From the NCBI GenBank assembly GCA_026702845.1, contig JADCLS010000002.1:124001-188000 (forward strand): a DNA stretch of 64,000 bases, written 5' to 3'. The position numbers and the translations under genes were made by a program. Source of the stretch: Candidatus Heimdallarchaeota archaeon (lineage in GTDB: Archaea > Asgardarchaeota > Heimdallarchaeia > Heimdallarchaeales > Kariarchaeaceae). Below, one piece after another: positions 1 to 64,000 of this stretch (position 1 is the stretch's first letter; the number at the start of each line of letters is the position of its first letter). A model generated the notes under the pieces. That model had not been told where the DNA came from. It was given only the letters and a program-made list of their open reading frames with translations, and searched no databases.

Positions 1-1140
1 GCCACTGATTACTACACTGGAGACAATAAACCAGTGATGGATATTGTCAAATCATCAGAAACAGGACCTGCAACCAACATTATTACTGGTTTATCTGTGG
101 GTATGGCCTCCACCTGGATGCCAGTCCTTGGTATGGTTGTGGCCATTATCTCATCCTACATGCTTGGTACATATTATGTGAACACAAGCCATCTTGGTGG
201 TGCTGGTTCTGAGCTTGCACAGGAGATGATCGCAGTCTATGGTTCTGAGAAGACCATCCTCCTATGGGGAGTATTCTCCTCTACCATTGCAACTATGGCA
301 ATGCTATCTCTCACACCTATGATCCTAGCCATGGATGGTTATGGACCAATCGCAGATCAGTCAGGTGGAATTGCTGAGATGGGTGAGGCCGGTGAAGACG
401 TTCGAACCATCATTGATAGTCTTGATATGGTGGGTAATACCACAAAGGCATTGGCCAAGGGATACGGTATGACCTCCGCTGGTCTTGCTGCATTACTACT
501 CTTCCAGGCATACCTGCAGGATTACGAGCATGTGCTTGGAGGTATGGGTATACATGATGTCGATCACAATATTAATCTTGCAGATCCTCTGGTAATCTCT
601 GCTCTCTTTATCGGAGCACTGCTACCCTTTATCTTCACCTCCATGTCAATGGGTGCCGTTGGTAGAGCCGCTGGTGGTATGATCGATGAGATCAGAAGAC
701 AATTCAGGGAAGATGGTCCAGCCATCATGGCATATGAGAAGAAACCTGATTATGCCTCTTGTGTCAGAGTGTCAACTGAATCAGCACTCAAGGAAATGAT
801 AATGCCATCAATTCTAGTAGTACTCACACCTGTGGTAGTTGGGTTCATCTTTGGAGCTCTACCACTCGCAGCCTTCCTTATCGGTGCCACCTTCTCGGGT
901 ATCCTCCTTGGACTTACCCTTAACAATGCAGGTGGAGCCTGGGATAACGCCAAGAAAACTATCGAAGCACGTGAAGAAAACGGTAAGGGATCAGATGCTC
1001 ACGCAGCCTCAGTCATTGGCGACACCGTAGGCGATCCAACCAAAGATACTTCCGGCCCATCCATACACGTACTGATCAAGCTGATCAATACTATCGCTAT
1101 CACTATGATTGCTTTATTTGTCCAGTATTCAGTATTCTAA
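1..1140 (+). CDS. hppA: Membrane-bound proton-translocating pyrophosphatase, C-terminal part (partial)
   Basis: The reading frame is open from the first base and ends at 1140, so 379 residues of the C-terminal half are present and the true start lies outside the window. The family couples PPi hydrolysis to H+ or Na+ pumping across the membrane. Visible hallmarks are SSETGPATNIITGL, a substrate-loop GNTTKALAKGYG, and the C-terminal GDTVGDPTKDTSGPS. Six or more hydrophobic segments alternate with these loops. Lys after GNTT occupies the position that distinguishes K+-independent pumps (Lys) from K+-dependent ones (Ala), so a K+-independent H+-pump is inferred. The gene is followed by about 220 bp without a gene. 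Confidence 0.95.
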   Translation, partial: ATDYYTGDNKPVMDIVKSSETGPATNIITGLSVGMASTWMPVLGMVVAIISSYMLGTYYVNTSHLGGAGSELAQEMIAVYGSEKTILLWGVFSSTIATMAMLSLTPMILAMDGYGPIADQSGGIAEMGEAGEDVRTIIDSLDMVGNTTKALAKGYGMTSAGLAALLLFQAYLQDYEHVLGGMGIHDVDHNINLADPLVISALFIGALLPFIFTSMSMGAVGRAAGGMIDEIRRQFREDGPAIMAYEKKPDYASCVRVSTESALKEMIMPSILVVLTPVVVGFIFGALPLAAFLIGATFSGILLGLTLNNAGGAWDNAKKTIEAREENGKGSDAHAASVIGDTVGDPTKDTSGPSIHVLIKLINTIAITMIALFVQYSVF

Positions 1141-1366
1141 TTAACAAAAGTAAACTTTGGAAGCTACAAACCTATTTTTTCAAATTTATAAACAAATTAG
1201 ATCTGTGTATCTCTTTGAATCATGATTGGAATACATATAAAGAATTTTTCTTAATATTTCAGAAGTATGCAGTCAATGTATAGTTTATTTATGACCCCGA
1301 TTTTTTAGATACTTTAACAATCCCTTAACCATCTAGTTCAAATACTAGGGAAACCATTTTTTATGT

Positions 1367-1894
1367 ATGAGCGGAAATGAACCGCTGAAGATGTTTAAAA
1401 TCATTCTCTCGGGAGATGGAGGGGTCGGAAAAACATCTATCAGGAGTAGATATTTTGGTGAACCATTCACCGATAGATATATCATGACATTAGGTACTGA
1501 TTTTGGGATGAAGCGATTTGATAATTGTAAAATTCAGATTTGGGACTTCGCTGGCCAGAAGGAATTTGCTTCAGTCAGGAAAAACTACTACTTCGGTACT
1601 CATGGTATGGTTCTAATCTATGACCTGAATAATGAAGAGTCTATACTTAATCTAGATTACTGGGTCGATGAGTTGATCGAGGCAAGGGGTAAACTAGTTC
1701 CTGTAGTAATTGTTGGAAATAAATTAGATCTGATTGAAGATGCATCAGATATTGAGGATAAAATAAAGCTCAGGATATCAGAACTGGAAAATAAATATCA
1801 GTTTCAATTTAATTATATGTTCTCTTCAGCAAAAACTGGACAAAATGTATCAGAAATGTTTGACTTTTTGAAAGGACATATGGAAATAGATTGA
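1367..1894 (+). CDS. Ras/Rab-type small GTPase
   Basis: A 175-residue single-domain GTPase. All G motifs are visible: P-loop GDGGVGKT (residues 16-23), switch I Thr in TLGTD (about 41-45), WDFAGQ with the catalytic Gln at 64, NKLD, and SSAKT for the guanine-binding G5 loop. The spacing matches the Rab/Ras superfamily rather than the bacterial MglA or Rag families. The C-terminus has no cysteine for prenylation, so membrane attachment, if any, would need a partner. It stands alone between two gene-free stretches. Such GTPases are greatly expanded in Asgard archaea, where their roles are mostly unknown. Confidence 0.9.
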   Translation: MSGNEPLKMFKIILSGDGGVGKTSIRSRYFGEPFTDRYIMTLGTDFGMKRFDNCKIQIWDFAGQKEFASVRKNYYFGTHGMVLIYDLNNEESILNLDYWVDELIEARGKLVPVVIVGNKLDLIEDASDIEDKIKLRISELENKYQFQFNYMFSSAKTGQNVSEMFDFLKGHMEID

Positions 1895-2415
1895 ACTTTG
1901 TATGAATTGACATGCTAGTAAGAAGAAGAAATCGAGATAACTTTTTGTTTTGAGTTGAGACATATAGATCGTTTTATCTCCATTAATTTCACCTTTCTCA
2001 CTGTTCATTTAATAAATGACACATGAAAATCTAGATTATATTTTGGTCATTGCAGAGGTTGAAGCTTTTTCAATCTCACAAATCTTATTTGAGAGACTAT
2101 TATTTGAAAAAAGAGCTTGATAGTTGACCTGCCCCTTGATGATGTACTCTGAAAAGGGTAGGGAAGATGTCATCATAATTATTTATTGTACTGGATCATA
2201 TATAAAATGCAAGATTGTTGATAATTACTTGAAATTTGCAATAAAATATTAATCTTTGTATATAGTTATTTCTCAAATCCGCATTATTATTGTCGCAAAA
2301 TCGTTTTGATAGAATAATATGTGCTTGCTTCAATATTTACCATTTCAAAAGAAACTAAACTAATTGTATTCACATCTCTCAAATAGGCTTCAATTCATCC
2401 CGCAATTGTATCCAC
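1895..2415. other. Gene-free stretch of 521 bp
   Basis: No open frame of useful length, tRNA or repeat array is visible. The sequence is very AT-rich with runs such as TATATAAAATG near 2200, which may be promoter-like. A TGATGATG and a CATCAT flank a purine-rich GGGTAGGGAAG near 2140-2180 and could form a weak hairpin. The spacing does not fit a C/D box RNA. Confidence 0.5.
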
Positions 2416-4689
2416 GTGTCATCAACCCAAGACTCTCCGTCACCAAAATTCAAATTTCTTACTACAAAAAAATGGTGGATAGTAGTGATGAATCATATAA
2501 CTAAGTATCGAACGCGATATATGATATATCTTGGATACCTCTGGGGATATATCTTACTCAGCTTGATAGCTACATGGGTATTCAATCCTTACTCGAATCT
2601 TGTATCACGATGGTTGTTATTCACCACATTCATACTCCCAATAGCTTTGTTAATCAGGTGGGATGATAACAGAATTGTCATTGTTGTTAGTTTTATTCTA
2701 TTCAATATGTTAACTGGTCTGCATTCAATCTTCTTTCCCTCATTCTACTCAATCATCACCCCTCTTTTTCCAGTATTCTATGCGTATAGACAATTTCTCC
2801 CCATCATATCATCCTATAATGATACTATACAGACCATCTTGCAGATAGCTAGGTATGGGTATTTCATTGATCTCATCATTGTTCTATCCATTGGAGGATT
2901 AACCTCCCTATCTTTTCTCTTACTAAAGAAAGCGTTACTATCAACTCGTAGGCGTCGCATCATCTTGCGTATGTTTGTAGTTTTAGCCCTATTGATTGTT
3001 CTTTTCCTACCGTATTTAGTGGTGATGATCACTGGAACAATGCATTTTGGATTGGCGTATTCCTCAGGTGCCATTCGTCTAAGTCAAGGTATGGAGGTAC
3101 TGGTTGAAGATCAAGATCTTGAACTTGTCATCACCATTTTCTCAGACGCAGTAAATGAGTTTTTTCTGGCTCAAGATTTGTATTTTGGGCTTGAAAAGAT
3201 GGGGCTCTACAATCTATTACTGCTATTGGAACCTGATTTTGATCTCATCTTAGGAGATGCACAGGATCTGCTACTTTCTTCCTTCATATTATCAGAATCA
3301 TTTCTATCCACCCTTCAGGGAGTTTATATCATCTCATCATCTTTCGAGAAGATGGCCTCGGAAGGCTTGGAAGATCAAGATCTTGACCAATTGCCAACTG
3401 AGTTATCCACCTCTCGGCAATATCTAAATCGTGGATCAATGGCGTTTACCAACGCACTTCAACTCATCTTGGGTGTGAACATCCCTGAATTTTCCAAAAA
3501 CACTGCTCGGCTAGGTGTGGGTAATTTTCAAACAGAGCTAGAATTAGTGAGATACAGTGGTCTATTATTCAATATCACACTTGATATCTTCATTAATCAG
3601 ATAAGTCCGATCCAGCCAAATAATTCTCCGCTGTATCATGCACTACAAGTTATACTCCAGACACGAAAGGCACAATCATTGATTAGTGATCAGAGCAAGT
3701 ATAGTGGGGTTGAGCATACTTTTGAGCAGTTACTTTCAAATCTAACAGTGGTAGATTTGGGTCTTAATGAAACCAGTAATCCTCAATTTGATACTCTAGA
3801 ATCGATGGATCTTGGTGGATCAATACTTTTGGATGGAGTACGTGATCAGATCACAGGTATTTTTGATTTCTTCCGTGATTTGACAGACCTTTCCATGTCG
3901 CTAGGTACTTTTGGTCTTGGAATGGTAGATGTTCTTCGCACTGTTAACCAGACATTGATTCCACTTGTAGATGATTTGGAAGGTTTTCCAAATATACCTG
4001 AAGATCGAATGAAAGATGCCATTCTCAATGTTGACGGTCTTAGGAATATTACATACCTCTTAAGTGAAGATGCTGTTCAGATAGAGCAAAAGATGCGGCT
4101 CATGGAAGAACGATCTTCTTCTGGGGACTATGGTTTATTTAGTTCCCAAGCAAGATTACTAGTTTTAATTCTCAATCAGTTCCAGATAGGAACCAATGCC
4201 AACAACTTCTATCACCTTATCTCAGCTACATACTTTCTATTACAAGCGATGCAATCTCTTCAATTCATGGTTGAAGAGTACCACAGTATTGAATCAAATA
4301 TTTCCATTATTGAGGATGACCCATCTAATGCTGAAATTGTAGGTTCATCAGGTGATTCTATTGCTAATAGTATTGCAAAAATGGATAATCTTGTGTTGGA
4401 CACCAGATCCAATCTAACCGAAGCTAAATATCATCTCCAACAGGTGGAAAATATGGCAGAAGCTGATTTTCTACTTCAAATCATAGAGGATATTGAGATA
4501 CAGTTAGATCTTTTAGATTACAATAATTTGGGATTTCTTTTCCAATTGAGCAATCTAATTAGTGAAATATCATTACCTGTGCCAGCTCGATTGATCGCAG
4601 AAATTCAGCAATTACTGGATCAATTAGCAGATAGTGTCTTTGACATCGAAGGTACAGTAAATTCAATTGCGATTTCTGGACCTATATGA
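2416..4689 (+). CDS. Large multi-pass membrane protein with long helical extracytoplasmic region, function unknown
   Basis: A 757-residue protein starting at GTG. No ATG precedes the first membrane segment in a better position. Residues about 35-210 hold roughly five to six hydrophobic segments, the last followed by an RRRR cluster. The remaining 540 residues are mostly polar, leucine-rich and predicted helical, with many Glu/Asp-Leu patterns suggesting coiled coils (for example residues 620-740). There is no recognised enzyme motif. A single membrane module anchoring a long helical sensor or scaffold domain is the simplest reading. It converges on the Maf gene on the other strand, 25 bp away. 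Confidence 0.75.
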   Translation: MSSTQDSPSPKFKFLTTKKWWIVVMNHITKYRTRYMIYLGYLWGYILLSLIATWVFNPYSNLVSRWLLFTTFILPIALLIRWDDNRIVIVVSFILFNMLTGLHSIFFPSFYSIITPLFPVFYAYRQFLPIISSYNDTIQTILQIARYGYFIDLIIVLSIGGLTSLSFLLLKKALLSTRRRRIILRMFVVLALLIVLFLPYLVVMITGTMHFGLAYSSGAIRLSQGMEVLVEDQDLELVITIFSDAVNEFFLAQDLYFGLEKMGLYNLLLLLEPDFDLILGDAQDLLLSSFILSESFLSTLQGVYIISSSFEKMASEGLEDQDLDQLPTELSTSRQYLNRGSMAFTNALQLILGVNIPEFSKNTARLGVGNFQTELELVRYSGLLFNITLDIFINQISPIQPNNSPLYHALQVILQTRKAQSLISDQSKYSGVEHTFEQLLSNLTVVDLGLNETSNPQFDTLESMDLGGSILLDGVRDQITGIFDFFRDLTDLSMSLGTFGLGMVDVLRTVNQTLIPLVDDLEGFPNIPEDRMKDAILNVDGLRNITYLLSEDAVQIEQKMRLMEERSSSGDYGLFSSQARLLVLILNQFQIGTNANNFYHLISATYFLLQAMQSLQFMVEEYHSIESNISIIEDDPSNAEIVGSSGDSIANSIAKMDNLVLDTRSNLTEAKYHLQQVENMAEADFLLQIIEDIEIQLDLLDYNNLGFLFQLSNLISEISLPVPARLIAEIQQLLDQLADSVFDIEGTVNSIAISGPI

Positions 4690-4714
4690 GTAGTATCTAT
4701 CCAAAAAAGGATGC

Positions 4715-5311
4715 TTAATGATTATTGGGTATGATAAGATCAAACCATTTATGGCCTAATTCCTCAATCATCTCTCGAAGATCAACCATTGGCATCCCTT
4801 TGAGATTGGATATCGAGCCTTCAATATCCTGTATAAACCAGGAGGATAAATTGTTATCATATCCGCCTGCAAAAGAATAGGGTTCAAATCGATCAACATA
4901 GTTCTCGATTAACTCATTCTCTAAAGATGAAAAAGAAACCTTTGTTGTAACCACCCTCGTCAGCATCCTTCTGGAGTTGATATCAATCACAGCAACTCCT
5001 GTCAAAAACTGATGTGATCGTCCCTGTAATCTGCTCAGAATTGCAATTGCATCTGCTCGATCTCTTGGTTTTTCGATTATCTGTTCATCCAAAACCGCCA
5101 CAGAATCAGCAGCTACAAGTAAACTAGCATCAGTTTTCGTTAGTACATCCTCTGCTTTCTGTATTGCCAGCTTTAGCACATAATCCTCAGGAGATTCGTC
5201 CTCATATATCTCATCAACTGAAGATGGTTGGGTTACGAAACGGATATATGCATTACTTAGCACTTCTCTTCTCGATTTACTCTGAGAAGCAAGACAAAGT
5301 GTCAAAACCAT
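4715..5311 (-). CDS. maf: Maf-family nucleotide pyrophosphatase
   Basis: A 198-residue protein of normal Maf length. It starts with the family motif LASQSKSRREVL, followed by the catalytic region AADSVAVLDEQIIEKP (Asp at the base position, a Ser where many members have Thr), then LSRLQGRSHQFLTGVAV and EPYSFAGGYD near the C-terminus. Maf/YceF/YhdE enzymes hydrolyse dTTP, UTP or modified nucleotides to monophosphates and are linked to house-cleaning and cell-division control. The family is clear; the subgroup (dTTP/UTP versus m7GTP) is not certain. Confidence 0.85.
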   Translation of the reverse strand: MVLTLCLASQSKSRREVLSNAYIRFVTQPSSVDEIYEDESPEDYVLKLAIQKAEDVLTKTDASLLVAADSVAVLDEQIIEKPRDRADAIAILSRLQGRSHQFLTGVAVIDINSRRMLTRVVTTKVSFSSLENELIENYVDRFEPYSFAGGYDNNLSSWFIQDIEGSISNLKGMPMVDLREMIEELGHKWFDLIIPNNH

Positions 5312-5359
5312 AGTACTGCAATCTTTTTACCCTACATGTATTTTTCTATAAGCAGATAA

Positions 5360-8300
5360 TTATGTGAGTTCATAGACATGGGTGAACTGAATCTCCCTTA
5401 TCATATACAAAATCTCACGCATCAGCTCTTCTTTTCCCCTATGCTCATATGCCTCAATAAGAGTATCATTTTTTCCTTTATTGAATCTTTGAAGGGTATT
5501 TTCCACAAGATCTTTTTCATAACGAAAATCAGAATGATAAAGGGTGAATAAAAGCTGAGGAACCGAGGTGCAATCAGATAATTCTGCACAAGGAAGTTGG
5601 ATTTTGGATAAGTCTAGGACAGATATATTTACCCCCTTAATGGAAAGGATAGTTACAATGATACGAATCCTCTCAATGAGATGTGGTACAAGTATCCCTT
5701 TGTCCAGCCAAATTTTCAGATCTGATAGGACATTTGTTTCAAATTGATCCCTTGCAAGATCAACACTCAATTTACTGATAAAATATTGAAAAGCAATATG
5801 ATCATTATCATGAGAAATCACTTCATACTCCTTGAGTAAACTATCCACTCTTGAAAAATTCGACATATACAAGTAATCCATGATGAGATAATAGTAAAAG
5901 AAGGATTTTAAGTAACTACTCATGATTCCATCATTAGCATTGTAGGGTGCTAATTCAAATATTGGAATAGCATCTTCGATTGTTCCTTTATAATTCAACA
6001 CCCTTCCTTTGTATAACAAGCCACGTATAAACCAAGCTTGATCTTGATGTTTCTCAGCTAGCAAAAGGGATTGATTGATTAATGATAATGCCTTCTCATA
6101 ATCTCGTAGATCAATATATACTCCAGAGTAAGTAAGGTAGAACCCAATGAGATCTTTCTCTCTCCCATGTTCAAGATAGAGCTGATACATCTCAGAATAA
6201 TGCTCCTTAGCTTGGTCAAATTCTTTGCAGTTGGTATATATCCGAGCTAGATTGCCAATTGTACCAGCATAGTCAAGAAAATGCAAAGATTTCCTGAGAT
6301 TAGATGCTATTTCGTAGTACTCAAATGCTTTTTGAGGTTTACCAGACACATCATACGCTATACCAGTTAGATGAGCAAGTGTTCCGAGATCCACCACACG
6401 AATAGAGGAATTATCGCCTTTAGTCTCTATCTCTGATAGACGTAAGGTTGCCAAAATTTCATGCTCAATAATAGTACGTCGCTGCCAGAGATATTCAAAT
6501 GCAGGGATTAGTTTCTCCATTTTTGATTGTCTGATATATGCAGAGTTCTCAATCCTCCGCAATTGAAACATCAATAGAGAGATAAAATCCTTTGGAGAGG
6601 CTTGATGAACATAATCCTTAATGAAATGATACAATTCCACCCGTATCTTAATATCAATGGAACAGGGTTCTGTTGGATCCCATGGTGGATATTCCCATGG
6701 ATATATATTCCAAAGATCCATGATGTGCTCATCTGCCAAGAAATACAACTCATCCATCACCTCGACGGCATTCCTGAAATAGTGCATGACTAATAAGGCC
6801 TTGAGATTGATATATAGCTCTGATTCAGCATCCTTACAGATAAAAGCTAACAGTTCAACGACTTGATTCTCAATATTTGCATTTTTCGCGAACAAATCCA
6901 TGATTTTATTGTATTGTACCTTCAGATCTAAAGAATTAACTGGTCGTTCGATTCTCCCAAAATTCAATTCATGATAATGAGAGATGAATTTGGCATCAAG
7001 TAAATCTAGAATCTCCTTTTTTAAAGAACCGAAATCACGTGACATAAAATGTTTTATGATATTTGGGATGTGTTGTTTTTCCTGAGGCAATGTTAGAGCA
7101 TTCAATGCTGCAAAAATATCCGTCTCAGAGAAATTATTTTCTTTTAATGTATACAAGGAGTATAATAACTCAGTTAGTCTTGTACAGATGGTCAGTGGAC
7201 AAGTCTTCAGAATCTGACTTGTATCATGCAGATCAGCAATATTGAATTTTATATCCAATCTGAGGATAAGTATCTCTATACTTAGGATAATGTCTGGTTG
7301 CTTAATATTGGATGAAAGTAGTTCCTGAATCATCTGATTATCAGGTTTAGAAAACCAGTATTGGTGATCCAAATTGGCCATCAAATTTCTTAATCGATAG
7401 GTGGATTCAAGATCATAGCAGTTGTATATCTTTAATAGTTCTGCTGAATCAAGTTGTCGACCAAGATAATTTTGCAATAGCACCCGATAATAGAGTAGAT
7501 AAGATTTCATAGCATCAGGAACATTCATAGATAAATCCACATTATTAAATGAATCCAGAGCCAATTCTAGGTGAAATTTGTACATCAAATTTTTTGCAGA
7601 GATATGAGCAATTACAAATTCATCTATTGGATCCGATTGCTCTTCAATCAATTTTTTCGCACGATTTATCACCTCATCTGCTTGTTCAAATTCAAGCATG
7701 GATTGCTGCAGTGTAGCCTGATTCATCAAGTAATCGATATTTTCTTTTGTAGTTCCATAATCGACCAAAATTTTCAACATTTCATCATTATACTCTTTGA
7801 TATCTTCAAAGTTTCCAATAAATCTTGAGATTACTGCTAGATTATTGAGAACCCGTATCCTATCTTTGTAGAAAGCATCCTCTTGCAGTGAATATGAACC
7901 TTCTGCAAAATTTTTTGCATTCTCGTAATCAGAATTAAGAATGAAAACATTACTCAGATGGTAGTACAGTGTACTGAGATCAAAAATCTCTACGGTTATT
8001 CCTGCAAGAAGTGTTTGTTTCCTTATACTAGCAAGTTTATCCAATTCCATTTCAGGTGCCTCATAGAACAGGGATTCGAGATCAGAATTAACATCGAGTA
8101 CAATTTTACTGTTCATTGTAGCCAAAATGCATCTCAATTGAAATACTAGGCAGGAATAATACTTTTTGGGATCCAATCCCCTAAAATAAGGGATTAAAGA
8201 GATGTAGAGTAAATGCTTTTTTTCCTGAGTATAGCCAGTGAATTCTGACCATTGAAGCTCAAGTGACTCATCACCTTGTTTCTGAAAAGCCAAGAAAAAT

Positions 8301-8608
8301 TGTTTTTCAGCCTCTTCCACATGATTATTTTCAAGATATAGCATTGCTGACATCATCAAAAGTTCCGCATGATAATCATCTGGTAGTTGATACAGAGCCA
8401 GTTCTATATATTTTTGAGCATTAATGGTCTTTTGTTGATAATTAATCCTCACTAAAGTATAATAATATTGTTCGACAATAGAGTTATCTTCAATTTCATT
8501 TATCGTATCGATAAATTGATCGAGTAGATCCAGGTCTTCCTGCGATATAACATAGTTATCTGCAGTAACTGTCTGACAAAAAAAATATACCTTTTCAGAA
8601 AGACCCAC
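5360..8608 (-). CDS. Giant tetratricopeptide-repeat protein
   Basis: A 1082-residue soluble protein read from a GTG start at 8608. Repeats of the TPR type are scattered along the chain, with the clearest at residues about 740-920, for example GTLAHLTGIAYDVSGKPQKA, GNLARIYTNCKEFDQAKEHY and LTYSGVYIDLRDYEKALSLI. The N-terminal half has more diverged helical repeats (such as ENAKNFAEGSYSL, about residues 215-245). No catalytic domain or membrane segment is seen, so it is probably a scaffold. It lies head to tail behind the TFE-beta-like gene, 121 bp downstream on the same strand. Function is not predictable beyond protein-protein binding. Confidence 0.8.
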   Translation of the reverse strand: MGLSEKVYFFCQTVTADNYVISQEDLDLLDQFIDTINEIEDNSIVEQYYYTLVRINYQQKTINAQKYIELALYQLPDDYHAELLMMSAMLYLENNHVEEAEKQFFLAFQKQGDESLELQWSEFTGYTQEKKHLLYISLIPYFRGLDPKKYYSCLVFQLRCILATMNSKIVLDVNSDLESLFYEAPEMELDKLASIRKQTLLAGITVEIFDLSTLYYHLSNVFILNSDYENAKNFAEGSYSLQEDAFYKDRIRVLNNLAVISRFIGNFEDIKEYNDEMLKILVDYGTTKENIDYLMNQATLQQSMLEFEQADEVINRAKKLIEEQSDPIDEFVIAHISAKNLMYKFHLELALDSFNNVDLSMNVPDAMKSYLLYYRVLLQNYLGRQLDSAELLKIYNCYDLESTYRLRNLMANLDHQYWFSKPDNQMIQELLSSNIKQPDIILSIEILILRLDIKFNIADLHDTSQILKTCPLTICTRLTELLYSLYTLKENNFSETDIFAALNALTLPQEKQHIPNIIKHFMSRDFGSLKKEILDLLDAKFISHYHELNFGRIERPVNSLDLKVQYNKIMDLFAKNANIENQVVELLAFICKDAESELYINLKALLVMHYFRNAVEVMDELYFLADEHIMDLWNIYPWEYPPWDPTEPCSIDIKIRVELYHFIKDYVHQASPKDFISLLMFQLRRIENSAYIRQSKMEKLIPAFEYLWQRRTIIEHEILATLRLSEIETKGDNSSIRVVDLGTLAHLTGIAYDVSGKPQKAFEYYEIASNLRKSLHFLDYAGTIGNLARIYTNCKEFDQAKEHYSEMYQLYLEHGREKDLIGFYLTYSGVYIDLRDYEKALSLINQSLLLAEKHQDQAWFIRGLLYKGRVLNYKGTIEDAIPIFELAPYNANDGIMSSYLKSFFYYYLIMDYLYMSNFSRVDSLLKEYEVISHDNDHIAFQYFISKLSVDLARDQFETNVLSDLKIWLDKGILVPHLIERIRIIVTILSIKGVNISVLDLSKIQLPCAELSDCTSVPQLLFTLYHSDFRYEKDLVENTLQRFNKGKNDTLIEAYEHRGKEELMREILYMIREIQFTHVYELT

Positions 8609-8729
8609 AATAATATTTGTAGGTTCTTAATATTTAAAATTCGAGTTGAAACATATGGATAGATGAAGAAAGAAAATACATAAAAACTAAAATTTCACAA
8701 TATTGGTTGAACTATCAAGAATTTGTAGA

Positions 8730-9176
8730 TTAATAAACATCATCAAATAATTCGATTTCCTCAATCAACCAGGCATTGAACTCTTCACAGGATGCAGGAT
8801 TTACAGGGTTTTCGATAGCACATTCAGATGTATGACTACATGTGAGGCAGGGTTGTGCTGCAAGATCTAACCATTGTGATAATGATTGATCTACCTTTTT
8901 CACCTTCTGATTTTCATATTCATTATTTACAATACTATTCTCTGCAGTCTCATATAATACAAGTTTATTATCAAGAATTAATCGCTTAACTTGGTTATGA
9001 ACAGTAGAGTAGTTGCCAAATCGATCAATGATCTCAGATACATACAATGTATCTTTGGATTCTACCATGTCTAGGATTGATTTGGCTAATCCATCATTAT
9101 AACTGGTAGGGATGTTGTTTAAGCTAGAGAATGCACTGGCACCTTCAAAAAAATTCTCTTTGTTACTTTCTTCCAT
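8730..9176 (-). CDS. RPC34/TFE-beta-like transcription factor subunit with Fe-S cluster motif
   Basis: A 148-residue protein. Residues about 28-78 form a winged-helix-like unit (AKSILDMVESKDTLYVSEII then VHNQVKRLILDNKLVLYE). The C-terminal part has PCLTCSHTSEC and NPASCEEFNAWL, giving a C-x2-C-x5-C-x10-C pattern. That pattern and the PxxC...W context match the 4Fe-4S domain of RNA polymerase III subunit RPC34 (human RPC39) and of archaeal TFE-beta, which partners TFE-alpha in promoter opening. The assignment is from the motif and wing, not from a search. It is shorter than RPC34, as archaeal versions are. Confidence 0.75.
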   Translation of the reverse strand: MEESNKENFFEGASAFSSLNNIPTSYNDGLAKSILDMVESKDTLYVSEIIDRFGNYSTVHNQVKRLILDNKLVLYETAENSIVNNEYENQKVKKVDQSLSQWLDLAAQPCLTCSHTSECAIENPVNPASCEEFNAWLIEEIELFDDVY

Positions 9177-9629
9177 TATATTGTTCCTCGAATAATTCGG
9201 ATGTAAATCCTATACACAAAGGTAATAAGAAATTGATATATAAACATTTCCTTAATTTCGGATTAACACCCTCTCTGTTACTCATTTTTTGAATATCAAA
9301 TATTCTATTATATTATCATAAAAACTTATCCATCCATGTTTGACATTCAATTTGGATTTTTGATAACTCTTTTATAGTATTTTGAAAAATAGCGCTGATA
9401 GGCATTCAAATTGTAAATCGTCAGACTTTCTCGAAAGTCGTAAGATGGCCATTTATTAGGTATATTACTAATAAAAAAGAAGTATTTTATGTCAACATAT
9501 CACTTACTAGCTGAAAATTTATCTCATGAAAAAAAATACGTCACTATCTCGTACTGATTTTTCGATAAAATTAGCAGTGACTTGTAATGGTTCGAAAATA
9601 TTATTTGTTCATACAATATTCTATGAATT
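9177..9629. other. Divergent intergenic region of 453 bp
   Basis: This stretch separates the TFE-beta-like gene (minus) from the RNA-modification operon (plus) and probably holds both promoters. It contains a perfect 7-bp inverted repeat GACTTTC-TC-GAAAGTC at 9424-9439 and several AT-rich TATA-like runs. No tRNA, open frame or repeat array was recognised. Confidence 0.5.
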
Positions 9630-10250
9630 ATGAGCTATGACAAACAAGATCATTACTATCATGAAGCAAAAAAGGATGGGTACAGAGCTCGTTCAGCATA
9701 TAAACTGAAACAAATACAGAAAAAATTCAAAAACCCCATTCGTAGAGGTCACATTGTTGTGGATTTAGGTGCTGCTCCGGGAGGTTGGACACAGGTTGCT
9801 TCTGAATATGTTGGTACAAAAGGAAAGGTCATAGCTGTAGATAAAAATCCCATTAGACCCTTCAATAAACCGAATATAACAACCTTACAGATGGATATGC
9901 GTTCAAAACAACTCAAACAGTATCTTATCAATGAACTGGGAAGGAAAGCAAATATTGTTCTCTCTGATCTCGCTGGAAATACAACTGGCACATGGTCTTT
10001 AGATAGTGAACGACAACAATATCTGGCCACACTTGCCTTTGAAGTAGCACAGGAATTATTGGTTCCAGATGGAACGTTTATCACCAAAATATTCAGAGGA
10101 CCCAATATCAAGGAATTTGAGGATCTTATAAAAGATCATTTCCAATCCATCAGACATTGGAGGCCTCCAGCCACACGCAAGAAATCAGCTGAAGAATATG
10201 TGATATGTCAAGGGTTCATCAAAGAAGAGGAGAAAGAAGATGATGGATAA
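9630..10250 (+). CDS. rlmE: RlmE/FtsJ-family rRNA 2'-O-methyltransferase
   Basis: A 206-residue Rossmann methyltransferase. The SAM-binding motif VDLGAAPGGWTQVA is at residues about 44-57. The catalytic K-D-K-E tetrad of the FtsJ/RrmJ family is complete: K25 in SAYKL, D113 in LSDLAG, K153 in TKIFRG and E188 in SAEEYVI. The family methylates the ribose of U2552 of 23S rRNA in bacteria; archaeal and eukaryotic members act on rRNA or tRNA. The C-terminal charged tail EEEKEDDG overlaps the start of trm1 by 11 nt, so the two are co-translated. Confidence 0.93.
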   Translation: MSYDKQDHYYHEAKKDGYRARSAYKLKQIQKKFKNPIRRGHIVVDLGAAPGGWTQVASEYVGTKGKVIAVDKNPIRPFNKPNITTLQMDMRSKQLKQYLINELGRKANIVLSDLAGNTTGTWSLDSERQQYLATLAFEVAQELLVPDGTFITKIFRGPNIKEFEDLIKDHFQSIRHWRPPATRKKSAEEYVICQGFIKEEEKEDDG

Positions 10251-11460
10251 GATCATGCAAATCAAGGGATATTATCCCCCAAGACACATCTGGCCAGATC
10301 TTGAATCGACCATGAAAACAGAGGGGAATATCTGTTTCCGAATGGTTGAGGCAGAGAATATCTATGATGCACCAGCTTTTTTCAATCCAGTAATGGTACT
10401 CAATCGTGACTTTGCAATCCTCTTCGCAGAACTATATGCAATTAAGAATGAAATTGCAATTCGAGTGTTTGAGCCTCTCGCAGGTATAGGAATTCGGGCG
10501 TTACGTATGGCTACTGAGATTGATCGACACATCGCAGAGATAATTATCAATGATTTTGGTGATATATCATCAAAAATTGCTGCCTACAATATCGAAGAAC
10601 TCAACCTCACGGGTAAGATTTTCCAATTCAAACGTGAAGCAAGGTCATTAGCTCTTGATCTAGCAGAACATCTGATGCGATATCACTTCATTGATCTAGA
10701 TCCATTTGGGCCCCCAGTATCCTTTATCGATAGTATGTGGACTGTTATGCCAAGACGATCAATGATTGCAGTTACTGCAACGGATATGCAAGCATTATGC
10801 GGTGTCTTCCCAGATGCTTGTTATCGTAAATATGGAGGAATTCCACTGAATAACCATCATACTCATGAAACTGCTGCAAGAATAATGATAGCTATGGTGG
10901 CTAGATCAGCGGCACGTTTTGAACGAGGCGTGCAACCGATATTTACATCTGCCGTTGATCACTATACCAAAGTATTCTTTCTAACCAAGATGCAAAGGGG
11001 TGCAGCCAATGAATCTGTGGCTAATATCGGTTATTCCTATACATGCCAGCAATGTGCAGAAATTCACTACATCGCTGGAGATGCGGTAGATCAGCACTGT
11101 TGTGGGCAACTTAGTATTCGAGCTGGACCACTTTGGACAGGTAAGATCTTTGATTCCACTTGGTGTTCAGAAGCCTTGAACCTATTGGAGAAAAAAGAGC
11201 TACCAAGTCAGCGTAGAATGCAGAAATTGTTGCAGGAAGGTGTTGATGCTGAAAAACTATTTGGATACTATGCCATGGATGAACGAGGGAAAACGATGAG
11301 AATAACACTTCCCAACTTTAAAGAATTACATCAGGAATTGACAGCAAGAGGATATGCATGTATCAAAACCCGGTTTACTAAAAATGCTATAAGGTCTGAT
11401 GTACCAGGTACTGAATTACAAGAGATAATTGAACTACTAGTGAGACAAAAAAATATTTGA
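10240..11460 (+). CDS. trm1: tRNA (guanine26-N2)-dimethyltransferase Trm1
   Basis: A 406-residue protein, about the usual archaeal length. The SAM-binding region FEPLAGIGIRALRMA (about 78-92), the motif IDLDPFGPP (about 151) that forms the guanine pocket, and VTATDMQALCG (about 178-188) are diagnostic of Trm1. The C-terminal domain carries the cysteines CQQC and HCCG, a likely zinc site. The enzyme makes m2G and m2,2G at position 26 of tRNA. It overlaps the RlmE gene by 11 nt and is followed 62 bp later by the box C/D RNP genes. Confidence 0.95.
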   Translation: MMDKIMQIKGYYPPRHIWPDLESTMKTEGNICFRMVEAENIYDAPAFFNPVMVLNRDFAILFAELYAIKNEIAIRVFEPLAGIGIRALRMATEIDRHIAEIIINDFGDISSKIAAYNIEELNLTGKIFQFKREARSLALDLAEHLMRYHFIDLDPFGPPVSFIDSMWTVMPRRSMIAVTATDMQALCGVFPDACYRKYGGIPLNNHHTHETAARIMIAMVARSAARFERGVQPIFTSAVDHYTKVFFLTKMQRGAANESVANIGYSYTCQQCAEIHYIAGDAVDQHCCGQLSIRAGPLWTGKIFDSTWCSEALNLLEKKELPSQRRMQKLLQEGVDAEKLFGYYAMDERGKTMRITLPNFKELHQELTARGYACIKTRFTKNAIRSDVPGTELQEIIELLVRQKNI

Positions 11461-11521
11461 TAAGGTAGATCGCTGATTATTCAAATATAGGTTTATATGT
11501 TCAAAGCTAGGTTTCTAAGAT

Positions 11522-12682
11522 ATGGATACCTTTCTTGTTTCCCATTCAGTAGTGAGCAGTGTATTACTAAATGATCTAGGAGAATTTATGACCGCACATG
11601 ATTCTCTTGAGGATCTGCTCAATTCGGTGGGTCAAGATGCTCTGATCATATGTGATTCCAAGCAAGTAAGTGATGCCTGTGTCACAAGGAGTATGAAATA
11701 TAAAATAGATTTTGACAACCCCAGTCTACAATCTTGGAGACTAGACAGGGAGAAAAAACTTGAGGAATACGGTCTCACTTTAAATCAAGAGGAATATTAT
11801 AATAGGATAAGAATAGAAGCAGTGGACAGTAGCAGAGAAGGCGTAAAGGCCAATTCAGCTAAGGCTGATGAAATCGTTGCCCAGGTCATTCAATCAATAG
11901 ATGACTTGCAAAAAGCGATCAATCTTACTTCAAATCGTATTAGTGAGGTATATGCACTGCATTTCCCCGAGCTTGTTGATGGAATTAATAATATTGTAAC
12001 TCTAGCAAGAATAATCAGGGATGAACCTCGAAGAACAGAACTTAAGGTGGAACATCTCACCAATTATGGTATACCTAGAGCAAAAGTGGAGAAGATACTT
12101 TCCTATCAACATGATTCATTAGGTGGAGAGATGAGTTTGAAGGAACTCCAACCTGTACAGAATTATGCTACTGCACTGATAAGCATGTATGAGGAATCAA
12201 AGAACTTGGAAAAATGGATTGACGACTCGATGGACAGTATTGCACCCAATCTCACAGCAGTTGCAGGTGCTAATGTAGGAGCTCGTCTAATATCAGCCAT
12301 GGGATCCCTACATGCATTAGCAATGAAATCAAGTAGTAAGATACAGATCATTGGTGCTGAGCGTGCTCTCTACTCTGCAATGAGATCACGGGGGACCTCT
12401 CCAAAACATGGAATTATCTTCCAGATACCGGAGATTGGAAATTCATCATATTGGATACGTGGAAAAATCTCCCGAGCATTTGCTGCTAAAATAGTAATTG
12501 CTGCTCGAATCGATCTTTTTAATGGAGAATTCATCGGAGAAAAGTTACGGCAGGATCTTCGAGATTATACTGAACAACTTCGGAAGCAATATCCCAATCC
12601 CCCACTTAAAAAGGAGAAGAAGTCAAATTATAAAACATCTAAACCCAAACGCAAGCAGAAAAAAGGGAGGAGAAGACAATGA
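11522..12682 (+). CDS. nop5: Box C/D RNP core protein Nop5 (Nop56/58 homologue)
   Basis: A 386-residue protein. The coiled-coil region runs about 120-230 (for example SNRISEVYALHFPELVDGIN), and the Nop domain follows with GARLISAMGSL, GAERALYSAMR and HGIIFQIPEIG. The last 35 residues are lysine/arginine-rich (KPKRKQKKGRRRQ), as in eukaryotic Nop56 and Nop58. Nop5 bridges fibrillarin and L7Ae on C/D guide RNAs to direct ribose methylation. Its stop codon overlaps the fibrillarin start by 4 nt, the conserved archaeal pair. Confidence 0.95.
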   Translation: MDTFLVSHSVVSSVLLNDLGEFMTAHDSLEDLLNSVGQDALIICDSKQVSDACVTRSMKYKIDFDNPSLQSWRLDREKKLEEYGLTLNQEEYYNRIRIEAVDSSREGVKANSAKADEIVAQVIQSIDDLQKAINLTSNRISEVYALHFPELVDGINNIVTLARIIRDEPRRTELKVEHLTNYGIPRAKVEKILSYQHDSLGGEMSLKELQPVQNYATALISMYEESKNLEKWIDDSMDSIAPNLTAVAGANVGARLISAMGSLHALAMKSSSKIQIIGAERALYSAMRSRGTSPKHGIIFQIPEIGNSSYWIRGKISRAFAAKIVIAARIDLFNGEFIGEKLRQDLRDYTEQLRKQYPNPPLKKEKKSNYKTSKPKRKQKKGRRRQ

Positions 12683-13368
12683 TAAGAGTGAAGCCTGTTA
12701 AATTAATGGAAGAGATTTACACCAGTATAGATCTGCAGGATGTAGAATACCTGACCAAAAATCTCACACCTGGAGAAACTTTCTATGGAGAACAGCTCTA
12801 CCAAGATGAAGAAGGTAATGAGTATAGAGCTTGGACACATCAGAAATCCAAACTGGCATCAGGAATGATGATGGGGATGCGTATACCAGCATTACGTGAG
12901 GGAAGTAAAGTGCTTTACCTTGGAGCCTCTACTGGAACAACTGTATCACATGTAAGTGATGTTGTGGGAAATACGGGAAAAGTCTATGCAGTTGAATTCT
13001 CACCGAGATCCATGAGAGATCTGATGAATCTGGCAATGAAGAGAGAAAATATTATCCCCATCCTAGCTGATGCACGACATCCATACGAATATGCCCACCT
13101 TCTCAGTGGTGTAGACGTACTATATTGTGATGTGGCTCAACCTAATCAATCAGAACTGATGTTATCCAACGCTCGAGCTTTCCTGAAAACTGGTGGAATG
13201 GGATATATTGCCATAAAAACTAAGAGTATCAGCCAAAGAGAGAGATCAAATGTGGTTTTTGATAAGGAAAAGAAGATTCTTGATGAAGGAGGATTTGAGC
13301 ATATTAAATCAGTAAGTATTCATAAGATACACAAAGAGCATTTTGTTTATCTTGGTAAATGGAAGTGA
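12679..13368 (+). CDS. flpA: Fibrillarin-like rRNA/tRNA 2'-O-methyltransferase
   Basis: A 229-residue protein of normal archaeal size. Hallmarks are YRAWTHQKSKLASGMMMG (about 49-66), the SAM motif VLYLGASTGTTVSHVSD (about 80-96), VYAVEFSPRSMRDL and YCDVAQPNQ, with a Lys in AIKTKS for catalysis. It is the catalytic subunit of the C/D RNP and works with Nop5, whose gene it overlaps by 4 nt. The next gene starts 5 bp after its stop. Confidence 0.97.
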   Translation: MIRVKPVKLMEEIYTSIDLQDVEYLTKNLTPGETFYGEQLYQDEEGNEYRAWTHQKSKLASGMMMGMRIPALREGSKVLYLGASTGTTVSHVSDVVGNTGKVYAVEFSPRSMRDLMNLAMKRENIIPILADARHPYEYAHLLSGVDVLYCDVAQPNQSELMLSNARAFLKTGGMGYIAIKTKSISQRERSNVVFDKEKKILDEGGFEHIKSVSIHKIHKEHFVYLGKWK

Positions 13369-13372
13369 GGCT

Positions 13373-13798
13373 ATGAGTGATAAGTTTTCCAAGTACATGA
13401 AGAACCAGATTGATACAATCAATCTACATTTGCCTAGGAAGACTTTGAATCTGAAACAAGTACTTATGCTCAAGGAACCCAGTGTTAAATTACGTGATGG
13501 TAATGTTCAACGATTTGAGGAGGAGGAATTGGAGTATGTAAAGAGTAAAATTGATCAATCCTCTTGGCACCAAATCCTGCTACCCATCATTATCACCAGA
13601 AGAAGAGATTTTGGGGACAATGCATATACAGTAGGAGGAGATATAGGTAATCTCTATCTCATCATGTCACTTTTCGAAGAATTGCCTCCATTCTCAGTTT
13701 GGAAATTTAACCTACCTAAGGATAAGGTCTTTTATAAGCCACAAATACAAAAGATCCGAAAGGAACTAAAATCTCTAACAGTACTTGCTTTTACCTAG
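13373..13798 (+). CDS. UPF0216 (DUF61) family protein
   Basis: A 141-residue protein with start chosen at the ATG at 13373, just after the fibrillarin stop; a longer frame would run back into fibrillarin. The pattern LRDGNVQRFEEEELEYV followed by LPIIITRRRDFGDNAYTVGG is that of the archaeal UPF0216 family, found next to translation genes but without an assigned activity. The end overlaps the convergent RNase HII gene by 4 bp. The context (C/D RNP genes) suggests an RNA-related role, which is inference only. Confidence 0.8.
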   Translation: MSDKFSKYMKNQIDTINLHLPRKTLNLKQVLMLKEPSVKLRDGNVQRFEEEELEYVKSKIDQSSWHQILLPIIITRRRDFGDNAYTVGGDIGNLYLIMSLFEELPPFSVWKFNLPKDKVFYKPQIQKIRKELKSLTVLAFT

Positions 13799-14532
13799 AA
13801 ATAATCATCAAGACTGGTTTGTTTTAGTTCATACTCCAGTCGTATCTTTTCCGCTGTTTCCCAGGTTGTTCTGACAAATGCTGGGTAACGCTGATATTTC
13901 ATAAAGTATTGGCTCAAAAATTCCTTCGAAATCTTATTTGGATAACCAGAGCCAACTTTTGGAAGCATGGGGTCAAATTTCTTCATGGAACTAGCAATTT
14001 TTTCCATCTCCTTATCACGGGTTACTTTGGCCAAGATACTTGCAGCGGAGACGCTGGGGAAAATACTATCTCCTTTATGCCTTGAATCTATCTTACCTTG
14101 AAAGATCTTGGAGAATTGATCGCCAAATCTCTGAGCATTGACGTCTGCAGCATCCAGTTGTAATTCCAATTCCTCATTCTTCAGATTGAATGATTTGAGG
14201 AGGGTTTTGAATCCCTGAACCTCAATCTCATTTAAGGTAACCTCCTTTAGACGTAATCGATCTATCTCTGATGCAGGTATCTTGAGTATCCCATAACCCA
14301 CAACATATTTTGAGATATACGAAAATAATTCCTCCCTTCTTTTTTTAGTGAGTTTCTTTGAATCCATAACCCCTTTGTTGGTTAATGCCTTATTCTGATG
14401 AGGAGTGGTAACACACAGTCCTATTATCAATGGACCCATGACCGGACCTCTACCAGCTTCATCCATACCGATGGTTAGAGTGTTAGCTTTTGATCCCCTG
14501 TTAACCATCTCTAAGATCTCAAATCTACTCAC
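13795..14532 (-). CDS. rnhB: Ribonuclease HII with PIP box
   Basis: A 245-residue protein. The motif GMDEAGRGPVMGPL gives the catalytic D24 and E25; a third Asp is in LQLDAADV and the fourth in AKVTRDKEM, and SRHKGD and GSGYP are also family-typical. It nicks RNA-DNA hybrids and removes ribonucleotides from DNA. The last eight residues, QTSLDDYF, form a PCNA-interacting PIP box, so the enzyme is probably held at the replication clamp. It is transcribed with the Elp3 gene, whose stop lies 2 bp upstream of its start. Confidence 0.95.
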   Translation of the reverse strand: MSRFEILEMVNRGSKANTLTIGMDEAGRGPVMGPLIIGLCVTTPHQNKALTNKGVMDSKKLTKKRREELFSYISKYVVGYGILKIPASEIDRLRLKEVTLNEIEVQGFKTLLKSFNLKNEELELQLDAADVNAQRFGDQFSKIFQGKIDSRHKGDSIFPSVSAASILAKVTRDKEMEKIASSMKKFDPMLPKVGSGYPNKISKEFLSQYFMKYQRYPAFVRTTWETAEKIRLEYELKQTSLDDYF

Positions 14533-14534
14533 TA

Positions 14535-16160
14535 TTATTCTAATTGTTTTATCATATATACATCTTTTAGCTGATATCCAAATTTTCGATAATATTCACG
14601 TACACCTACTCCAGAAATGACTGCAATATGCTTGTATCCCGCATCTTTGGCCATCTCCTCAGCCCATTGGAGAAGTTTTCTACCGTATCCCTTGTGCTGA
14701 AAACTTTTGTCACTGCTCTGATCGATCTCCAATGCAGAACCATACACGTGTAACTCCCGAACGATGGCTGCATCTTTGAGGACATCTATATACACATCCT
14801 CAGAGGGATACCGTAATCTGAGAAATCCTGTGAGCCATTCATCCTTGTTCTCGTAGGATAGAAAGTGCTCCATACCATCACCAGCCTCATAACTTCGTTT
14901 TACTTTTTCGAAATCACCTAGGTCAGAGACATCCACATCCTGTTTGTAGGCATTTAGACCCACTTCTCTACAACGTATGCATCGACACTTCAGATTTTCC
15001 ATATCATTGAGCTCCTTCTGTATACGATGCCTCATATCACCCCATGTTGGGCCATCAATGACCATCGGGATAGGTAAATCTCGTAGAGCACGTTTAATTC
15101 TCACAAATGGAGGGGTCATAAGTTTGGCCTCCTTGATGATCCTAAATGTATCCTCATTACTCAATCCCTTGTACTCTCCATTTACTACTAACTGTGCAAG
15201 TTGTGTATTCTCTATCACCTGAGTGGGATATATCTTCATCTCATCAGGTATGAATCTGGGATCATAGTATAAGGTTCTGAAATCCTCTATATCCATCTCT
15301 GGTGATGAACCAGGTAAACCTGGCATCATGTGTGCGGTAATCTTAAGACCAGCATCTCTCATTGCTTTGAAGCTATCAATAGTATCTTGCAGGGAATGGC
15401 CTCGGTTAACCCTCTGAAGAATATCTTCTCGTAATGTTTGAACCCCGATCTCCACCCTAGTAGTACCAAAATTCAGCATTCGACGGATATGTTTGGGAAG
15501 AGCCCAATCGGGTTTGGTCTCTATTGTTAGTCCAATACAACGGTGAGTTGCTGTCTCATTAAGCTTCTGTGCTTCCTGTAGGCTATCAGATGGTTTGCCA
15601 TTCATACCCTCGTAGACTCCAAGTATGAACTGATCTTGATACTCACGAGGAGTAGCATTGAAGGTTCCACCCATGATAATAACATCTAACTTCTGTGAAT
15701 TGTGACCTGTGGCAATCAATTGATCGATACGTGATTCCAGCTGAGCTACCGGATCAAAACCATTAGATATGGCACGCATGGCTCCTGGTTCTCTACCAGT
15801 ATAAGATTGTGGAGTACCCCATGCAGGACCACCGGGGCAGTAAATACAGGTTCCATGACTGCAGGAGAAAGGAGCAGTGAATACTGAGATTACATTAACT
15901 CCTGAAAGTGAACGTACATTTCTCACACGTAGATAGGGAAGAATCGCCTCAAATTTCTCTTTAGGGGTCTGTTTTAGCAGATCTGAATTCCTAGGATATT
16001 GAGCTAAACCATACTTCTTGGCAACATCACGCTTTATTGTCTCAAGCATTTTTTTGTCTGGTTTCTCCGCCAAAATATGATTAATAATCTCTTGATAGGC
16101 CTGCTGTTCCTCTGCAGTCAATTCACGAGGTACCTCATCGGAGAATGATTTCGTTGCCAT
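14535..16160 (-). CDS. elp3: Elongator protein 3 (radical SAM/GNAT tRNA uridine-34 modification enzyme)
   Basis: A 541-residue protein, full length for Elp3. The radical SAM cluster cysteines are C100, C105 and C108 in FSCSHGTCIYCPGG. The family motifs IMGGTFNATP, GLTIETKPDW and TRVEIGVQTL follow, and a GNAT acetyltransferase domain occupies the last 150 residues (HKGYGRKLLQWAEEMA, then ISGVGVREYYRKFGY). Elp3 carboxymethylates or modifies U34 of tRNA using acetyl-CoA and SAM. It heads a two-gene unit with RNase HII on the minus strand. Confidence 0.96.
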   Translation of the reverse strand: MATKSFSDEVPRELTAEEQQAYQEIINHILAEKPDKKMLETIKRDVAKKYGLAQYPRNSDLLKQTPKEKFEAILPYLRVRNVRSLSGVNVISVFTAPFSCSHGTCIYCPGGPAWGTPQSYTGREPGAMRAISNGFDPVAQLESRIDQLIATGHNSQKLDVIIMGGTFNATPREYQDQFILGVYEGMNGKPSDSLQEAQKLNETATHRCIGLTIETKPDWALPKHIRRMLNFGTTRVEIGVQTLREDILQRVNRGHSLQDTIDSFKAMRDAGLKITAHMMPGLPGSSPEMDIEDFRTLYYDPRFIPDEMKIYPTQVIENTQLAQLVVNGEYKGLSNEDTFRIIKEAKLMTPPFVRIKRALRDLPIPMVIDGPTWGDMRHRIQKELNDMENLKCRCIRCREVGLNAYKQDVDVSDLGDFEKVKRSYEAGDGMEHFLSYENKDEWLTGFLRLRYPSEDVYIDVLKDAAIVRELHVYGSALEIDQSSDKSFQHKGYGRKLLQWAEEMAKDAGYKHIAVISGVGVREYYRKFGYQLKDVYMIKQLE

Positions 16161-16319
16161 AGGTTATCTTACACAGCTTTTTTTTAATCTTTTTTTAAAT
16201 AGAACACGTAAATTTTCCAATCAAATAGGTAGTTTTACTGATTCGAATTTTATTTTTTCTCATTTTTTGACCAAGAATATCCCCTTTTATTTTAAAAATG
16301 AAGGGATAGAAGGATTGTA

Positions 16320-16535
16320 ATGACTGACAACGCTTATCCAAGAGGAGAATGCCCCTATTGTGGGAGGGATCAGAATCTTCTATACAAAAATGCTGAACCA
16401 AAGGATAATATAAGTAATATTAGCAAGCTAGAGGATCCTATTATAACCGACAGCTTCCATGAGATTGTAATTAAGGTCACATGTAAGTATTGTAACAAGC
16501 AATTTCACTTTATGGTTGACCTTAGAGAACGTTGA
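16320..16535 (+). CDS. Small two-CxxC zinc-ribbon protein
   Basis: A 71-residue protein starting at the ATG at 16320. Two knuckles, CPYCGR near the N-terminus and CKYCNK near the C-terminus, are about 40 residues apart and could bind one zinc. The region between is polar without a recognisable domain. It lies 160 bp from the Elp3 start in the divergent orientation. I do not recognise the family; the zinc site is the only functional hint. Confidence 0.6.
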   Translation: MTDNAYPRGECPYCGRDQNLLYKNAEPKDNISNISKLEDPIITDSFHEIVIKVTCKYCNKQFHFMVDLRER

Positions 16536-16766
16536 TTAAATAAAAATGATTTAACGCAAGATCATTGCAGTATTCAGTAAATGGTAGTCCTTGGTGAAGT
16601 GTTTTCATTGATTAAATGGTATCAAACTTCATTTTGCTGAATTCCAAACATTCGCAGTTAGCGGCCACTATACGCAAAATCACTAAGATAAATAATCTAA
16701 GTATTGAAACCGAAACACACCTGTTACAGACAAAGCACTAATAATAATTACATCGATAGTCATAGT

Positions 16767-17477
16767 ATGAGTACTGATCAATATACAGGAGTCGGAAAAT
16801 TGAATGAATCCAACCTGCATAATGCCATTAAATACAGGTACTCTAACAATGTGCATCAACATGAGGTGAAGGTGGGTAGATACCACATTGATGTCAAGCT
16901 AGACAATAAGTTGGTTGAAATCCAAACGGGTAACCTTGGAAGTATACGGAATAAACTCAGAGCCCTTCTGAAAAAATACCATGTGATGTTAGTCATCCCC
17001 ATTTATGGAATAAAATATATTCGAAAGATTGACTCACTTGGTAATGAGATATCAAAACGCAGATCACCAAAAAAAGGAAAACTTGAGGATGGGTTCTATG
17101 AGTTGCTACGCATACCAGGATTGCTTGGACATCCTAATTTCGAGGTGGAAATACTGCTGATTGAAGGAGAGGAAATATGGGTAGATGATGGCAAGGGAAG
17201 CTGGAGAAGAAAGGGTTGGAGTAAGATTAACAAAGAACTGATATCAATTCAGGATTCATTAGCCTTGAATGATGTGAAAGATTATCTAGGGCTACTTCCT
17301 TCTGATTTACCTGATGAATTCACAACAAGAGATCTGGTGAATCATAGCAACTTCAATGCAACCATTGCCCAGCAGCTATGTTATACCTATCGTATGGCAG
17401 GATTTATTGATCAAGTAGGAAAAAAAGGCAGATACAAGTTATACAGGATTCGACAGAAGGAGTACTCGTCAACTTGA
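16767..17477 (+). CDS. PD-(D/E)XK nuclease-like protein with C-terminal winged helix
   Basis: A 236-residue protein from the ATG at 16767; a frame extending to 16704 adds 21 low-complexity residues and is less likely. The N-terminal half has HEVKVGRYHIDVKL and LVEIQTGNLGSIRNKL, an Asp followed by E-x-Q as in the PD-(D/E)XK fold, then LVIPI. The middle part RRSPKKG...LLGHPN is typical of a widespread uncharacterised family with the same IEIQTGN core. The C-terminus (FTTRDLV to YKLYRIRQ) resembles a winged helix. A DNA- or RNA-binding nuclease is inferred; activity is unproven. The gene for S30e follows 92 bp later. Confidence 0.65.
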   Translation: MSTDQYTGVGKLNESNLHNAIKYRYSNNVHQHEVKVGRYHIDVKLDNKLVEIQTGNLGSIRNKLRALLKKYHVMLVIPIYGIKYIRKIDSLGNEISKRRSPKKGKLEDGFYELLRIPGLLGHPNFEVEILLIEGEEIWVDDGKGSWRRKGWSKINKELISIQDSLALNDVKDYLGLLPSDLPDEFTTRDLVNHSNFNATIAQQLCYTYRMAGFIDQVGKKGRYKLYRIRQKEYSST

Positions 17478-17569
17478 TCATCGGAATTTCTAGTTTATCG
17501 TGTAAACCTAACCTATTCTTTATAATGGATCACTCAATAGTGAGTATGTAATATCAAGAGTGAGAAATT

Positions 17570-17743
17570 ATGACACACGGAAGAATTCAGAACGCCGGTA
17601 TCGTACGTAAAAAAACGCCTAAAGTAAAGAAGAAATATGAGAAGAGGCCAACCCTACCGCCCAGATCCAGATACAAAAAGAAATTCATGAATCGACATCT
17701 CAAAGAAAAACCTGTAGGCCAAAATAGACTTAGAAAGAATTAG
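17570..17743 (+). CDS. rps30e: Ribosomal protein S30e
   Basis: A 57-residue, very basic protein. It begins MTHGRIQNAGIVRKKTPKVK and ends VGQNRLRKN. This matches the S30e pattern (HGSL-x-x-AGKVR-x-x-TPKV at the start, then RAKRR..YNRRFVN). S30e belongs to the small-subunit proteins shared by eukaryotes and some archaea and absent from bacteria. A possible TATA box, TTTATAATGG, lies near 17518. The gene is below the usual 60-residue ORF cutoff and is easily missed. Confidence 0.85.
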   Translation: MTHGRIQNAGIVRKKTPKVKKKYEKRPTLPPRSRYKKKFMNRHLKEKPVGQNRLRKN

Positions 17744-17792
17744 ATTTTACACCCGCAGACAACATTAAATAATCTGAAATAAAGCTAGTTGT

Positions 17793-18872
17793 ATGCAAAC
17801 GATTAGTGATGATTATGACATAACCAATGATGAGTTACAGACTCATGTGCAGCTACCATCAATCATACTTAGGATAGTTTTGATGTTACTAGCAGTTGCA
17901 CTCAATGCAGGCTTAATATTATATTTGATGGCATATCGCTACAAGTTGATTGGATTGATTGAATATGAAATTGCCATTGCCATAGTGGCTGCAATTGCTA
18001 TCTTCATCATTGGATTAATGGGTGGGAAATTTTGGATAGCCCTGGGATATCGCTTCTCCACTGCACTTTACAGGGTATATCTAGGGGATAAGGGTGGAAA
18101 GGTATTCAGGTTATTTTCCTTCTTCTATGTGAAATTCACCGATCCGGATGCAAAACTCTATCTTGAAGGTCGATCAAAAGATCCCAAACTCGCACATCCT
18201 CTCAACTTATTTAAACTAGTATTCAATATTTCAATCTCTCAGTTGAGTTTTTTCATGTTGGCCACTGCATTTCTTGCCAGACCAGTAGTTAGTTATTTGA
18301 GATCATTGTTTCCCCAGGATTTTTTCCCATTTATCAGTGATACCAATGTGATCATTATGCAGAATATCCTTGCCATGGGTATATCAGTCAGCATTATGGC
18401 CTTGTACATTCCCATGAATTATATTATGAAGGATAGCAATATTCGAACATGGAATACCAATGATATGATAATAGGTACTCCAAGTAGTACTTTACGCAGC
18501 AGGATCGATGGTCTAGTTGGAATATCTGCAGTATTTTCAGGATGGAGCATCTATTTAGGAGAGACTAATGAGGGATTGAATCGTTTTGCTATCGAGCTAA
18601 TTTGGATAGTTGAGGGATACAATTTGGGAACAGTACTAGATTATATTTCATGGTTACTGGCTCTGCTTATCATGGCTTGGCCTTTGATAGTTCCTGCATC
18701 CATCTATTATTTCAGTAATCATCAAAGGACAGTCAATGCATTCAGAGCTGAAGCCTCATTCAGGGGTGTTCCTGTGGGGGTAAGTAAGGTACGTTCACCA
18801 ACGGATGTTGAACATACTATCATTAATGAGTTTAAATCAACATTCAAAGCACTTACTAATCTAACAGAATAA
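17793..18872 (+). CDS. Multi-pass membrane protein, unknown
   Basis: A 359-residue protein with about seven hydrophobic segments, at residues roughly 24-48, 60-80, 145-165, 185-210, 240-255, 270-295 and 300-315. The N-terminal 20 residues are acidic and cytoplasm-like. The C-terminal 50 residues are soluble. No transporter or enzyme motif was recognised. It starts 49 bp after the S30e gene and is followed by a CPBP-type protease gene 33 bp later, so the two may be co-transcribed. Confidence 0.7.
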   Translation: MQTISDDYDITNDELQTHVQLPSIILRIVLMLLAVALNAGLILYLMAYRYKLIGLIEYEIAIAIVAAIAIFIIGLMGGKFWIALGYRFSTALYRVYLGDKGGKVFRLFSFFYVKFTDPDAKLYLEGRSKDPKLAHPLNLFKLVFNISISQLSFFMLATAFLARPVVSYLRSLFPQDFFPFISDTNVIIMQNILAMGISVSIMALYIPMNYIMKDSNIRTWNTNDMIIGTPSSTLRSRIDGLVGISAVFSGWSIYLGETNEGLNRFAIELIWIVEGYNLGTVLDYISWLLALLIMAWPLIVPASIYYFSNHQRTVNAFRAEASFRGVPVGVSKVRSPTDVEHTIINEFKSTFKALTNLTE

Positions 18873-18905
18873 TATTGAATATTAAGTAAATTCCAGCAAA
18901 TTTTA

Positions 18906-19706
18906 GTGATCTACAATAGGTCAATCCATAATTCAAATAAATCCAATCAATTTTCAACTCTCATGTCGATTATAGCAAAATTATCCATTCAGGTTGTAGC
19001 AATAGGACTGGCCATAATACTCTACAAAAGAGGAGAGTATCCAGAGGAATTGGATAAGGAAAATGATGTAAGGAATGGAAAAAATCGGTTGATTGGATTG
19101 TTTATATTTCAATTTGTCACCATCTTTCTTTCAATATTCATTCTACCGCAATTTTTTGCATCTTACAATATCAATTATTTTTATATCAGTCTTGTAATAA
19201 CAATTTTGACACAGTTGAGCCTAGTATACCTGTGTACACAACGCTGGGGTTGGGATTACGGTAATTTCGGCTTCCAACGCCCACTGGGTAATATCACTTT
19301 GATAGCGATCCTTGGATACATACTTCTAGGTATCCTCCGCATACTCTTCTTACTCCCCAATTATGTTGATATGGTAATGCTCTTGATTTATTTCTATAGT
19401 AATGCTTTTTCAGAGGAATTTTTTAATCGAGCAGTAGTACAGACTCAATTTGAGAGATTGTATAATCAAAGAAAGACACTTATCTATCAGACGATATTCT
19501 TTGTACTGATCCACATACCTGGTAATTTCGGGTATCTGTTCCTAACAGGAGATATGTCGGGTATGATCCTGAATTTCGGTTTCCAGATTATTCATGGTTT
19601 TATCTATGGTTTGCTCTTCATGAAAACTCGTAGCATCTATCCCAGTATTGTAGTACATTATCTCACTAACTGGATAGGCCCATGGTATTTCACGTTATTT
19701 GGATAG
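18906..19706 (+). CDS. CPBP-family intramembrane metalloprotease (CAAX protease-like)
   Basis: A 266-residue membrane protein with about seven segments. The three motifs of the CPBP/Rce1 superfamily are present: EEFFNRAVV (the EExxxR motif) near residue 165, FVLIHIP (a catalytic-type His) near 200, and the C-terminal HGFIYG and VHYLTNW with the third His. The frame opens at GTG 18906; an ATG at 18963 immediately before the first membrane segment is an alternative start. Rce1 relatives cleave prenylated proteins in eukaryotes; in prokaryotes the substrates are usually unknown. The end overlaps the next gene by 8 nt. Confidence 0.8.
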   Translation: MIYNRSIHNSNKSNQFSTLMSIIAKLSIQVVAIGLAIILYKRGEYPEELDKENDVRNGKNRLIGLFIFQFVTIFLSIFILPQFFASYNINYFYISLVITILTQLSLVYLCTQRWGWDYGNFGFQRPLGNITLIAILGYILLGILRILFLLPNYVDMVMLLIYFYSNAFSEEFFNRAVVQTQFERLYNQRKTLIYQTIFFVLIHIPGNFGYLFLTGDMSGMILNFGFQIIHGFIYGLLFMKTRSIYPSIVVHYLTNWIGPWYFTLFG

Positions 19707-20280
19707 AGCTCTTGTAAAATTGTGGCAAAATTTCCACAATCTAGGGGAACCAAAGGATTCAATATTTAATAAATCATGTGATGATAGTTGTATCGTGTCA
19801 ACCAGTTATATTAGTCTAGAAGATTTAGCAGATATGAAACCTATAGAATGCCCACAACGAGGAGGAGTGAACTTCCCCTGTGTCATTTGCAAGGAATGCG
19901 AGATAGGAGAGAGCTCACTGGAATTTGGAGATGGTGTGATGATAGAGAAATCTGTGAATTCAGTACTCCTTCACTTATCCTTACACCTCAAGGAGGGAGA
20001 TCCCTTCGAACCATTTGTACTCAAACTACTCAAAAGCAGCATCAGTAAGATAGTGCCCTATGTACAGAAGGGAGATTGGGAGGAGGGTGACCTCACGATA
20101 ATGATTTCTGATGATAAAAAGGATGATGCGGAAATGGTTGAGCATATCAACGAGTTCCTCAACGGTTTTGTGGTACGCTGGAGACAATTATCCATTGAAT
20201 CAAAGAGAATGCTCAAGGATTGGTCAGATCGAATGGGAAAACAACTAGCATTGCAATATTTCAAAGAATTTTCCATGTAA
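19699..20280 (+). CDS. Cysteine-rich hypothetical protein
   Basis: A 193-residue protein opening at TTG 19699, with an internal ATG at 19834 as alternative start. The N-terminal third holds CPQRGG and FPCVICKEC, a possible zinc or metal site of four cysteines. The rest is helical and acidic, ending FKEFSM. It overlaps the CPBP protease gene by 8 nt, so co-translation is likely. I do not recognise a family. Confidence 0.6.
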   Translation: MDRALVKLWQNFHNLGEPKDSIFNKSCDDSCIVSTSYISLEDLADMKPIECPQRGGVNFPCVICKECEIGESSLEFGDGVMIEKSVNSVLLHLSLHLKEGDPFEPFVLKLLKSSISKIVPYVQKGDWEEGDLTIMISDDKKDDAEMVEHINEFLNGFVVRWRQLSIESKRMLKDWSDRMGKQLALQYFKEFSM

Positions 20281-20370
20281 AACAGTTTTGAAACATCGAG
20301 ATGAGAAATCCATCTCATTAGCTTATGACTTACCTGTTACATTTATTAGGATAATAATTATTCATCAACT

Positions 20371-20880
20371 ATGGTTGAATTGGAATATCTGATTTTATTA
20401 AACAATAGTGGCATTCCAATTTTCAGCTACAAGTTAAATCCAGATTATTTCATCTCTGATGATATTCTTTTTTCTGCATTTGTTGCCAGTTTGAATAGTA
20501 TGAATAATTTACGACCAACACAATTAGTGCTTGATGAGCGAGAAATCGAGGTTACTTACCATCCAGAACTGGGATTATCTACCATACTACTCAGTGATAG
20601 TGCGCTGGTTTTCTATAATATTGAGGAGATTGAGGTCATGGTGGGATTAGGAGTGGGCCAAGGAGCATTGAATAGTTTTACTTCGATGATTCAGATATCA
20701 CAACTTATGGGTGAGACCAAGAAGTATATGCTAGGGTTTACCAATGTTAATTGGTGGCAGTTAGATGATGAGACCAATGATGAATTTGAAAATGACTATC
20801 TACCTTTTGTCATCCATAAATATGTAGATCATAATCCAGATTGTTTTCTTGGAGATAAGTGTCAGTATTCTAACAAGTAA
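20371..20880 (+). CDS. Longin/roadblock-like small protein
   Basis: A 169-residue protein. The start YLILLNNSGIPIFSYKL is typical of longin- and roadblock-type domains (a strand carrying NxxGxPIF), followed by a long helix (DDILFSAFVASLNSM) and strands ERE-IEVTYHPEL and LSTILLSDS. Such domains in Asgard archaea and eukaryotes bind small GTPases or act in vesicle-trafficking complexes. The link is by pattern recognition, not by search. The C-terminal tail has HNPDCFLGDKC with two cysteines. It stands alone, 57 bp before an MFS transporter gene. Confidence 0.55.
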   Translation: MVELEYLILLNNSGIPIFSYKLNPDYFISDDILFSAFVASLNSMNNLRPTQLVLDEREIEVTYHPELGLSTILLSDSALVFYNIEEIEVMVGLGVGQGALNSFTSMIQISQLMGETKKYMLGFTNVNWWQLDDETNDEFENDYLPFVIHKYVDHNPDCFLGDKCQYSNK

Positions 20881-20937
20881 GAAATTATTATGGTAAATTA
20901 CCTAGCAGCTTTTATTTGATATTACTTTCAGATATAT

Positions 20938-22086
20938 ATGGAACTCAGAGACTGGGTGCTTCTTTTCACCTCTACCATGTCTATCGTTGCAGGTGCTGCA
21001 GTAACCGCAGTGCTTCCTGCCATTTCAGATCAATTCTCAGATATTGATCAGGTGGAGCTACTCACCAAGATGGTACTATCTCTTGGAAGCTTGGGAGTGG
21101 TTATTGGTGCCCCGATATCTGGATTTATTACAGATAAACTAGGTAGAAGGAAATTACTCCTGTGGTCCATCCTACTCTATATTATCTCAGGAACATCAGG
21201 ATTGTATTTGAATTCTTTCTATCTCATCTTGGTTTCTCGATTCATCCTTGGATTGGCCACATCAGGTATCATGACAACTGGAACCACCCTCATCGGTGAT
21301 TATTATGAGGGGATGAGACGGGAACAAATGATGGGTTATTCAGGAGCATTTATCGCTCTAGGAGGGATCTTCTCTGTTAGTATCGGGGGTTGGTTATCAG
21401 AATACTCTTGGCGTTTGCCATTTGGGATCTACTTGGTGTATATTTTTCTGCTCATAGGAGTGTATATTATAATCAATGATGTTCCAATACCAGATGAAGA
21501 TATTCAAACAAACGTAGAAATCAATTATCCAATTAAAGTAATGTTGATCTCCTACAGTTTCATATTTCTGTTTCAACTTACCTTTTATACTATACCTACG
21601 CAACTACCCTATCATATGGCTTCTATGTTAGGTTCAACCAGATCTATCATAGGCATAGCAATCGCCTTATCCAACGTGGCCAGTTTCATCTCTTCTACCT
21701 ATTTCTCATCCTTAATCAAGCGAATTGGATATTCACGATTGTTTCTCTTATCCTTCTCAACACAGGGGTTGGGATATATTGTATTGTATTATGCCCATGT
21801 TCTGGGATTGATAGTATTGGGGCTTATCCTTGTCGGGTTTGGCCTTGGAGTATCTGTTCCACTGGTCAATACATGGATGGTTGACAGAATACCTTTGATT
21901 ACTCGAGGAAAAATTATCGGTGGCTCGGTGATGATATATTTCCTGGCACGGTTTGTCTCTCCTTTACTAGCAGAACCGGTGCTATACCTTGGTTACCAGA
22001 ATGTGTATTTATTTGCCTCAATTCCTCTACTCTTAGTCTCTTTGGGATTTATTATGATTATTAGTCAAGAAATTACACGCAATTAA
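20938..22086 (+). CDS. MFS transporter
   Basis: A 382-residue protein with about 12 membrane segments. The signature loop between segments 2 and 3 is GFITDKLGRRKLLL, the GxxxDxxGRR motif of the major facilitator superfamily. Segment 4 has FILGLATSGIMTTG, and a second half-repeat is visible (LIKRIGYSRLFLLS). Length and motif fit the drug:H+ antiporter-type MFS carriers; the substrate is unknown. The 3' end overlaps a minus-strand zinc-ribbon gene by 4 bp. Confidence 0.9.
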   Translation: MELRDWVLLFTSTMSIVAGAAVTAVLPAISDQFSDIDQVELLTKMVLSLGSLGVVIGAPISGFITDKLGRRKLLLWSILLYIISGTSGLYLNSFYLILVSRFILGLATSGIMTTGTTLIGDYYEGMRREQMMGYSGAFIALGGIFSVSIGGWLSEYSWRLPFGIYLVYIFLLIGVYIIINDVPIPDEDIQTNVEINYPIKVMLISYSFIFLFQLTFYTIPTQLPYHMASMLGSTRSIIGIAIALSNVASFISSTYFSSLIKRIGYSRLFLLSFSTQGLGYIVLYYAHVLGLIVLGLILVGFGLGVSVPLVNTWMVDRIPLITRGKIIGGSVMIYFLARFVSPLLAEPVLYLGYQNVYLFASIPLLLVSLGFIMIISQEITRN

Positions 22087-22310
22087 TCATCATCCCTTCT
22101 ACCCTCAATCCAGTTGCGGTAGCGGATGCGATCCTTACGTTTTTTCCTTTCCTTTCGCTCTTCATTCTCACCAGTCAGCTCTGCAATCTCATCCTTTGCT
22201 CGCTTGTGAGCCTGTTCAATTTCCCAGGGCTTCAAGCTGAGACCACAGCGTTGGCAGGTATAGAAGTTGCCAAGCTTCTTCATATCGAACGCACAGTCAG
22301 GGCATTTCAT
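22083..22310 (-). CDS. Small zinc-ribbon protein with charged tail
   Basis: A 75-residue protein. The first 25 residues, CPDC and CQRCGL, make a C-x2-C...C-x2-C zinc ribbon. The remaining 50 residues are highly charged (EERKERKKRKDRIRYRNW), suggesting RNA or ribosome binding. It converges with the MFS gene, overlapping by 4 bp. No named family is recognised. Confidence 0.65.
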   Translation of the reverse strand: MKCPDCAFDMKKLGNFYTCQRCGLSLKPWEIEQAHKRAKDEIAELTGENEERKERKKRKDRIRYRNWIEGRRDDD

Positions 22311-22455
22311 CTAGATTTATTCTTCTCTTTCAATTAAAAAAAGATACGGATATTGGGCGATAAAAAATCCAAAAGAAATTTGAGTTAGAATCTTATTCTG
22401 TTCATTAATTCACCCAAATCTTATTTATCTAATCTAACAAGAGGATAGTATACCT

Positions 22456-22737
22456 ATGACCACCATTGCTCATCACCTAAGATGTGATTCACGAAAAGTA
22501 TGTTCACAGTGCTCTATATATCTCTGGAAACCTAATCCAAAGGAACCAAAATTCTATTTCTACTGTCCTTCCTGTAAACATGATATCCTCTGTGATCGAG
22601 GCCTTATCACATCCTTTGAGTATGATGATTCCATGATGGCTGAGAAAGCAAGACATCTATGTTTAATCTGCAGAAATGAAGTCGAGGATCGACAGTGGCC
22701 AGAACCCACAGGTAAAAGACTGGATATGATCAGTTAA
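22456..22737 (+). CDS. Small cysteine-rich zinc-binding protein
   Basis: A 93-residue protein with CSQC, CPSC and CLIC pairs, giving two possible zinc-binding sites. An internal FYFYCPSCKHDILC segment resembles a zinc ribbon. It overlaps the convergent membrane-protein gene by 4 bp at its 3' end. The real function is unknown. The start ATG at 22456 follows AGAGGATAG, a weak ribosome-binding site. Confidence 0.6.
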   Translation: MTTIAHHLRCDSRKVCSQCSIYLWKPNPKEPKFYFYCPSCKHDILCDRGLITSFEYDDSMMAEKARHLCLICRNEVEDRQWPEPTGKRLDMIS

Positions 22738-23810
22738 TTCCAATACAGATTTTTTTCAAAGACAGTATCATCACCATTCTGCTGGAATCTCACCACACAT
22801 CCATGAGATTTACTATGATTGCCAACTACTTCAATCTCTACATGAGTTAATTCACCAGGATTGATTGTTCTGGGCTCGATGGACTTTACTCTCTCGATTT
22901 GCTGTAGTGATTCTGTTTGGTATAGCATGGCACAGTTGACAATTTTTATAGGCCTCGGATAACACATCACCATTATCTTAACAGTGGATACGATCTTCTC
23001 CATATCATAATATAGTGGTTCTAACTCATTTGCACGTATCCCAATAATAGATGAAGGTAGATCCCCTAGTTGCACCATGATTATAGTTAAAACAATAACA
23101 ATCAAGATTATAAACGAAATGAAATCAAAAGAGAGGGCAAAGAATGCATGTAATGCAAGAAATATCAAGGAGTAGAAGAATAACAGTTGGGAAAAACTAT
23201 CCGTGAATAATAGAGCAAAACGAGACCATCTACTATTCCAAGACAATGTGACAAGCCTGTTTAGCCGTTCTGCACGAGTATTGGGTATAATGGCTTTGGA
23301 ATTTTTCAAACCCTCTAGCTCCTCAGCAAATTGTTCAAGATCAGACTTGTCGAATTCATATTCAGAGAGATAAATAGCTGAATCATTCATTCCTGATCGA
23401 TTAAATTTCTTCAATTCTGTATCCAATATGATAGCCAGAGAGGGAAGATCATTCTCATTCATCGATTTGAGATCAACAAATTCAACAGTTACAACAGCAG
23501 TAAGAGGTATGAATGCCCTTCTGAGCCAAGTATATGGTATGGAGATACCAGCCTCGGTTAATCGGTACACATCCCTATCCTTGAGGGTATGTCTCCGAAT
23601 GAAGTAGAGAAGAGGTAAGATGAGAAGGGAATACCATTCAATCCGAGCATAATATACTTGGATGATCAGTGCCAATAGCACTGCAGGCCAGTAGTATTTA
23701 AATGTAGAATCTATTCTGCTTCTCTGACCCTGTTTATCTCTCTTGGATCTAAGAATCCGTGGATCAGCACGGTTACTAAGAGCTTTGAGATCAAGCATTT
23801 GTTCACTCAT
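22734..23810 (-). CDS. Membrane protein with PH-like soluble regions, unknown
   Basis: A 358-residue protein from the ATG at 23810; a TTG 24 nt upstream is less likely. Four hydrophobic segments are seen, two at residues about 42-75 and two at about 205-250. Between them a strand-rich stretch (DVYRLTEAGISIPYTWLRRA then VTVEFVDLKS) resembles a bacterial PH-like domain, as does the C-terminal strand-rich part. The arrangement, two membrane hairpins alternating with soluble domains, is known from uncharacterised PH-domain membrane proteins; I hold this only as a resemblance. Confidence 0.6.
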   Translation of the reverse strand: MSEQMLDLKALSNRADPRILRSKRDKQGQRSRIDSTFKYYWPAVLLALIIQVYYARIEWYSLLILPLLYFIRRHTLKDRDVYRLTEAGISIPYTWLRRAFIPLTAVVTVEFVDLKSMNENDLPSLAIILDTELKKFNRSGMNDSAIYLSEYEFDKSDLEQFAEELEGLKNSKAIIPNTRAERLNRLVTLSWNSRWSRFALLFTDSFSQLLFFYSLIFLALHAFFALSFDFISFIILIVIVLTIIMVQLGDLPSSIIGIRANELEPLYYDMEKIVSTVKIMVMCYPRPIKIVNCAMLYQTESLQQIERVKSIEPRTINPGELTHVEIEVVGNHSKSHGCVVRFQQNGDDTVFEKNLYWN

Positions 23811-23951
23811 AACATCCCTGTTGAATGCCCACAAAATAAGCTTATTACTGAACCAAAAAGTGGAGAGGGATTCGTTTTATTACTACTTCAAAAATCCATT
23901 CAGATGAGGAAAATTTAATAGTCCACAACTTGTAGGTTTTATGTGGAATAA

Positions 23952-24212
23952 ATGAAATCACAGTTACCGATTAGATCTGCAATAATTGAGATCCTAAATG
24001 ATAAAAACGGTGAAATGCTAGATTCTGATCTTCTTCTGGCTTTAAAGAAACGATATGGTGAGAAAAACTTCTCAGATAATGATATAAATCGTAATCTCAT
24101 CAGCCTAGAAACTCAGGGATTAATCCATGTATCTGTTCTAACAAAGAATAAAAGGAGAATTAAACAGGTGGGAGATATGGAAGGACTAATTCTTGGTGTA
24201 GAGGAAGACTAG
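23952..24212 (+). CDS. Small winged-helix DNA-binding protein
   Basis: An 86-residue protein whose whole length fits one winged helix: IRSAIIEILNDKNGE, LDSDLLLALKKRYG, a recognition helix-like DNDINRNLISLETQGLI, and a wing VSVLTKNKRRIKQV. The final residues are acidic. Such proteins regulate transcription or are part of RNA polymerase-associated factors in archaea. It precedes a small GTPase gene by 93 bp on the same strand. Confidence 0.65.
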   Translation: MKSQLPIRSAIIEILNDKNGEMLDSDLLLALKKRYGEKNFSDNDINRNLISLETQGLIHVSVLTKNKRRIKQVGDMEGLILGVEED

Positions 24213-24305
24213 TAGAAAGAATACAATATCACATCAATTGAATTAACAATTCTCTGTAATAGTATACTATACTTTTTTATGAAGTGCTGAGCAGATTTAA
24301 TATAG

Positions 24306-24872
24306 ATGGCCATCGAAGAAGCAAGTGACTATATTTTCAAGATCATCGCTGTGGGTGATGCAGGTGTAGGTAAATCTGCATTAACCATTCGATTTGCACA
24401 CAATAGCTTCTCAGACAGTTATGCTGTTACATTGGGTATGAACCTAGTTTCAAAGCACATAGAACTGGGCCAGACATCTGTTGAATATACAGTATGGGAT
24501 ATTGGAGGACAACCCAACTTCCAAACCATTTTGCCTATGTATTACCGTGGAGCATTAGGAGCACTGGTTGTGTATGATCTGACTAAAAAAGAATCATTCG
24601 ATAATATCGTACATTGGATCGATGATATTAAGAAATATTGTGATGAAGTACCTCTGGTTGTTATAGGAAATAAAAGTGATCTAATTGATGAGAGAGCACT
24701 AACCGAAGTACAGGGTAAAGAGATGGCAGAGACATTACGGGCACGATGGAGCAAGGATATTCATTTCATTGAAACAAGTGCTAAGCAAGATATTGGTGTT
24801 ACTCAGGCCTTCATGGATCTAGCTGAGTCTATTCTAAAAATGATAAAGGAAGAAGAAGAAGAGGAAGATTGA
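24306..24872 (+). CDS. Rab-like small GTPase
   Basis: A 188-residue GTPase. G1 is GDAGVGKSA (residues 17-25), G2 Thr in TLGMN, G3 WDIGGQ, G4 NKSD, and G5 ETSAK. The sequence YIFKIIAVGDAGVGKSALT and DSYAVTLG follow Rab family spacing. The C-terminus is an acidic run EEEEEED with no prenylation cysteine. The second Gly in DIGGQ replaces the usual Ala, which may alter hydrolysis. It is 58 bp upstream of the glycogen synthase gene, and a shared operon is possible. Confidence 0.92.
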   Translation: MAIEEASDYIFKIIAVGDAGVGKSALTIRFAHNSFSDSYAVTLGMNLVSKHIELGQTSVEYTVWDIGGQPNFQTILPMYYRGALGALVVYDLTKKESFDNIVHWIDDIKKYCDEVPLVVIGNKSDLIDERALTEVQGKEMAETLRARWSKDIHFIETSAKQDIGVTQAFMDLAESILKMIKEEEEEED

Positions 24873-24930
24873 AGAGATAACTAGTTATGAGACAGAAGAA
24901 TAAAATATTCAAGAAAATTTCAATCATTGG

Positions 24931-26322
24931 ATGAAAATTCTATGGATTACCTCAGAACTCCACCCAATTGCTAAAGCTGGTGGGTTGGCTGATGTCAGCC
25001 TAGCTTTACCCCAAGTCCTGAAGCAACTAAATCAGGATATAAGGATCATCCTACCATGGTATCATAATTTTGAAACTGACGAAGAACCAGAAGTCATTTT
25101 TCATTGTACTGATATTGATGATCTAGAATTTAGTATACTAGAAACTATAGTTCCTAGAACTAACATACCACTATACCTGGTAAAATCTAGTATATTTGAA
25201 GGAGAAATATATGAAGAAAAGAAATCTGATCCAGGGATGCGGTTCGAGAGATTTGGGTGGGTAATCACAGAGTTTATTGCAAAAGGTATATGGGAACCTG
25301 AGATCATCCACACCAATGATTGGCCTTCTGGACCAGCAATTGCCTATATCAGACAATTTCGGGATAGAAATAGGAACCAATTACCAAAGATTGTTTTCAC
25401 CATCCACAATCTTGCCTACCAAGGTGGATTTTCTGCCAAATATTTGGAGAGAGAGCTGAATGAGAACTACTTAAGAGATTTACGAGAACAGAAAAATCCA
25501 CAAAAGGTCAGGTATTTACGAATTGCGCTTAAATGGGCAGATAAACTGATGACAGTAAGTGAAACTTATGCAACAGAGATCCTGACACCTGATTATGGTT
25601 ATGGTTTGGAAGTAGATCTTCAAGCACATATGCTACCAGTAGGAGGAATCATCAATGGTATTGATACTCATGAATGGGATCCAGAAACCGATCCTTTTAT
25701 CAAGGTTAGGTACTCTAAAGATACACTGGCTGATAAAAAGGAGAACAAGACCGATTTGCAAAAAAGCTTTGGATTACCCGAAAATAACCATTTTCTCTTT
25801 GGTATTGTTACTCGGTTAGTATATCAGAAGGGATTAGATCTAATCATGGAATCTCTTGAGCACCTGATAACACTTCCGATCCAATTCGTCCTCTTGGGTT
25901 CTGGAGATCCAGAAATGGAGAATTCTTTTGTTAATCTACAAAATCGATACCCTACTAAGATCGCAGTTAGAATAGGTTATGATCCCCACTTGTCACATAA
26001 ACTGATTGCTGGGGTAGATGCATTCCTGATACCATCAAGATATGAACCATGTGGATTGACACAGCTCTATGCCATGCGTTATGGAACCGTCCCCATTGCT
26101 CGTAGAACGGGAGGTTTAGCAGATACAGTTGATACTAGTACAGGTTTCCTATTTGACGACTACTCCTCCATGCAGCTATATAAAAGCATACTCAAGGCAC
26201 TGGAAATGTTTCAGAACGAAGAGGATTGGATGAAATTGCAAAAACAAGGAATGAGTAAGAATTTTTCATGGGAGCTCCCAGCACAGCAATGGATACAGGT
26301 ATATTCATCGCTACTCAGATGA
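24931..26322 (+). CDS. glgA: Glycogen/starch synthase (GT5 family)
   Basis: A 463-residue glycosyltransferase. The N-terminal KAGGLADV (residues about 17-24) is the ADP-glucose-binding signature of GT5. The first domain has TIHNLAYQG. The second domain has TRLVYQKGLDL and the catalytic-fold motif SRYEPCGLTQLYAMRYGT with the retaining-type EPCG core, and RTGGLADTV near the end. It adds glucose from an NDP-glucose donor to an alpha-1,4-glucan chain. With the following nucleotidyltransferase and phosphohexomutase genes it forms a sugar-polymer cluster. Confidence 0.93.
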   Translation: MKILWITSELHPIAKAGGLADVSLALPQVLKQLNQDIRIILPWYHNFETDEEPEVIFHCTDIDDLEFSILETIVPRTNIPLYLVKSSIFEGEIYEEKKSDPGMRFERFGWVITEFIAKGIWEPEIIHTNDWPSGPAIAYIRQFRDRNRNQLPKIVFTIHNLAYQGGFSAKYLERELNENYLRDLREQKNPQKVRYLRIALKWADKLMTVSETYATEILTPDYGYGLEVDLQAHMLPVGGIINGIDTHEWDPETDPFIKVRYSKDTLADKKENKTDLQKSFGLPENNHFLFGIVTRLVYQKGLDLIMESLEHLITLPIQFVLLGSGDPEMENSFVNLQNRYPTKIAVRIGYDPHLSHKLIAGVDAFLIPSRYEPCGLTQLYAMRYGTVPIARRTGGLADTVDTSTGFLFDDYSSMQLYKSILKALEMFQNEEDWMKLQKQGMSKNFSWELPAQQWIQVYSSLLR

Positions 26323-26400
26323 GGCAGAAACATTTTTCCATCTAATCATAGGAATTAATTTGATACCGTATGCATAGGTAACGATCAAGAGGAATTTTCA

Positions 26401-27522
26401 TTGAGTTGGATGGCAGTCATTCTTGCAGGTGGTATTGGATCTAGGTTATTTCCATTAACCAAAGAACGACCTAAACCACTCGTTCCCATTGCAAACAGGG
26501 CTATGATAGATTATGCAATCACATCATTAAGGGATGCAGGAATTCGAAAAATTGTGATTGCAGTGAAATATCTTGGTGATCAAATTCGAGAATGGATTGA
26601 AAATCATCCTTATGAGGATACTGAAATCATTATTCCTGATATTGATCCCCGAGATACTGCAGATGCAGTGCGATTATGTGCGGATCACATTGATCGTAAC
26701 TTTATAGTGACGATGAGTGATATAGTTACCAATCTAGACATAAAAGATGCTATTGATTTTCATGAAGCACATGGTCAAATTGCAACTATTTGCCTTAAAC
26801 CTGTAGATTCACCAGGTCAGTTTGGATTAACCATGCTTGATAATGCAGGCAGAATACATCTATTCCTAGAGAAACCCAGTCCAACTGAGCTGTTGATGAC
26901 AACAATGACCTTTACAGGTAAGGCTGAAACCTTACATATGCATCACAATTTAGCAAATATCGGAATTTATGTTTTTAACAGTACCATGCGAGATATCTTG
27001 ATAAATTATGGTGATCTTATGGATTTTGGCAAACATGTCTTTCCATTTCTACTTGATTACAAGTATGATGTTAGAGGATTCTTATCAACACCTTATTGGA
27101 TGGATGCTGGAACTATTTTAAAATACATCTGGACGAATAATGATGTGGCAAAGCGATGGGCATTTCCCTATCTCCCTATTGAAGAGGATAAGGGAGATGG
27201 ATATTACCAAGGTAATAATGTGGAATTGAATCCAAATTGTACCATTATTCCACCGGTAGTATTAGGTGATAGATCAATAGTAGAGAATGGATGTACTATT
27301 GGCCCCAATGTCACAATCGGATCTGATGTGAAAATTGGAGCAGGATCGAATATTAAAAATTCAGTTATTTGGAATCATTCTTCCATAGACTGTGATACCA
27401 TCATGGAAAAAACAGTGGTGGCTGAATCTGTTAAAATTGTGACAAAATTAGTTGTGAAAAGGGTTTTTCCCAGTAATACCATCGTTACTGATGATAATAT
27501 TGACCAGTTTACATGGAAGTGA
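26401..27522 (+). CDS. Sugar-phosphate nucleotidyltransferase with left-handed beta-helix domain
   Basis: A 373-residue protein. The N-terminal domain begins MAVILAGGIGSRLFPLTKERPKPLVPI, the signature of nucleotidyltransferases that activate hexose-1-phosphates. A second catalytic part holds TMSDIVTN and YWMDAGT. Residues about 285-350 show hexapeptide-repeat character (ILGDRSIVENGCTIGPNVTI), a beta-helix as in GlmU or GlgC. A Shine-Dalgarno-like GAGGAA lies 6 nt before TTG 26401, so I keep that start; ATG 26410 is the alternative. It probably supplies NDP-glucose to the glycogen synthase 78 bp upstream. Confidence 0.85.
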   Translation: MSWMAVILAGGIGSRLFPLTKERPKPLVPIANRAMIDYAITSLRDAGIRKIVIAVKYLGDQIREWIENHPYEDTEIIIPDIDPRDTADAVRLCADHIDRNFIVTMSDIVTNLDIKDAIDFHEAHGQIATICLKPVDSPGQFGLTMLDNAGRIHLFLEKPSPTELLMTTMTFTGKAETLHMHHNLANIGIYVFNSTMRDILINYGDLMDFGKHVFPFLLDYKYDVRGFLSTPYWMDAGTILKYIWTNNDVAKRWAFPYLPIEEDKGDGYYQGNNVELNPNCTIIPPVVLGDRSIVENGCTIGPNVTIGSDVKIGAGSNIKNSVIWNHSSIDCDTIMEKTVVAESVKIVTKLVVKRVFPSNTIVTDDNIDQFTWK

Positions 27523-27526
27523 TAGT

Positions 27527-28909
27527 ATGAAAGAAGAATATAAAGATATTATATCCGATAGAATTGTAGGAACCTCAAAGGAAATCCTACCAGAATTCTC
27601 CGCAACACTTGGTGCTGTCTTGGGTACATGGCTGAAAAACAAGGCAACTATAGCAATTGCTAGAGATTTTAGGACGGATAGCAGAATGATGAAACGAGCA
27701 TTTACTTCTGGGTTGATGTCAAGTGGAATTTCTGCCATTGATTTTCATGCAGTACCCACACCTCTATTACAATTTTACATTCGACGGTTTGGTGCTGATG
27801 CTGGAGTTATGTTCACTTCATCTCATTATGAGGGAGATAAAAAAGGGATTAGGATTTTCAATGAAACTGGTTCAGAATTGACTGCAAATCAATTAGCCGA
27901 GGTGAAGAATATTCTCTTATCAAATGAGATCAGAAGAGTGGATCCATCTGAGATGACAGATATATCTGATGCAACCGGGGGTGTTGATGTGTATGTAGCT
28001 GCCATCAAGAATGTAATAGATTGGAAAATTATAGCAGAGAAACATCTTAAAGTTGTGATTGATTGTGCTCTGGGACCAGTATCGAATGTCTTGCCTGCAA
28101 TGCTTTCAGATATGAATGTGGAGGTTATTGCAATCAATTCCTTTTCACCAAAAAGTATACCCAAAACTCTTCCAAACTCCGAGTCTTTGGTCTCGCTAGC
28201 CAAAACAGTGAAGGCAAACGAGGCAGACATTGGAATCGCATTTGATGTGGAGGGTTCAAGAGTAGTGATTTGTGATGAAAATGGTACTCTGCGTAGTACA
28301 GATAAAATCGCAGGTTTATTGATTTCAAGGGTAATTCAATCAAGTAAAGGCAAGATCATCATTTCTGATAGCTTATCTAGAAGTATTGAGGATATTGTTG
28401 CGAGTTTTGGAAAAGAAGAACATGAGGTAATTAGAGTTGCAGATGAACCTGGAGTAATCGCTAAAACTATACGAGATAATCTAGGTATTTATGGTGTGAG
28501 TGATGAGGGATCGTTCTGGCAGCCTTCATTCACTGTTGATTCAGATGGAATATTCACAGCCTTGAAATTGCTTGAATTATTGGCCAAGGAAGATACAGAA
28601 CTCTCCACCTTGTTGGATAATCTGCCACAGCTCCCGAACAATCACCGAGAGATTGTAGTATCAAATAATAAAGAAAATAATTTATTCACCTATCTAGAGA
28701 ATTGTAATTTCAACCAAAAACTCGGTTTTTCAAAATGCATAGATACTCTTTCCGGTTTGAAAGTTGTATTCAAAAATGGATGGGTTCAAGTAACTCCCAG
28801 TTCAAAAGATCAAACAATTATTCGACTCACAGCAGAAGCAAATCCATTTCAAGATTCAAATAAATATCTTGATGATGTGGTTTCAAAAATAAAAAAATTC
28901 AAAGTATAA
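27527..28909 (+). CDS. Phosphohexomutase-family protein (phosphoglucomutase/phosphomannomutase) with altered metal loop
   Basis: A 460-residue protein of normal family length; start chosen at ATG 27527, 5 nt after the previous stop. The active-site serine region is MFTSSHYEGDKKGIRIF and the N-terminal GTSKEILPEFS is family-typical. The metal-binding loop, normally D-x-D-x-D-R, reads FDVEGSR, with Glu and Ser in place of the second and third Asp. The substrate loop GVSDEGSF also deviates from GGExSG. The fold is clear, but full activity is uncertain. By context it would interconvert hexose-6- and -1-phosphate for the glycogen pathway. Confidence 0.8.
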   Translation: MKEEYKDIISDRIVGTSKEILPEFSATLGAVLGTWLKNKATIAIARDFRTDSRMMKRAFTSGLMSSGISAIDFHAVPTPLLQFYIRRFGADAGVMFTSSHYEGDKKGIRIFNETGSELTANQLAEVKNILLSNEIRRVDPSEMTDISDATGGVDVYVAAIKNVIDWKIIAEKHLKVVIDCALGPVSNVLPAMLSDMNVEVIAINSFSPKSIPKTLPNSESLVSLAKTVKANEADIGIAFDVEGSRVVICDENGTLRSTDKIAGLLISRVIQSSKGKIIISDSLSRSIEDIVASFGKEEHEVIRVADEPGVIAKTIRDNLGIYGVSDEGSFWQPSFTVDSDGIFTALKLLELLAKEDTELSTLLDNLPQLPNNHREIVVSNNKENNLFTYLENCNFNQKLGFSKCIDTLSGLKVVFKNGWVQVTPSSKDQTIIRLTAEANPFQDSNKYLDDVVSKIKKFKV

Positions 28910-29108
28910 GAGTATGATTATTTTTTAACTAGGATACTGTGTTTCGACTTGAAAATATTAAAATGCAAATTCATTAGCTGTATCAATAAGAATTGAATAT
29001 CAAATATCGCGAAAATTTTTTTATTTATCAATAGATTAGTTGACTAATAGTAATAATTAAATAGTACTCGCGTTAAACTACAAATGTTCGCGAATAATAG
29101 ATATTAGC

Positions 29109-29116
29109 TATAATAA
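29109..29116 (+). promoter_or_regulatory. TATA-like box of the interrupted methyltransferase gene
   Basis: TATAATAA sits 48 nt before the ATG at 29164, the normal distance for an archaeal TATA box plus a short leader. A ribosome-binding-site-like GAGAGGAT lies 6 nt before the start. Two TCGCGA palindromes occur upstream at 29007-29012 and 29088-29093. This promoter probably still transcribes the gene's 5' fragment and possibly the transposon copy behind it. Confidence 0.45.
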
Positions 29117-29457
29117 CTAGGAGTAGCAATTCTAGCGGATATTACCAGCAGAGAGGATAGTTGATGTCAGGCGGAACTAAAACCAGTGATTTTGGAGCAC
29201 CTAAAAGGGAAAATCATGATAGTAGTATTTTTTATAACTCTAAACTATATGTATCAAGCTCGAATACAAAAACCGCAGATGGGCTTGAATTCCCTCTTCC
29301 AGATGGTCTAAGAAATAATATAATACGAGGGGATAGTAGAGATCTTTCTGAGATTCCAGATCTCTCAATTCATTTAGTAATCACCTCACCACCATATAAT
29401 GTAACTAAAACTTATGATGATGATTTATCACTTGAGGAATATTTGGAATTGATCCAG

Positions 29458-29462
29458 AAAGT
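29458..29462. repeat. Target-site duplication, left copy (AAAGT)
   Basis: AAAGT precedes the transposon terminus TGTTTG. The same 5 bp follows the right terminus at 43411-43415. Five-bp duplications are the rule for Tn7-type transposition. One copy plus the flanks rebuilds the methyltransferase reading frame. Confidence 0.93.
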
Positions 29463-29468
29463 TGTTTG

Positions 29469-29528
29469 TTTTCAGCATTTATCATTCTGTTTTTCAGCAT
29501 TTTTTATTCTTTTCAGCATTATTTATTC
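29469..29528 (+). repeat. Left-end TnsB-site-like repeats (three 19-bp units)
   Basis: Units at 29469-29487, 29491-29509 and 29510-29528 share TTTTCAGCATT, then four variable bases, then ATTC. The first directly follows the terminal TGTTTG. The right end has the same motif in inverted orientation. This is the arrangement expected of transposase-binding sites that define Tn7 ends. Confidence 0.85.
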
Positions 29529-29563
29529 CATATATATTAGCAATTACTCAGAGGTGATACTTA

Positions 29564-30457
29564 ATGTCTAAAGGTACGAAAACTAGTGAATTTGGTGCAC
29601 CTAAAAGGGAAAATCATGATAGCACATATTTCTATGAGTCATCCATGTATGACGAATTGAAGGATGTCAGAACAGATCCTTCAGACGGTTTAGAAAATCC
29701 ATTACCGCCAGGATTGATAAATAAAATTATTTTAGGTGACAGTAGAGATTTATCTTTGATACCAGATCTTTCTCTCCATTTAGTAATAACTTCACCTCCA
29801 TACAATAGTCGAAAAATCTATGACCAAGATTTATCTTTAGGAGAGTACCTGGAACTAATAGAAAATGTTTTTTATGAGATATATCCAAAATTGGTTGATG
29901 GAGGACGGGTCGCCATTAATTTAGCAAATCTAGGGAGAAAACCATATATTCCAGTAACAGATTATGTCTCAAAAATTTTGAAGAATCTTGGATATATACA
30001 GAGAGGGGAGGTTATATGGGATAAAGGTGCAAGTGCTGGTTCATCATGCGCTTGGGGGAGTTGGATGAGTAGTTCAAATCCTGTACTTCGTGATGTCCAT
30101 GAATATATTTTGATATTCTCTAAAGGTACTCTGAAACGAAGTAAAGGAGAAAAAGGTAACACAATATCTAGAGATGAATTTATGGAATATACAAAGTCAA
30201 TTTGGAAATTTAATACTGTTTCTGCTAAGAAGATTGGTCATCCAGCTCCCTTCCCAGATGAACTTCCCTATCGATGTATCCAGCTATATTCATTTGAAGG
30301 AGATGTAATTTTTGATCCATTTATGGGAAGTGGTACCACTGGTCTTGTTGCGTTGAAAAACAATCGGAAATTCTTAGGGATTGATATTGAGGAGAAATAT
30401 GTAGATCTTGCTAATGATCGAATTGACGCTTATCTCTGCAAAACTGATATTCAATAA
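29564..30457 (+). CDS. DNA methyltransferase carried by the transposon (intact replacement copy)
   Basis: A 297-residue beta-class site-specific DNA methyltransferase, probably N4-cytosine or N6-adenine. Catalytic motif TSPPYN is at residues 76-81 and the SAM-binding motif FDPFMGSGTT lies near residue 255, the order typical of class beta. It is homologous over its full length to the host gene the element interrupts; the C-terminal two thirds are close to 80% identical by my hand comparison. A Shine-Dalgarno-like GAGGTGAT precedes ATG 29564 by 5 nt, and its first codons overlap the stop of the truncated host gene by 8 nt. Expression from the host promoter is therefore plausible. It probably replaces the activity lost by insertion. 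Confidence 0.92.
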   Translation: MSKGTKTSEFGAPKRENHDSTYFYESSMYDELKDVRTDPSDGLENPLPPGLINKIILGDSRDLSLIPDLSLHLVITSPPYNSRKIYDQDLSLGEYLELIENVFYEIYPKLVDGGRVAINLANLGRKPYIPVTDYVSKILKNLGYIQRGEVIWDKGASAGSSCAWGSWMSSSNPVLRDVHEYILIFSKGTLKRSKGEKGNTISRDEFMEYTKSIWKFNTVSAKKIGHPAPFPDELPYRCIQLYSFEGDVIFDPFMGSGTTGLVALKNNRKFLGIDIEEKYVDLANDRIDAYLCKTDIQ

Positions 30458-30565
30458 TTTTTTGAATATTTTTAAAAATCATCAATATATTTAATAAATT
30501 CAATGATGAATACAATACTAGCTCTCAAATTTAATTTAATCTCGTATTCAAAGGAAATAACATCT

Positions 30566-31836
30566 ACAGTACTTCCGAATCCTTAAACATCACCTCCTTC
30601 AATTAAAATAATGGTTAACCAATTCGATATTTGGCGTTAGCCAAATATTGAATGATGAATGCCTTCATTATCCGATTTATGCGTTTCTGCCTTGAGAGAT
30701 ATTTTTTGAAGTGAGAAATTTCATTGATATAGCGTATAATTTCCCAGATTAACTCCAACAGCAATGATATACCCCAAAAAATCCAACGCAACTGTAAATT
30801 TCGGGTGGAAGTCCTAATTTTAGGCACTCGGGCATGTCGATATGTATTTTCAATTCTGAATCTATGTTTATACAATCTGAAAATTTCTTCTTTTTTGAGC
30901 TCTGCAGAGCTCAGAAGTAGTATATTTTGATCATCTGTTTTTTCAAGTGTTGCAAAAACATTATAATTCCCTTCTCCTGGTCGGTACATCTGATGTGTGA
31001 ACACATCATCAATTGGATACTCTTTTTTAGAGCTATACCTCCCTCTTGCGATAAAATCCATCCTTAAAGAGTTTAGGTGCTGGAACACCTCTCTGCTGGC
31101 AAATCCGCCATCCATTAATACTGTCCTCACCCTAAGTTTTACTGGAGCTATCAGCTCCATTAAACGTTTGACGATCTCCTCACGAGGTTGACCTTTGAAA
31201 TTCACTGCAAAAGCGATGGTTATCGGATTTGAAAGGTGTTTTCCCCATTTTACAATTGAGATCGTTCCTGTTCTAAAAACAAGTCTTGATTTGGCAGATT
31301 TATCCTTCTTCGGTCCAACCATTGTAATTCTCCGACCCTCATCGTCTATTAATGCCTTCCCAAAGAATTCCTCATCATGAAGATCCAGAGCTAGTACAAC
31401 TCTGGATCTCCTATGCCTGAAGAATGGCAATTTCATTGCCATTTGCTGTAATATGACCGAAATTTGTTCTTCTATTTCAGCCATTACTAATTCATCATAT
31501 TTTTGATGCAAGATCCTCATAATCGTATCTTCTGAGGGGATTACCCCTGAAGAGGTTTCTCTCTGCATAGTTGCGATATCTTCCACAGAAGTTTGTTCCA
31601 AGGCTGCAAGAACTAATAATTTGAATATATCCTTGTGTGAGAAATACCTTGTATTTCCCACCCAAAATTGTGCATTGTCCAATGCACAATCGATGATTTT
31701 TTGTGTGTTCAATTTTGATTTTCTTTGGTGTTCGGGTTTCATTTCTACAAATTTAAAATCTGGGCACCATTTTTGAATCTTTTTAATCTAGCAATTTATT
31801 TTATCAAATAATTAACTAGGTTTTCGCGACTACTGT
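30566..31836. mobile_element. Putative ISH3-like insertion sequence within the transposon cargo
   Basis: Candidate terminal inverted repeats at 30566-30586 and 31816-31836 both begin ACAGTA when read inward and match at 14 of 21 positions by hand. They enclose a single transposase gene, giving a 1,271-bp element. No clean target duplication is seen: CATCT on the left, CTACT on the right. The ends are a proposal; the presence of an IS is well supported by the transposase. Confidence 0.6.
30615..31742 (-). CDS. DDE transposase, ISH3/IS4-like
   Basis: A 375-residue transposase. Catalytic acidic residues are visible in LALDLHDEEF, VLMDGGFASREVF and the Y-x2-R-x3-E-x6-R block of YKHRFRIENTYRHAR. 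The N-terminal helical part (KDIFKLLVLAALEQTSVEDI) and length fit the archaeal ISH3 group. It would move the 1.27-kb insertion sequence, not the Tn7-like element. It is intact, so the insertion may be recent. Confidence 0.85.
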   Translation of the reverse strand: MKPEHQRKSKLNTQKIIDCALDNAQFWVGNTRYFSHKDIFKLLVLAALEQTSVEDIATMQRETSSGVIPSEDTIMRILHQKYDELVMAEIEEQISVILQQMAMKLPFFRHRRSRVVLALDLHDEEFFGKALIDDEGRRITMVGPKKDKSAKSRLVFRTGTISIVKWGKHLSNPITIAFAVNFKGQPREEIVKRLMELIAPVKLRVRTVLMDGGFASREVFQHLNSLRMDFIARGRYSSKKEYPIDDVFTHQMYRPGEGNYNVFATLEKTDDQNILLLSSAELKKEEIFRLYKHRFRIENTYRHARVPKIRTSTRNLQLRWIFWGISLLLELIWEIIRYINEISHFKKYLSRQKRINRIMKAFIIQYLANAKYRIG

Positions 31837-32091
31837 CTACTGTTTATTTAGTGGGAAAAGTTTTATTGCTTTCAAGCAAAATAATAAATGCATGCATGGG
31901 GCAATATCAATCCAATTGTACATTTAGAAGATATCTAATTGTAAATAGGTAAGTATAATAGATTCAAGTATAATATCTCTATATTGTATTTATTCCAAAA
32001 GGTGAGTGCTAACCAGTATCCTGTCACTTTACTGCTACCATTTATTTTATACTAAGTGGTTTAAATTGTATAGTCATGATAAGTTATACTC
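31837..32091. other. Gene-free stretch between insertion sequence and cargo protein gene
   Basis: About 255 bp with no open frame of note. Together with the end of the insertion sequence, the gap from the transposase start to the next gene is 349 bp. AT-rich runs such as TTTATTTTATACT near 32042 could hold the promoter of the large cargo protein. Confidence 0.45.
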
Positions 32092-35000
32092 ATGAAAAAA
32101 TTAGAAATATTATCCATATTTTTAGTTGTTATTATATCGTTTACTGCATATGCAAATATCGAAAGCGCAAATCTTATTGCAGAAAATGTGTACAATATGA
32201 ATGATAATGATAATAACAATATAGATAACACAAATGAATTTGAAGATTTTGATGATCATTCTGAAATTGATGATGATCAATCGAATGTATTGCAGAGTAG
32301 TATTGAATTAGATGGTAGTACAGATTATTTTTATCACTGTGAGGTAGCCTTTAATTGCATGCATGTAAATTCACCATCGACTGGAGGTGAACCGCAGACA
32401 TTGAATCAAGTACCAGGACTATTCCAAGCTTATAGTATTTTATTAGCAGAATATGCACTGGTGCGTGCTGACCCTGCCTATACTGTAACGAATGAAAAAC
32501 TATGGGGATTTGGGTCATCTCCATTTAAGGGGACATCATGGGAAGGTGTCATAAGTCCAGCAAGTACTACTTTTATGCCGATAGTTTCGACAAGAGAGAG
32601 GCTTCAGATACCACAATCAGGAACTTACGTAAGGTATAACGGGGCACCACAACCCCATATGTTAGAGGAATTTCCCCCTAAATTTAATGGAGAAGAATTA
32701 TATTACTTATATTTCACTGCAATAGCCTCGAATGGCCATAACCCTCCAGTGTATTTAGGTGATGGTGAGGGAGTCGTACCAGATACCGTGGTGAGATTTG
32801 CTATGCCATATGATCGTGATAAAGACGATCCAGAATTACTTGTTGAAGTAATATCAGAGGGACAATTGGGCTGGAACCCATTAATGATATATGATCTTAA
32901 TTATGATTCCTCTACAGAGCCTGCATACCCAATAATTATTTTTGATGACTATGGTAAAGCAGTAATTCCAAGTCAGCCTTGGTTATTACCTGATGCTTGG
33001 GATGAAACAATTGAACCCCAATTAGTGCATCTAAACTATTACCATACGCAATTCACAATAGAAGATGCGTTGGAGGCTGTCGTATCAATTTACAGAAAGT
33101 CTAAGGACTTTTCAGATTCAATATTGACTGAGATATTTTTACGTCAATCTGAATATCATTTTTCGTTTGGTGCACAGGATACAGAAACATCTATAATGTA
33201 TATAGTGGAATTTGCACATGATTATGCACGAACTGTATCATTTATGAATGAAAGGTTTCCATCAACATCGACTAATTACATAATCCCATCTAATACTTGG
33301 AATATGGTATGGGCAGATCCGGCAGTGCCAGTCTCCCCTGATTGGAATACTCTGCAGACGCTAAGTACAGATCCTATAACAGAGACAGTAGATACATACC
33401 AGGATGGTTTGCAGATGATATGGGATGCAAATCATCAATGTCTTGATTTGTCGTGCATGGTTTATCCAAATGCATACTCAGATGTAGTTGGTAAAGAAAT
33501 GGTGTATTTTGTGCAAACACTGAGTGGTGGAATTATAAACAAAGTTAAAAAAGTAATAAATTGGTTAACTAGTAATAATGATGATGGAGACGACGGAGGA
33601 GACGATGGTAATGGTGGAACCGTAACAGTGGTGCCCACACCGGCATGGCAAACCCAATCTACAGCTAATGTGATTAGGTCCCCTACTCGTCCGATCAATC
33701 CACCAATGACATTTTTTGAAATTTTCATTCTTGTGTTGGCTGTTATATTAGGCTTGATGGTGATTGGTGCGGTTCTATACTATGGTGGAGGAGCATTGCT
33801 CGGAGGAGCTGGGAGTTTAGGAGTTCCAGCATTAGTTGGATTGATAATAATATTGGCAATTCCAGCTGTCGCTTCAATGGACGCTTCTGAATTAGCATCA
33901 TATGGAATTACTGGATATGATTATGATACTGATAACGATAACCTGCCAGATTGGTATGAAGTAAATCATGGATTGTCAGATCCGACAATACCAAACAGGG
34001 ATGAATTAGAACAATATGAGAACAATTTCTTATTAACTGAAGTACCATTATGGGATATTGGTACGCCATCATCATGGAGTGTTTCAGGTGCCAAAAAGCA
34101 TGAAGGACCATATTCGTTAGAGATGAAAAGTTCCACAACTAAAACCTATGAAATAATAAGAATAACTTCATTGGATAATGTTAACACAATAGAAGCGTGG
34201 GTATACATGAAAAGTACGAATTATGGTATGCCAACACTATATCTTGGAGTAGAATCAATAGATCAGTCTCAAGGTCTCCCAATCGAAAGTGGTTATATGT
34301 GGAGACATTATAAGGATCATATGACGCTATATAAGGTTACACCTAATGGAATGGGTAGTGGGATAATGACAGATCTTGGAGAATATTACACAGGGTATAA
34401 GGCAAACTCCTGGTTCCATATAAAATTAGAAACATCAGGAAATGAAGCAAGGGCATGGTATTCTACTTCTGCAGCTTTTACTGAAATACCACAAAGAACA
34501 TATGTATCCGCAGATAATATTCCACTTGCAAATGGAGCTATAAGTGGTAGAGTACTGGGTACTTATTATCCGGTATATTTTGATGAATTAAAATTGCAAT
34601 CAGAAGGAAACCAGTATAAATACAATACTGGATTTAATTCTGCTCCAAAAACATGTGCACCTATTGAATTATATACTTGCTCAGGTTTTGATTCCAGAAA
34701 TAATGTTGGTGGAGATGAGCAATATACAATAACTACCTATGATGGCAGAACTGTAATGAGGTCCGTGGAAGACTACTCTGAAAGTACATATAGAATGATA
34801 GATCATAATAGGGTGGGAACTGATATGTCAGTGGAAACATCGTTCAGGGTAACCAATCAATATAAAACAGTTGGTTTAGCCGTTAGGGTATCCAATCCTG
34901 GAGGTGTACGAGATGGTTGGAATAGATGGGATATGGGTGATATTCCACATACTTTCCACGTAAAAAATGCATATGGGGCATTCTTTTATAAAAGTGAATT

Positions 35001-35859
35001 GCGATTGTACCGCATTGGTGCATATAAATTCGCAGAGAATTTAAAATCGGTGACCTTACCATCAGCGATACATAGTGGATGGAAATATGTAAAGATGCAG
35101 ATAGTCGGGAATAATATAAAAGTTTGGTACTCTTCATCAAGTGATTATGGATCACCAATTTTAGAGTATAATATTGGAATGGATCAAACGAAATTGATTG
35201 CGGGATCCACCGGTGTGTTTTTTAGAAAGTTAACTTCTTCTGCATATGGATATACACATTTTGATACATTTGAAACATCACCTATCATAGGAAACATGGC
35301 AACATGGGATGATGTTGCGTTTGAAGGGGAAGCGGTATCTTTTAGGCCATGGGATTTAGTTGATTTGACACCTAATATAAATTCTGCATATGGAACCATC
35401 TATATGCAGCAATCAAATGTTGAAGAATTAATGATGTCATTTACATTCCTATCAGCTGCCACTTATGGCACCACTGGTGCAGATGCAGTATATGCCTATC
35501 TCTGGGGTGCAGGCACATTCAGTTCTGAAGACGATACTACAGGTGGAGTACTTATTTCAGTGGATTATTGGGCAGATACTTTCTCCATTAAAAAATCAGG
35601 ATCTGTCTTGTCATCAATCTCAATAAGTGAAGTGAGTAATGGACAAATGCATACGGTTGATATTCAAGCGAAGCGCACAGGTGATATAATTGAGCTTAAA
35701 GTATCTTTAGACAATGTTGTAATGGTAAATGTTTGCTACGATTATTCTGGAGGCTCGTTAGGGAATTATTTTGGGATAGGTGCACGGACAGGCGGATATT
35801 GTTCTCATAATCAATTATTTGATATATTATTTATGATGGATAAGAGCTACATATCTTAA
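32092..35859 (+). CDS. Large secreted/membrane-anchored LamG-like cargo protein
   Basis: A 1255-residue protein. A signal peptide-like start (LEILSIFLVVIISFTAYA) is followed by an Asn/Asp-rich acidic stretch at residues about 36-66. Residues about 70-500 are a globular region without a recognised domain. Two hydrophobic segments lie at about 541-600. A calcium-loop-like DTDNDNLPDWYE (about 611) as in thrombospondin type-3 repeats follows. The rest appears to hold three concanavalin/LamG-like beta-sandwiches (for example WDIGTPSSWSVSG and SVETSFRVTN). It is probably a cell-surface protein. It lies in the transposon cargo and its function there is unknown. Confidence 0.7.
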   Translation: MKKLEILSIFLVVIISFTAYANIESANLIAENVYNMNDNDNNNIDNTNEFEDFDDHSEIDDDQSNVLQSSIELDGSTDYFYHCEVAFNCMHVNSPSTGGEPQTLNQVPGLFQAYSILLAEYALVRADPAYTVTNEKLWGFGSSPFKGTSWEGVISPASTTFMPIVSTRERLQIPQSGTYVRYNGAPQPHMLEEFPPKFNGEELYYLYFTAIASNGHNPPVYLGDGEGVVPDTVVRFAMPYDRDKDDPELLVEVISEGQLGWNPLMIYDLNYDSSTEPAYPIIIFDDYGKAVIPSQPWLLPDAWDETIEPQLVHLNYYHTQFTIEDALEAVVSIYRKSKDFSDSILTEIFLRQSEYHFSFGAQDTETSIMYIVEFAHDYARTVSFMNERFPSTSTNYIIPSNTWNMVWADPAVPVSPDWNTLQTLSTDPITETVDTYQDGLQMIWDANHQCLDLSCMVYPNAYSDVVGKEMVYFVQTLSGGIINKVKKVINWLTSNNDDGDDGGDDGNGGTVTVVPTPAWQTQSTANVIRSPTRPINPPMTFFEIFILVLAVILGLMVIGAVLYYGGGALLGGAGSLGVPALVGLIIILAIPAVASMDASELASYGITGYDYDTDNDNLPDWYEVNHGLSDPTIPNRDELEQYENNFLLTEVPLWDIGTPSSWSVSGAKKHEGPYSLEMKSSTTKTYEIIRITSLDNVNTIEAWVYMKSTNYGMPTLYLGVESIDQSQGLPIESGYMWRHYKDHMTLYKVTPNGMGSGIMTDLGEYYTGYKANSWFHIKLETSGNEARAWYSTSAAFTEIPQRTYVSADNIPLANGAISGRVLGTYYPVYFDELKLQSEGNQYKYNTGFNSAPKTCAPIELYTCSGFDSRNNVGGDEQYTITTYDGRTVMRSVEDYSESTYRMIDHNRVGTDMSVETSFRVTNQYKTVGLAVRVSNPGGVRDGWNRWDMGDIPHTFHVKNAYGAFFYKSELRLYRIGAYKFAENLKSVTLPSAIHSGWKYVKMQIVGNNIKVWYSSSSDYGSPILEYNIGMDQTKLIAGSTGVFFRKLTSSAYGYTHFDTFETSPIIGNMATWDDVAFEGEAVSFRPWDLVDLTPNINSAYGTIYMQQSNVEELMMSFTFLSAATYGTTGADAVYAYLWGAGTFSSEDDTTGGVLISVDYWADTFSIKKSGSVLSSISISEVSNGQMHTVDIQAKRTGDIIELKVSLDNVVMVNVCYDYSGGSLGNYFGIGARTGGYCSHNQLFDILFMMDKSYIS

Positions 35860-35937
35860 TGTGTAGAGGTTCAAAAATAAAAAAACCAAATAAAGATTTA
35901 AAACATTATGAGTAATTCAAAATAATAAGATAATTGT

Positions 35938-36507
35938 ATGTTTGATCTGATAGCAATACATTTGATGATAGTATATCTATTATTAATTATTAATTATGAA
36001 TTAGGGAGGAAAATAGAACGCAATGGATTGTGGTATCAATATAATGTAGGAAAAATATTAATCTCTGGAAGGAAGCGAGAGTATACATCTCGGATAATAT
36101 ATGCAATAGCACAAGTATTATTCGTTCATTTGATATGGGGAGTAAGTGAATTCTATACTTTAATATTCGATAATTTGTCCAATACATACCAAGAACTATT
36201 ACATGTGTTATTTTACAATGTTGGTATAGTAGTATGGGGAACAATAATTTTGTCTTATGTAATGCTTATTATGATGCAGGTAATGGTTTTAATGAGAGGG
36301 AATGGTAATCAGACCTCCCCACCAACCAAATCAATTTCTATACGTAAATATCATATCTGGGGTATATCCTGGTTAATGGCAACCATATTATTACAAGATC
36401 TGTTTTATATGGGGGGGATCTTGTCTGCTGTATTAGTAATACCAAGAGCAATTAATATTTCGGACATATCATTAAGGAATTTAAATACTGACGTGGAGAA
36501 TGATTGA
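35938..36507 (+). CDS. Small multi-pass membrane protein (transposon cargo)
   Basis: A 189-residue protein with about four hydrophobic segments, including residues 1-22, 50-80, 95-120 and 135-170. No motif is recognised. Its stop overlaps the next gene by 8 nt, indicating co-translation with the cysteine-motif protein that follows. It lies 78 bp after the large secreted protein, so the three may form one cargo operon. Confidence 0.6.
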   Translation: MFDLIAIHLMIVYLLLIINYELGRKIERNGLWYQYNVGKILISGRKREYTSRIIYAIAQVLFVHLIWGVSEFYTLIFDNLSNTYQELLHVLFYNVGIVVWGTIILSYVMLIMMQVMVLMRGNGNQTSPPTKSISIRKYHIWGISWLMATILLQDLFYMGGILSAVLVIPRAINISDISLRNLNTDVEND

Positions 36508-37099
36508 AATGAAAGATACAAAATACGCAAGTCGTCGTATCGAAAAAGAAGATGTTGCGTTTGATGGAAAATATTTTCGACATAAAACATGCAAAATAAA
36601 AGAAAAATCGAAACTTAAGCGTAATTTATATATGTATAAATGCATGTCCTGTGGAATGGTAGGCTATGCAGATATCTTAATTAAACAAATACGGGATCAA
36701 GTATCGATGAATTTTTATCCTGCTATATTTGAAAAATTAAAAAAGGCAGGAGTGGCCAGTGGAAATGAAATTAAGTTGATTGATGGGAGAGATGAATTAA
36801 TTAATTACTTTTATGCCAATGACTTAAATGCGGATATTTATATGCATTTCAATAATCTATTTTTAAAATGTAAAGGTATTGGAAAATATGATGTATATAC
36901 TATATATGAAGATCATAACAAAAACGAAGTGTATCTACAATATGTGAGACAATGGATTTTAGATCCTGACAATCAAAAACATCAAGAAACGGTATGGCAG
37001 TGGCTTAAAATAATAGATTCGATAACTTGGAATTATGGACACCCGAAGTCACCATGGACACCATTTAGATCCAAAGAATTTGAAGAGTATTCATTCTAA
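36500..37099 (+). CDS. Unknown cargo protein with a CxxC motif
   Basis: A 199-residue soluble protein. A likely metal site is formed by HKTC and CMSCGMVGY near residues 28-55. The later part is helical and aromatic-rich (YVRQWILDPDNQKHQETVWQWL) without a named domain. Its start lies inside the end of the preceding membrane-protein gene (8-nt overlap). I do not recognise the family. Confidence 0.55.
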   Translation: MIEMKDTKYASRRIEKEDVAFDGKYFRHKTCKIKEKSKLKRNLYMYKCMSCGMVGYADILIKQIRDQVSMNFYPAIFEKLKKAGVASGNEIKLIDGRDELINYFYANDLNADIYMHFNNLFLKCKGIGKYDVYTIYEDHNKNEVYLQYVRQWILDPDNQKHQETVWQWLKIIDSITWNYGHPKSPWTPFRSKEFEEYSF

Positions 37100-37150
37100 G
37101 AATACTCTTTTTAAATAATTAGCATAATTATCAGTCGATGGGAGAACAAG

Positions 37151-37270
37151 TGTATAATATGGGTTAAAGGTACAAGTGCAGGTTAATCTTGTGCTTGGGC
37201 TTCTTGGTGTAGCTCCGATTCATGAAATTGTTAAGAGAAATGAGTAATTAACTATAACCGCTGAAAACTA
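37151..37270 (+). pseudogene. Decayed third copy of the DNA methyltransferase
   Basis: Translated from 37151 the sequence reads CIIWVKGTSAG, a stop, then SCAWASWCSS, matching the methyltransferase segment IIWDKGASAGSSxAWGSW. A second match, VKRN...TITAEN, corresponds to the KRNxxxxxxTITRDE block further on, with the intervening 20 or so residues deleted. Stop codons and the deletion show that it is non-functional. Its residues agree with both other copies. It is inside the transposon cargo, on the same strand as both other copies. Confidence 0.7.
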
Positions 37271-37283
37271 ACCATTCACATGA

Positions 37284-37535
37284 CTAGACCGGAATACAGT
37301 TTTCAAACTCAAAATCCCAGTCATCTATTGGAGAGCCTGCAGGATATTCAACACCATCAGCTTTTACTACCAATAGATTACTACATGTACATTCTATATG
37401 AGCCTCATATATGACTGATATCTCAGAACCCATTGCTCTGTCATCAATTTCAAATGAGTCAATATGTACCCAGTTTTTCATTATATGTTTTTTTGAACAT
37501 TTCTCACACTTTACTTCTATTTGACCAATATACAT
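37284..37535 (-). CDS. Small CxxC protein (transposon cargo)
   Basis: An 83-residue protein with CEKC and later CTC cysteines, possibly a zinc site, and an acidic C-terminus. A strong Shine-Dalgarno-like AGGAGGAAA lies about 10 nt before the ATG at 37535, unusual in this window and supporting the start. It is transcribed in the same direction as the tns operon, 154 bp downstream of its last gene. No family is recognised. Confidence 0.55.
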   Translation of the reverse strand: MYIGQIEVKCEKCSKKHIMKNWVHIDSFEIDDRAMGSEISVIYEAHIECTCSNLLVVKADGVEYPAGSPIDDWDFEFENCIPV

Positions 37536-37689
37536 TGTTAGAGTTTCCTCCTAATAAATGATAGTAATAAATGTATAATTTAAGTTTTCTCCAAATCATT
37601 AACACCTCTGTTCACCTCCAACCTACATAACTAGTTAGTGAATCTTAAGTACGTATCAAACTAGCTCAAGTATTGAAGAATACAGGATA

Positions 37690-39351
37690 TCAAGAACTTA
37701 GCTTAATTAACTCTCGGATTTCTTGATATGTCATTAATGTTTTATGTGCAATTTTTGTTTTTGTTGATATAGAACTATAGCTAATTGGAATGTTAGAAAC
37801 TTTTAGATAATTTAATGCTTCTAGAACTCTTTTTATATACCGAGATAATTTTTGCTGTTTTCGATATTTCTCAATTAATATCCTTAATGACGGGTATTTA
37901 TTTAATGTGGCGCAACTATATTTCGTTTTCCTAAAAACATTTTTCGTGTTAATAGTGAGATCAGATTGCATTAACTCCTCTATTGCAGATTTCGTTAAAT
38001 TCTCATAATGAGAATTTCTTTCTTCATATGTTAATTTTGGTAGCTTTATATATCGATCACTATGTCTTTTATCCAAATGGGGTCGAACAATAAGATAAAA
38101 AAATTTATGTTTCTCAAATACTGTTACTGGAATTCTTGTTATTCTACATATTTCTGCAAATGTAATATTTTTCTTTTTCTTATTTAGTTCTTCGATAGTT
38201 TGTATTATTAGTACTTTGAGGTCTTCAGAATGCATTTTATGCAAATGCTTTGTCATGTTAAATGTATCTGGAAATGTTGCATCACAATTTGAGAAAACAC
38301 AATTGATTTCTTCAGAATAATGAACTCTCTTTTTATGATACTTTAAATCTGTTTTTAAGGTATATAATTGTCCACATTTATCACATTTAAGTTTTGGATC
38401 TGTATGGACATATTTTAGATGCATAGTTAATGATCCGTTAGATCCAAACATTTTATTACATTCAAGGCAAGGAATTAACTCATTTATTGATTGATGCTCC
38501 ACGGCTAACCTGTATGAAATTTCAGTTAAATAGTAATTTCGCAGAAGGTGGTTCATCTCTTTTTCGTATCTATAACCATATTTATCAAAAATTTTTTGCA
38601 GGTAGTCTTCATTTCGTCTAAGAATAAGACTAAATATTTTCCAAAATATCCCAAGGAATGTAGTTGAATCCATATTTTTCAGAGGAGAAGCTTTTTCAAA
38701 GAAAATACTTAATAGTATATTTGAAGTCTTTAAGGTTGCATTCTGAGTTTTGGAGTTATGAAGATAAACCAAGCATTTTGGACATTTATCAAGTGTAATT
38801 TTTTGTTTGTTTTTGTAACCGTTTTTGAAATAACGGAATTTCGAGTTACATGTCCCACAACGATCTAATAATAATACATTATGAATATGACAGGCATTAT
38901 AAAATGTAAATCTCCAATAAATCTTATAATATGGAATTTCTTCTTTTAGGCAAAAGGTGCAGAATTTATTTTGAGACTTCCATTTTGCGTTATATTTTTC
39001 AAAAAAAGGTGGTGTTAGCCAAACTGTTGCATTGAAACCATCCAACTTATTTAATTTCCTTATTAATGAAGTTTTTTTTGTATATATAAAATCAGGAAAA
39101 TGATTGTCATAATATGCCAAAGTATGTTTTCTAAGATCGGTGATGTCATAATCCATGTATTTTGATAGGAAAGACAAAATATCCTCAGAGGGGTCCAAAT
39201 CATAGATATCTTCATATATATTTCGCATACTATTAAGCTTCAATAGATGTGGAATATCATTAAGATATTTTTCAGATATTCGTTTTATCCAAGATGATAT
39301 AGATTCAAAAGGTTGAATTGATGGTCTTATTGGCCAAATATCATCATGCAT
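37690..39351 (-). CDS. tnsD: TniQ/TnsD target-selection protein with three C2H2 zinc fingers
   Basis: A 553-residue protein. The N-terminal TniQ part begins IWPIRPSIQPFESISSWI and has the TniQ zinc-binding pattern CTFC, HIHNVLLLDRCGTC and CPKC (residues 131-193). Residues 295-374 contain three consecutive canonical C2H2 fingers (C-x2-4-C-x12-H-x4-H), each with the aromatic and Leu/Met core positions. They start at 295, 323 and 351, exactly 28 residues apart. Residues about 396-551 hold three HTH-like repeats ending in a K/R-Y-x-x-I/L-R-x-L-I-type pattern. TnsD proteins bind a specific target DNA and recruit TnsC. Here zinc fingers plus HTH repeats are the likely reader. The start overlaps the tnsC stop. 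Confidence 0.9.
   Translation of the reverse strand: MHDDIWPIRPSIQPFESISSWIKRISEKYLNDIPHLLKLNSMRNIYEDIYDLDPSEDILSFLSKYMDYDITDLRKHTLAYYDNHFPDFIYTKKTSLIRKLNKLDGFNATVWLTPPFFEKYNAKWKSQNKFCTFCLKEEIPYYKIYWRFTFYNACHIHNVLLLDRCGTCNSKFRYFKNGYKNKQKITLDKCPKCLVYLHNSKTQNATLKTSNILLSIFFEKASPLKNMDSTTFLGIFWKIFSLILRRNEDYLQKIFDKYGYRYEKEMNHLLRNYYLTEISYRLAVEHQSINELIPCLECNKMFGSNGSLTMHLKYVHTDPKLKCDKCGQLYTLKTDLKYHKKRVHYSEEINCVFSNCDATFPDTFNMTKHLHKMHSEDLKVLIIQTIEELNKKKKNITFAEICRITRIPVTVFEKHKFFYLIVRPHLDKRHSDRYIKLPKLTYEERNSHYENLTKSAIEELMQSDLTINTKNVFRKTKYSCATLNKYPSLRILIEKYRKQQKLSRYIKRVLEALNYLKVSNIPISYSSISTKTKIAHKTLMTYQEIRELIKLSS
38230..38469 (-). other. C2H2 zinc-finger array inside TnsD
   Basis: This codes for residues 295-374 of TnsD. 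Finger 1 is CLECNKMF...SLTMH-x4-H, finger 2 CDKCGQLY...DLKYH-x4-H, finger 3 CVFSNCDATF...NMTKH-x4-H. By the Zif268 scheme the helix positions -1, 2, 3 and 6 are S,G,S,M; L,T,D,Y; and D,F,N,K. Linkers are seven to eight residues and not TGEKP. Confidence 0.9.
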
Positions 39352-40319
39352 TATAGATTCTCCTTTTCGTATTTTTCAATCAATTCATTTGTTATACAAT
39401 CTTCTTCGTGCATTATTGTATATACTGCTATATCTTTAATTACTTGAACGAGTGATCTTAGATCAACAGATTTCATTTTGCCTTTGTCATTCTGATTGGA
39501 AGCAATTTGGAGTAGAGGATTATAATTCATTTTATATGTGATATCAAAAATTTTTTTGGATGTTTTTGTAGATTTGAGGCTAGAAGGTTTTGGAAATGGT
39601 AAAAATTTTTCATAACCTCCAAGAAATGACATAAATTCTTTGGAATACTGCCAAGGTGTAAGAACTGAAAATGGCTTTATTCTGCATCTACTTGCAAGTT
39701 GTTTGTCTTTTGTGAGAATTTCTAAAGCACCCCTTGTACCAACAGGAACTAGGGGAACACCAGATGCTTGTACTACCCTTTTAAGAGAGTTTATTGTAGT
39801 CTGTTCATTTCTTCCCAAGGCATGTTGTATCTCATCAGCAAAAAGTAATCTCACTTCAGTTTCCTTTAACAGATCGATGCAAGCATGTTGGAGTTGAATT
39901 GTTGAAAATTTCCCAAGTCTCTTTTTTTGGATAGGATATTGAAAGGGCTCCGCTAGAAGAATTTCAAGGAATAATCCTTTTAACCCCAATTCTGCATCAG
40001 ACAATGTGGCATGTGCAATTTTATATGTGCTATGCTCTTTCTGCTTGATTATTTTTTGATTCAATTCCTTAAAATATTTTATGATTGCTGTCTTTCCAGT
40101 TCCGGAATCTCCAACAATACTAATACTTCTTAGATCCATATTTGGTCGTTGAGGTTGTCGTATGATTATACTTAACTCACGAATGATTTTCATTGCCTGT
40201 GGGTATTCAACAAAATGCTCATCCATTATCCAATCAATTTTTGCCTTCCTTCCTTTTTTAATTGTTCTTTTCGTTTCACTATTCAAATGAGGGTATTCAT
40301 CTATTGTTTCCTTATTCAT
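39351..40319 (-). CDS. tnsC: TnsC AAA+ transposition regulator
   Basis: A 322-residue AAA+ ATPase. Walker A is GDSGTGKTAI (residues 70-79) and Walker B LLFADEIQHAL (D162, E163). VPVGTRGALEIL and RCRIKPF match sensor-type positions of the TnsC/TniB family. TnsC polymerises on DNA and links the target selector to the TnsAB transposase. Its start overlaps the tnsAB stop by 8 nt and its stop overlaps the tnsD start (TAATG). Confidence 0.93.
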   Translation of the reverse strand: MNKETIDEYPHLNSETKRTIKKGRKAKIDWIMDEHFVEYPQAMKIIRELSIIIRQPQRPNMDLRSISIVGDSGTGKTAIIKYFKELNQKIIKQKEHSTYKIAHATLSDAELGLKGLFLEILLAEPFQYPIQKKRLGKFSTIQLQHACIDLLKETEVRLLFADEIQHALGRNEQTTINSLKRVVQASGVPLVPVGTRGALEILTKDKQLASRCRIKPFSVLTPWQYSKEFMSFLGGYEKFLPFPKPSSLKSTKTSKKIFDITYKMNYNPLLQIASNQNDKGKMKSVDLRSLVQVIKDIAVYTIMHEEDCITNELIEKYEKENL

Positions 40320-43158
40320 CCTCTTCTACATCTCCAAACATATCTGCGATCCATTTTGCAGTATCATCTATTTCAGCATCATATGCCTCGATTTCTTTAG
40401 AAGGATCATCCAAAATATCTTCTACTTCCACAAATTTCGATTTCATTTGTTGATTTTTTCCCATCCCCTCAAGTAGAGCTACTTTTCCTTCAAGCAGCCC
40501 ATCATCTGATTTCAAGATATTCTCCAATAATTTCTTATCTTTAATTGTTAGCTTGGTATTGTTTTTTATCTTTTTGGTAATTTCTTTGAACATAATGATT
40601 CTATCATATTGATTTCGTTTAGTATCATCATCAACAATATTAGATCTTGCATGATCGATAATATCTTGGGGAACCTCAAAATTGTATTTTATGCCATCGA
40701 GTAGTAATTGTAATATTCTATCATCACCTTCGTAATTATAACATTGTAGTACATGCAATATATTATCTTGAGGATCTTTCATCCAAATAAATCTTCGATC
40801 CCATTTGGAAACTTTGTAAGTATATTTTTCACCATCTCTAAGTATCATTTGTTTTCGCGCCTCTCGTAGCCATTTACTGGAATAATATACATTATGATTT
40901 CTAAAACCTCTTTCTGACAATACAGATGTGTTTTCTTCTTTACTTGTATAGTTGAGATAGTGAAATTCATCCATATCTAATATTTTAAGCGCACCACCTA
41001 AAGATTGTTTGTTTAGCCCCTCTTTTCCATCTTTCCAGATTTGATTTGGAGAGTTTTTCTGCCTACTTCTCTTTCCAGAGTTAAATTTTAAAATAATAAA
41101 TGCATAAATCCATTGTGAAAACTCATAGAAAGTCAGTTGAGCTTCTTTTTTCGGATTATAATTTTTCGGTGCTGTAAATTTCGGTTTTTTGGATGCTTTT
41201 CTCATTTTGGGAAGAGAAAATACTTTGCCAGGAAGGTTTTCATTCCTTATCGCATCATTTATTGTATCCCATATAGATTCAATAAATCCTCCATATTCTG
41301 GAGTTTTTATCGGTCGAAATTCCAAAGTGATATTTTGATCCATACACATTTTCTTAATGCTTCTGGCTCGAAAATCAAGGCTATTATCCACTTGGATTTT
41401 GCCTGGAAATCCTGAAGCATTCCATTTAAAGTTGTCTGGATTCTTTCCTTTCTTAATCAAGAAGCCTTCAAATAGATTCCAAGCCTTTAGTTTATTTTTA
41501 TTAATTAATCCACTCAATATACATTGAGCTACAGATTCTTGTGAAGGTGGATTTGGAGAGAGAAAAATGCCCCAAATACTCCTAGTTTTAACATCTACAC
41601 CAATTGTTATCCATGGACGACTATAAGCTTCTCTTGTAAACTCATCAACTAACCAAATATCTGCCAATGTGTGGTCAATCTGTATAATTGATCCAGGATG
41701 TTTACCTTCTTTATAAACTCCCTTTAATCCTCGTTTTATGGAGCGTGATTTATTAGTGGAAAACTTTCCATGGGATTCAATTGCAGGTAATTCGTTTATT
41801 CTTCTCCAAAATGTAGTAAGAGAAGGAATATCCTCGTAACTTATACCATTATTTTCGCATAACTCAATAAAATCATCATAACTGCCAGTAACTTGTTTTT
41901 GTGTTTTTCGAACATCACCTTTTTTTGTACTCAAATTGTTCCAATCAATAATTGCCTTATTAAGTAAAAATTCAATTTTCTCACCAAAATAACTTTTAGA
42001 ATGCTTGGATTTCTGTTTTGGATAGAGAAAACCATCTCCTCCCTTCCTCCACTTGATGTAATAATTATATGCACTTCTAGATTTTGTAATATCATACATC
42101 AGATCATTTATACAAAATTGCAATACACCTGTTTTTTTACCATTTCTACCAAATTTTTTTACTATTGGTTGAATGAGAGTTTTTCTTTTAACATATTTTT
42201 CCTCACGTTTCCATTGGCTGTATAGCTTACTAATCATTTCAAAACGATAATCATTCTCCTTACAATAATCCCGAATATCTTCCCTTGTTGCTTTATCTCC
42301 GAATTTTTCAATGATTTGACTAATTCGATTTTTATCTAGATCTGATAGTAAATTGGTACTTGTTGGAATATTAAGTAAATTATCACTTTCTTTAGACTTG
42401 CCAATGGATTTTTCAAAATCAGGTAACTTATAGATGGGAATTATCTCTAGTAGTTTATTTGATATTACAGCATTCTCAAAATATGTATCCCAATCAAATG
42501 AGAAATAGCCAAAATATAGTTGATTTTTTAGTAATGATATTATAATTTCAATAGGTAGCGGTGATATTTGACTAATTGCATTACAAATTTCTGTAAAAGT
42601 TTTAGTATAGTTATTGTCCTCTATGTACTTTCGAATTTTATCAATGATTAGTAGATCATCATTTGTTTGATCAATTATGGAATGCTTTGCTGAAGTGATA
42701 AGATGTTTTAGGTTTTCCAATCTTTGATTTCTGATTTTCTTTTCTGTGACAACCATATAATTCCAATTTCGTTTACTACATTCTTTTTTTATTTCCTCAA
42801 ACTTTAATTTCCAATTGCAATCATTTTGCATCTCTTGCCATTGTTTTTCAGTTTTTACTTCAAACAAAAATTCTTTCCCATCTTTAAATACTGCCCAAAT
42901 ATCAGGATAAAATTTTGTAGAATTTTTTGATTTTGTGGAATATACAAATTCAATTGGTTGTGTTTGGAGGTCTAGGCAATTTGGGTCATGATCAAGCATC
43001 AATAGAAAATCATGTTCCAATAAAGATTCATACTCCCAAATACGTTTATTTCCATTTCCATCAAGATTTCTTGCTTTCAATGATGGCATAAATCCTCTAT
43101 TGCTACTTGTTGTTAAAGGGATCTCCCTTGCTTTATTAGGTCTATCAATTTTTAACAT
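40312..43158 (-). CDS. tnsAB: TnsA-TnsB fusion transposase
   Basis: A 948-residue fused protein. I chose ATG 43158: a TTG-initiated frame from 43230 would begin beside the probable TATA box. The TnsA endonuclease part shows E44-E48 (WEYESLLEHDF), D86 (FYPDI) and E100-x-K102 (FEVKTEK), a restriction-enzyme-like site that cuts 5' ends. The TnsB part is an RNase H-fold integrase with D495 (IQIDHTLAD), D591 (IQVDNSLD) and E627 (GGFIESIW), cutting 3' ends and joining them to target. N-terminal helical segments probably bind the end repeats. Tn7 itself has separate TnsA and TnsB; fused versions occur in other branches, including some I-B CRISPR-associated transposons. Confidence 0.95.
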   Translation of the reverse strand: MLKIDRPNKAREIPLTTSSNRGFMPSLKARNLDGNGNKRIWEYESLLEHDFLLMLDHDPNCLDLQTQPIEFVYSTKSKNSTKFYPDIWAVFKDGKEFLFEVKTEKQWQEMQNDCNWKLKFEEIKKECSKRNWNYMVVTEKKIRNQRLENLKHLITSAKHSIIDQTNDDLLIIDKIRKYIEDNNYTKTFTEICNAISQISPLPIEIIISLLKNQLYFGYFSFDWDTYFENAVISNKLLEIIPIYKLPDFEKSIGKSKESDNLLNIPTSTNLLSDLDKNRISQIIEKFGDKATREDIRDYCKENDYRFEMISKLYSQWKREEKYVKRKTLIQPIVKKFGRNGKKTGVLQFCINDLMYDITKSRSAYNYYIKWRKGGDGFLYPKQKSKHSKSYFGEKIEFLLNKAIIDWNNLSTKKGDVRKTQKQVTGSYDDFIELCENNGISYEDIPSLTTFWRRINELPAIESHGKFSTNKSRSIKRGLKGVYKEGKHPGSIIQIDHTLADIWLVDEFTREAYSRPWITIGVDVKTRSIWGIFLSPNPPSQESVAQCILSGLINKNKLKAWNLFEGFLIKKGKNPDNFKWNASGFPGKIQVDNSLDFRARSIKKMCMDQNITLEFRPIKTPEYGGFIESIWDTINDAIRNENLPGKVFSLPKMRKASKKPKFTAPKNYNPKKEAQLTFYEFSQWIYAFIILKFNSGKRSRQKNSPNQIWKDGKEGLNKQSLGGALKILDMDEFHYLNYTSKEENTSVLSERGFRNHNVYYSSKWLREARKQMILRDGEKYTYKVSKWDRRFIWMKDPQDNILHVLQCYNYEGDDRILQLLLDGIKYNFEVPQDIIDHARSNIVDDDTKRNQYDRIIMFKEITKKIKNNTKLTIKDKKLLENILKSDDGLLEGKVALLEGMGKNQQMKSKFVEVEDILDDPSKEIEAYDAEIDDTAKWIADMFGDVEEDE

Positions 43159-43230
43159 AATATCTTCTTTGTTTTCATTCCATGAATATTTCACTACGTT
43201 TAATGACACAAAACATATTATGCATTTCAA

Positions 43231-43238
43231 TATATAAA
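43231..43238 (-). promoter_or_regulatory. TATA-like box of the tns operon
   Basis: Read on the minus strand this is TTTATATA, about 73 nt before the tnsAB ATG at 43158. It lies only 12 bp inside the innermost right-end repeat, so bound transposase could repress its own operon, as in other Tn7 relatives. The effect is inference. Confidence 0.4.
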
Positions 43239-43250
43239 GTCATGATGCTA

Positions 43251-43404
43251 GAATATTTAATGGTGAAATATGTTGTAATGATTAAACAATGATGAAATAT
43301 AATCATATCAAAATTAGTTGAATGCAAAATGATGAAATCCATAAGCGGAAGCCTTTTAATTTAAATCAAGAAATATTGAATTATTGAATGAGAAATGTCG
43401 CACC
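43251..43404 (-). repeat. Right-end TnsB-site-like repeats (four units)
   Basis: Read on the minus strand, units at 43386-43404, 43320-43338, 43280-43298 and 43251-43269 resemble the left-end 19-mer. The inner three share ATTTCAYCATT, and the outermost has CATTTCTCATTC, close to the left end's CATTTATCATTC. The four are 16 to 66 nt apart. Three left and four right sites is the same count as in Tn7. Confidence 0.8.
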
Positions 43405-43410
43405 CAAACA

Positions 43411-43415
43411 AAAGT
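43411..43415. repeat. Target-site duplication, right copy (AAAGT)
   Basis: The 5 bp follow the transposon terminus CAAACA and repeat 29458-29462. The methyltransferase coding sequence resumes directly after them. Confidence 0.93.
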
Positions 43416-44013
43416 ATTTGAAGAAATACATCCCAAACTAGTAGATGGAGGGAGGATTTGTCTAAATCTCGCAAATTTAGGAAGGAAACCATACATTCCA
43501 CTCACAGACCATATCAGTCAAATTCTCACGGATATTGGCTACATGCAGAGAGGGGAAATAATTTGGGATAAAGGTGCGAGTGCAGGATCCAGCACTGCAT
43601 GGGGGTCTTGGAAATCAGCTAGCAATCCCACTCTCAGAGATGTTCATGAGTATATCCTTGTTTTCTCAAAGGGAACTATGAAGCGAAATAAGTCAGAGAA
43701 GGAAAATACTATAACCCGAGATGAGTTTATGGAGTTTACCAAATCGATCTGGCAATTCAATACCGTTTCAGCAAGAAAAATTGGACATCCAGCCCCATTT
43801 CCAGTTGAATTACCCTATAGATGCATCCAACTATATTCCTTTCTTGGTGATGTGATTTTTGACCCATTTATTGGAAGTGGATCGACTGCCATTGCAGCAT
43901 TGAAATCTAACAGACAGTATCTTGGAATAGATATCAATCAAGAGTATGTTGATCTTGCTGAAGATCGTATTGATGCATATTTACTTAAAAAAGCGAAAAA
44001 ATTTGAGACCTAG
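43416..44013 (+). pseudogene. 3' fragment of the interrupted DNA methyltransferase gene
   Basis: This encodes the C-terminal 199 residues of the host methyltransferase, starting VFEEIHPKLVDGG and including WDKGASAGSSTAWGSW and the SAM-binding FDPFIGSGST. The reading frame joins 29164-29462 exactly when one AAAGT copy is kept. No start of its own lies within the remnant; an ATG-initiated frame from 43388 inside the transposon end runs into it, but lacks the catalytic TSPPYN half. It therefore cannot be an active enzyme alone. The DUF1156 methylase gene begins 8 bp after its stop, which suggests the two formed an operon before insertion. Confidence 0.9.
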
Positions 44014-44021
44014 GTGAGCCT

Positions 44022-46028
44022 GTGACTGAAAAGAAAACTTCTCGGATTATTGAGATGGTAGATTTGCAATCTAGTGCTCAATCAGGTTTTGCTGAAAAGT
44101 ATCAAAGTGGAAAAACAAGTCACACCATCCATATTTGGTGGGCCAGAAGACCATTTGCAACCATGCTCCCAATAGTATATGCTTCATTAATGGATAGCAC
44201 AAAGGAGAACCTTATCCTTTTCAATAATCTAAAGGAATTAAATCAAGAGGCCCTAGCAGAGGTTAGAAATAGAAATATAATGAAGGGAAAATCTATGCTA
44301 GATATGTTTGGGGGATCTGGAACGATACCACTTGCAGGATTATTGCTTGGTGCTGATGTAACCACAATAGATATTAATCGTCTTTCAGTGTTTATTCAAC
44401 AAACTTTACTGAAGGATCTACAAGCAATACCTTATACACATTTTCAGTTATCTAAATTACTTAAAGAAAGTGGGACAAGAGTTTTGAATAAGCTAAAACA
44501 AGAAAGTGATACCTTCTATCCCGGAAGAGAAGAGAAACTTATTGCTTATCTTCATGGATATCAACAGGTTTGTTACTCTTGTAAGCATGAATACTCTCTA
44601 TCTCTACGTCCATGGTTGGTCAATAGAAAAATACGTACTGCAATAAAATGGGAAAATCATAGAAGTATATATTCAATTATCCCAATTACGGATTATGAGA
44701 GCAAGAACTATGCAAAGGTCTATAAAAAAGAATCACCGTTCAAGACAAAACAATGTCCTAAATGTAAAACTACTATAGATACATTCAATATCAATACCCT
44801 TGATGATGTCATCCTAATAGAAGTCATGGCAGGAAAAGTAAAATCATACAGAAAATCACGCTATCAGACACCTGATTTGAAGCTCAATGAGGATCGTTTG
44901 CTTCAAGAGCTGGGGATTTGCTATGAAGACATAGATCAAATTCCCCAATGGTCAGGTATTACTAATCCAAGCCTTTATGGTATGGAGAAGTATTATCAAG
45001 TTCTCAATCAACGACAACGTGTAATGGTACTACTCCTCATTAAGTCACTAAAGGAAGAATATCACTTATTGCAAAATTCAGATAAACAACTTGCAAAAAC
45101 CGTTGTTTTTCTTCTATCAGGATTAATAGACCAGCTAGTTGATTGGAATTCTCGATTAACGATCTGGATATCTCAGAATCAGCAACCAGGACGTGCATTT
45201 TCTGGACCGGGAATCCCCATGTACTGGGATTACTGCGAAATCGACCCACTTCTTGATGGACCAGCGAATCTATGGAAAAAACTTGATAGGATAATAAAAG
45301 GTGTTAAAAGTATTCCAATTACTGGTGAAAAAGCAAGAGTATTACTTGCATCTGCTCAAGAATTACCTTTTCCAGATGAATCGTTTGATGCAATAATTAC
45401 AGATCCACCTTATTATGATAATATCTATTACTCTATATTAGCTGATTTTTTCTATATCTGGAAAAAACCTTTGTTTGAAGATATTGAACCTGATTTATTC
45501 TCTGAAAGAACGACATATGATAGTCGTGAATTGGTAGCCTCAAAGCATAGGTTTGAGGATAGTCATGATACTTACGTCAAAGAGATGACCATCTCGCTTC
45601 TGGAGGCTAAACGAGTTTTGAAACCAAAAGGTGTACTAAGTTTTCTCTATTCTCATAGTAGTTTTTATGGTTGGTTGGCAATTATCGAAGCATTCAAAAA
45701 AACAGGATTTCAAGTTAGGAATATTCAGCCCCTAATGATAGAACGGAAAGCCAGACCTCGAGGGATGAATGCTAAATCTATAGACATGTGCTTTATCCTA
45801 GTAGCAGGTCTTAATAATCGATACAGGAATACAAATGTCAAGATAAATGAAGATCTATTCACAATCCAGGAATTAGCTATGAGTGAATTTATCTCCTCTA
45901 TTGGGCAAATCATTAACAATAATAAGATTACCAGCCAGACTGAAATTATTAAAGAAATGAATAACATTGAAGAGCAAGTGAAGACTAAGTATAGTACATT
46001 TGCTCTAAGCCGGAGATATTCATTATAA
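44022..46028 (+). CDS. DUF1156-type DNA methylase (N6-adenine type)
   Basis: A 668-residue protein starting at GTG 44022. The N-terminal block HTIHIWWARRPFATM is the DUF1156 motif, followed by SAM-binding DMFGGSGTIPLAGLLLGADV (about 92-110). The catalytic motif TDPPYYDN occurs near residue 464, typical of adenine-N6 enzymes. A CPKC pair near 245 and a CYSC near 185 suggest a zinc knob. DUF1156 methylases often belong to phage-defence clusters, but no helicase or DUF499 partner is visible here. With the broken methyltransferase it would have formed a two-methylase unit. Confidence 0.88.
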   Translation: MTEKKTSRIIEMVDLQSSAQSGFAEKYQSGKTSHTIHIWWARRPFATMLPIVYASLMDSTKENLILFNNLKELNQEALAEVRNRNIMKGKSMLDMFGGSGTIPLAGLLLGADVTTIDINRLSVFIQQTLLKDLQAIPYTHFQLSKLLKESGTRVLNKLKQESDTFYPGREEKLIAYLHGYQQVCYSCKHEYSLSLRPWLVNRKIRTAIKWENHRSIYSIIPITDYESKNYAKVYKKESPFKTKQCPKCKTTIDTFNINTLDDVILIEVMAGKVKSYRKSRYQTPDLKLNEDRLLQELGICYEDIDQIPQWSGITNPSLYGMEKYYQVLNQRQRVMVLLLIKSLKEEYHLLQNSDKQLAKTVVFLLSGLIDQLVDWNSRLTIWISQNQQPGRAFSGPGIPMYWDYCEIDPLLDGPANLWKKLDRIIKGVKSIPITGEKARVLLASAQELPFPDESFDAIITDPPYYDNIYYSILADFFYIWKKPLFEDIEPDLFSERTTYDSRELVASKHRFEDSHDTYVKEMTISLLEAKRVLKPKGVLSFLYSHSSFYGWLAIIEAFKKTGFQVRNIQPLMIERKARPRGMNAKSIDMCFILVAGLNNRYRNTNVKINEDLFTIQELAMSEFISSIGQIINNNKITSQTEIIKEMNNIEEQVKTKYSTFALSRRYSL

Positions 46029-46080
46029 GATAAGAGTGAATGTTTTGATCAGAATAATAATCATTAAATGACTTCTATCA

Positions 46081-46794
46081 ATGTTGCTGATTGTAATGAC
46101 TTCCGAGCTTATTTCTGATGCATCTCTCGACAAGTTAGAAGGAGATGTTATTCGAGCAAAAATATCAGAAAAAGTTCGTCAAGTAAAGAAGGATTTTCGA
46201 TTACTACACTATGAATTTACCAGATTTAATGAGAATTTGGCATCTAAACTTGAAGTACAATGGAAGAAGGAGGAGATTAACAAGGGAGAACGAGCTTCTG
46301 CTAGGCTATCAAGATGGAGAGAAATGGCAAAATATTATCGGAGTCAAGCTCTGGCAGAGTTATCCGATTTCTGGTATGATCGATTTTGGTTGATGCGTTC
46401 AGAAGTGGCATTGATAACCTCAATTTATGAACTTAGTGGGTTGAAAACTATACCTGAGTTTATGAAAAAATGGGAACCAAAAGAATTTCCAGAACTTAAA
46501 CCTCTTGTCATGAGAATGGGTGGACCCCGTAAACCAAAGGGTAAAAAATTTGGTGTTTCTGATTTATCCTATGATATTAATGCAGCATATCTGCAAATGA
46601 TTAAACCATTAGAAGATTGGTTACTTGAAACAGCAAAATTAGTTGAAAACTTGAAAGAAGTCAAGAAAAAGCAAACTGTAGCTACCAAAATAAAACGATA
46701 TCAAGAATCCTTGTACGTTCGAGAATATCTTACAGTATTATGTCAAGCAGTTGCTCCAAGACAGAGCAGTTATACAGATAATCAGAAAAAATAA
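46081..46794 (+). CDS. Unknown helical protein next to the DNA methylase
   Basis: A 237-residue basic, helical protein; ATG 46081 is taken, ATG 46096 being an alternative. Charged helices such as RAKISEKVRQVKKDFRLLHY and KEVKKKQTVATKIKRYQESL dominate, with a PRKPKGKKFG loop. There is no recognised motif. Its position 52 bp after the DUF1156 methylase suggests a shared transcript and perhaps a defence- or DNA-related role, which is inference only. Confidence 0.6.
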   Translation: MLLIVMTSELISDASLDKLEGDVIRAKISEKVRQVKKDFRLLHYEFTRFNENLASKLEVQWKKEEINKGERASARLSRWREMAKYYRSQALAELSDFWYDRFWLMRSEVALITSIYELSGLKTIPEFMKKWEPKEFPELKPLVMRMGGPRKPKGKKFGVSDLSYDINAAYLQMIKPLEDWLLETAKLVENLKEVKKKQTVATKIKRYQESLYVREYLTVLCQAVAPRQSSYTDNQKK

Positions 46795-46821
46795 CTTATT
46801 TGCTTAGAATTGAATCTCGAT

Positions 46822-47862
46822 ATGCGAGCTGCTGTTTTTCATGAGCATGGACCTGCTACCAACCTTAAGATTGAAGAAATTCAAGAACCTAACATGGGTG
46901 ATCATGAGGTAAAAATTGCGGTTAAGGCCTTTTCTCTAAATAGATTAGATATTTGGACCAGAAAGGGATCGCCAGTATTAAAGATACCACTTCCACATAT
47001 CGGAGCTTCTGATTTTGCGGGTGAGGTGATAGCAATAGGCAAGGATGTTAAGAATGTACAAGTAGGAGACAGAGTAGTTGTTAATCCTGGTGTTTCATGC
47101 AAAAAATGTGAGCGATGTTTAAATAACCAACAAAGTGAATGTATTAAATTCTCCATGATAGGTGAGCATCACTGGGGAGGAGCCGCTGAAATAGCAGTAG
47201 TACCTTCATCAAATGTGATGATTATTCCTGAACATATCACCTATACCACAGCTGCGGCCTCTCCTGTCACGGTGATGACCAGTTATCGGATGATTTACAA
47301 AAAACTCCGCCTCCAGAGGGGTGAATTGATATTAATTATTGGTGCTACTGGTGGAGTAGGGACAATAGCTGTCAAGATGGCAAAAATTTTGGGAGCCAAG
47401 GTCATTGCTTTAGGATCAAATCAAGAAAATATGAAGCGATTACAAGATATTGGAGCAGATTTTGTTATTAACTATCATGAGAATGAATGGCCCAAACAGG
47501 TTTACTCTCTGGCAAAATCTCATGATAAAAAAGGTGTGGATGCAGTATTTGATTCTGTTGGAGAACAGGTATTTGAATCAGCCGTTCGAGCACTAGGAAA
47601 GGGTGGAAGGTATGTCACCTGTGGAGCAACATCTGGCACTCAAGGTAAACTGAATCTTGCCATGACTTTTTGGAATCAAATATCCATAATGGGTTCTACA
47701 ATGGCATCAGATGATGAATTTATCGAGGCTATGAATCTAGTTTTTGATGAGAAATTGATTCCAGAGATAGATGTGGCTCTACCTTTTGAAAAGATACAGG
47801 AAGCACATGAACTACTGGAAGATGGTAAAAGATTTGGTAAAATAGTATTGGTTATGGACTAA
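46822..47862 (+). CDS. MDR-family zinc-type oxidoreductase (quinone oxidoreductase-like)
   Basis: A 346-residue protein, start at ATG 46822 rather than TTG 46810. The NAD(P)-binding motif GATGGVGTIAVKMAKILGAKVIAL is clear near residue 175. A structural zinc lobe is present: CKKCERC then C in NNQQSEC. The catalytic-zinc cysteine region is replaced by NRLDIWTRKG, as in quinone oxidoreductases, with GASDFAGEV following. It probably reduces an enone or quinone; substrate unknown. The stop abuts the convergent LeuD-type gene. Confidence 0.9.
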   Translation: MRAAVFHEHGPATNLKIEEIQEPNMGDHEVKIAVKAFSLNRLDIWTRKGSPVLKIPLPHIGASDFAGEVIAIGKDVKNVQVGDRVVVNPGVSCKKCERCLNNQQSECIKFSMIGEHHWGGAAEIAVVPSSNVMIIPEHITYTTAAASPVTVMTSYRMIYKKLRLQRGELILIIGATGGVGTIAVKMAKILGAKVIALGSNQENMKRLQDIGADFVINYHENEWPKQVYSLAKSHDKKGVDAVFDSVGEQVFESAVRALGKGGRYVTCGATSGTQGKLNLAMTFWNQISIMGSTMASDDEFIEAMNLVFDEKLIPEIDVALPFEKIQEAHELLEDGKRFGKIVLVMD

Positions 47863-48387
47863 TCAATCCAGACCATGTGCCTTAACATATTCCTGAAGTT
47901 CAGGGATAAGTCCCCCTTTCTCAAGTTTATTAAGAAGAAAAGATTCTAAGGCTTTTACTTTGATTTCAATCTGCTGGCTCTGGTTTATTATCAATCCACT
48001 GTACAGATTGATATTTAAAATATCATTCTGCTTGACACGATTAAGAATTTCAGGTGCCTCAATGATTGGTAAGCCGACATTAATAGCATTTCGATAGAAA
48101 ATTGATGCAAAACTTTCAGCAATTACTAATTTTACTCCTGCATGTTTTATGGCTTCGGGTGCCTGTTCTCTAGAGCTTCCTGAACCGAAATCAGTACCAG
48201 CTACAAAGATTACATCACCAAGAGTTTGAATTTGATCATAACATGCTGAATCAATACCTGACATCACAAATTTACTATATTTTTCAGGATCTTTATACTC
48301 AAGATATTGGGATGGTATGATAATATCTGTGTTGATATGATGACCAAAAATCATCACTCGGCCTTCAATTGATGATAATTCCATCAA
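47863..48387 (-). CDS. leuD: LeuD-type small subunit of isopropylmalate/homoaconitate dehydratase
   Basis: A 174-residue protein. The [14 protein letters not shown] region is the substrate-loop block of the small subunit, and [22 protein letters not shown] and [11 protein letters not shown] are invariant family blocks. With the large subunit it isomerises 2-isopropylmalate (leucine pathway) or homocitrate-derived acids (lysine-type pathway). The YLEY loop is closer to YLVY of isopropylmalate enzymes than to YLRT of homoaconitases, which favours leucine synthesis but does not prove it. Its start overlaps the LeuC stop by 4 nt. Confidence 0.9.
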
Positions 48388-49643
48388 ATTCCCTCCGAGG
48401 AAATTATTCCTGCCACAGCTGAACTGGCAGCGGTTCCAGGTGATGATAGATATACCTTTGAACTCTCATCACCCCCCATTCTTCCAATGAAATTGCGGTT
48501 TGTCGTACTGATTACCGTATCACCTGGTCCAATTCTCCCTAGAGAACCTCCAAAACATGCACCACAGGTGGAATAGGCAAAGGTTGCTCCAGCCTCCAAG
48601 AAGATTTCAACAAAACCACGTCTTGCTGCCTCTAGTCCTACTTGATGTGATCCAGGAATGATGATAGTTCTAGTTTTTACTTTCTTACCCTTTAATATTC
48701 TAGCCACTACCTCCAGATCTTCAATGCGAGCATTAGTACAGCTACCAATAAATACTTGATCAAGCTCAACAACCCCTATTTCGGATACTGGGGAAACATT
48801 ATCAGGAGAATGAGGGGCTGCAACCATGGGTTCCAATTCAGTGACTTCAAAATCCAATTCCTGTTCATAGAATGCTTCGGAATCCGCCTTAACAGGATAT
48901 TCTGGCAATACAGGTAAATTTTGAAGATAATTCTTGGTTTTGTTATCATACGGCATAATTCCTGTGACGGCACCTTGTTCAACAGCCATATTTGTCATGG
49001 TCAATCTACTTTCGATGGATAAGTCAGCAATTGTAGATCCAGTCCACTCTATTGCCCGATCCGTTGCCCAATTCATCTTTTTCAACCCATTTATTGCGAG
49101 TATAATATCTTTGGAATATACATGTGAACGTAATGTTCCTGTTAGATTGATTTTATAAGTATGGGGTACATCCAACCAAGTAGTACCTTTAACCAATAAT
49201 TCAACTAAATCAGATGCACCTATCCCCTTTGCAAAGGCATTGAATGCGCCATGCGTGCAGGTATGACTATCTGTACCTAAAATAAGATACCCTGGACGTG
49301 CATAACCCATCTCATGGTAAACAATATGAGAAATACCACTTCCTACATCCATGAGTTTTAACTGATGTTGTTTGGAAAATTCTCTTGTGGCTTGATGTAG
49401 ATCCACATATTTCTCAGTTGTTCCAAATCCACCATGATCAAGGATAGTAAGCACATTTGCTGCAATATCGGGGTTTACTTTTTTTGCACCTGTTTGATAG
49501 AATTTGCTGATCCCCAGCATACTGAGCATCTCATTCGTCAATACTGTATTGGGTTTGATGTCAACCCGATCCCCTGCTTCTACCTTTACCTGCTCAATTG
49601 ATTGCCGAGATAGGATTTTCTCAGAGATGGTTTGATCAATCAT
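48384..49643 (-). CDS. leuC: LeuC-type large subunit of isopropylmalate/homoaconitate dehydratase
   Basis: A 419-residue aconitase-family protein, archaeal-type length. The Fe-S cysteines are in FIGSCTNARIEDL and STCGACFGG, and GTDSHTCTHGAFNAFAKGIGASDL is the conserved catalytic loop. It pairs with the LeuD gene on the same transcript (4-nt overlap). Start ATG 49643 is the first possible start after the promoter-like region. Confidence 0.92.
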   Translation of the reverse strand: MIDQTISEKILSRQSIEQVKVEAGDRVDIKPNTVLTNEMLSMLGISKFYQTGAKKVNPDIAANVLTILDHGGFGTTEKYVDLHQATREFSKQHQLKLMDVGSGISHIVYHEMGYARPGYLILGTDSHTCTHGAFNAFAKGIGASDLVELLVKGTTWLDVPHTYKINLTGTLRSHVYSKDIILAINGLKKMNWATDRAIEWTGSTIADLSIESRLTMTNMAVEQGAVTGIMPYDNKTKNYLQNLPVLPEYPVKADSEAFYEQELDFEVTELEPMVAAPHSPDNVSPVSEIGVVELDQVFIGSCTNARIEDLEVVARILKGKKVKTRTIIIPGSHQVGLEAARRGFVEIFLEAGATFAYSTCGACFGGSLGRIGPGDTVISTTNRNFIGRMGGDESSKVYLSSPGTAASSAVAGIISSEGI

Positions 49644-49771
49644 AAGGCAACCTTAGTTTTGGACGATATAAGGATTTATCTCTCAAATATTCACTTCTAA
49701 CTAAATGAATTTAATTGATGTGCATAGATGGAACAAATTTCTTTATTAATGTAGTAATCTAGGAAGGTTAT

Positions 49772-52700
49772 ATGAGTATTCAAGCAGATCAAAGATTGCT
49801 CAATCGAAAGCAGAAATCCTACAGCCTAAAGTTGTTTATGTTCAGTATCAATTTGTATCTAATTTTCTTTTTACTCAATATAAGATTCTTTTTGAATGCT
49901 GGTCACGTCTTTGCGGTCATCGCAGTAATTTTGATAATCGATGACATTAATAAATTAAAACAAAAATCATCAAGATTCCAAAGTAATTCATCTATTCTTG
50001 ATAGTATTTCACTAGCAAAAAAATACCTTTCAATTAATAGAGTATACTTAGTTGCAGGAGTATTAGGATTAATAATTGCAACTGTAGTAATATCCCAGGC
50101 ATCATTACTTACTGCAAGTTATGAGCAGCAGGTTTTTGATGATTTTACCAAAGACTTGGATCTAACAGGATTCAGATTTACCGGAGATTTACGTGAAGAT
50201 GAGAGCGCGTATGATGATTGGTTGGAGTACTTTGATTCATTTGATTCTTTTCTAGAGGAAGAAGGATTAGAAATTGAAAGTAAACAATCACAAATTAATT
50301 TGATTGTACAATTAGTTAGTTCTCAAATATTTGCGGATGATTTTGGAAAATCGGTGTATGCTACAGATATAGGGCTCAGTGAATACAAGCAAGAAACATA
50401 CGAAGATTATGATCATCTATTTGATTTCGATTTTAATGCATCTGAAACAGTACTTATTTTGAAAACTTGGTTTAAAGATTACTCGAGTTATGTCTATGCG
50501 AATAATTCAGTCAATTTTATCATTGGAAGTACATTTGTTGAAGCAGATGAACAACTCAATATGATTAATATTCCCTTTGATAGAGTGATCTATGTAGAGG
50601 AAGAAGAGGACGATGGATTTGGTAGTATTGATATTGGAAGTAACTTACAATCAGTCTTGCTAACAAGTCAGGAAACAATAAATGAAATCGTTGAGCCTTA
50701 TCAAGATTTTCTTGAGATATATCCAGATGGGTGGTCAGGACTTAATAAAAGATTTACTAGTGAAGTGATGCTTGAATTACCTAGTTTATCCGATCTTGAT
50801 GTCGAGAACCTCAGAGCAAAACTTGAAGCGATAAATAGGAAAATATACACTTGGGTGGAGAGTTTCGCATCCAGTCATGATTATAAGGTTTGGGTTAATG
50901 TAGAAATGCCATTATATTACTCAATTTATCTATATCAATTACAGGTTCAATCCTTGAATGCAGCATTATTTTTTGTTGCTTCACCTCTAATCGCCTTAGC
51001 TATGTTCTTGGTGTATTTTTCATTAACTCTTACTGAACAGAGAAAGCAGAGAATTCTTGCAATATTGAAAATGAGAGGCAGTTCCAGTCAACAATTGAGA
51101 GTACTCATGATTGAGGAGGTATTATTGAGTGGTATATTATCCATCATTGTAGGAATGACATTATCGCTACCTTGGACCGTAATTACACTGCAGGAAATAT
51201 TGGGAATTGAACTTTTTGATTTTCAATTATTGAGTATCCCATCTGATTGGTTCTGGAAGCTCCCAATTATAGGAATAATTCTATCTCTGGATCTTAATCT
51301 ACCAAATATATCCAAATTACTTGAAGGTACAATCGAAGATAGTGGAGAGATATTTGAGCAGAAAAAAGAACCATTCTGGCAAAAATTAAAGTTAGATTTG
51401 ATTTTCTTCATACTTTCACTTTCTTTCTGGATATTTTTTAGATTTTACCCCCAAGAAAATTTATCACTGCTATCGTTTGTAATTACTGGTTTATCACCAT
51501 TCATGTTATTAATTTTCTTTCTAGGAGCACCACTTGTTGTAGCAAGGTACTTTTCTACAGTCATCGATTATGCATCTGAAAAGATCTGGAGAGCACAGGG
51601 TGGGTTATTTGCTCTTGCTACAAGAAATATGAAGAAAAATAAGTATTCTGCGTCAAAACTCGCTGCGCTTCTCCTATTGGCCATGATGCTCTCTTATCTC
51701 AGCATTATTGTACCAGGTTCATTTAATAATTGGAATCATGAAAGAGCAAACTATGAATTAGGAGCTGATATTTATATCGATGGACTAGATCCATCAAATA
51801 TCACCCTTTGGCAAATGGTAGATATACCCGAGGTTCAGGCATATACTCATGTTATCAAAACCTCAATGGCAGTTCCGAACTCAGGACTATATCAATATGT
51901 TATCCTAGGTGTTGACCCTACAAGTTTCAGTGAGGTAGCATTTTGGAAAGAAAATTATGCTACAAACACTTTGGCAGATCTTATGTCTCAGATGACGAGT
52001 AATACTAGTATACTTATGCAAGAAGGCATTAAACGCCTCAATGGAATTGAAATTGGGGATACAATGACATTTGCTACTGGTACAGATGGCACTGAGGTAT
52101 ATAATCTTGACATACAAGGAGAATTTACTTACTTCCCAAACCTGGTGGATGAAGTACCCTATGAAGATCCCACGTATGACTATATCAGTGCATGGAAAGG
52201 ACATATTGTAACAAAAACTTCACTTGCTTTAACTATGGGAGATCCCACGGATATGAAAAGTGGGGCTTACGTCAAAGTTATTGTTAAAGCTGATATTGCA
52301 GAGGTTACATCCAAATTGCGTGAGATGTTTAAGAATTACTCAGATATCAGTATTGTCAATTCAGTTGGAATAATAGAAGAAATAGAGGATGATCCAACAA
52401 TTAGCATTATCATATCTTCTCTGTCAACTATGATAATATTATCTGTGATATCATCAGTAATAGCTGTGGCATATTTCTCCTTCATTACACTTGCAGAACG
52501 TAAGAAAGAGATAGGTGTGTTTAGGGCAATGGGGATGGTTCGAGGTCAGATATTCCTACTTCTACTTATAGAAGGCCTAACCTTAGTTATTACTGCTTCA
52601 ATATTAGGTGGTTTAGCAGGATATTTCACATCATCAAATATATTTTTCTTCCTTAGTCAGATGATAGGAGGGGGAGCGATAACCATACCCCCTGTCAACT

Positions 52701-52828
52701 TATATCTGCCATGGACCAAAATTCAAATGCTCAATGGATCAATGATAGGACTCACGGGATTAGCAGCTGCAATTCCTGCAAACCTTACTGCTAATAAGCA
52801 AACTGGTTCAATTTTGAGGTCGGAGTGA
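49772..52828 (+). CDS. FtsX/MacB-type ABC transporter permease
   Basis: A 1018-residue membrane protein. Two N-terminal segments (residues about 20-50 and 90-115) precede a long extracytoplasmic domain. A first FtsX-like block of segments lies at about 405-520 and further segments at 545-600. A MacB-type extracytoplasmic domain follows (GADIYIDGLDPSNI, then DTMTFATGTDGTEV). The last FtsX block has FITLAERKKEIGVFRAMGMVRGQIFLLLLIEG near residue 905 and three or more segments to the C-terminus. Two ATPase genes follow, so this is the permease of a lipoprotein/macrolide-type exporter. Confidence 0.88.
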   Translation: MSIQADQRLLNRKQKSYSLKLFMFSINLYLIFFLLNIRFFLNAGHVFAVIAVILIIDDINKLKQKSSRFQSNSSILDSISLAKKYLSINRVYLVAGVLGLIIATVVISQASLLTASYEQQVFDDFTKDLDLTGFRFTGDLREDESAYDDWLEYFDSFDSFLEEEGLEIESKQSQINLIVQLVSSQIFADDFGKSVYATDIGLSEYKQETYEDYDHLFDFDFNASETVLILKTWFKDYSSYVYANNSVNFIIGSTFVEADEQLNMINIPFDRVIYVEEEEDDGFGSIDIGSNLQSVLLTSQETINEIVEPYQDFLEIYPDGWSGLNKRFTSEVMLELPSLSDLDVENLRAKLEAINRKIYTWVESFASSHDYKVWVNVEMPLYYSIYLYQLQVQSLNAALFFVASPLIALAMFLVYFSLTLTEQRKQRILAILKMRGSSSQQLRVLMIEEVLLSGILSIIVGMTLSLPWTVITLQEILGIELFDFQLLSIPSDWFWKLPIIGIILSLDLNLPNISKLLEGTIEDSGEIFEQKKEPFWQKLKLDLIFFILSLSFWIFFRFYPQENLSLLSFVITGLSPFMLLIFFLGAPLVVARYFSTVIDYASEKIWRAQGGLFALATRNMKKNKYSASKLAALLLLAMMLSYLSIIVPGSFNNWNHERANYELGADIYIDGLDPSNITLWQMVDIPEVQAYTHVIKTSMAVPNSGLYQYVILGVDPTSFSEVAFWKENYATNTLADLMSQMTSNTSILMQEGIKRLNGIEIGDTMTFATGTDGTEVYNLDIQGEFTYFPNLVDEVPYEDPTYDYISAWKGHIVTKTSLALTMGDPTDMKSGAYVKVIVKADIAEVTSKLREMFKNYSDISIVNSVGIIEEIEDDPTISIIISSLSTMIILSVISSVIAVAYFSFITLAERKKEIGVFRAMGMVRGQIFLLLLIEGLTLVITASILGGLAGYFTSSNIFFFLSQMIGGGAITIPPVNLYLPWTKIQMLNGSMIGLTGLAAAIPANLTANKQTGSILRSE

Positions 52829-52833
52829 TTAAT

Positions 52834-52944
52834 ATGGAACAAGACATGATCATTTTTTTGAATACGTCAATTGGTAAGACTTTTATTGTCCGGAGTACAG
52901 AGAAAATAAGAGCGCTACGAGAGGAGATTGCAAATGAGTTATGA
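52834..52944 (+). CDS. Possible 36-residue small protein ahead of the ATPase
   Basis: An ATG at 52834 follows GGAGTGAT by 4 nt, a good ribosome-binding site. The frame runs to a stop at 52944, overlapping the ATPase start by 11 nt. The product is MEQDMIIFLNTSIGKTFIVR and 16 further polar residues with a helical tail. It could act only to couple translation of permease and ATPase. Confidence 0.35.
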   Translation: MEQDMIIFLNTSIGKTFIVRSTEKIRALREEIANEL

Positions 52945-53821
52945 TTTTATTAATCTAAATCAAGTCACGAAAGCTTATCGTGATCCTGCATCAGACATAT
53001 ATTTCCAAGCATTGAGAGGAATAGATCTCACTATCAGAGAGGGAACTCTGAGTAGTATCATTGGACCTTCTGGTGCAGGAAAATCTACACTATTGAATAT
53101 ACTTGGTGGTATGACGAAACCCAGTACTGGAACGATTACTGTTGATGGTCTTCCCATTCACTCATTAGATGAATCAGGATTAAATTACTATAGACGAAAA
53201 ATTACTGGATTCCTTTGGCAGCTACCAGAACGCAATCTTCTCCCTCATCTATCTGCAGAGGATAATATTCTGTATTCCATGGAAGTAGCAGGTTACCCCA
53301 GAAATAGTAGAAAGTCAAGGGTTGATGAATTACTTGAGGCAGTTGGCTTAAAAGATAGACGAAAGCACAAATTAGGTCAACTATCAGGAGGAGAGGCTCA
53401 AAGGATATCTCTTGCAGTAGCACTTGCCAATGAGCCAAAATTGTTACTAGCAGATGAACCTACAGGTGAACTTGATAGTGAGACCACATTGGAAATCATC
53501 AGTTATTTACAGCAGCTAAATAAAGAACAAGGTGTAACAATTGTTGTGGTGACACATGACAATCGGTTTGAACGACTTACAAATCAGTCTTTCAATATCC
53601 TAGATGGAACTATTGCAGGATTACGTCGTTCACTAAATGGAGGTGAATTGAAACAAAACTGGAGAAATGTACAAAGAGAAGAGATCTCTGTGGTCAACCA
53701 GTACGGGCAAGTCAGGATACCCAACTCTATTATTGAGAAATTAGGGATTAAGGGATATCTGAAATTTGTAGAGGATGAAGCTACTGGTAAGGTTTATATT
53801 GAACCAGTAGATCATAGTTAG
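52934..53821 (+). CDS. ABC transporter ATPase with AbrB-like C-terminal extension
   Basis: A 295-residue protein from ATG 52934; TTG 52928 is another option. Walker A is GPSGAGKSTLLN, signature QLSGGEAQRISLAVALA, Walker B LLLADEPTGELD, and VVTHD the switch His. The last 45 residues, with YGQVRIPNSIIEKLGI then GYLKFV and GKVYIEP, resemble a swapped-hairpin AbrB/MazE DNA-binding domain, unusual for an ABC ATPase. It is the first ATPase of the exporter; the second lies 11 bp downstream. Confidence 0.9.
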   Translation: MSYDFINLNQVTKAYRDPASDIYFQALRGIDLTIREGTLSSIIGPSGAGKSTLLNILGGMTKPSTGTITVDGLPIHSLDESGLNYYRRKITGFLWQLPERNLLPHLSAEDNILYSMEVAGYPRNSRKSRVDELLEAVGLKDRRKHKLGQLSGGEAQRISLAVALANEPKLLLADEPTGELDSETTLEIISYLQQLNKEQGVTIVVVTHDNRFERLTNQSFNILDGTIAGLRRSLNGGELKQNWRNVQREEISVVNQYGQVRIPNSIIEKLGIKGYLKFVEDEATGKVYIEPVDHS

Positions 53822-53832
53822 GAGGAGAAGAT

Positions 53833-54612
53833 ATGGTATTAATAGAATTTATTGATGTGAAAAAGGACTATGGATCTGTTAAACTCGGGACTCTTGTACA
53901 TGCAGTGAGAGGTATATCTGTGGCAATTGAAGAGGGAGAGTTTATAGTAATTCTAGGAAAGAGTGGTAGTGGTAAATCCACCTTTTTATCCCTGCTTGGT
54001 GGCTTGGAACAACCAACAGAGGGTCAAATTCTTTGGCGAGGAGATGATCTATCCAAACATACTGAAGATGAGTTGGCAATAATGAGACGTACAGAGGTGG
54101 GAGTGGTATTTCAACATTTCTTTCTCCTAGACAGTATGACAGCAATTGATAATGTAAGTTTGCCTTTACTCATTGCAGGTGTTCCACTCAACGAGAGAAG
54201 AGCTTGGTGTATGGAATTACTGCAAATGGTTGGTCTTGGTGATAGGGCAACACATTATCCCAATGAACTCTCTGGTGGAGAAAGACAACGTGTGGGAATT
54301 GCTAGAGCGCTGGCTAATAAAGCTTCTGTGATCATTGCTGATGAGCCGACAGGGGACTTAGATAGTAAAAAAGGTCGAGAAATCGTGGATCTTCTCTTCA
54401 GTCTCAATCGAGGGCAGGGTGAGATTGCAGAGTTAGACTGGAAACCTACACTTATCATGGTTACACATGATGTGGGCTTACTCCGTGAGGGAATGCGTGT
54501 TCTCACACTTAAGGATGGCCAGATCATAGACGATAGTATGTTCGATGGGAATTATGATAAATTTGATGAATTAGGTAATCCTTCAATGGTAAGTACCCAA
54601 TATGATGAATAA
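53833..54612 (+). CDS. ABC transporter ATPase (LolD/MacB-type)
   Basis: A 259-residue protein. Walker A GKSGSGKSTFLSLLGG, Q-loop VGVVFQHFFLLDSM, signature ELSGGERQRVGIARALA, Walker B VIIADEPTGDLDS and MVTHD are all present. Ribosome-binding site AGGAGGAG lies just before ATG 53833, unusually strong here. It may form a heterodimer with the preceding ATPase. The substrate is unknown. Confidence 0.93.
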   Translation: MVLIEFIDVKKDYGSVKLGTLVHAVRGISVAIEEGEFIVILGKSGSGKSTFLSLLGGLEQPTEGQILWRGDDLSKHTEDELAIMRRTEVGVVFQHFFLLDSMTAIDNVSLPLLIAGVPLNERRAWCMELLQMVGLGDRATHYPNELSGGERQRVGIARALANKASVIIADEPTGDLDSKKGREIVDLLFSLNRGQGEIAELDWKPTLIMVTHDVGLLREGMRVLTLKDGQIIDDSMFDGNYDKFDELGNPSMVSTQYDE

Positions 54613-54683
54613 GTGAAAATTAGCTGAAACTTATGTTGAATGCACAGAAGTAAACTTATATCCTATATTTGATTTGATATCAT

Positions 54684-55610
54684 GTGAGAGTAAAGATCCT
54701 TTACAACCCAGCTTCTCGTGGAGGTAAATCCAAGAAAGTTATAACAGAGATTGATGAGGAACTCAAAAAAACCGGAATAGATTTCGAAATAGAGGAGACG
54801 AGAGGTCCGAAAGAGGGAATTAAACAGGCTGCAAATGCTAAAAATGATGGATTTGATACGGTTATTGCCTGTGGTGGAGATGGTACCGCACATGAGATTG
54901 CTAATGGAGCTATCCAAGCTGGACTAACCTTTGGTGTCTTACCAATCGGTTCTGGAAATGATTTTGCAGCAGGGATAGGAATCAATAATTGGAAAGAAGG
55001 GATAAAAACGTTAGTTGAGGCAAAAACTGCTAAAATTAACGTTGTAGAATCCAATGACAACCATTATTCTATAAATGTATTAGATACTGGCCTAAGTGCG
55101 ACTGTAGTTAAGCTCTCTGAAAGATATTTGAAATGGATATCTGGAAGTTTCAGATACACTTTACTGACTTTTAGAGCATTAATGAAACACAAGGCTCAGA
55201 AAGTTCTTCTTGAAGTAGATGGTGTAGAGAAGGAATATCAGCTAAATCTAGTGGCAATGGGTTGTGGACAAAGTTTTGGTAGTGGAATGTTTATCTTGCC
55301 CAATGGACGGTATAATAATGATGAGATGGATATTGCTGTAATTCATAATGCAGGTAGGTTGAGAATTCTAAGCATATTTCCAAAGATATTCTCTGGAACT
55401 CATGTCAAACACAAAAAATATGTTACGATGCTAAAAGGTAAATATGTTAAACTCACACCCCTGGATGCAAACCATGATTTATTAGTTGAAGGTGAAGGTG
55501 AAATTTTCAGCAAAGCTCCTTTTGAGGCCAGGTTATTGCCCAATACACTAGAGGTTATTGTACCAAGGACTTGGAAACCCGAAAATCCATCCACAAAAGT
55601 GAAGGAGTAA
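54684..55610 (+). CDS. Diacylglycerol kinase-like lipid kinase
   Basis: A 308-residue protein from GTG 54684. The N-terminus KILYNPASRGGKSKK and the kinase motif ACGGDGTAHEIANG (GGDGT) identify the DAGK-catalytic family. GSGNDFAAGIG is the second signature. Such enzymes phosphorylate diacylglycerol or other lipids at the membrane; in archaea the lipid could be an isoprenoid glycerol. It lies 71 bp after the ABC ATPase, so an operon link is possible. Confidence 0.88.
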   Translation: MRVKILYNPASRGGKSKKVITEIDEELKKTGIDFEIEETRGPKEGIKQAANAKNDGFDTVIACGGDGTAHEIANGAIQAGLTFGVLPIGSGNDFAAGIGINNWKEGIKTLVEAKTAKINVVESNDNHYSINVLDTGLSATVVKLSERYLKWISGSFRYTLLTFRALMKHKAQKVLLEVDGVEKEYQLNLVAMGCGQSFGSGMFILPNGRYNNDEMDIAVIHNAGRLRILSIFPKIFSGTHVKHKKYVTMLKGKYVKLTPLDANHDLLVEGEGEIFSKAPFEARLLPNTLEVIVPRTWKPENPSTKVKE

Positions 55611-55712
55611 TTTCTATTAAATTCAACCGATAGTCGACAAAATATTTTAATTGAGCAGTGTAAACTCTTACTTACTCGAAGATGATGAGATATAGTCAGT
55701 GAGCAATAAGCA

Positions 55713-56357
55713 ATGAATTCTGACGGGCGATCTGATTCGAGTAACTTGGAGCCTGTTGGCCTTATGATTACAAACATACGTTATCAGTCAATGCGTCGAT
55801 ATACATTTGTTGATATCAACGATGTGGAGGTAGGATCTCTAGAAGATCTAGTACTTAATCCCAAAGATCTTTCAGCAACTCATCTTCTACTTGGTGCAGG
55901 ATTTTTTGAGGAATACATGGAGGAAGTAGGGAAGCGACCAAATATTGATGAAATAGTAGAAATAACCAAGATGGATGTAATAGAGGATCATGTGATTCAA
56001 ATTCATGAGAAAATTGATGAACTACAGACGACTAATGAAAATGGTGAAATCCCCTTTGATTCAATATTATTCTCTGAACTTATTACAAAGAGTATCACCA
56101 TCAATGGAACCGAATCTGATATAGAGATTGATGATTATTTGATTGATACAACACCAAAATTAGTCATTCAGCTACCATCAGTTCAACAAGCTCTTTCGAT
56201 GAAAGGTTTTCGTCAGAAATTTGAGTTTCTAGTTCCAATTTCTAATTTCACATACTCAGAAAGCATAAATCTCACTCTTGATGAACAAACACTTGTTGAT
56301 AAAATTGAGCAGACTGGGGAGTATAAGATGACCGGTAAGACAATCATTGATGTGTAA
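55713..56357 (+). CDS. PRC-barrel-like protein
   Basis: A 214-residue protein. Residues about 30-95 resemble a PRC barrel: RYTFVDINDVEVGSLEDLVLNPKDLSATHLLLG then a GFF loop and EIVEITKMDVI. A second strand-rich half follows (SITINGTESDIEI and KLVIQLPSVQQA). PRC barrels occur in RNA-processing (RimM) and photosynthetic proteins. It overlaps the convergent Trm5 gene by 14 bp. The family call is by pattern only. Confidence 0.55.
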   Translation: MNSDGRSDSSNLEPVGLMITNIRYQSMRRYTFVDINDVEVGSLEDLVLNPKDLSATHLLLGAGFFEEYMEEVGKRPNIDEIVEITKMDVIEDHVIQIHEKIDELQTTNENGEIPFDSILFSELITKSITINGTESDIEIDDYLIDTTPKLVIQLPSVQQALSMKGFRQKFEFLVPISNFTYSESINLTLDEQTLVDKIEQTGEYKMTGKTIIDV

Positions 56358-57372
56358 GATCAAGACATAAATGATATTCTGAAGGTGAGGATTGCCTGAC
56401 GATATGAACAGATCCAATAGTTACAGGATACTCAGCCAATATTGAAATACAATACTCTTGATATGAGACTACAGGAGCGAAAAGATACAGATGAATAATT
56501 CCATGAGTATCTAGAAGTTGAATTGCTTCAGATATAAAATCCAAGGAACCACTGGGATGGTTCATTATAATCCGATCGAATATTTTTTCTTCTTGTAGCA
56601 GCTGCATATTTATTTCGTGTGCATCTCCTATTCGGATTATCGGTTTGCCATGGAGCTGTTTATTCAACTGAATTGATTTTTCAATCAAAATCTCTACATG
56701 AGGATTTAGATCCACTACAAGGATATCTGCAGATACATACTTGAGAATATGAAGACTAAAAGGGCTGAGGGCACAGAACATATCATATACTCTTTCTCCC
56801 TCTTCAACCTGTCGTGCAATCCGATCATGTTCTGTGGCTAATCTTGGAGAAAAATATACTTTACCAACATCAACATAAAATCTAAGATTATGTTCTCGAT
56901 GAATTGTTGTATGTGTATTAATTCCTGCTATATGTTCAAGTGATCGTATTCTGTATGATCCGTCTACCTTCCCAGATTTTCTGAATACTGTCTTTATCTT
57001 AGGGTTATGTTGTAGAATTGCTTTTCCTATGGCCAGTTGCTCATGCAGAATCTCTTCTGATATATCGACCACCGCTATCTCGCCTATGATATCAAATGCT
57101 TTGGGGATCTGATGATGAAGGCTTGGATGAATAATCTCTGCCAAAATATCGAAAATTGAAGTTTTTTTTGATGTGGATACAGGGAATTGGAAATCACCCA
57201 ATTTATGGTCTATACCATGAGGTATTATCAAATCAAATGGTAGATTTATGGGAATATAGACAAAATCATTATCATTGAATACTTTCCAACTATTATCGAG
57301 TAGGCCTTTTTGACGGATTAAAGAGAGCATCATAGAAGCATCCAGTTTAGACACTCGAATCCCGGAAGTCAC
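56344..57372 (-). CDS. trm5: Trm5-type tRNA (guanine37-N1)-methyltransferase
   Basis: A 342-residue protein. The Trm5/TYW2 motif VYFSPRLATEHDRIARQV is at about 171-188, followed by the SAM block ERVYDMFCALSPFSLHIL and VVDLNPHV. MNHPSGSLDF matches the catalytic-substrate motif (usually NLP), with His in place of Leu. N1-methylation of G37 prevents frameshifting; archaeal Trm5 can also feed wyosine synthesis. Overlaps the PRC-barrel-like gene by 14 bp, and lies 100 bp from the divergent FEN1 gene. Confidence 0.9.
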   Translation of the reverse strand: MTSGIRVSKLDASMMLSLIRQKGLLDNSWKVFNDNDFVYIPINLPFDLIIPHGIDHKLGDFQFPVSTSKKTSIFDILAEIIHPSLHHQIPKAFDIIGEIAVVDISEEILHEQLAIGKAILQHNPKIKTVFRKSGKVDGSYRIRSLEHIAGINTHTTIHREHNLRFYVDVGKVYFSPRLATEHDRIARQVEEGERVYDMFCALSPFSLHILKYVSADILVVDLNPHVEILIEKSIQLNKQLHGKPIIRIGDAHEINMQLLQEEKIFDRIIMNHPSGSLDFISEAIQLLDTHGIIHLYLFAPVVSYQEYCISILAEYPVTIGSVHIVRQSSPSEYHLCLDLTHQ

Positions 57373-57429
57373 TGACTTGATTCTGTTTATTTCTTATTTG
57401 AAATATATTATTGAATCATACCAAAATAA

Positions 57430-57441
57430 GTATAATAAATA
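57430..57441 (+). promoter_or_regulatory. TATA-like box of the FEN1 gene
   Basis: TATAATAAATAA ends about 31 nt before ATG 57473. This is the right spacing for an archaeal TATA box serving a short-leader or leaderless transcript. The divergent Trm5 promoter shares the same 100-bp gap. Confidence 0.45.
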
Positions 57442-57472
57442 AGTAGTTGTGAAATCTTTAGATTGAAGCAGT

Positions 57473-58516
57473 ATGGGTGTAAAAAATCTTAGTGCAATCC
57501 TAACAGAAGGCACCATGAAATCTATGATAGGTATGGAAGATCTGTATGATAAGGTGATAGGATTTGATGCATTTAATCAACTATTCCAGTTTATGTCATC
57601 GATTAGAACAGGAGAGGGTGAATCCTTAACTGATGATGAGGGAAATGTCACGTCACATCTAGTTGGAATACTAAATCGGGGTTCGAATCTCCTTCAGCAA
57701 AATATTACTCCAGTATACGTATTTGATGGTGAAAGCCATGAATTCAAGGCAGTTGAGCAACAAAAAAGACGAGATGCACGCGATCTTGCTCAGAAGGCAT
57801 ATGAGGAGGCAATAGCAGAGGGAGATATGGAGAAAGCAGCAATATTTGCAGCTCGAGTGAATAGACTCACACCTGAGATGGTTGAAGATGCTAAAGCTTT
57901 GCTAGGTCATATGGGAATACCTGTAATACAGGCACCAGGAGAGGGTGAAGCACAGGCAGCTCAATTAACAAGGGAAGGAGTATTATTTGCCACTGCATCT
58001 CAAGATTATGATACACTGGTATTTGGATCTCCTCGTCTCATCAGAAATCTGAATATTATTGGAAAACGTAGAATGGCAGATGGAAGCACAAAGACTATAT
58101 ATCCAGAAATGTATAGCTTACAAACAGTCTTAGAAACGTTAGAATTATCAAGAGAACAGATGATTGACCTGGGAATCATGATGGGAACAGATTTTAATGA
58201 GGGATTTAAAGGAGTTGGACCCAAAACTGCATACAGATATATCAAGAAATATGGCTCCTTCAATGCAGCCAAAAAAGAGGAGAAAAAACTTCAAGAGATA
58301 GAAATCCCATATGATGAAATCAAAGAGATATTTCTCAATCCTAATGTTCACCAGAATTTAAAAATCGATTTCTCAGGAAAATATGATGTAGATGCAATTT
58401 CAAGATTCTTGGAGAGAAAGAATTTCGATCTAGGTAGATATCGAAATATGCTAGCCAAAACTCAAAGAGAGATTGAGAAAAGAAATACTCAAACATCACT
58501 AGATGATTGGTTTTAG
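57473..58516 (+). CDS. fen: Flap endonuclease 1 (FEN1)
   Basis: A 347-residue structure-specific nuclease. It begins MGVKNLSAIL as FEN1 does. N-domain: VIGFDAFNQLFQF (catalytic Asp) and VYVFDGESHEFKA. I-domain: APGEGEAQAAQLTREG and TASQDYDTLVFGSPR, with the H2TH part GTDFNEGFKGVGPKTAYRYIKKYGS. The last residues, QTSLDDWF, form a PIP box for PCNA. It removes 5' flaps in Okazaki-fragment processing and repair. An identical QTSLDD core ends RNase HII in this window. Confidence 0.96.
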   Translation: MGVKNLSAILTEGTMKSMIGMEDLYDKVIGFDAFNQLFQFMSSIRTGEGESLTDDEGNVTSHLVGILNRGSNLLQQNITPVYVFDGESHEFKAVEQQKRRDARDLAQKAYEEAIAEGDMEKAAIFAARVNRLTPEMVEDAKALLGHMGIPVIQAPGEGEAQAAQLTREGVLFATASQDYDTLVFGSPRLIRNLNIIGKRRMADGSTKTIYPEMYSLQTVLETLELSREQMIDLGIMMGTDFNEGFKGVGPKTAYRYIKKYGSFNAAKKEEKKLQEIEIPYDEIKEIFLNPNVHQNLKIDFSGKYDVDAISRFLERKNFDLGRYRNMLAKTQREIEKRNTQTSLDDWF

Positions 58517-58623
58517 AAGATACAAAAGATCATCTACTAGAGGCAAATTAATGTTCACCCATATTAGATAATATCGTCAAGTACTTAACTACCTCTTAGA
58601 AGATTGCATTTGTAGTGAATACT

Positions 58624-58815
58624 ATGGAATTAAATAAGAGAATACTCTACATTTCTTATATAATCATAGGATTAATATTCGTCATCACAGGAATGGCATT
58701 AAACGAGACAGAAATTTTACGAGATGTGTTCGAAAGCAATAGTGAACAATGGTATACATTTCTCATGCCTTGGCTTGGCGATTCAAATACAGGGATACCT
58801 GTTCCTTGGGAGTGA
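58624..58815 (+). CDS. Small single-span membrane protein
   Basis: A 63-residue protein from ATG 58624; a GTG 9 nt upstream is possible. One membrane segment (ILYISYIIIGLIFVITGMAL) is followed by a short extracytoplasmic part ending PVPWE. It lies 5 bp before the NapH-like gene, so it is probably a partner subunit of that redox protein, which is inference. No family is recognised. Confidence 0.6.
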   Translation: MELNKRILYISYIIIGLIFVITGMALNETEILRDVFESNSEQWYTFLMPWLGDSNTGIPVPWE

Positions 58816-58820
58816 AAACC

Positions 58821-59750
58821 ATGTCAGAAGATACAATTAATCCAGGACGTTGGCTATTAGATCAAATCAAATCATTAGCGCATAAGAGAATTCGAATCAT
58901 TAGATTTGCGGTTCAAGTAACATTTTTCTTTGTTTTGAATGGTGTAATCCTTGGTTTATCAAGAATCCCCTTCCCTGTACCAATCTCCTTCCCAGCTGGA
59001 AGTCCTTTTGGCATAGTGTTTGGTGGATTAGATGCAATTCAGTATATTCTTTCAAGTGGTAAATTTCCATTCCTAGCATTTGGAGTATTCTTTCTTACAG
59101 GTTCCCTTGTTGGTAAATTGTTCTGTGGATGGGTATGTCCTGTGGGGCTGTGGCAAGATCTACTCAGCTGGTTTCCCAGTACAAAAATCAAATTATCTAA
59201 ACCAAATAATGAAGCCTTACAAGGCATTGGTCAGTTATTCCTATTCCTTGCACTCATCCTAACAGGTTTAGTTGGAACTAGACAGGCAAGAGGAGAAAAT
59301 TTGGTTACTGAACTTTGGACTAGAATCCCCTATGGTGTGATCGACCCTGCAGGAACTATGTTTATTACCTGGTACTATGCAATAAATTGGGATTTGTTCC
59401 CTGGAGATGGTTTCTTTGATGCCATGGAGCAGTTAGGAACCCTTTTCTTTGTAAAAACCCTAATATTATTCCTAATTGCAGCAATATCAATTGCTGTTCC
59501 ACGAGCATATTGCAGATGGATTTGCCCCACAGGAGTTTTACTCTCCCCATTCTCAAAGCATTCAGTTCTTACGATCAAGAGAAATCCTGTTAAATGTGAA
59601 TCTGGATGCTCGCGATGTGAGGATGTATGTCCTATGCAAGTACCTATACTTGAGGAACCTTCATCAGGCATATCCAATGAACTTTGCATAAATTGTGGCA
59701 ATTGTGTTGATGAATGTCCCGATGCATTAAGTTTTGGTATACGAGTTTAA
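58821..59750 (+). CDS. NapH-like membrane iron-sulfur protein
   Basis: A 309-residue protein from ATG 58821, with a longer frame from 58749 less likely because it overlaps the previous gene. It has about five membrane segments. Two twin-cysteine membrane motifs, FCGWVCPVG (about residue 100) and YCRWICPTG (about residue 233), are the NapH/MauN signatures. Two 4Fe-4S ferredoxin-like clusters end the protein: CESGCSRCEDVCPM and CINCGNCVDECPD. It passes electrons from the quinone pool to a periplasmic partner in nitrate reductase and related systems. The partner enzyme here is unknown. Confidence 0.9.
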   Translation: MSEDTINPGRWLLDQIKSLAHKRIRIIRFAVQVTFFFVLNGVILGLSRIPFPVPISFPAGSPFGIVFGGLDAIQYILSSGKFPFLAFGVFFLTGSLVGKLFCGWVCPVGLWQDLLSWFPSTKIKLSKPNNEALQGIGQLFLFLALILTGLVGTRQARGENLVTELWTRIPYGVIDPAGTMFITWYYAINWDLFPGDGFFDAMEQLGTLFFVKTLILFLIAAISIAVPRAYCRWICPTGVLLSPFSKHSVLTIKRNPVKCESGCSRCEDVCPMQVPILEEPSSGISNELCINCGNCVDECPDALSFGIRV

Positions 59751-60488
59751 TCATAATTTAGATAATTCATCAAATAACTCTTTCATAGATCCCTCATAAT
59801 TGATTGAAAATTTATCCTTGTATTGTAGATGATCTTGATTTTTATCAATTATCCAAGTTTTTATTCCTACTTGACTAGCACCTGCATCATACAAAAAAGA
59901 ATTTCCCACCATTAATGTTTCATCTGCTAACACTCCTGCCTTTGAAAGTAATTCATTGAAATATCTAGGATATGGTTTCACCACGGTGAAATTCTCAGCA
60001 TGAGTAACATAAATAAAATCATCAAAGGAGAGATCAATCCAATCACATCTTTTTTGTGTTGCAATTTCAGGAAAAACAGGATTCGTTGCAAGAATTAATT
60101 TAAGTCCTTTTTGCTTACAAAGATCAATAACATCCCTTGCTAAATTGCTTTTACCTATAGATTTTAACTCATCAAATGAATTTGTGTAGAAATCCAAAAA
60201 AATATCTATTGTATGATTTCTGTGTAATTTTGTGACACTAGAAAAGGTATCTGCGAATGATTCGAGCGTATTTCTATCCGGATCATCATGTTTCATCATA
60301 TCCTCAATTCCCCTCCAAAATCCTTTGAAGAAAGTATCTTTATCTAGAATATTGATGAAATACTGGTATATGAGTTCTGTGTACTGTTTAGTGAAGTCAT
60401 CCTCACTCATATCCAGAAGAGTTCCATCTAAATCAAAAAAAACAGCCTTGATACCATTAAGTAAACTCATAAATGTGTTTGATTTCAA
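59751..60488 (-). CDS. HAD-superfamily hydrolase
   Basis: A 245-residue protein. The nucleophile motif FFDLDGTLLDMSEDDF lies at residues 16-31. ATNPVF is motif II, a Lys lies in VVKPYP (motif III), and the acidic motif IV is replaced by LMVGNSFLYDA, with Asp at the end. These are HAD phosphatase features. The substrate (sugar phosphate or nucleotide) cannot be told. The stop abuts the NapH-like gene's stop, in convergent orientation. Confidence 0.85.
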   Translation of the reverse strand: MKSNTFMSLLNGIKAVFFDLDGTLLDMSEDDFTKQYTELIYQYFINILDKDTFFKGFWRGIEDMMKHDDPDRNTLESFADTFSSVTKLHRNHTIDIFLDFYTNSFDELKSIGKSNLARDVIDLCKQKGLKLILATNPVFPEIATQKRCDWIDLSFDDFIYVTHAENFTVVKPYPRYFNELLSKAGVLADETLMVGNSFLYDAGASQVGIKTWIIDKNQDHLQYKDKFSINYEGSMKELFDELSKL

Positions 60489-60526
60489 TTTACTTAAAAT
60501 TCTTGTTTAGTAGGTTAGGATATTTA

Positions 60527-62416
60527 TTACTTAGGGAAAGATAAGGTTGATTGAGCCATTTTAGGCCTTCTTATTCCATAAAATGCAAGACCTCCGGACC
60601 CTAGGAAGGCAGTTATTGCTAATGGAAGCCAATAAGACATATTTTCTAGCTCTGGTAGTAATTTACCCAATCTATCTCGCATAAAATCATCAAAGGTCAT
60701 TCCCATCAAGAAAGCAAATACCATTGGGATGATACTTGATAGGACACCAATGTAGGTGATCATTTTAGATACTCGATGATTGATAACTTTCATATCAAGA
60801 TCTATTGTATGAAACTTTTGGTTATTTTGATAAAATTCCACCCTAGCATCTAGACTGCCCAAAGCTAATGGTGTAACATAAAAATCAAACTCAATATCCT
60901 TTTCAACATTAATTTCTGCTTGGGAAGGAACCACCATACAGCCAGGAATTACAGGTTTAATCGTGATTCCTGACGTATCCGTAACTTGAAATGAACCTAC
61001 TTTCTCCTGTGTTTTCTCACCAGTCATGATATTGCTAATTGATACTGTTTTCGTTAGTTCCTTTGTACTGATCTTTATTTTCAATGGATAGGCTCTATTG
61101 GGGATCATTCTCTGGAACCATGAAGTGTGTGTGTATCGTTGCTTACTTGTCACCGTCTCTTTCTTTTCCTTCTTCAATGAGGTTGGGAGCAACTCATCAT
61201 CAGCAATAGATGCTGAAAAATCATCAAACTCTTCATCATCAAAATTCTTGGATGCAGATCTAGGTGCAGAGGCAAGGTCAGAAATATCAGGTTCTGCAGG
61301 TGGTGTTGGTTTTGGACCAGGTATACCACCTTTAGGACCCGGAGGAGAGGGAGCTGGTTTCTTAGCAGAGGGACCTGGAGGACCTGCTACCTGCTTGGAA
61401 CTTGATTGTCCGCCACTAGGACCGGGAGGAACTCCTCCTGAAGAAGGACCTGGAGGACCACTTGCTTGCGTCTTAGGTCCAGGAATACCACCGCTAGGAC
61501 CCGGAGGCCCTCCACCAGCAGGTGCTGGAGCTTTTCCTGGTCCTGGTGGACCGCTACTCCCCGGAGATGGCGCCGGTTTTTTCTCGGGTTTCTTCTGAGG
61601 AGGAGGAGGATTGGGGCTTACTTTCTTTATTGGAGTACTTGTTGCAATCGGTTTGACAGGTTCTTTCTTTTTCTCCTCCTTTTTCTTTCTCTTGGACATC
61701 TTCTTCTGTTTTGCCTCTTCTTCTTCTTTCTTTAATTGTTCCATAAATTTGGATTCTCTTGGGTTTTCATATATTTCCTCAATATATTCAGCTTCCTCCT
61801 CTGGCAATACTATTTCAGAGATCATTTTAATTGAATCAAATGAAATTCCAAGTAAAGCAAGCTTGAAACTAAGATCTGCCTTGGCCTGTTTGGGTATATC
61901 AATTTGTTTTCCAGCAACAAGTGTGAGTTGATCATCATTTGGTTTGAGTACCTGAGTAAATGCATTGGAAAGCCGTTCCATCAAAGTTTCTGTGAATTGC
62001 TCTGGTGAAACATTATTCATAGGCATGACAATGGCTTTTATTCCAGCACCCCCAAAATTGCCTGAAACTGTGATAACCTTGCCAGTCAATTCGATCTCAA
62101 ATTCAAAATAAAAATTATGTGGAACAAGGACTGCTCCATCACCTTTGTTATCTGGTGTATAAACGTATGATCCATTATCATGGAATGCTTCCCATGAAGT
62201 ATCCTTGGCATTGACAGAATATACTAGCAGAGTAGAATGCCCATCTAGAATAATTGATTTGGGCTCGTACTTTTCCTCTTTTGCAATGAATATTCCCGGA
62301 GAGTTGATATCACTAAACATATCCTCAAAATCAACAAAATCATCGGGAATATTATCAGGGTCTTTTGTTAATACCACAGTTAAGTATTTCCCTTTACTAA
62401 AATAAAGATTATCCAA
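60527..62416 (-). CDS. Proline/glycine-rich membrane protein with polyproline linker
   Basis: A 629-residue protein opening at TTG 62416, since an in-frame TAA lies immediately upstream. Residues 1-225 are a folded domain, possibly SPFH-like (FEFEIELTGKVITVSGN, ERLSNAFTQVL). A Lys/Glu-rich helix follows (EEEEAKQKKMSKRKKKEEK). Residues about 265-395 are a low-complexity linker with many PPGP and GPPGPS units. A second folded part (TKELTKTVSISNIMTG) precedes two C-terminal membrane segments (about 550-575 and 595-615). Polyproline tracts recruit profilin, SH3 or WW proteins in eukaryotes, and Asgard archaea have profilins; any such role is inference. Confidence 0.7.
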   Translation of the reverse strand: MDNLYFSKGKYLTVVLTKDPDNIPDDFVDFEDMFSDINSPGIFIAKEEKYEPKSIILDGHSTLLVYSVNAKDTSWEAFHDNGSYVYTPDNKGDGAVLVPHNFYFEFEIELTGKVITVSGNFGGAGIKAIVMPMNNVSPEQFTETLMERLSNAFTQVLKPNDDQLTLVAGKQIDIPKQAKADLSFKLALLGISFDSIKMISEIVLPEEEAEYIEEIYENPRESKFMEQLKKEEEEAKQKKMSKRKKKEEKKKEPVKPIATSTPIKKVSPNPPPPQKKPEKKPAPSPGSSGPPGPGKAPAPAGGGPPGPSGGIPGPKTQASGPPGPSSGGVPPGPSGGQSSSKQVAGPPGPSAKKPAPSPPGPKGGIPGPKPTPPAEPDISDLASAPRSASKNFDDEEFDDFSASIADDELLPTSLKKEKKETVTSKQRYTHTSWFQRMIPNRAYPLKIKISTKELTKTVSISNIMTGEKTQEKVGSFQVTDTSGITIKPVIPGCMVVPSQAEINVEKDIEFDFYVTPLALGSLDARVEFYQNNQKFHTIDLDMKVINHRVSKMITYIGVLSSIIPMVFAFLMGMTFDDFMRDRLGKLLPELENMSYWLPLAITAFLGSGGLAFYGIRRPKMAQSTLSFPK

Positions 62417-62484
62417 TTAGAATAAAGCTTTCATCAGAATATGCAGAAATTTAATGATTCCATCAGTATTTATACCTTCAAGGA

Positions 62485-63642
62485 CTACTGTCGTTCAATC
62501 CGATTGATTTTGATGTTTCTCTTCGCGAGCTCAGAGATGAAATCATCATGTGGAGTAACTCGTTCACCAGGAACAACTCCAAATTCATGGATTCGTCCAT
62601 CAGCAATCATGATGCCAAGGATTGATATAGGAAATGCAGTCGTTCTAGCCATCGAGCTAAATCCAGTATTCTGATCATAGTGGTCGATGATCTCAAAAAT
62701 TACTGTTTTTGGCAGGTTATCTACCTTACCTTTAACTTCTACCTTGACCAAAACTAAATCTGGTTCTTGCTGAGGTAAGGTTTTTTGCAAACAATACTCC
62801 ACCACCTCCCGTGGAGTGGTATTTTTGTAGGGTTCAGAACTCAATAAACCGAATTCTTTTAGGAATTGAATAAATTGACAATGGCCAGCATAACGAATTG
62901 TCTTATAATCAAGTGATTGGATTTGATTCTCAAATAGAGAAGGTAATGAAGAGGTACCACCTGCGGTCTGAAATGCCTCCAGTTTAGGAAATTCCTGAGA
63001 TTCAAATGAAACTTCCTCCAATTCAGTCAAGGAAGAGACTTTTATGAGTTTTCTATCACGAATAACCTCTGCATCCTCTAAATACTCATTTGTCAATCCA
63101 CGAATAGAGAAAACTTGCTGGTAATTTAAGATGGTCTTCGGATGTTGAGGTAGCCCACCGACACGTATCTTACAGCTATCCAACTCGTCCATTTCATACA
63201 TTAATCCTGCTGCAAGCACATTGGCCATACCTGGTGCCAAACCACAATCTGGGATAATGGTCACTTTTTCTTCTTTTGCCCTATCGGTCATTGCATGCTG
63301 TGCATGCACAATGTCAGGATTACCCCCAAGATCAAGGAAATTTACTTGAGCATCGATACAAATCTTAGTGAGATAGGCATTAAATTTGTAATCAATTGCA
63401 CCGAACACTACTTTAATACCATATTTGGCAAATTGATCCGGGAGATCACTGGTTTTCTCAAGTTCCAATTGAAGGGGAAGTGCAGTGAATCGATCTTTAG
63501 GAAAGAATGTTGTAAGCTCTTCCCTTCTTTTCTCAAATAGCTCAAAACCGTAAACATGTGCATCAGTATTGTTGATGAGATCAAAGCAAATTGCCTTACC
63601 CATCATACCCAAACCTAGTACTGCAAAGTTATCCATACTCAT
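62485..63642 (-). CDS. Saccharopine dehydrogenase-like oxidoreductase
   Basis: A 385-residue protein from ATG 63642, a GTG 63 nt upstream being less likely. The Rossmann motif VLGLGMMGKAICFDL is at the N-terminus. FLDLGGNPDIVHAQHA and IPDCGLAPGMANVLAAGL follow, then GGLPQHPKTILNYQ, all typical of saccharopine dehydrogenase-type enzymes including lysine-6-dehydrogenases. It could act in lysine synthesis or degradation. The nearby LeuCD-type genes are not enough to fix the pathway. Confidence 0.85.
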   Translation of the reverse strand: MSMDNFAVLGLGMMGKAICFDLINNTDAHVYGFELFEKRREELTTFFPKDRFTALPLQLELEKTSDLPDQFAKYGIKVVFGAIDYKFNAYLTKICIDAQVNFLDLGGNPDIVHAQHAMTDRAKEEKVTIIPDCGLAPGMANVLAAGLMYEMDELDSCKIRVGGLPQHPKTILNYQQVFSIRGLTNEYLEDAEVIRDRKLIKVSSLTELEEVSFESQEFPKLEAFQTAGGTSSLPSLFENQIQSLDYKTIRYAGHCQFIQFLKEFGLLSSEPYKNTTPREVVEYCLQKTLPQQEPDLVLVKVEVKGKVDNLPKTVIFEIIDHYDQNTGFSSMARTTAFPISILGIMIADGRIHEFGVVPGERVTPHDDFISELAKRNIKINRIERQ

Positions 63643-63858
63643 ACCACAAGAAAATAGTATTAATGCACTGCGTGATTCATTACCCGGGTCGTGGAGATTA
63701 TTCACAAAAATTGATATTATTATCCAAATTTCGAAAAAATTATCAAGATAGTCACATAAAAAAAATATTTTTTTGCGCTATATTTGGAACGATATACTCT
63801 AGTTAATTAAGAGAAACCTCATGATTAAAGTATAGATTACACTATCGGGTCGATAATT

Positions 63859-64000
63859 GTGGGAATTACTGTATTCATTATTCAACGAAATGGCAATGCG
63901 AATGAAACTAGATTTACCAGATCAACGATATCAAACGAACGATTAGTTGCGGTTGTTGATGAAGTAAATCAAACACTTTGGGTTTTTAATGGTAAGAACA
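63859..64000 (+). CDS. Start of an unidentified gene (partial, 3' truncated)
   Basis: An open frame from GTG 63859 (or TTG 63856) runs to the end of the window. It reads ITVFIIQRNGNANETRFTRS and ends RLVAVVDEVNQTLWVFNGKN. The last block resembles VAVVDE-x5-WLW-GK repeats seen in Asgard proteins, but 47 codons are too few to name a family. Confidence 0.45.
   Translation, partial: MGITVFIIQRNGNANETRFTRSTISNERLVAVVDEVNQTLWVFNGKN

What the first reader, a model, noticed from the sequence alone, without database searches (positions are those of the whole stretch)
29463..43410. Tn7-like transposon that interrupts a methyltransferase and carries its own intact replacement copy
Seen: the element sits inside a DNA methyltransferase gene, its left-end gene (29564-30457) is a full-length homologue of that gene, and removing the element rebuilds a 298-codon frame. 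The two copies are close to 80% identical over the C-terminal part by hand, so they are diverged rather than duplicated recently. Inference: the element restores the function it destroys, a self-rescuing strategy. Sequence difference at the insertion point (AATGT in the carried copy, AAAGT in the target) might also protect the carried copy from being targeted and limit homologous deletion. I do not know of a described Tn7 relative that works this way.
Basis: partly seen in the sequence, partly recalled or inferred. Interest (0 to 1): 0.95.

Follow-up and report, generated by a model that had tools for sequence, protein, structure and literature searches.

The report
Transposon carrying spare of broken gene
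In what is likely an Asgard archaeon, a Tn7-like transposon sits inside a DNA-methyltransferase gene and carries, just inside its left end, a complete related methyltransferase gene that likely stands in for the one it broke; if so, it would be a natural counterpart of engineered elements that break a gene and bring a spare.

Summary
A 13,948-bp Tn7-like element (29463-43410) has TGTTTG ends, a 5-bp target duplication (AAAGT), repeat arrays at both ends, and TnsA-TnsB fusion, TnsC and TniQ genes. It interrupts codons 99-100 of a 298-codon DNA methyltransferase gene. An intact 297-codon homologue (29564-30457) begins 101 bp inside the left end: 75% identical in protein, 68.5% in DNA.

The carried copy is no duplicate of the target: a host-carried sister pair is rejected (p-AU 0.025), and it groups with intact copies in related Asgard genomes. 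Its likely specificity region is the most alike of four stretches compared (72 of 86 residues). So the element arrived already carrying a homologue of the gene it broke, and replacement is the best reading.

It is untested and rests on one case. I found no second element carrying this gene; 174 fetched loci of the gene and its relatives (170 distinct) gave no match to the window's Tns proteins; the copy is not specially recoded at the insertion site. The gene is also split in G159 by an unresolved element, with no visible spare, and in G043 by an intein-like insert.

Verdict: real and unusual; a new variant of Tn7-like element. Self-rescue is plausible, not shown.

The parts
29164..29462 (+). 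5' part of the interrupted resident methyltransferase gene (codons 1-99 and two bases of codon 100; holds motif IV TSPPYN); includes the left copy of the duplication AAAGT 29458-29462
29463..43410 (.). whole Tn7-like element (13,948 bp)
   Evidence: duplication and end search; repeats
29463..29531 (+). left end: TGTTTG terminus and three tandem 22-nt repeats (first copy TTTTCAGCATTTATCATTCTGT), start-to-start spacing 22 and 19; likely TnsB sites
29564..30457 (+). carried intact DNA methyltransferase, 297 aa
29551..29571 (+). GAGGTGAT ribosome-site-like sequence (29551-29558) and ATG of the carried gene (29564); the frame of the broken host gene stays open through the left end and stops at 29569-29571, overlapping this start
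   Evidence: the frame is open in 14% of shuffled left ends, so this may be chance
30615..31742 (-). insertion-sequence transposase, 375 aa, nearest ISH3 family (below the NCBIfam cut-off)
32092..35859 (+). cargo: 1255-aa protein, signal-like and membrane-like stretches by eye, no family match worth naming
35938..36507 (+). cargo: 189-aa protein, membrane-like by eye, no family match
36500..37099 (+). cargo: 199-aa protein, weak zinc-binding resemblance only (below cut-off)
37690..39351 (-). TniQ/TnsD-like target selector, 553 aa: TniQ domain (7-161), then three C2H2-type zinc-finger motifs at residues 295-316, 323-344 and 351-374, and a further C-terminal region
   Evidence: PF06527 E 9e-15; alignment; motif scan
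39351..40319 (-). TnsC/TniB AAA+ ATPase, 322 aa
   Evidence: PF05621 E 1.1e-28
40312..43230 (-). TnsA-TnsB fusion, 972 aa
   Evidence: PF08722 E 3.6e-10; TnsB profile E 4e-14; D512, D608, E644 invariant in 15 aligned sequences (numbering of the 965-aa database form)
43259..43337 (-). right-end repeats TTTCAYCATT at 43259-43268, 43288-43297, 43328-43337; likely TnsB sites
43411..44013 (+). right copy of AAAGT (43411-43415) and 3' part of the interrupted resident methyltransferase gene (holds motif I DPFIGSG)
44022..46028 (+). neighbour, not part of the element: DUF1156-type DNA methyltransferase, starting 8 bp after the interrupted gene
46081..47862 (+). neighbours, not part of the element: 237-aa unknown gene and alcohol-dehydrogenase-like gene, whose homologues also lie near the intact methyltransferase in G037 (the 237-aa one also in G039)

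Best explanation
A Tn7-like transposon (29463-43410) interrupts a resident DNA methyltransferase gene at codons 99-100 and carries, 101 bp inside its left end, a complete diverged homologue that likely takes over the methylation destroyed by the insertion. Steps shown by sequence: the element has the marks of having transposed in as one unit (5-bp duplication, matching ends); the target is cut between its two catalytic motifs; both parts are otherwise free of stops and frameshifts; the carried gene is intact, has diverged under strong constraint, and is not a copy of this target. Steps inferred: the insertion is recent; the TniQ protein with zinc fingers steers the element to this conserved gene, with the recognised DNA probably in the conserved stretch beside the right end; the carried enzyme is made, perhaps partly by ribosomes that finish on the broken gene's frame and restart at the overlapping ATG; it methylates the same sites as the target did; so the host keeps its methylation pattern and does not select against the element. 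The 31% DNA difference between the two copies also likely limits deletion of the element by recombination.
For: Exact ends and duplication; repeats at both ends; TnsAB, TnsC and TniQ families; target frame whole when rejoined; carried gene intact; host and carried copy not sisters (p-AU 0.025), and the carried copy groups with intact copies of G037 and G001 (100/98; 100/96), so it was not made from this target; constraint: pN 0.19, pS 0.80 (saturated), and of 220 identical residues only 103 share the codon; residues 150-235 most alike (72 of 86). The locus looks native: in G037 the intact gene lies within about 2 kb of the same 237-aa gene, followed by the same dehydrogenase, and in G039 about 1.5 kb from the 237-aa gene. 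Chance: in the 46 of 227 Asgard genomes with the N-terminal part of the family there are 50 matches, about one per genome, so a random hit on a gene homologous to one's own cargo is of order one in a thousand (my estimate). Longest exact match to the carried gene: 26 nt (5' part) and 14 nt (3' part).
Against: One case only. In 174 fetched loci of this methyltransferase and its relatives (80 best of 562 genome hits, 80 best of 302 viral hits, 14 Asgard contigs; 170 distinct) no match to the window's Tns proteins was found at E 1e-5; flanks were at most about 10 kb for the first two sets and often shorter. Of 20 other Asgard contigs with TnsAB matches compared with themselves, none was recognised as having a split flank gene paired with a cargo homologue (many are cut by contig ends, and the pairs in L117 were not followed). 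181 of 227 Asgard genomes, of completeness not told, gave no match to the gene's N-terminal part, so it is not generally essential. In G159 the same gene is broken and no spare is seen in the assembled genome. No restriction-enzyme partner was recognised among the neighbours scanned, so loss of methylation may be harmless. The carried copy is not especially changed at the insertion point. The coupled start may be chance (14% of shuffles).
Confidence: 0.43

Rival explanations
1. Tolerated attachment gene: the TniQ protein targets the methyltransferase gene because its DNA is conserved, the host does without the gene, and the carried methyltransferase serves the element itself, for instance by marking its DNA against restriction on arrival in a new cell.
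For: The gene family is hit more than once: the window, G159 by an element with TGWGTTTTTTTGAAA ends, G043 by an intein-like insert with a LAGLIDADG domain. Published elements break dispensable genes: Tn6022 and comM (PMC10293859, passages), IMEs and rumA (PMC5704250, passages). G159 shows no spare.
Against: Does not explain why the carried gene belongs to the same family as the target; none of the 174 fetched loci of the family and its relatives shows it as cargo of a related Tn7 element. The G159 element's kind is unresolved: its junctions share only 2 bp (AC), not a 5-bp duplication.
Confidence: 0.25
2. Coincidence: a Tn7-like element that happened to carry a methyltransferase landed in a homologous gene; no targeting and no replacement.
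For: Single case; defence systems are abundant among Tn7-like cargo (PMC8649781, title, start of abstract and passages); no further example found.
Against: A random hit on a homologue of one's own cargo is of order one in a thousand (my estimate from about one copy per genome), though the case was picked out for being odd.
Confidence: 0.2
3. Capture by recombination: the carried gene is a neighbour's methyltransferase picked up when an ancestral element, or the insertion sequence beside it, rearranged next to an older insertion in the same gene family; it is a fossil of targeting, not a device.
For: An insertion-sequence transposase gene lies 157 bp downstream of the carried gene. The carried copy groups with intact copies in related genomes.
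Against: The carried gene is intact and constrained and sits right at the end, with a complete-looking array of left-end repeats outside it; nothing of the supposed older insertion was recognised.
Confidence: 0.12

Closest known systems
Tn7 and Tn7-like transposons (TnsA, TnsB, TnsC, TniQ/TnsD)
   Same: Core genes beside the right end, 5-bp duplication, repeat arrays at both ends, cargo between left end and tns genes.
   Different: Tn7-like elements are said to use safe sites and leave the attachment site intact (PMC8649781, passages); this one splits a gene and carries a homologue of it. That 2021 survey of 6,549 elements reported no Tn7-like transposase in archaea (same passages). Here TnsA and TnsB are fused and TniQ bears C2H2-type fingers.
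Tn6022 / TnsF elements in comM
   Same: Tn7-like element that splits a conserved protein-coding gene at a conserved motif (PMC10293859, passages).
   Different: The passages seen mention no carried comM copy; the target selector is TnsF with TniQ.
Genomic islands and ICEs/IMEs that regenerate their target gene
   Same: The element enters a gene and supplies sequence that keeps the function (PMC4383910, start of abstract in search listing; PMC5704250, passages).
   Different: They restore one end of the same gene through a recombinase attachment site; here a whole, separate, diverged gene is carried by a DDE transposon.
Engineered cleave-and-rescue / home-and-rescue gene drives
   Same: Break a gene and carry a working copy (PMC7968924 and PMC7951863, start of abstracts in search listing; that the rescue copy is recoded is recalled).
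   Different: Designed, nuclease based, essential gene, rescue copy made resistant; here need and resistance are not shown.

Membership tests
Tn7-like transposon | TnsA-type endonuclease and TnsB-type DDE transposase | tested here: met
   PF08722 3.6e-10; TnsB profile 4e-14; plasmid TnsA/TnsB matches, best listed E 8e-27; D512, D608, E644 invariant in 15 aligned sequences with 35 residues between the last two (reading them as the catalytic triad is inference)
Tn7-like transposon | TnsC AAA+ ATPase | tested here: met
   PF05621 TniB 1.1e-28, AAA_22 2.6e-10
Tn7-like transposon | TniQ/TnsD target selector | tested here: met
   PF06527 9e-15 over its full 142 positions; structure model unusable (mean pLDDT 48)
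Tn7-like transposon | 5-bp target duplication, TGT...ACA ends, several transposase sites at each end | tested here: met
   AAAGT; TGTTTG at both ends; 3 left repeats of 22 nt; 3 right sites of the ten-base core
Tn7-like transposon | insertion beside, not inside, the attachment gene | tested here: not met
   Gene split at codons 99-100. Tn6022, published as Tn7-like, also splits a gene, so this feature does not decide membership
Tn7-like transposon | target-specific insertion | tested here: inconclusive
   No second insertion of a related element in this gene found; the G159 interruption is by an element of unresolved kind
Tn7-like transposon | transposition activity | not testable with these tools
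   genes unbroken
N4/N6 DNA methyltransferase (PF01555) | family domain over most of the protein | tested here: met
   carried copy E 1.2e-43, host 3' part 1.4e-35; PADLOC MTase_II 381 bits over residues 3-296
N4/N6 DNA methyltransferase (PF01555) | recognition motif and methylated base | not testable with these tools
   nearest solved structures by sequence are a putative modification methylase and cytosine-N4 methyltransferases; motif unknown
target-regenerating islands/ICEs | element end completes the split gene as a hybrid | tested here: not met
   the carried gene is complete and separate, own ATG at 29564
home-and-rescue element (concept) | carried working copy of the broken gene | tested here: inconclusive
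   copy present, intact, same family; activity not tested
home-and-rescue element (concept) | carried copy escapes the targeting | tested here: inconclusive
   differs as much near the site as elsewhere; whether that suffices is unknown
home-and-rescue element (concept) | the target gene is needed by the host | tested here: inconclusive
   46 of 227 Asgard genomes match its N-terminal part; broken without visible spare in G159

The most novel reading that the evidence does not exclude
A natural home-and-rescue element: a Tn7-like transposon of Asgard archaea that homes, through a TniQ protein with zinc fingers, into a conserved DNA methyltransferase gene, destroys it, and replaces it with its own diverged, target-resistant copy, so that the cell's methylation comes to depend on the transposon.
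Probability: 0.3. Interest if true: 0.88.

Novelty: new variant of a known kind. Interest (0 to 1): 0.62.

Why it matters
If the spare works, a transposon can use a normally harmful site, the inside of a conserved gene, by bringing the cure with the damage. That would be a natural precedent for engineered cleave-and-rescue elements, a way to make a host depend on a transposon, and a route by which a conserved gene is swapped for a foreign homologue. It would also add a worked example of a Tn7-like element in what are likely Asgard archaea; a 2021 survey reported none in archaea.

Tried and rejected
Rejected: carried gene as a recent duplicate of the target (75% aa, p-AU 0.025). Rejected: special recoding at the insertion point. 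Not supported: the carried gene as standard cargo of this transposase family. The longest-contig lengths of 18 TnsAB relatives (three of them distant) equal none of those of the 120 best of 7,999 methyltransferase hits (compared by eye), and one search found no match to the window's Tns proteins in 174 loci (170 distinct).

Led nowhere: viral contigs with TnsAB (none, two weak matches not followed); Mu-transpos_C family in G159 (its controls did not ring either, so uninformative); pattern search for further copies of the G159 element (the two known ends and one weaker match on another contig, not followed); AlphaFold model of TniQ (mean pLDDT 48, not used). The phylum of an Anaerolineae genome (22 of 400 genomes with the N-terminal part) gave no broken copy: the one short hit is a contig end. 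The phylum of a Bacteroidetes genome (21 of 395) gave 20 frames of 304 aa or more and one partial match in a 243-aa frame, not followed. These phyla are known only from the titles of the starting records. Partial Asgard hits in G084, G035, G162 and G146 run to contig ends; G103 has a copy with stops. In one search I translated the 5' part of the G159 gene in a wrong frame; the 'nh' rows there are void, and the 5' part rests. self-compared 15 of 20 fetched contigs and printed only the eight best pairs of each; one search repeated it for all 20, pairs over 1 kb apart: 6 of 20 have such pairs (L111, L112, L114, L116, L117, L128); several lie in TniQ, zinc-finger or TnsAB stretches, L112 is the gene pair named below, and those of L117 and two of L111 were not followed.

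Literature: search 41 (124 papers, one listed, none read) and 88 (none) showed nothing like the design; one gave 25 papers, one listed; one found no paper with six set phrases on archaeal Tn7-like elements and TniQ zinc fingers; 40 gave one paper (not read), one gave 40, one listed, of which passages of one were seen (PMC8813620; it does not contain 'Tn7'). No proof of absence in print.
Full report
What is there. The region 29463-43410 is a complete Tn7-like transposon. Its ends read TGTTTG on both sides and are flanked by a 5-bp direct repeat, AAAGT, at 29458-29462 and 43411-43415. The left end is a tandem of three 22-nt repeats spaced 22 and 19, and the core TTTCANCATT recurs three times in each end, 13 times in the window against 2.3 expected. 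The tns genes run inward from the right end: a TnsA-TnsB fusion of 972 aa, a TnsC/TniB ATPase of 322 aa and a TniQ protein of 553 aa. In an alignment of 15 TnsAB sequences D512, D608 and E644 are invariant, with 35 residues between the last two, as expected of a DDE transposase (interpretation). The TniQ protein has three C2H2-type finger motifs at residues 295-374, shared at least in part by two of the three relatives aligned. The cargo is an intact methyltransferase at the left end, an ISH3-like insertion sequence, a 1255-aa protein and smaller genes without a convincing family. The source is not named; that it is an Asgard archaeon is inferred from its closest protein relatives, several of them labelled Heimdallarchaeota or Kariarchaeaceae, and from shared gene order with G037.

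The broken gene. Taking out the element and one AAAGT gives an unbroken 298-aa DNA methyltransferase. The cut at codons 99-100 separates motif IV (TSPPYN, 5' part) from motif I (DPFIGSG, 3' part); motif names are from general knowledge. Neither part has a stop or frameshift, so the insertion is recent on the scale of gene decay (inference). The locus looks native: in G037, with 43-73% identity in the shared genes here, the intact gene lies between homologues of window genes at 8.7-13.4 kb and of the genes at 46.1-52.8 kb, about 2 kb before the homologue of 46081-46794; in G039 it lies about 1.5 kb from that homologue.

The carried gene. It is 297 aa, 75% identical to the target in protein and 68.5% in DNA. 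By region, identities are 70 of 99 (codons 1-99), 36 of 50 (100-149), 72 of 86 (150-235) and 42 of 63 (236-298). The stretch 150-235 is where I expect the target-recognition part of this class of enzyme (recalled, not tested), so the same specificity is likely. Synonymous sites are saturated (pS 0.80) while pN is 0.19, and only 103 of 220 identical residues share a codon: old divergence under constraint. In trees of 54 and 31 rows the carried copy groups with P0002-P0005 and the G001 copy (100/96, 100/98); P0005 (G037) and the G001 copy are intact genes on stretches without recognised Tns genes. Holding host and carried copy together is rejected (p-AU 0.025), as is holding the host with the G037 copy (p-AU 0.020) or with the G037 and G001 copies (0.037); host with P0013 is not (0.55), and host with the whole carried clade is not (0.18). 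So the carried copy was not made from this target; it came in with the element, most simply from a related Asgard host (inference).

How it may be expressed. The broken gene's frame stays open through the left end and stops at 29569-29571, overlapping the carried ATG at 29564, with GAGGTGAT just before it. Ribosomes finishing the broken frame could restart on the carried gene, so the host promoter may serve it. A frame this long is open in 14% of shuffled left ends, so this is a suggestion only. A TATA-like stretch about 30 bp upstream could also serve (by eye).

Is it a strategy? For: the match between target and cargo, the position of the spare at the very end, its intactness, and the low chance of a random hit (50 matches in the 46 of 227 Asgard genomes that have the N-terminal part). 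Against: I could not find it again. TnsAB matches are in 13 of 227 Asgard genomes (E up to 0.001), the best-scoring 39% identical; TniQ matches are in 20 of 227, 15 of them only in or near the zinc-finger stretch. Of 20 contigs fetched, none was recognised as having a broken flank gene paired with a cargo homologue; the nearest thing is a pair of intact related genes around the tns genes of G045, and some pairs were not followed. Eighteen further relatives from a search of 5.8 billion proteins are on contigs whose lengths equal none of those of the 120 best of 7,999 methyltransferase hits. The window's Tns proteins match nothing in the fetched flanks of 80 genome loci (best of 562), 80 viral loci (best of 302, many of them distant relatives) and 14 Asgard contigs, 170 distinct in all. 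Many of these stretches are short.

The gene as a target of mobile DNA. In G159 the same gene is split: its 5' part on contig C2 ends at ...GRKPYIPLHAY, its 3' part on C279 begins at ADDMIGLGF, and both abut ends with shared sequence TGWGTTTTTTTGAAA and inner repeats. The related genome G158 has the intact site. The junctions share only AC, so this is not a textbook 5-bp Tn7 insertion and the element's kind is unknown. The best other match to the N-terminal part in G159 is E 2e-5, so no spare is visible in the assembled genome; the inside of that element is not assembled with its ends. In G043 the gene holds an intein-like insert at about codon 166 (LAGLIDADG domain above its Pfam cut-off, intein-splicing domain below its cut-off). 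The window's insertion and G159's lie either side of the conserved stretch GGRxxxNLANLGRKPYIP. Among 46 Asgard genomes with the N-terminal part, G159 and G043 are the two interrupted cases recognised; among 22 and 21 genomes with it in two bacterial phyla none was recognised.

Protection of the spare. The 15-codon windows covering codons 91-135 have host-carried DNA identity 0.64, 0.67 and 0.71, against 0.685 over the gene: no excess change near the site. If the spare escapes targeting, it is by general divergence or by the self-avoidance of Tn7-like elements (recalled). The longest exact matches between the spare and the two parts, 26 and 14 nt, leave little for recombination to delete the element (inference).

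Known systems. Tn7-like elements are described as using safe sites that leave the attachment site intact, and no Tn7-like transposase was found in archaea in 2021 (PMC8649781, passages). Tn6022 and Tsy split comM at a conserved motif (PMC10293859, passages). IMEs with serine recombinases split dispensable genes such as rumA, others keep the target by repeating its end (PMC5704250, passages); tRNA islands restore the split gene (PMC4383910, start of abstract). Cleave-and-rescue and home-and-rescue drives are engineered (PMC7951863, PMC7968924, start of abstracts). I saw none that carries a whole diverged homologue of the gene it splits; searches are the basis of that statement, over an open-access library only and mostly from listings.

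Verdict. The anatomy is certain, the replacement function is the best single reading at about 0.43, and the full home-and-rescue reading with targeting and resistance at about 0.3. A second element of the same design, or one methylation assay, would settle most of it.

Noticed in passing
L207 (G159:C2) 11102-11519 and L187 (G159:C279) 10719-11282: Same methyltransferase family gene split by an element with TGWGTTTTTTTGAAA ends and inner repeats; only 2 bp (AC) shared at the junctions; element kind unresolved, no spare copy seen in the assembled genome.
   Followed up: partly
L213 (G043:C74) 3327-5246: An intein-like insert with a LAGLIDADG domain sits in the same methyltransferase family at about codon 166, so three different kinds of insert hit this gene family in Asgard archaea.
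   Followed up: partly
window 40312-43230 and 13 of 227 Asgard genomes: TnsA-TnsB-like proteins occur in Asgard archaea, although a 2021 survey reported no Tn7-like transposase in archaea.
   Followed up: partly
window 37690-39351; L111 14189-15857; L114 1-2600: TniQ or neighbouring proteins of Asgard Tn7-like elements bear C2H2-type zinc fingers, an unusual possible DNA-reading module for target choice.
   Followed up: partly
window 44022-46028: A DUF1156-type methyltransferase (profile matches to HmaB and, below cut-off, to an anti-phage DUF1156 family) starts 8 bp after the broken gene; no match to it was found in the other Asgard contigs compared.
   Followed up: no
L112 (G045:C353) 1919-3454 and 10388-11914: Two related intact genes (33-37% alike in two stretches) of unknown function in opposite orientation flank the TnsAB-TnsC genes of this element.
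   Followed up: no
L117 (G084:C95) 793-1188 and 6199-7434; 180-293 and 17387-17500: Related stretches on one contig with TnsAB and TnsC, including a short inverted pair at the two contig ends (97% alike); not identified.
   Followed up: no
P0006: A database protein of 483 aa holds a partial and a complete copy of the same methyltransferase in tandem.
   Followed up: no
L190 (G090:C243) 10888-14288: Three related methyltransferase-like stretches in a row, the last one in the opposite direction to the other two.
   Followed up: no
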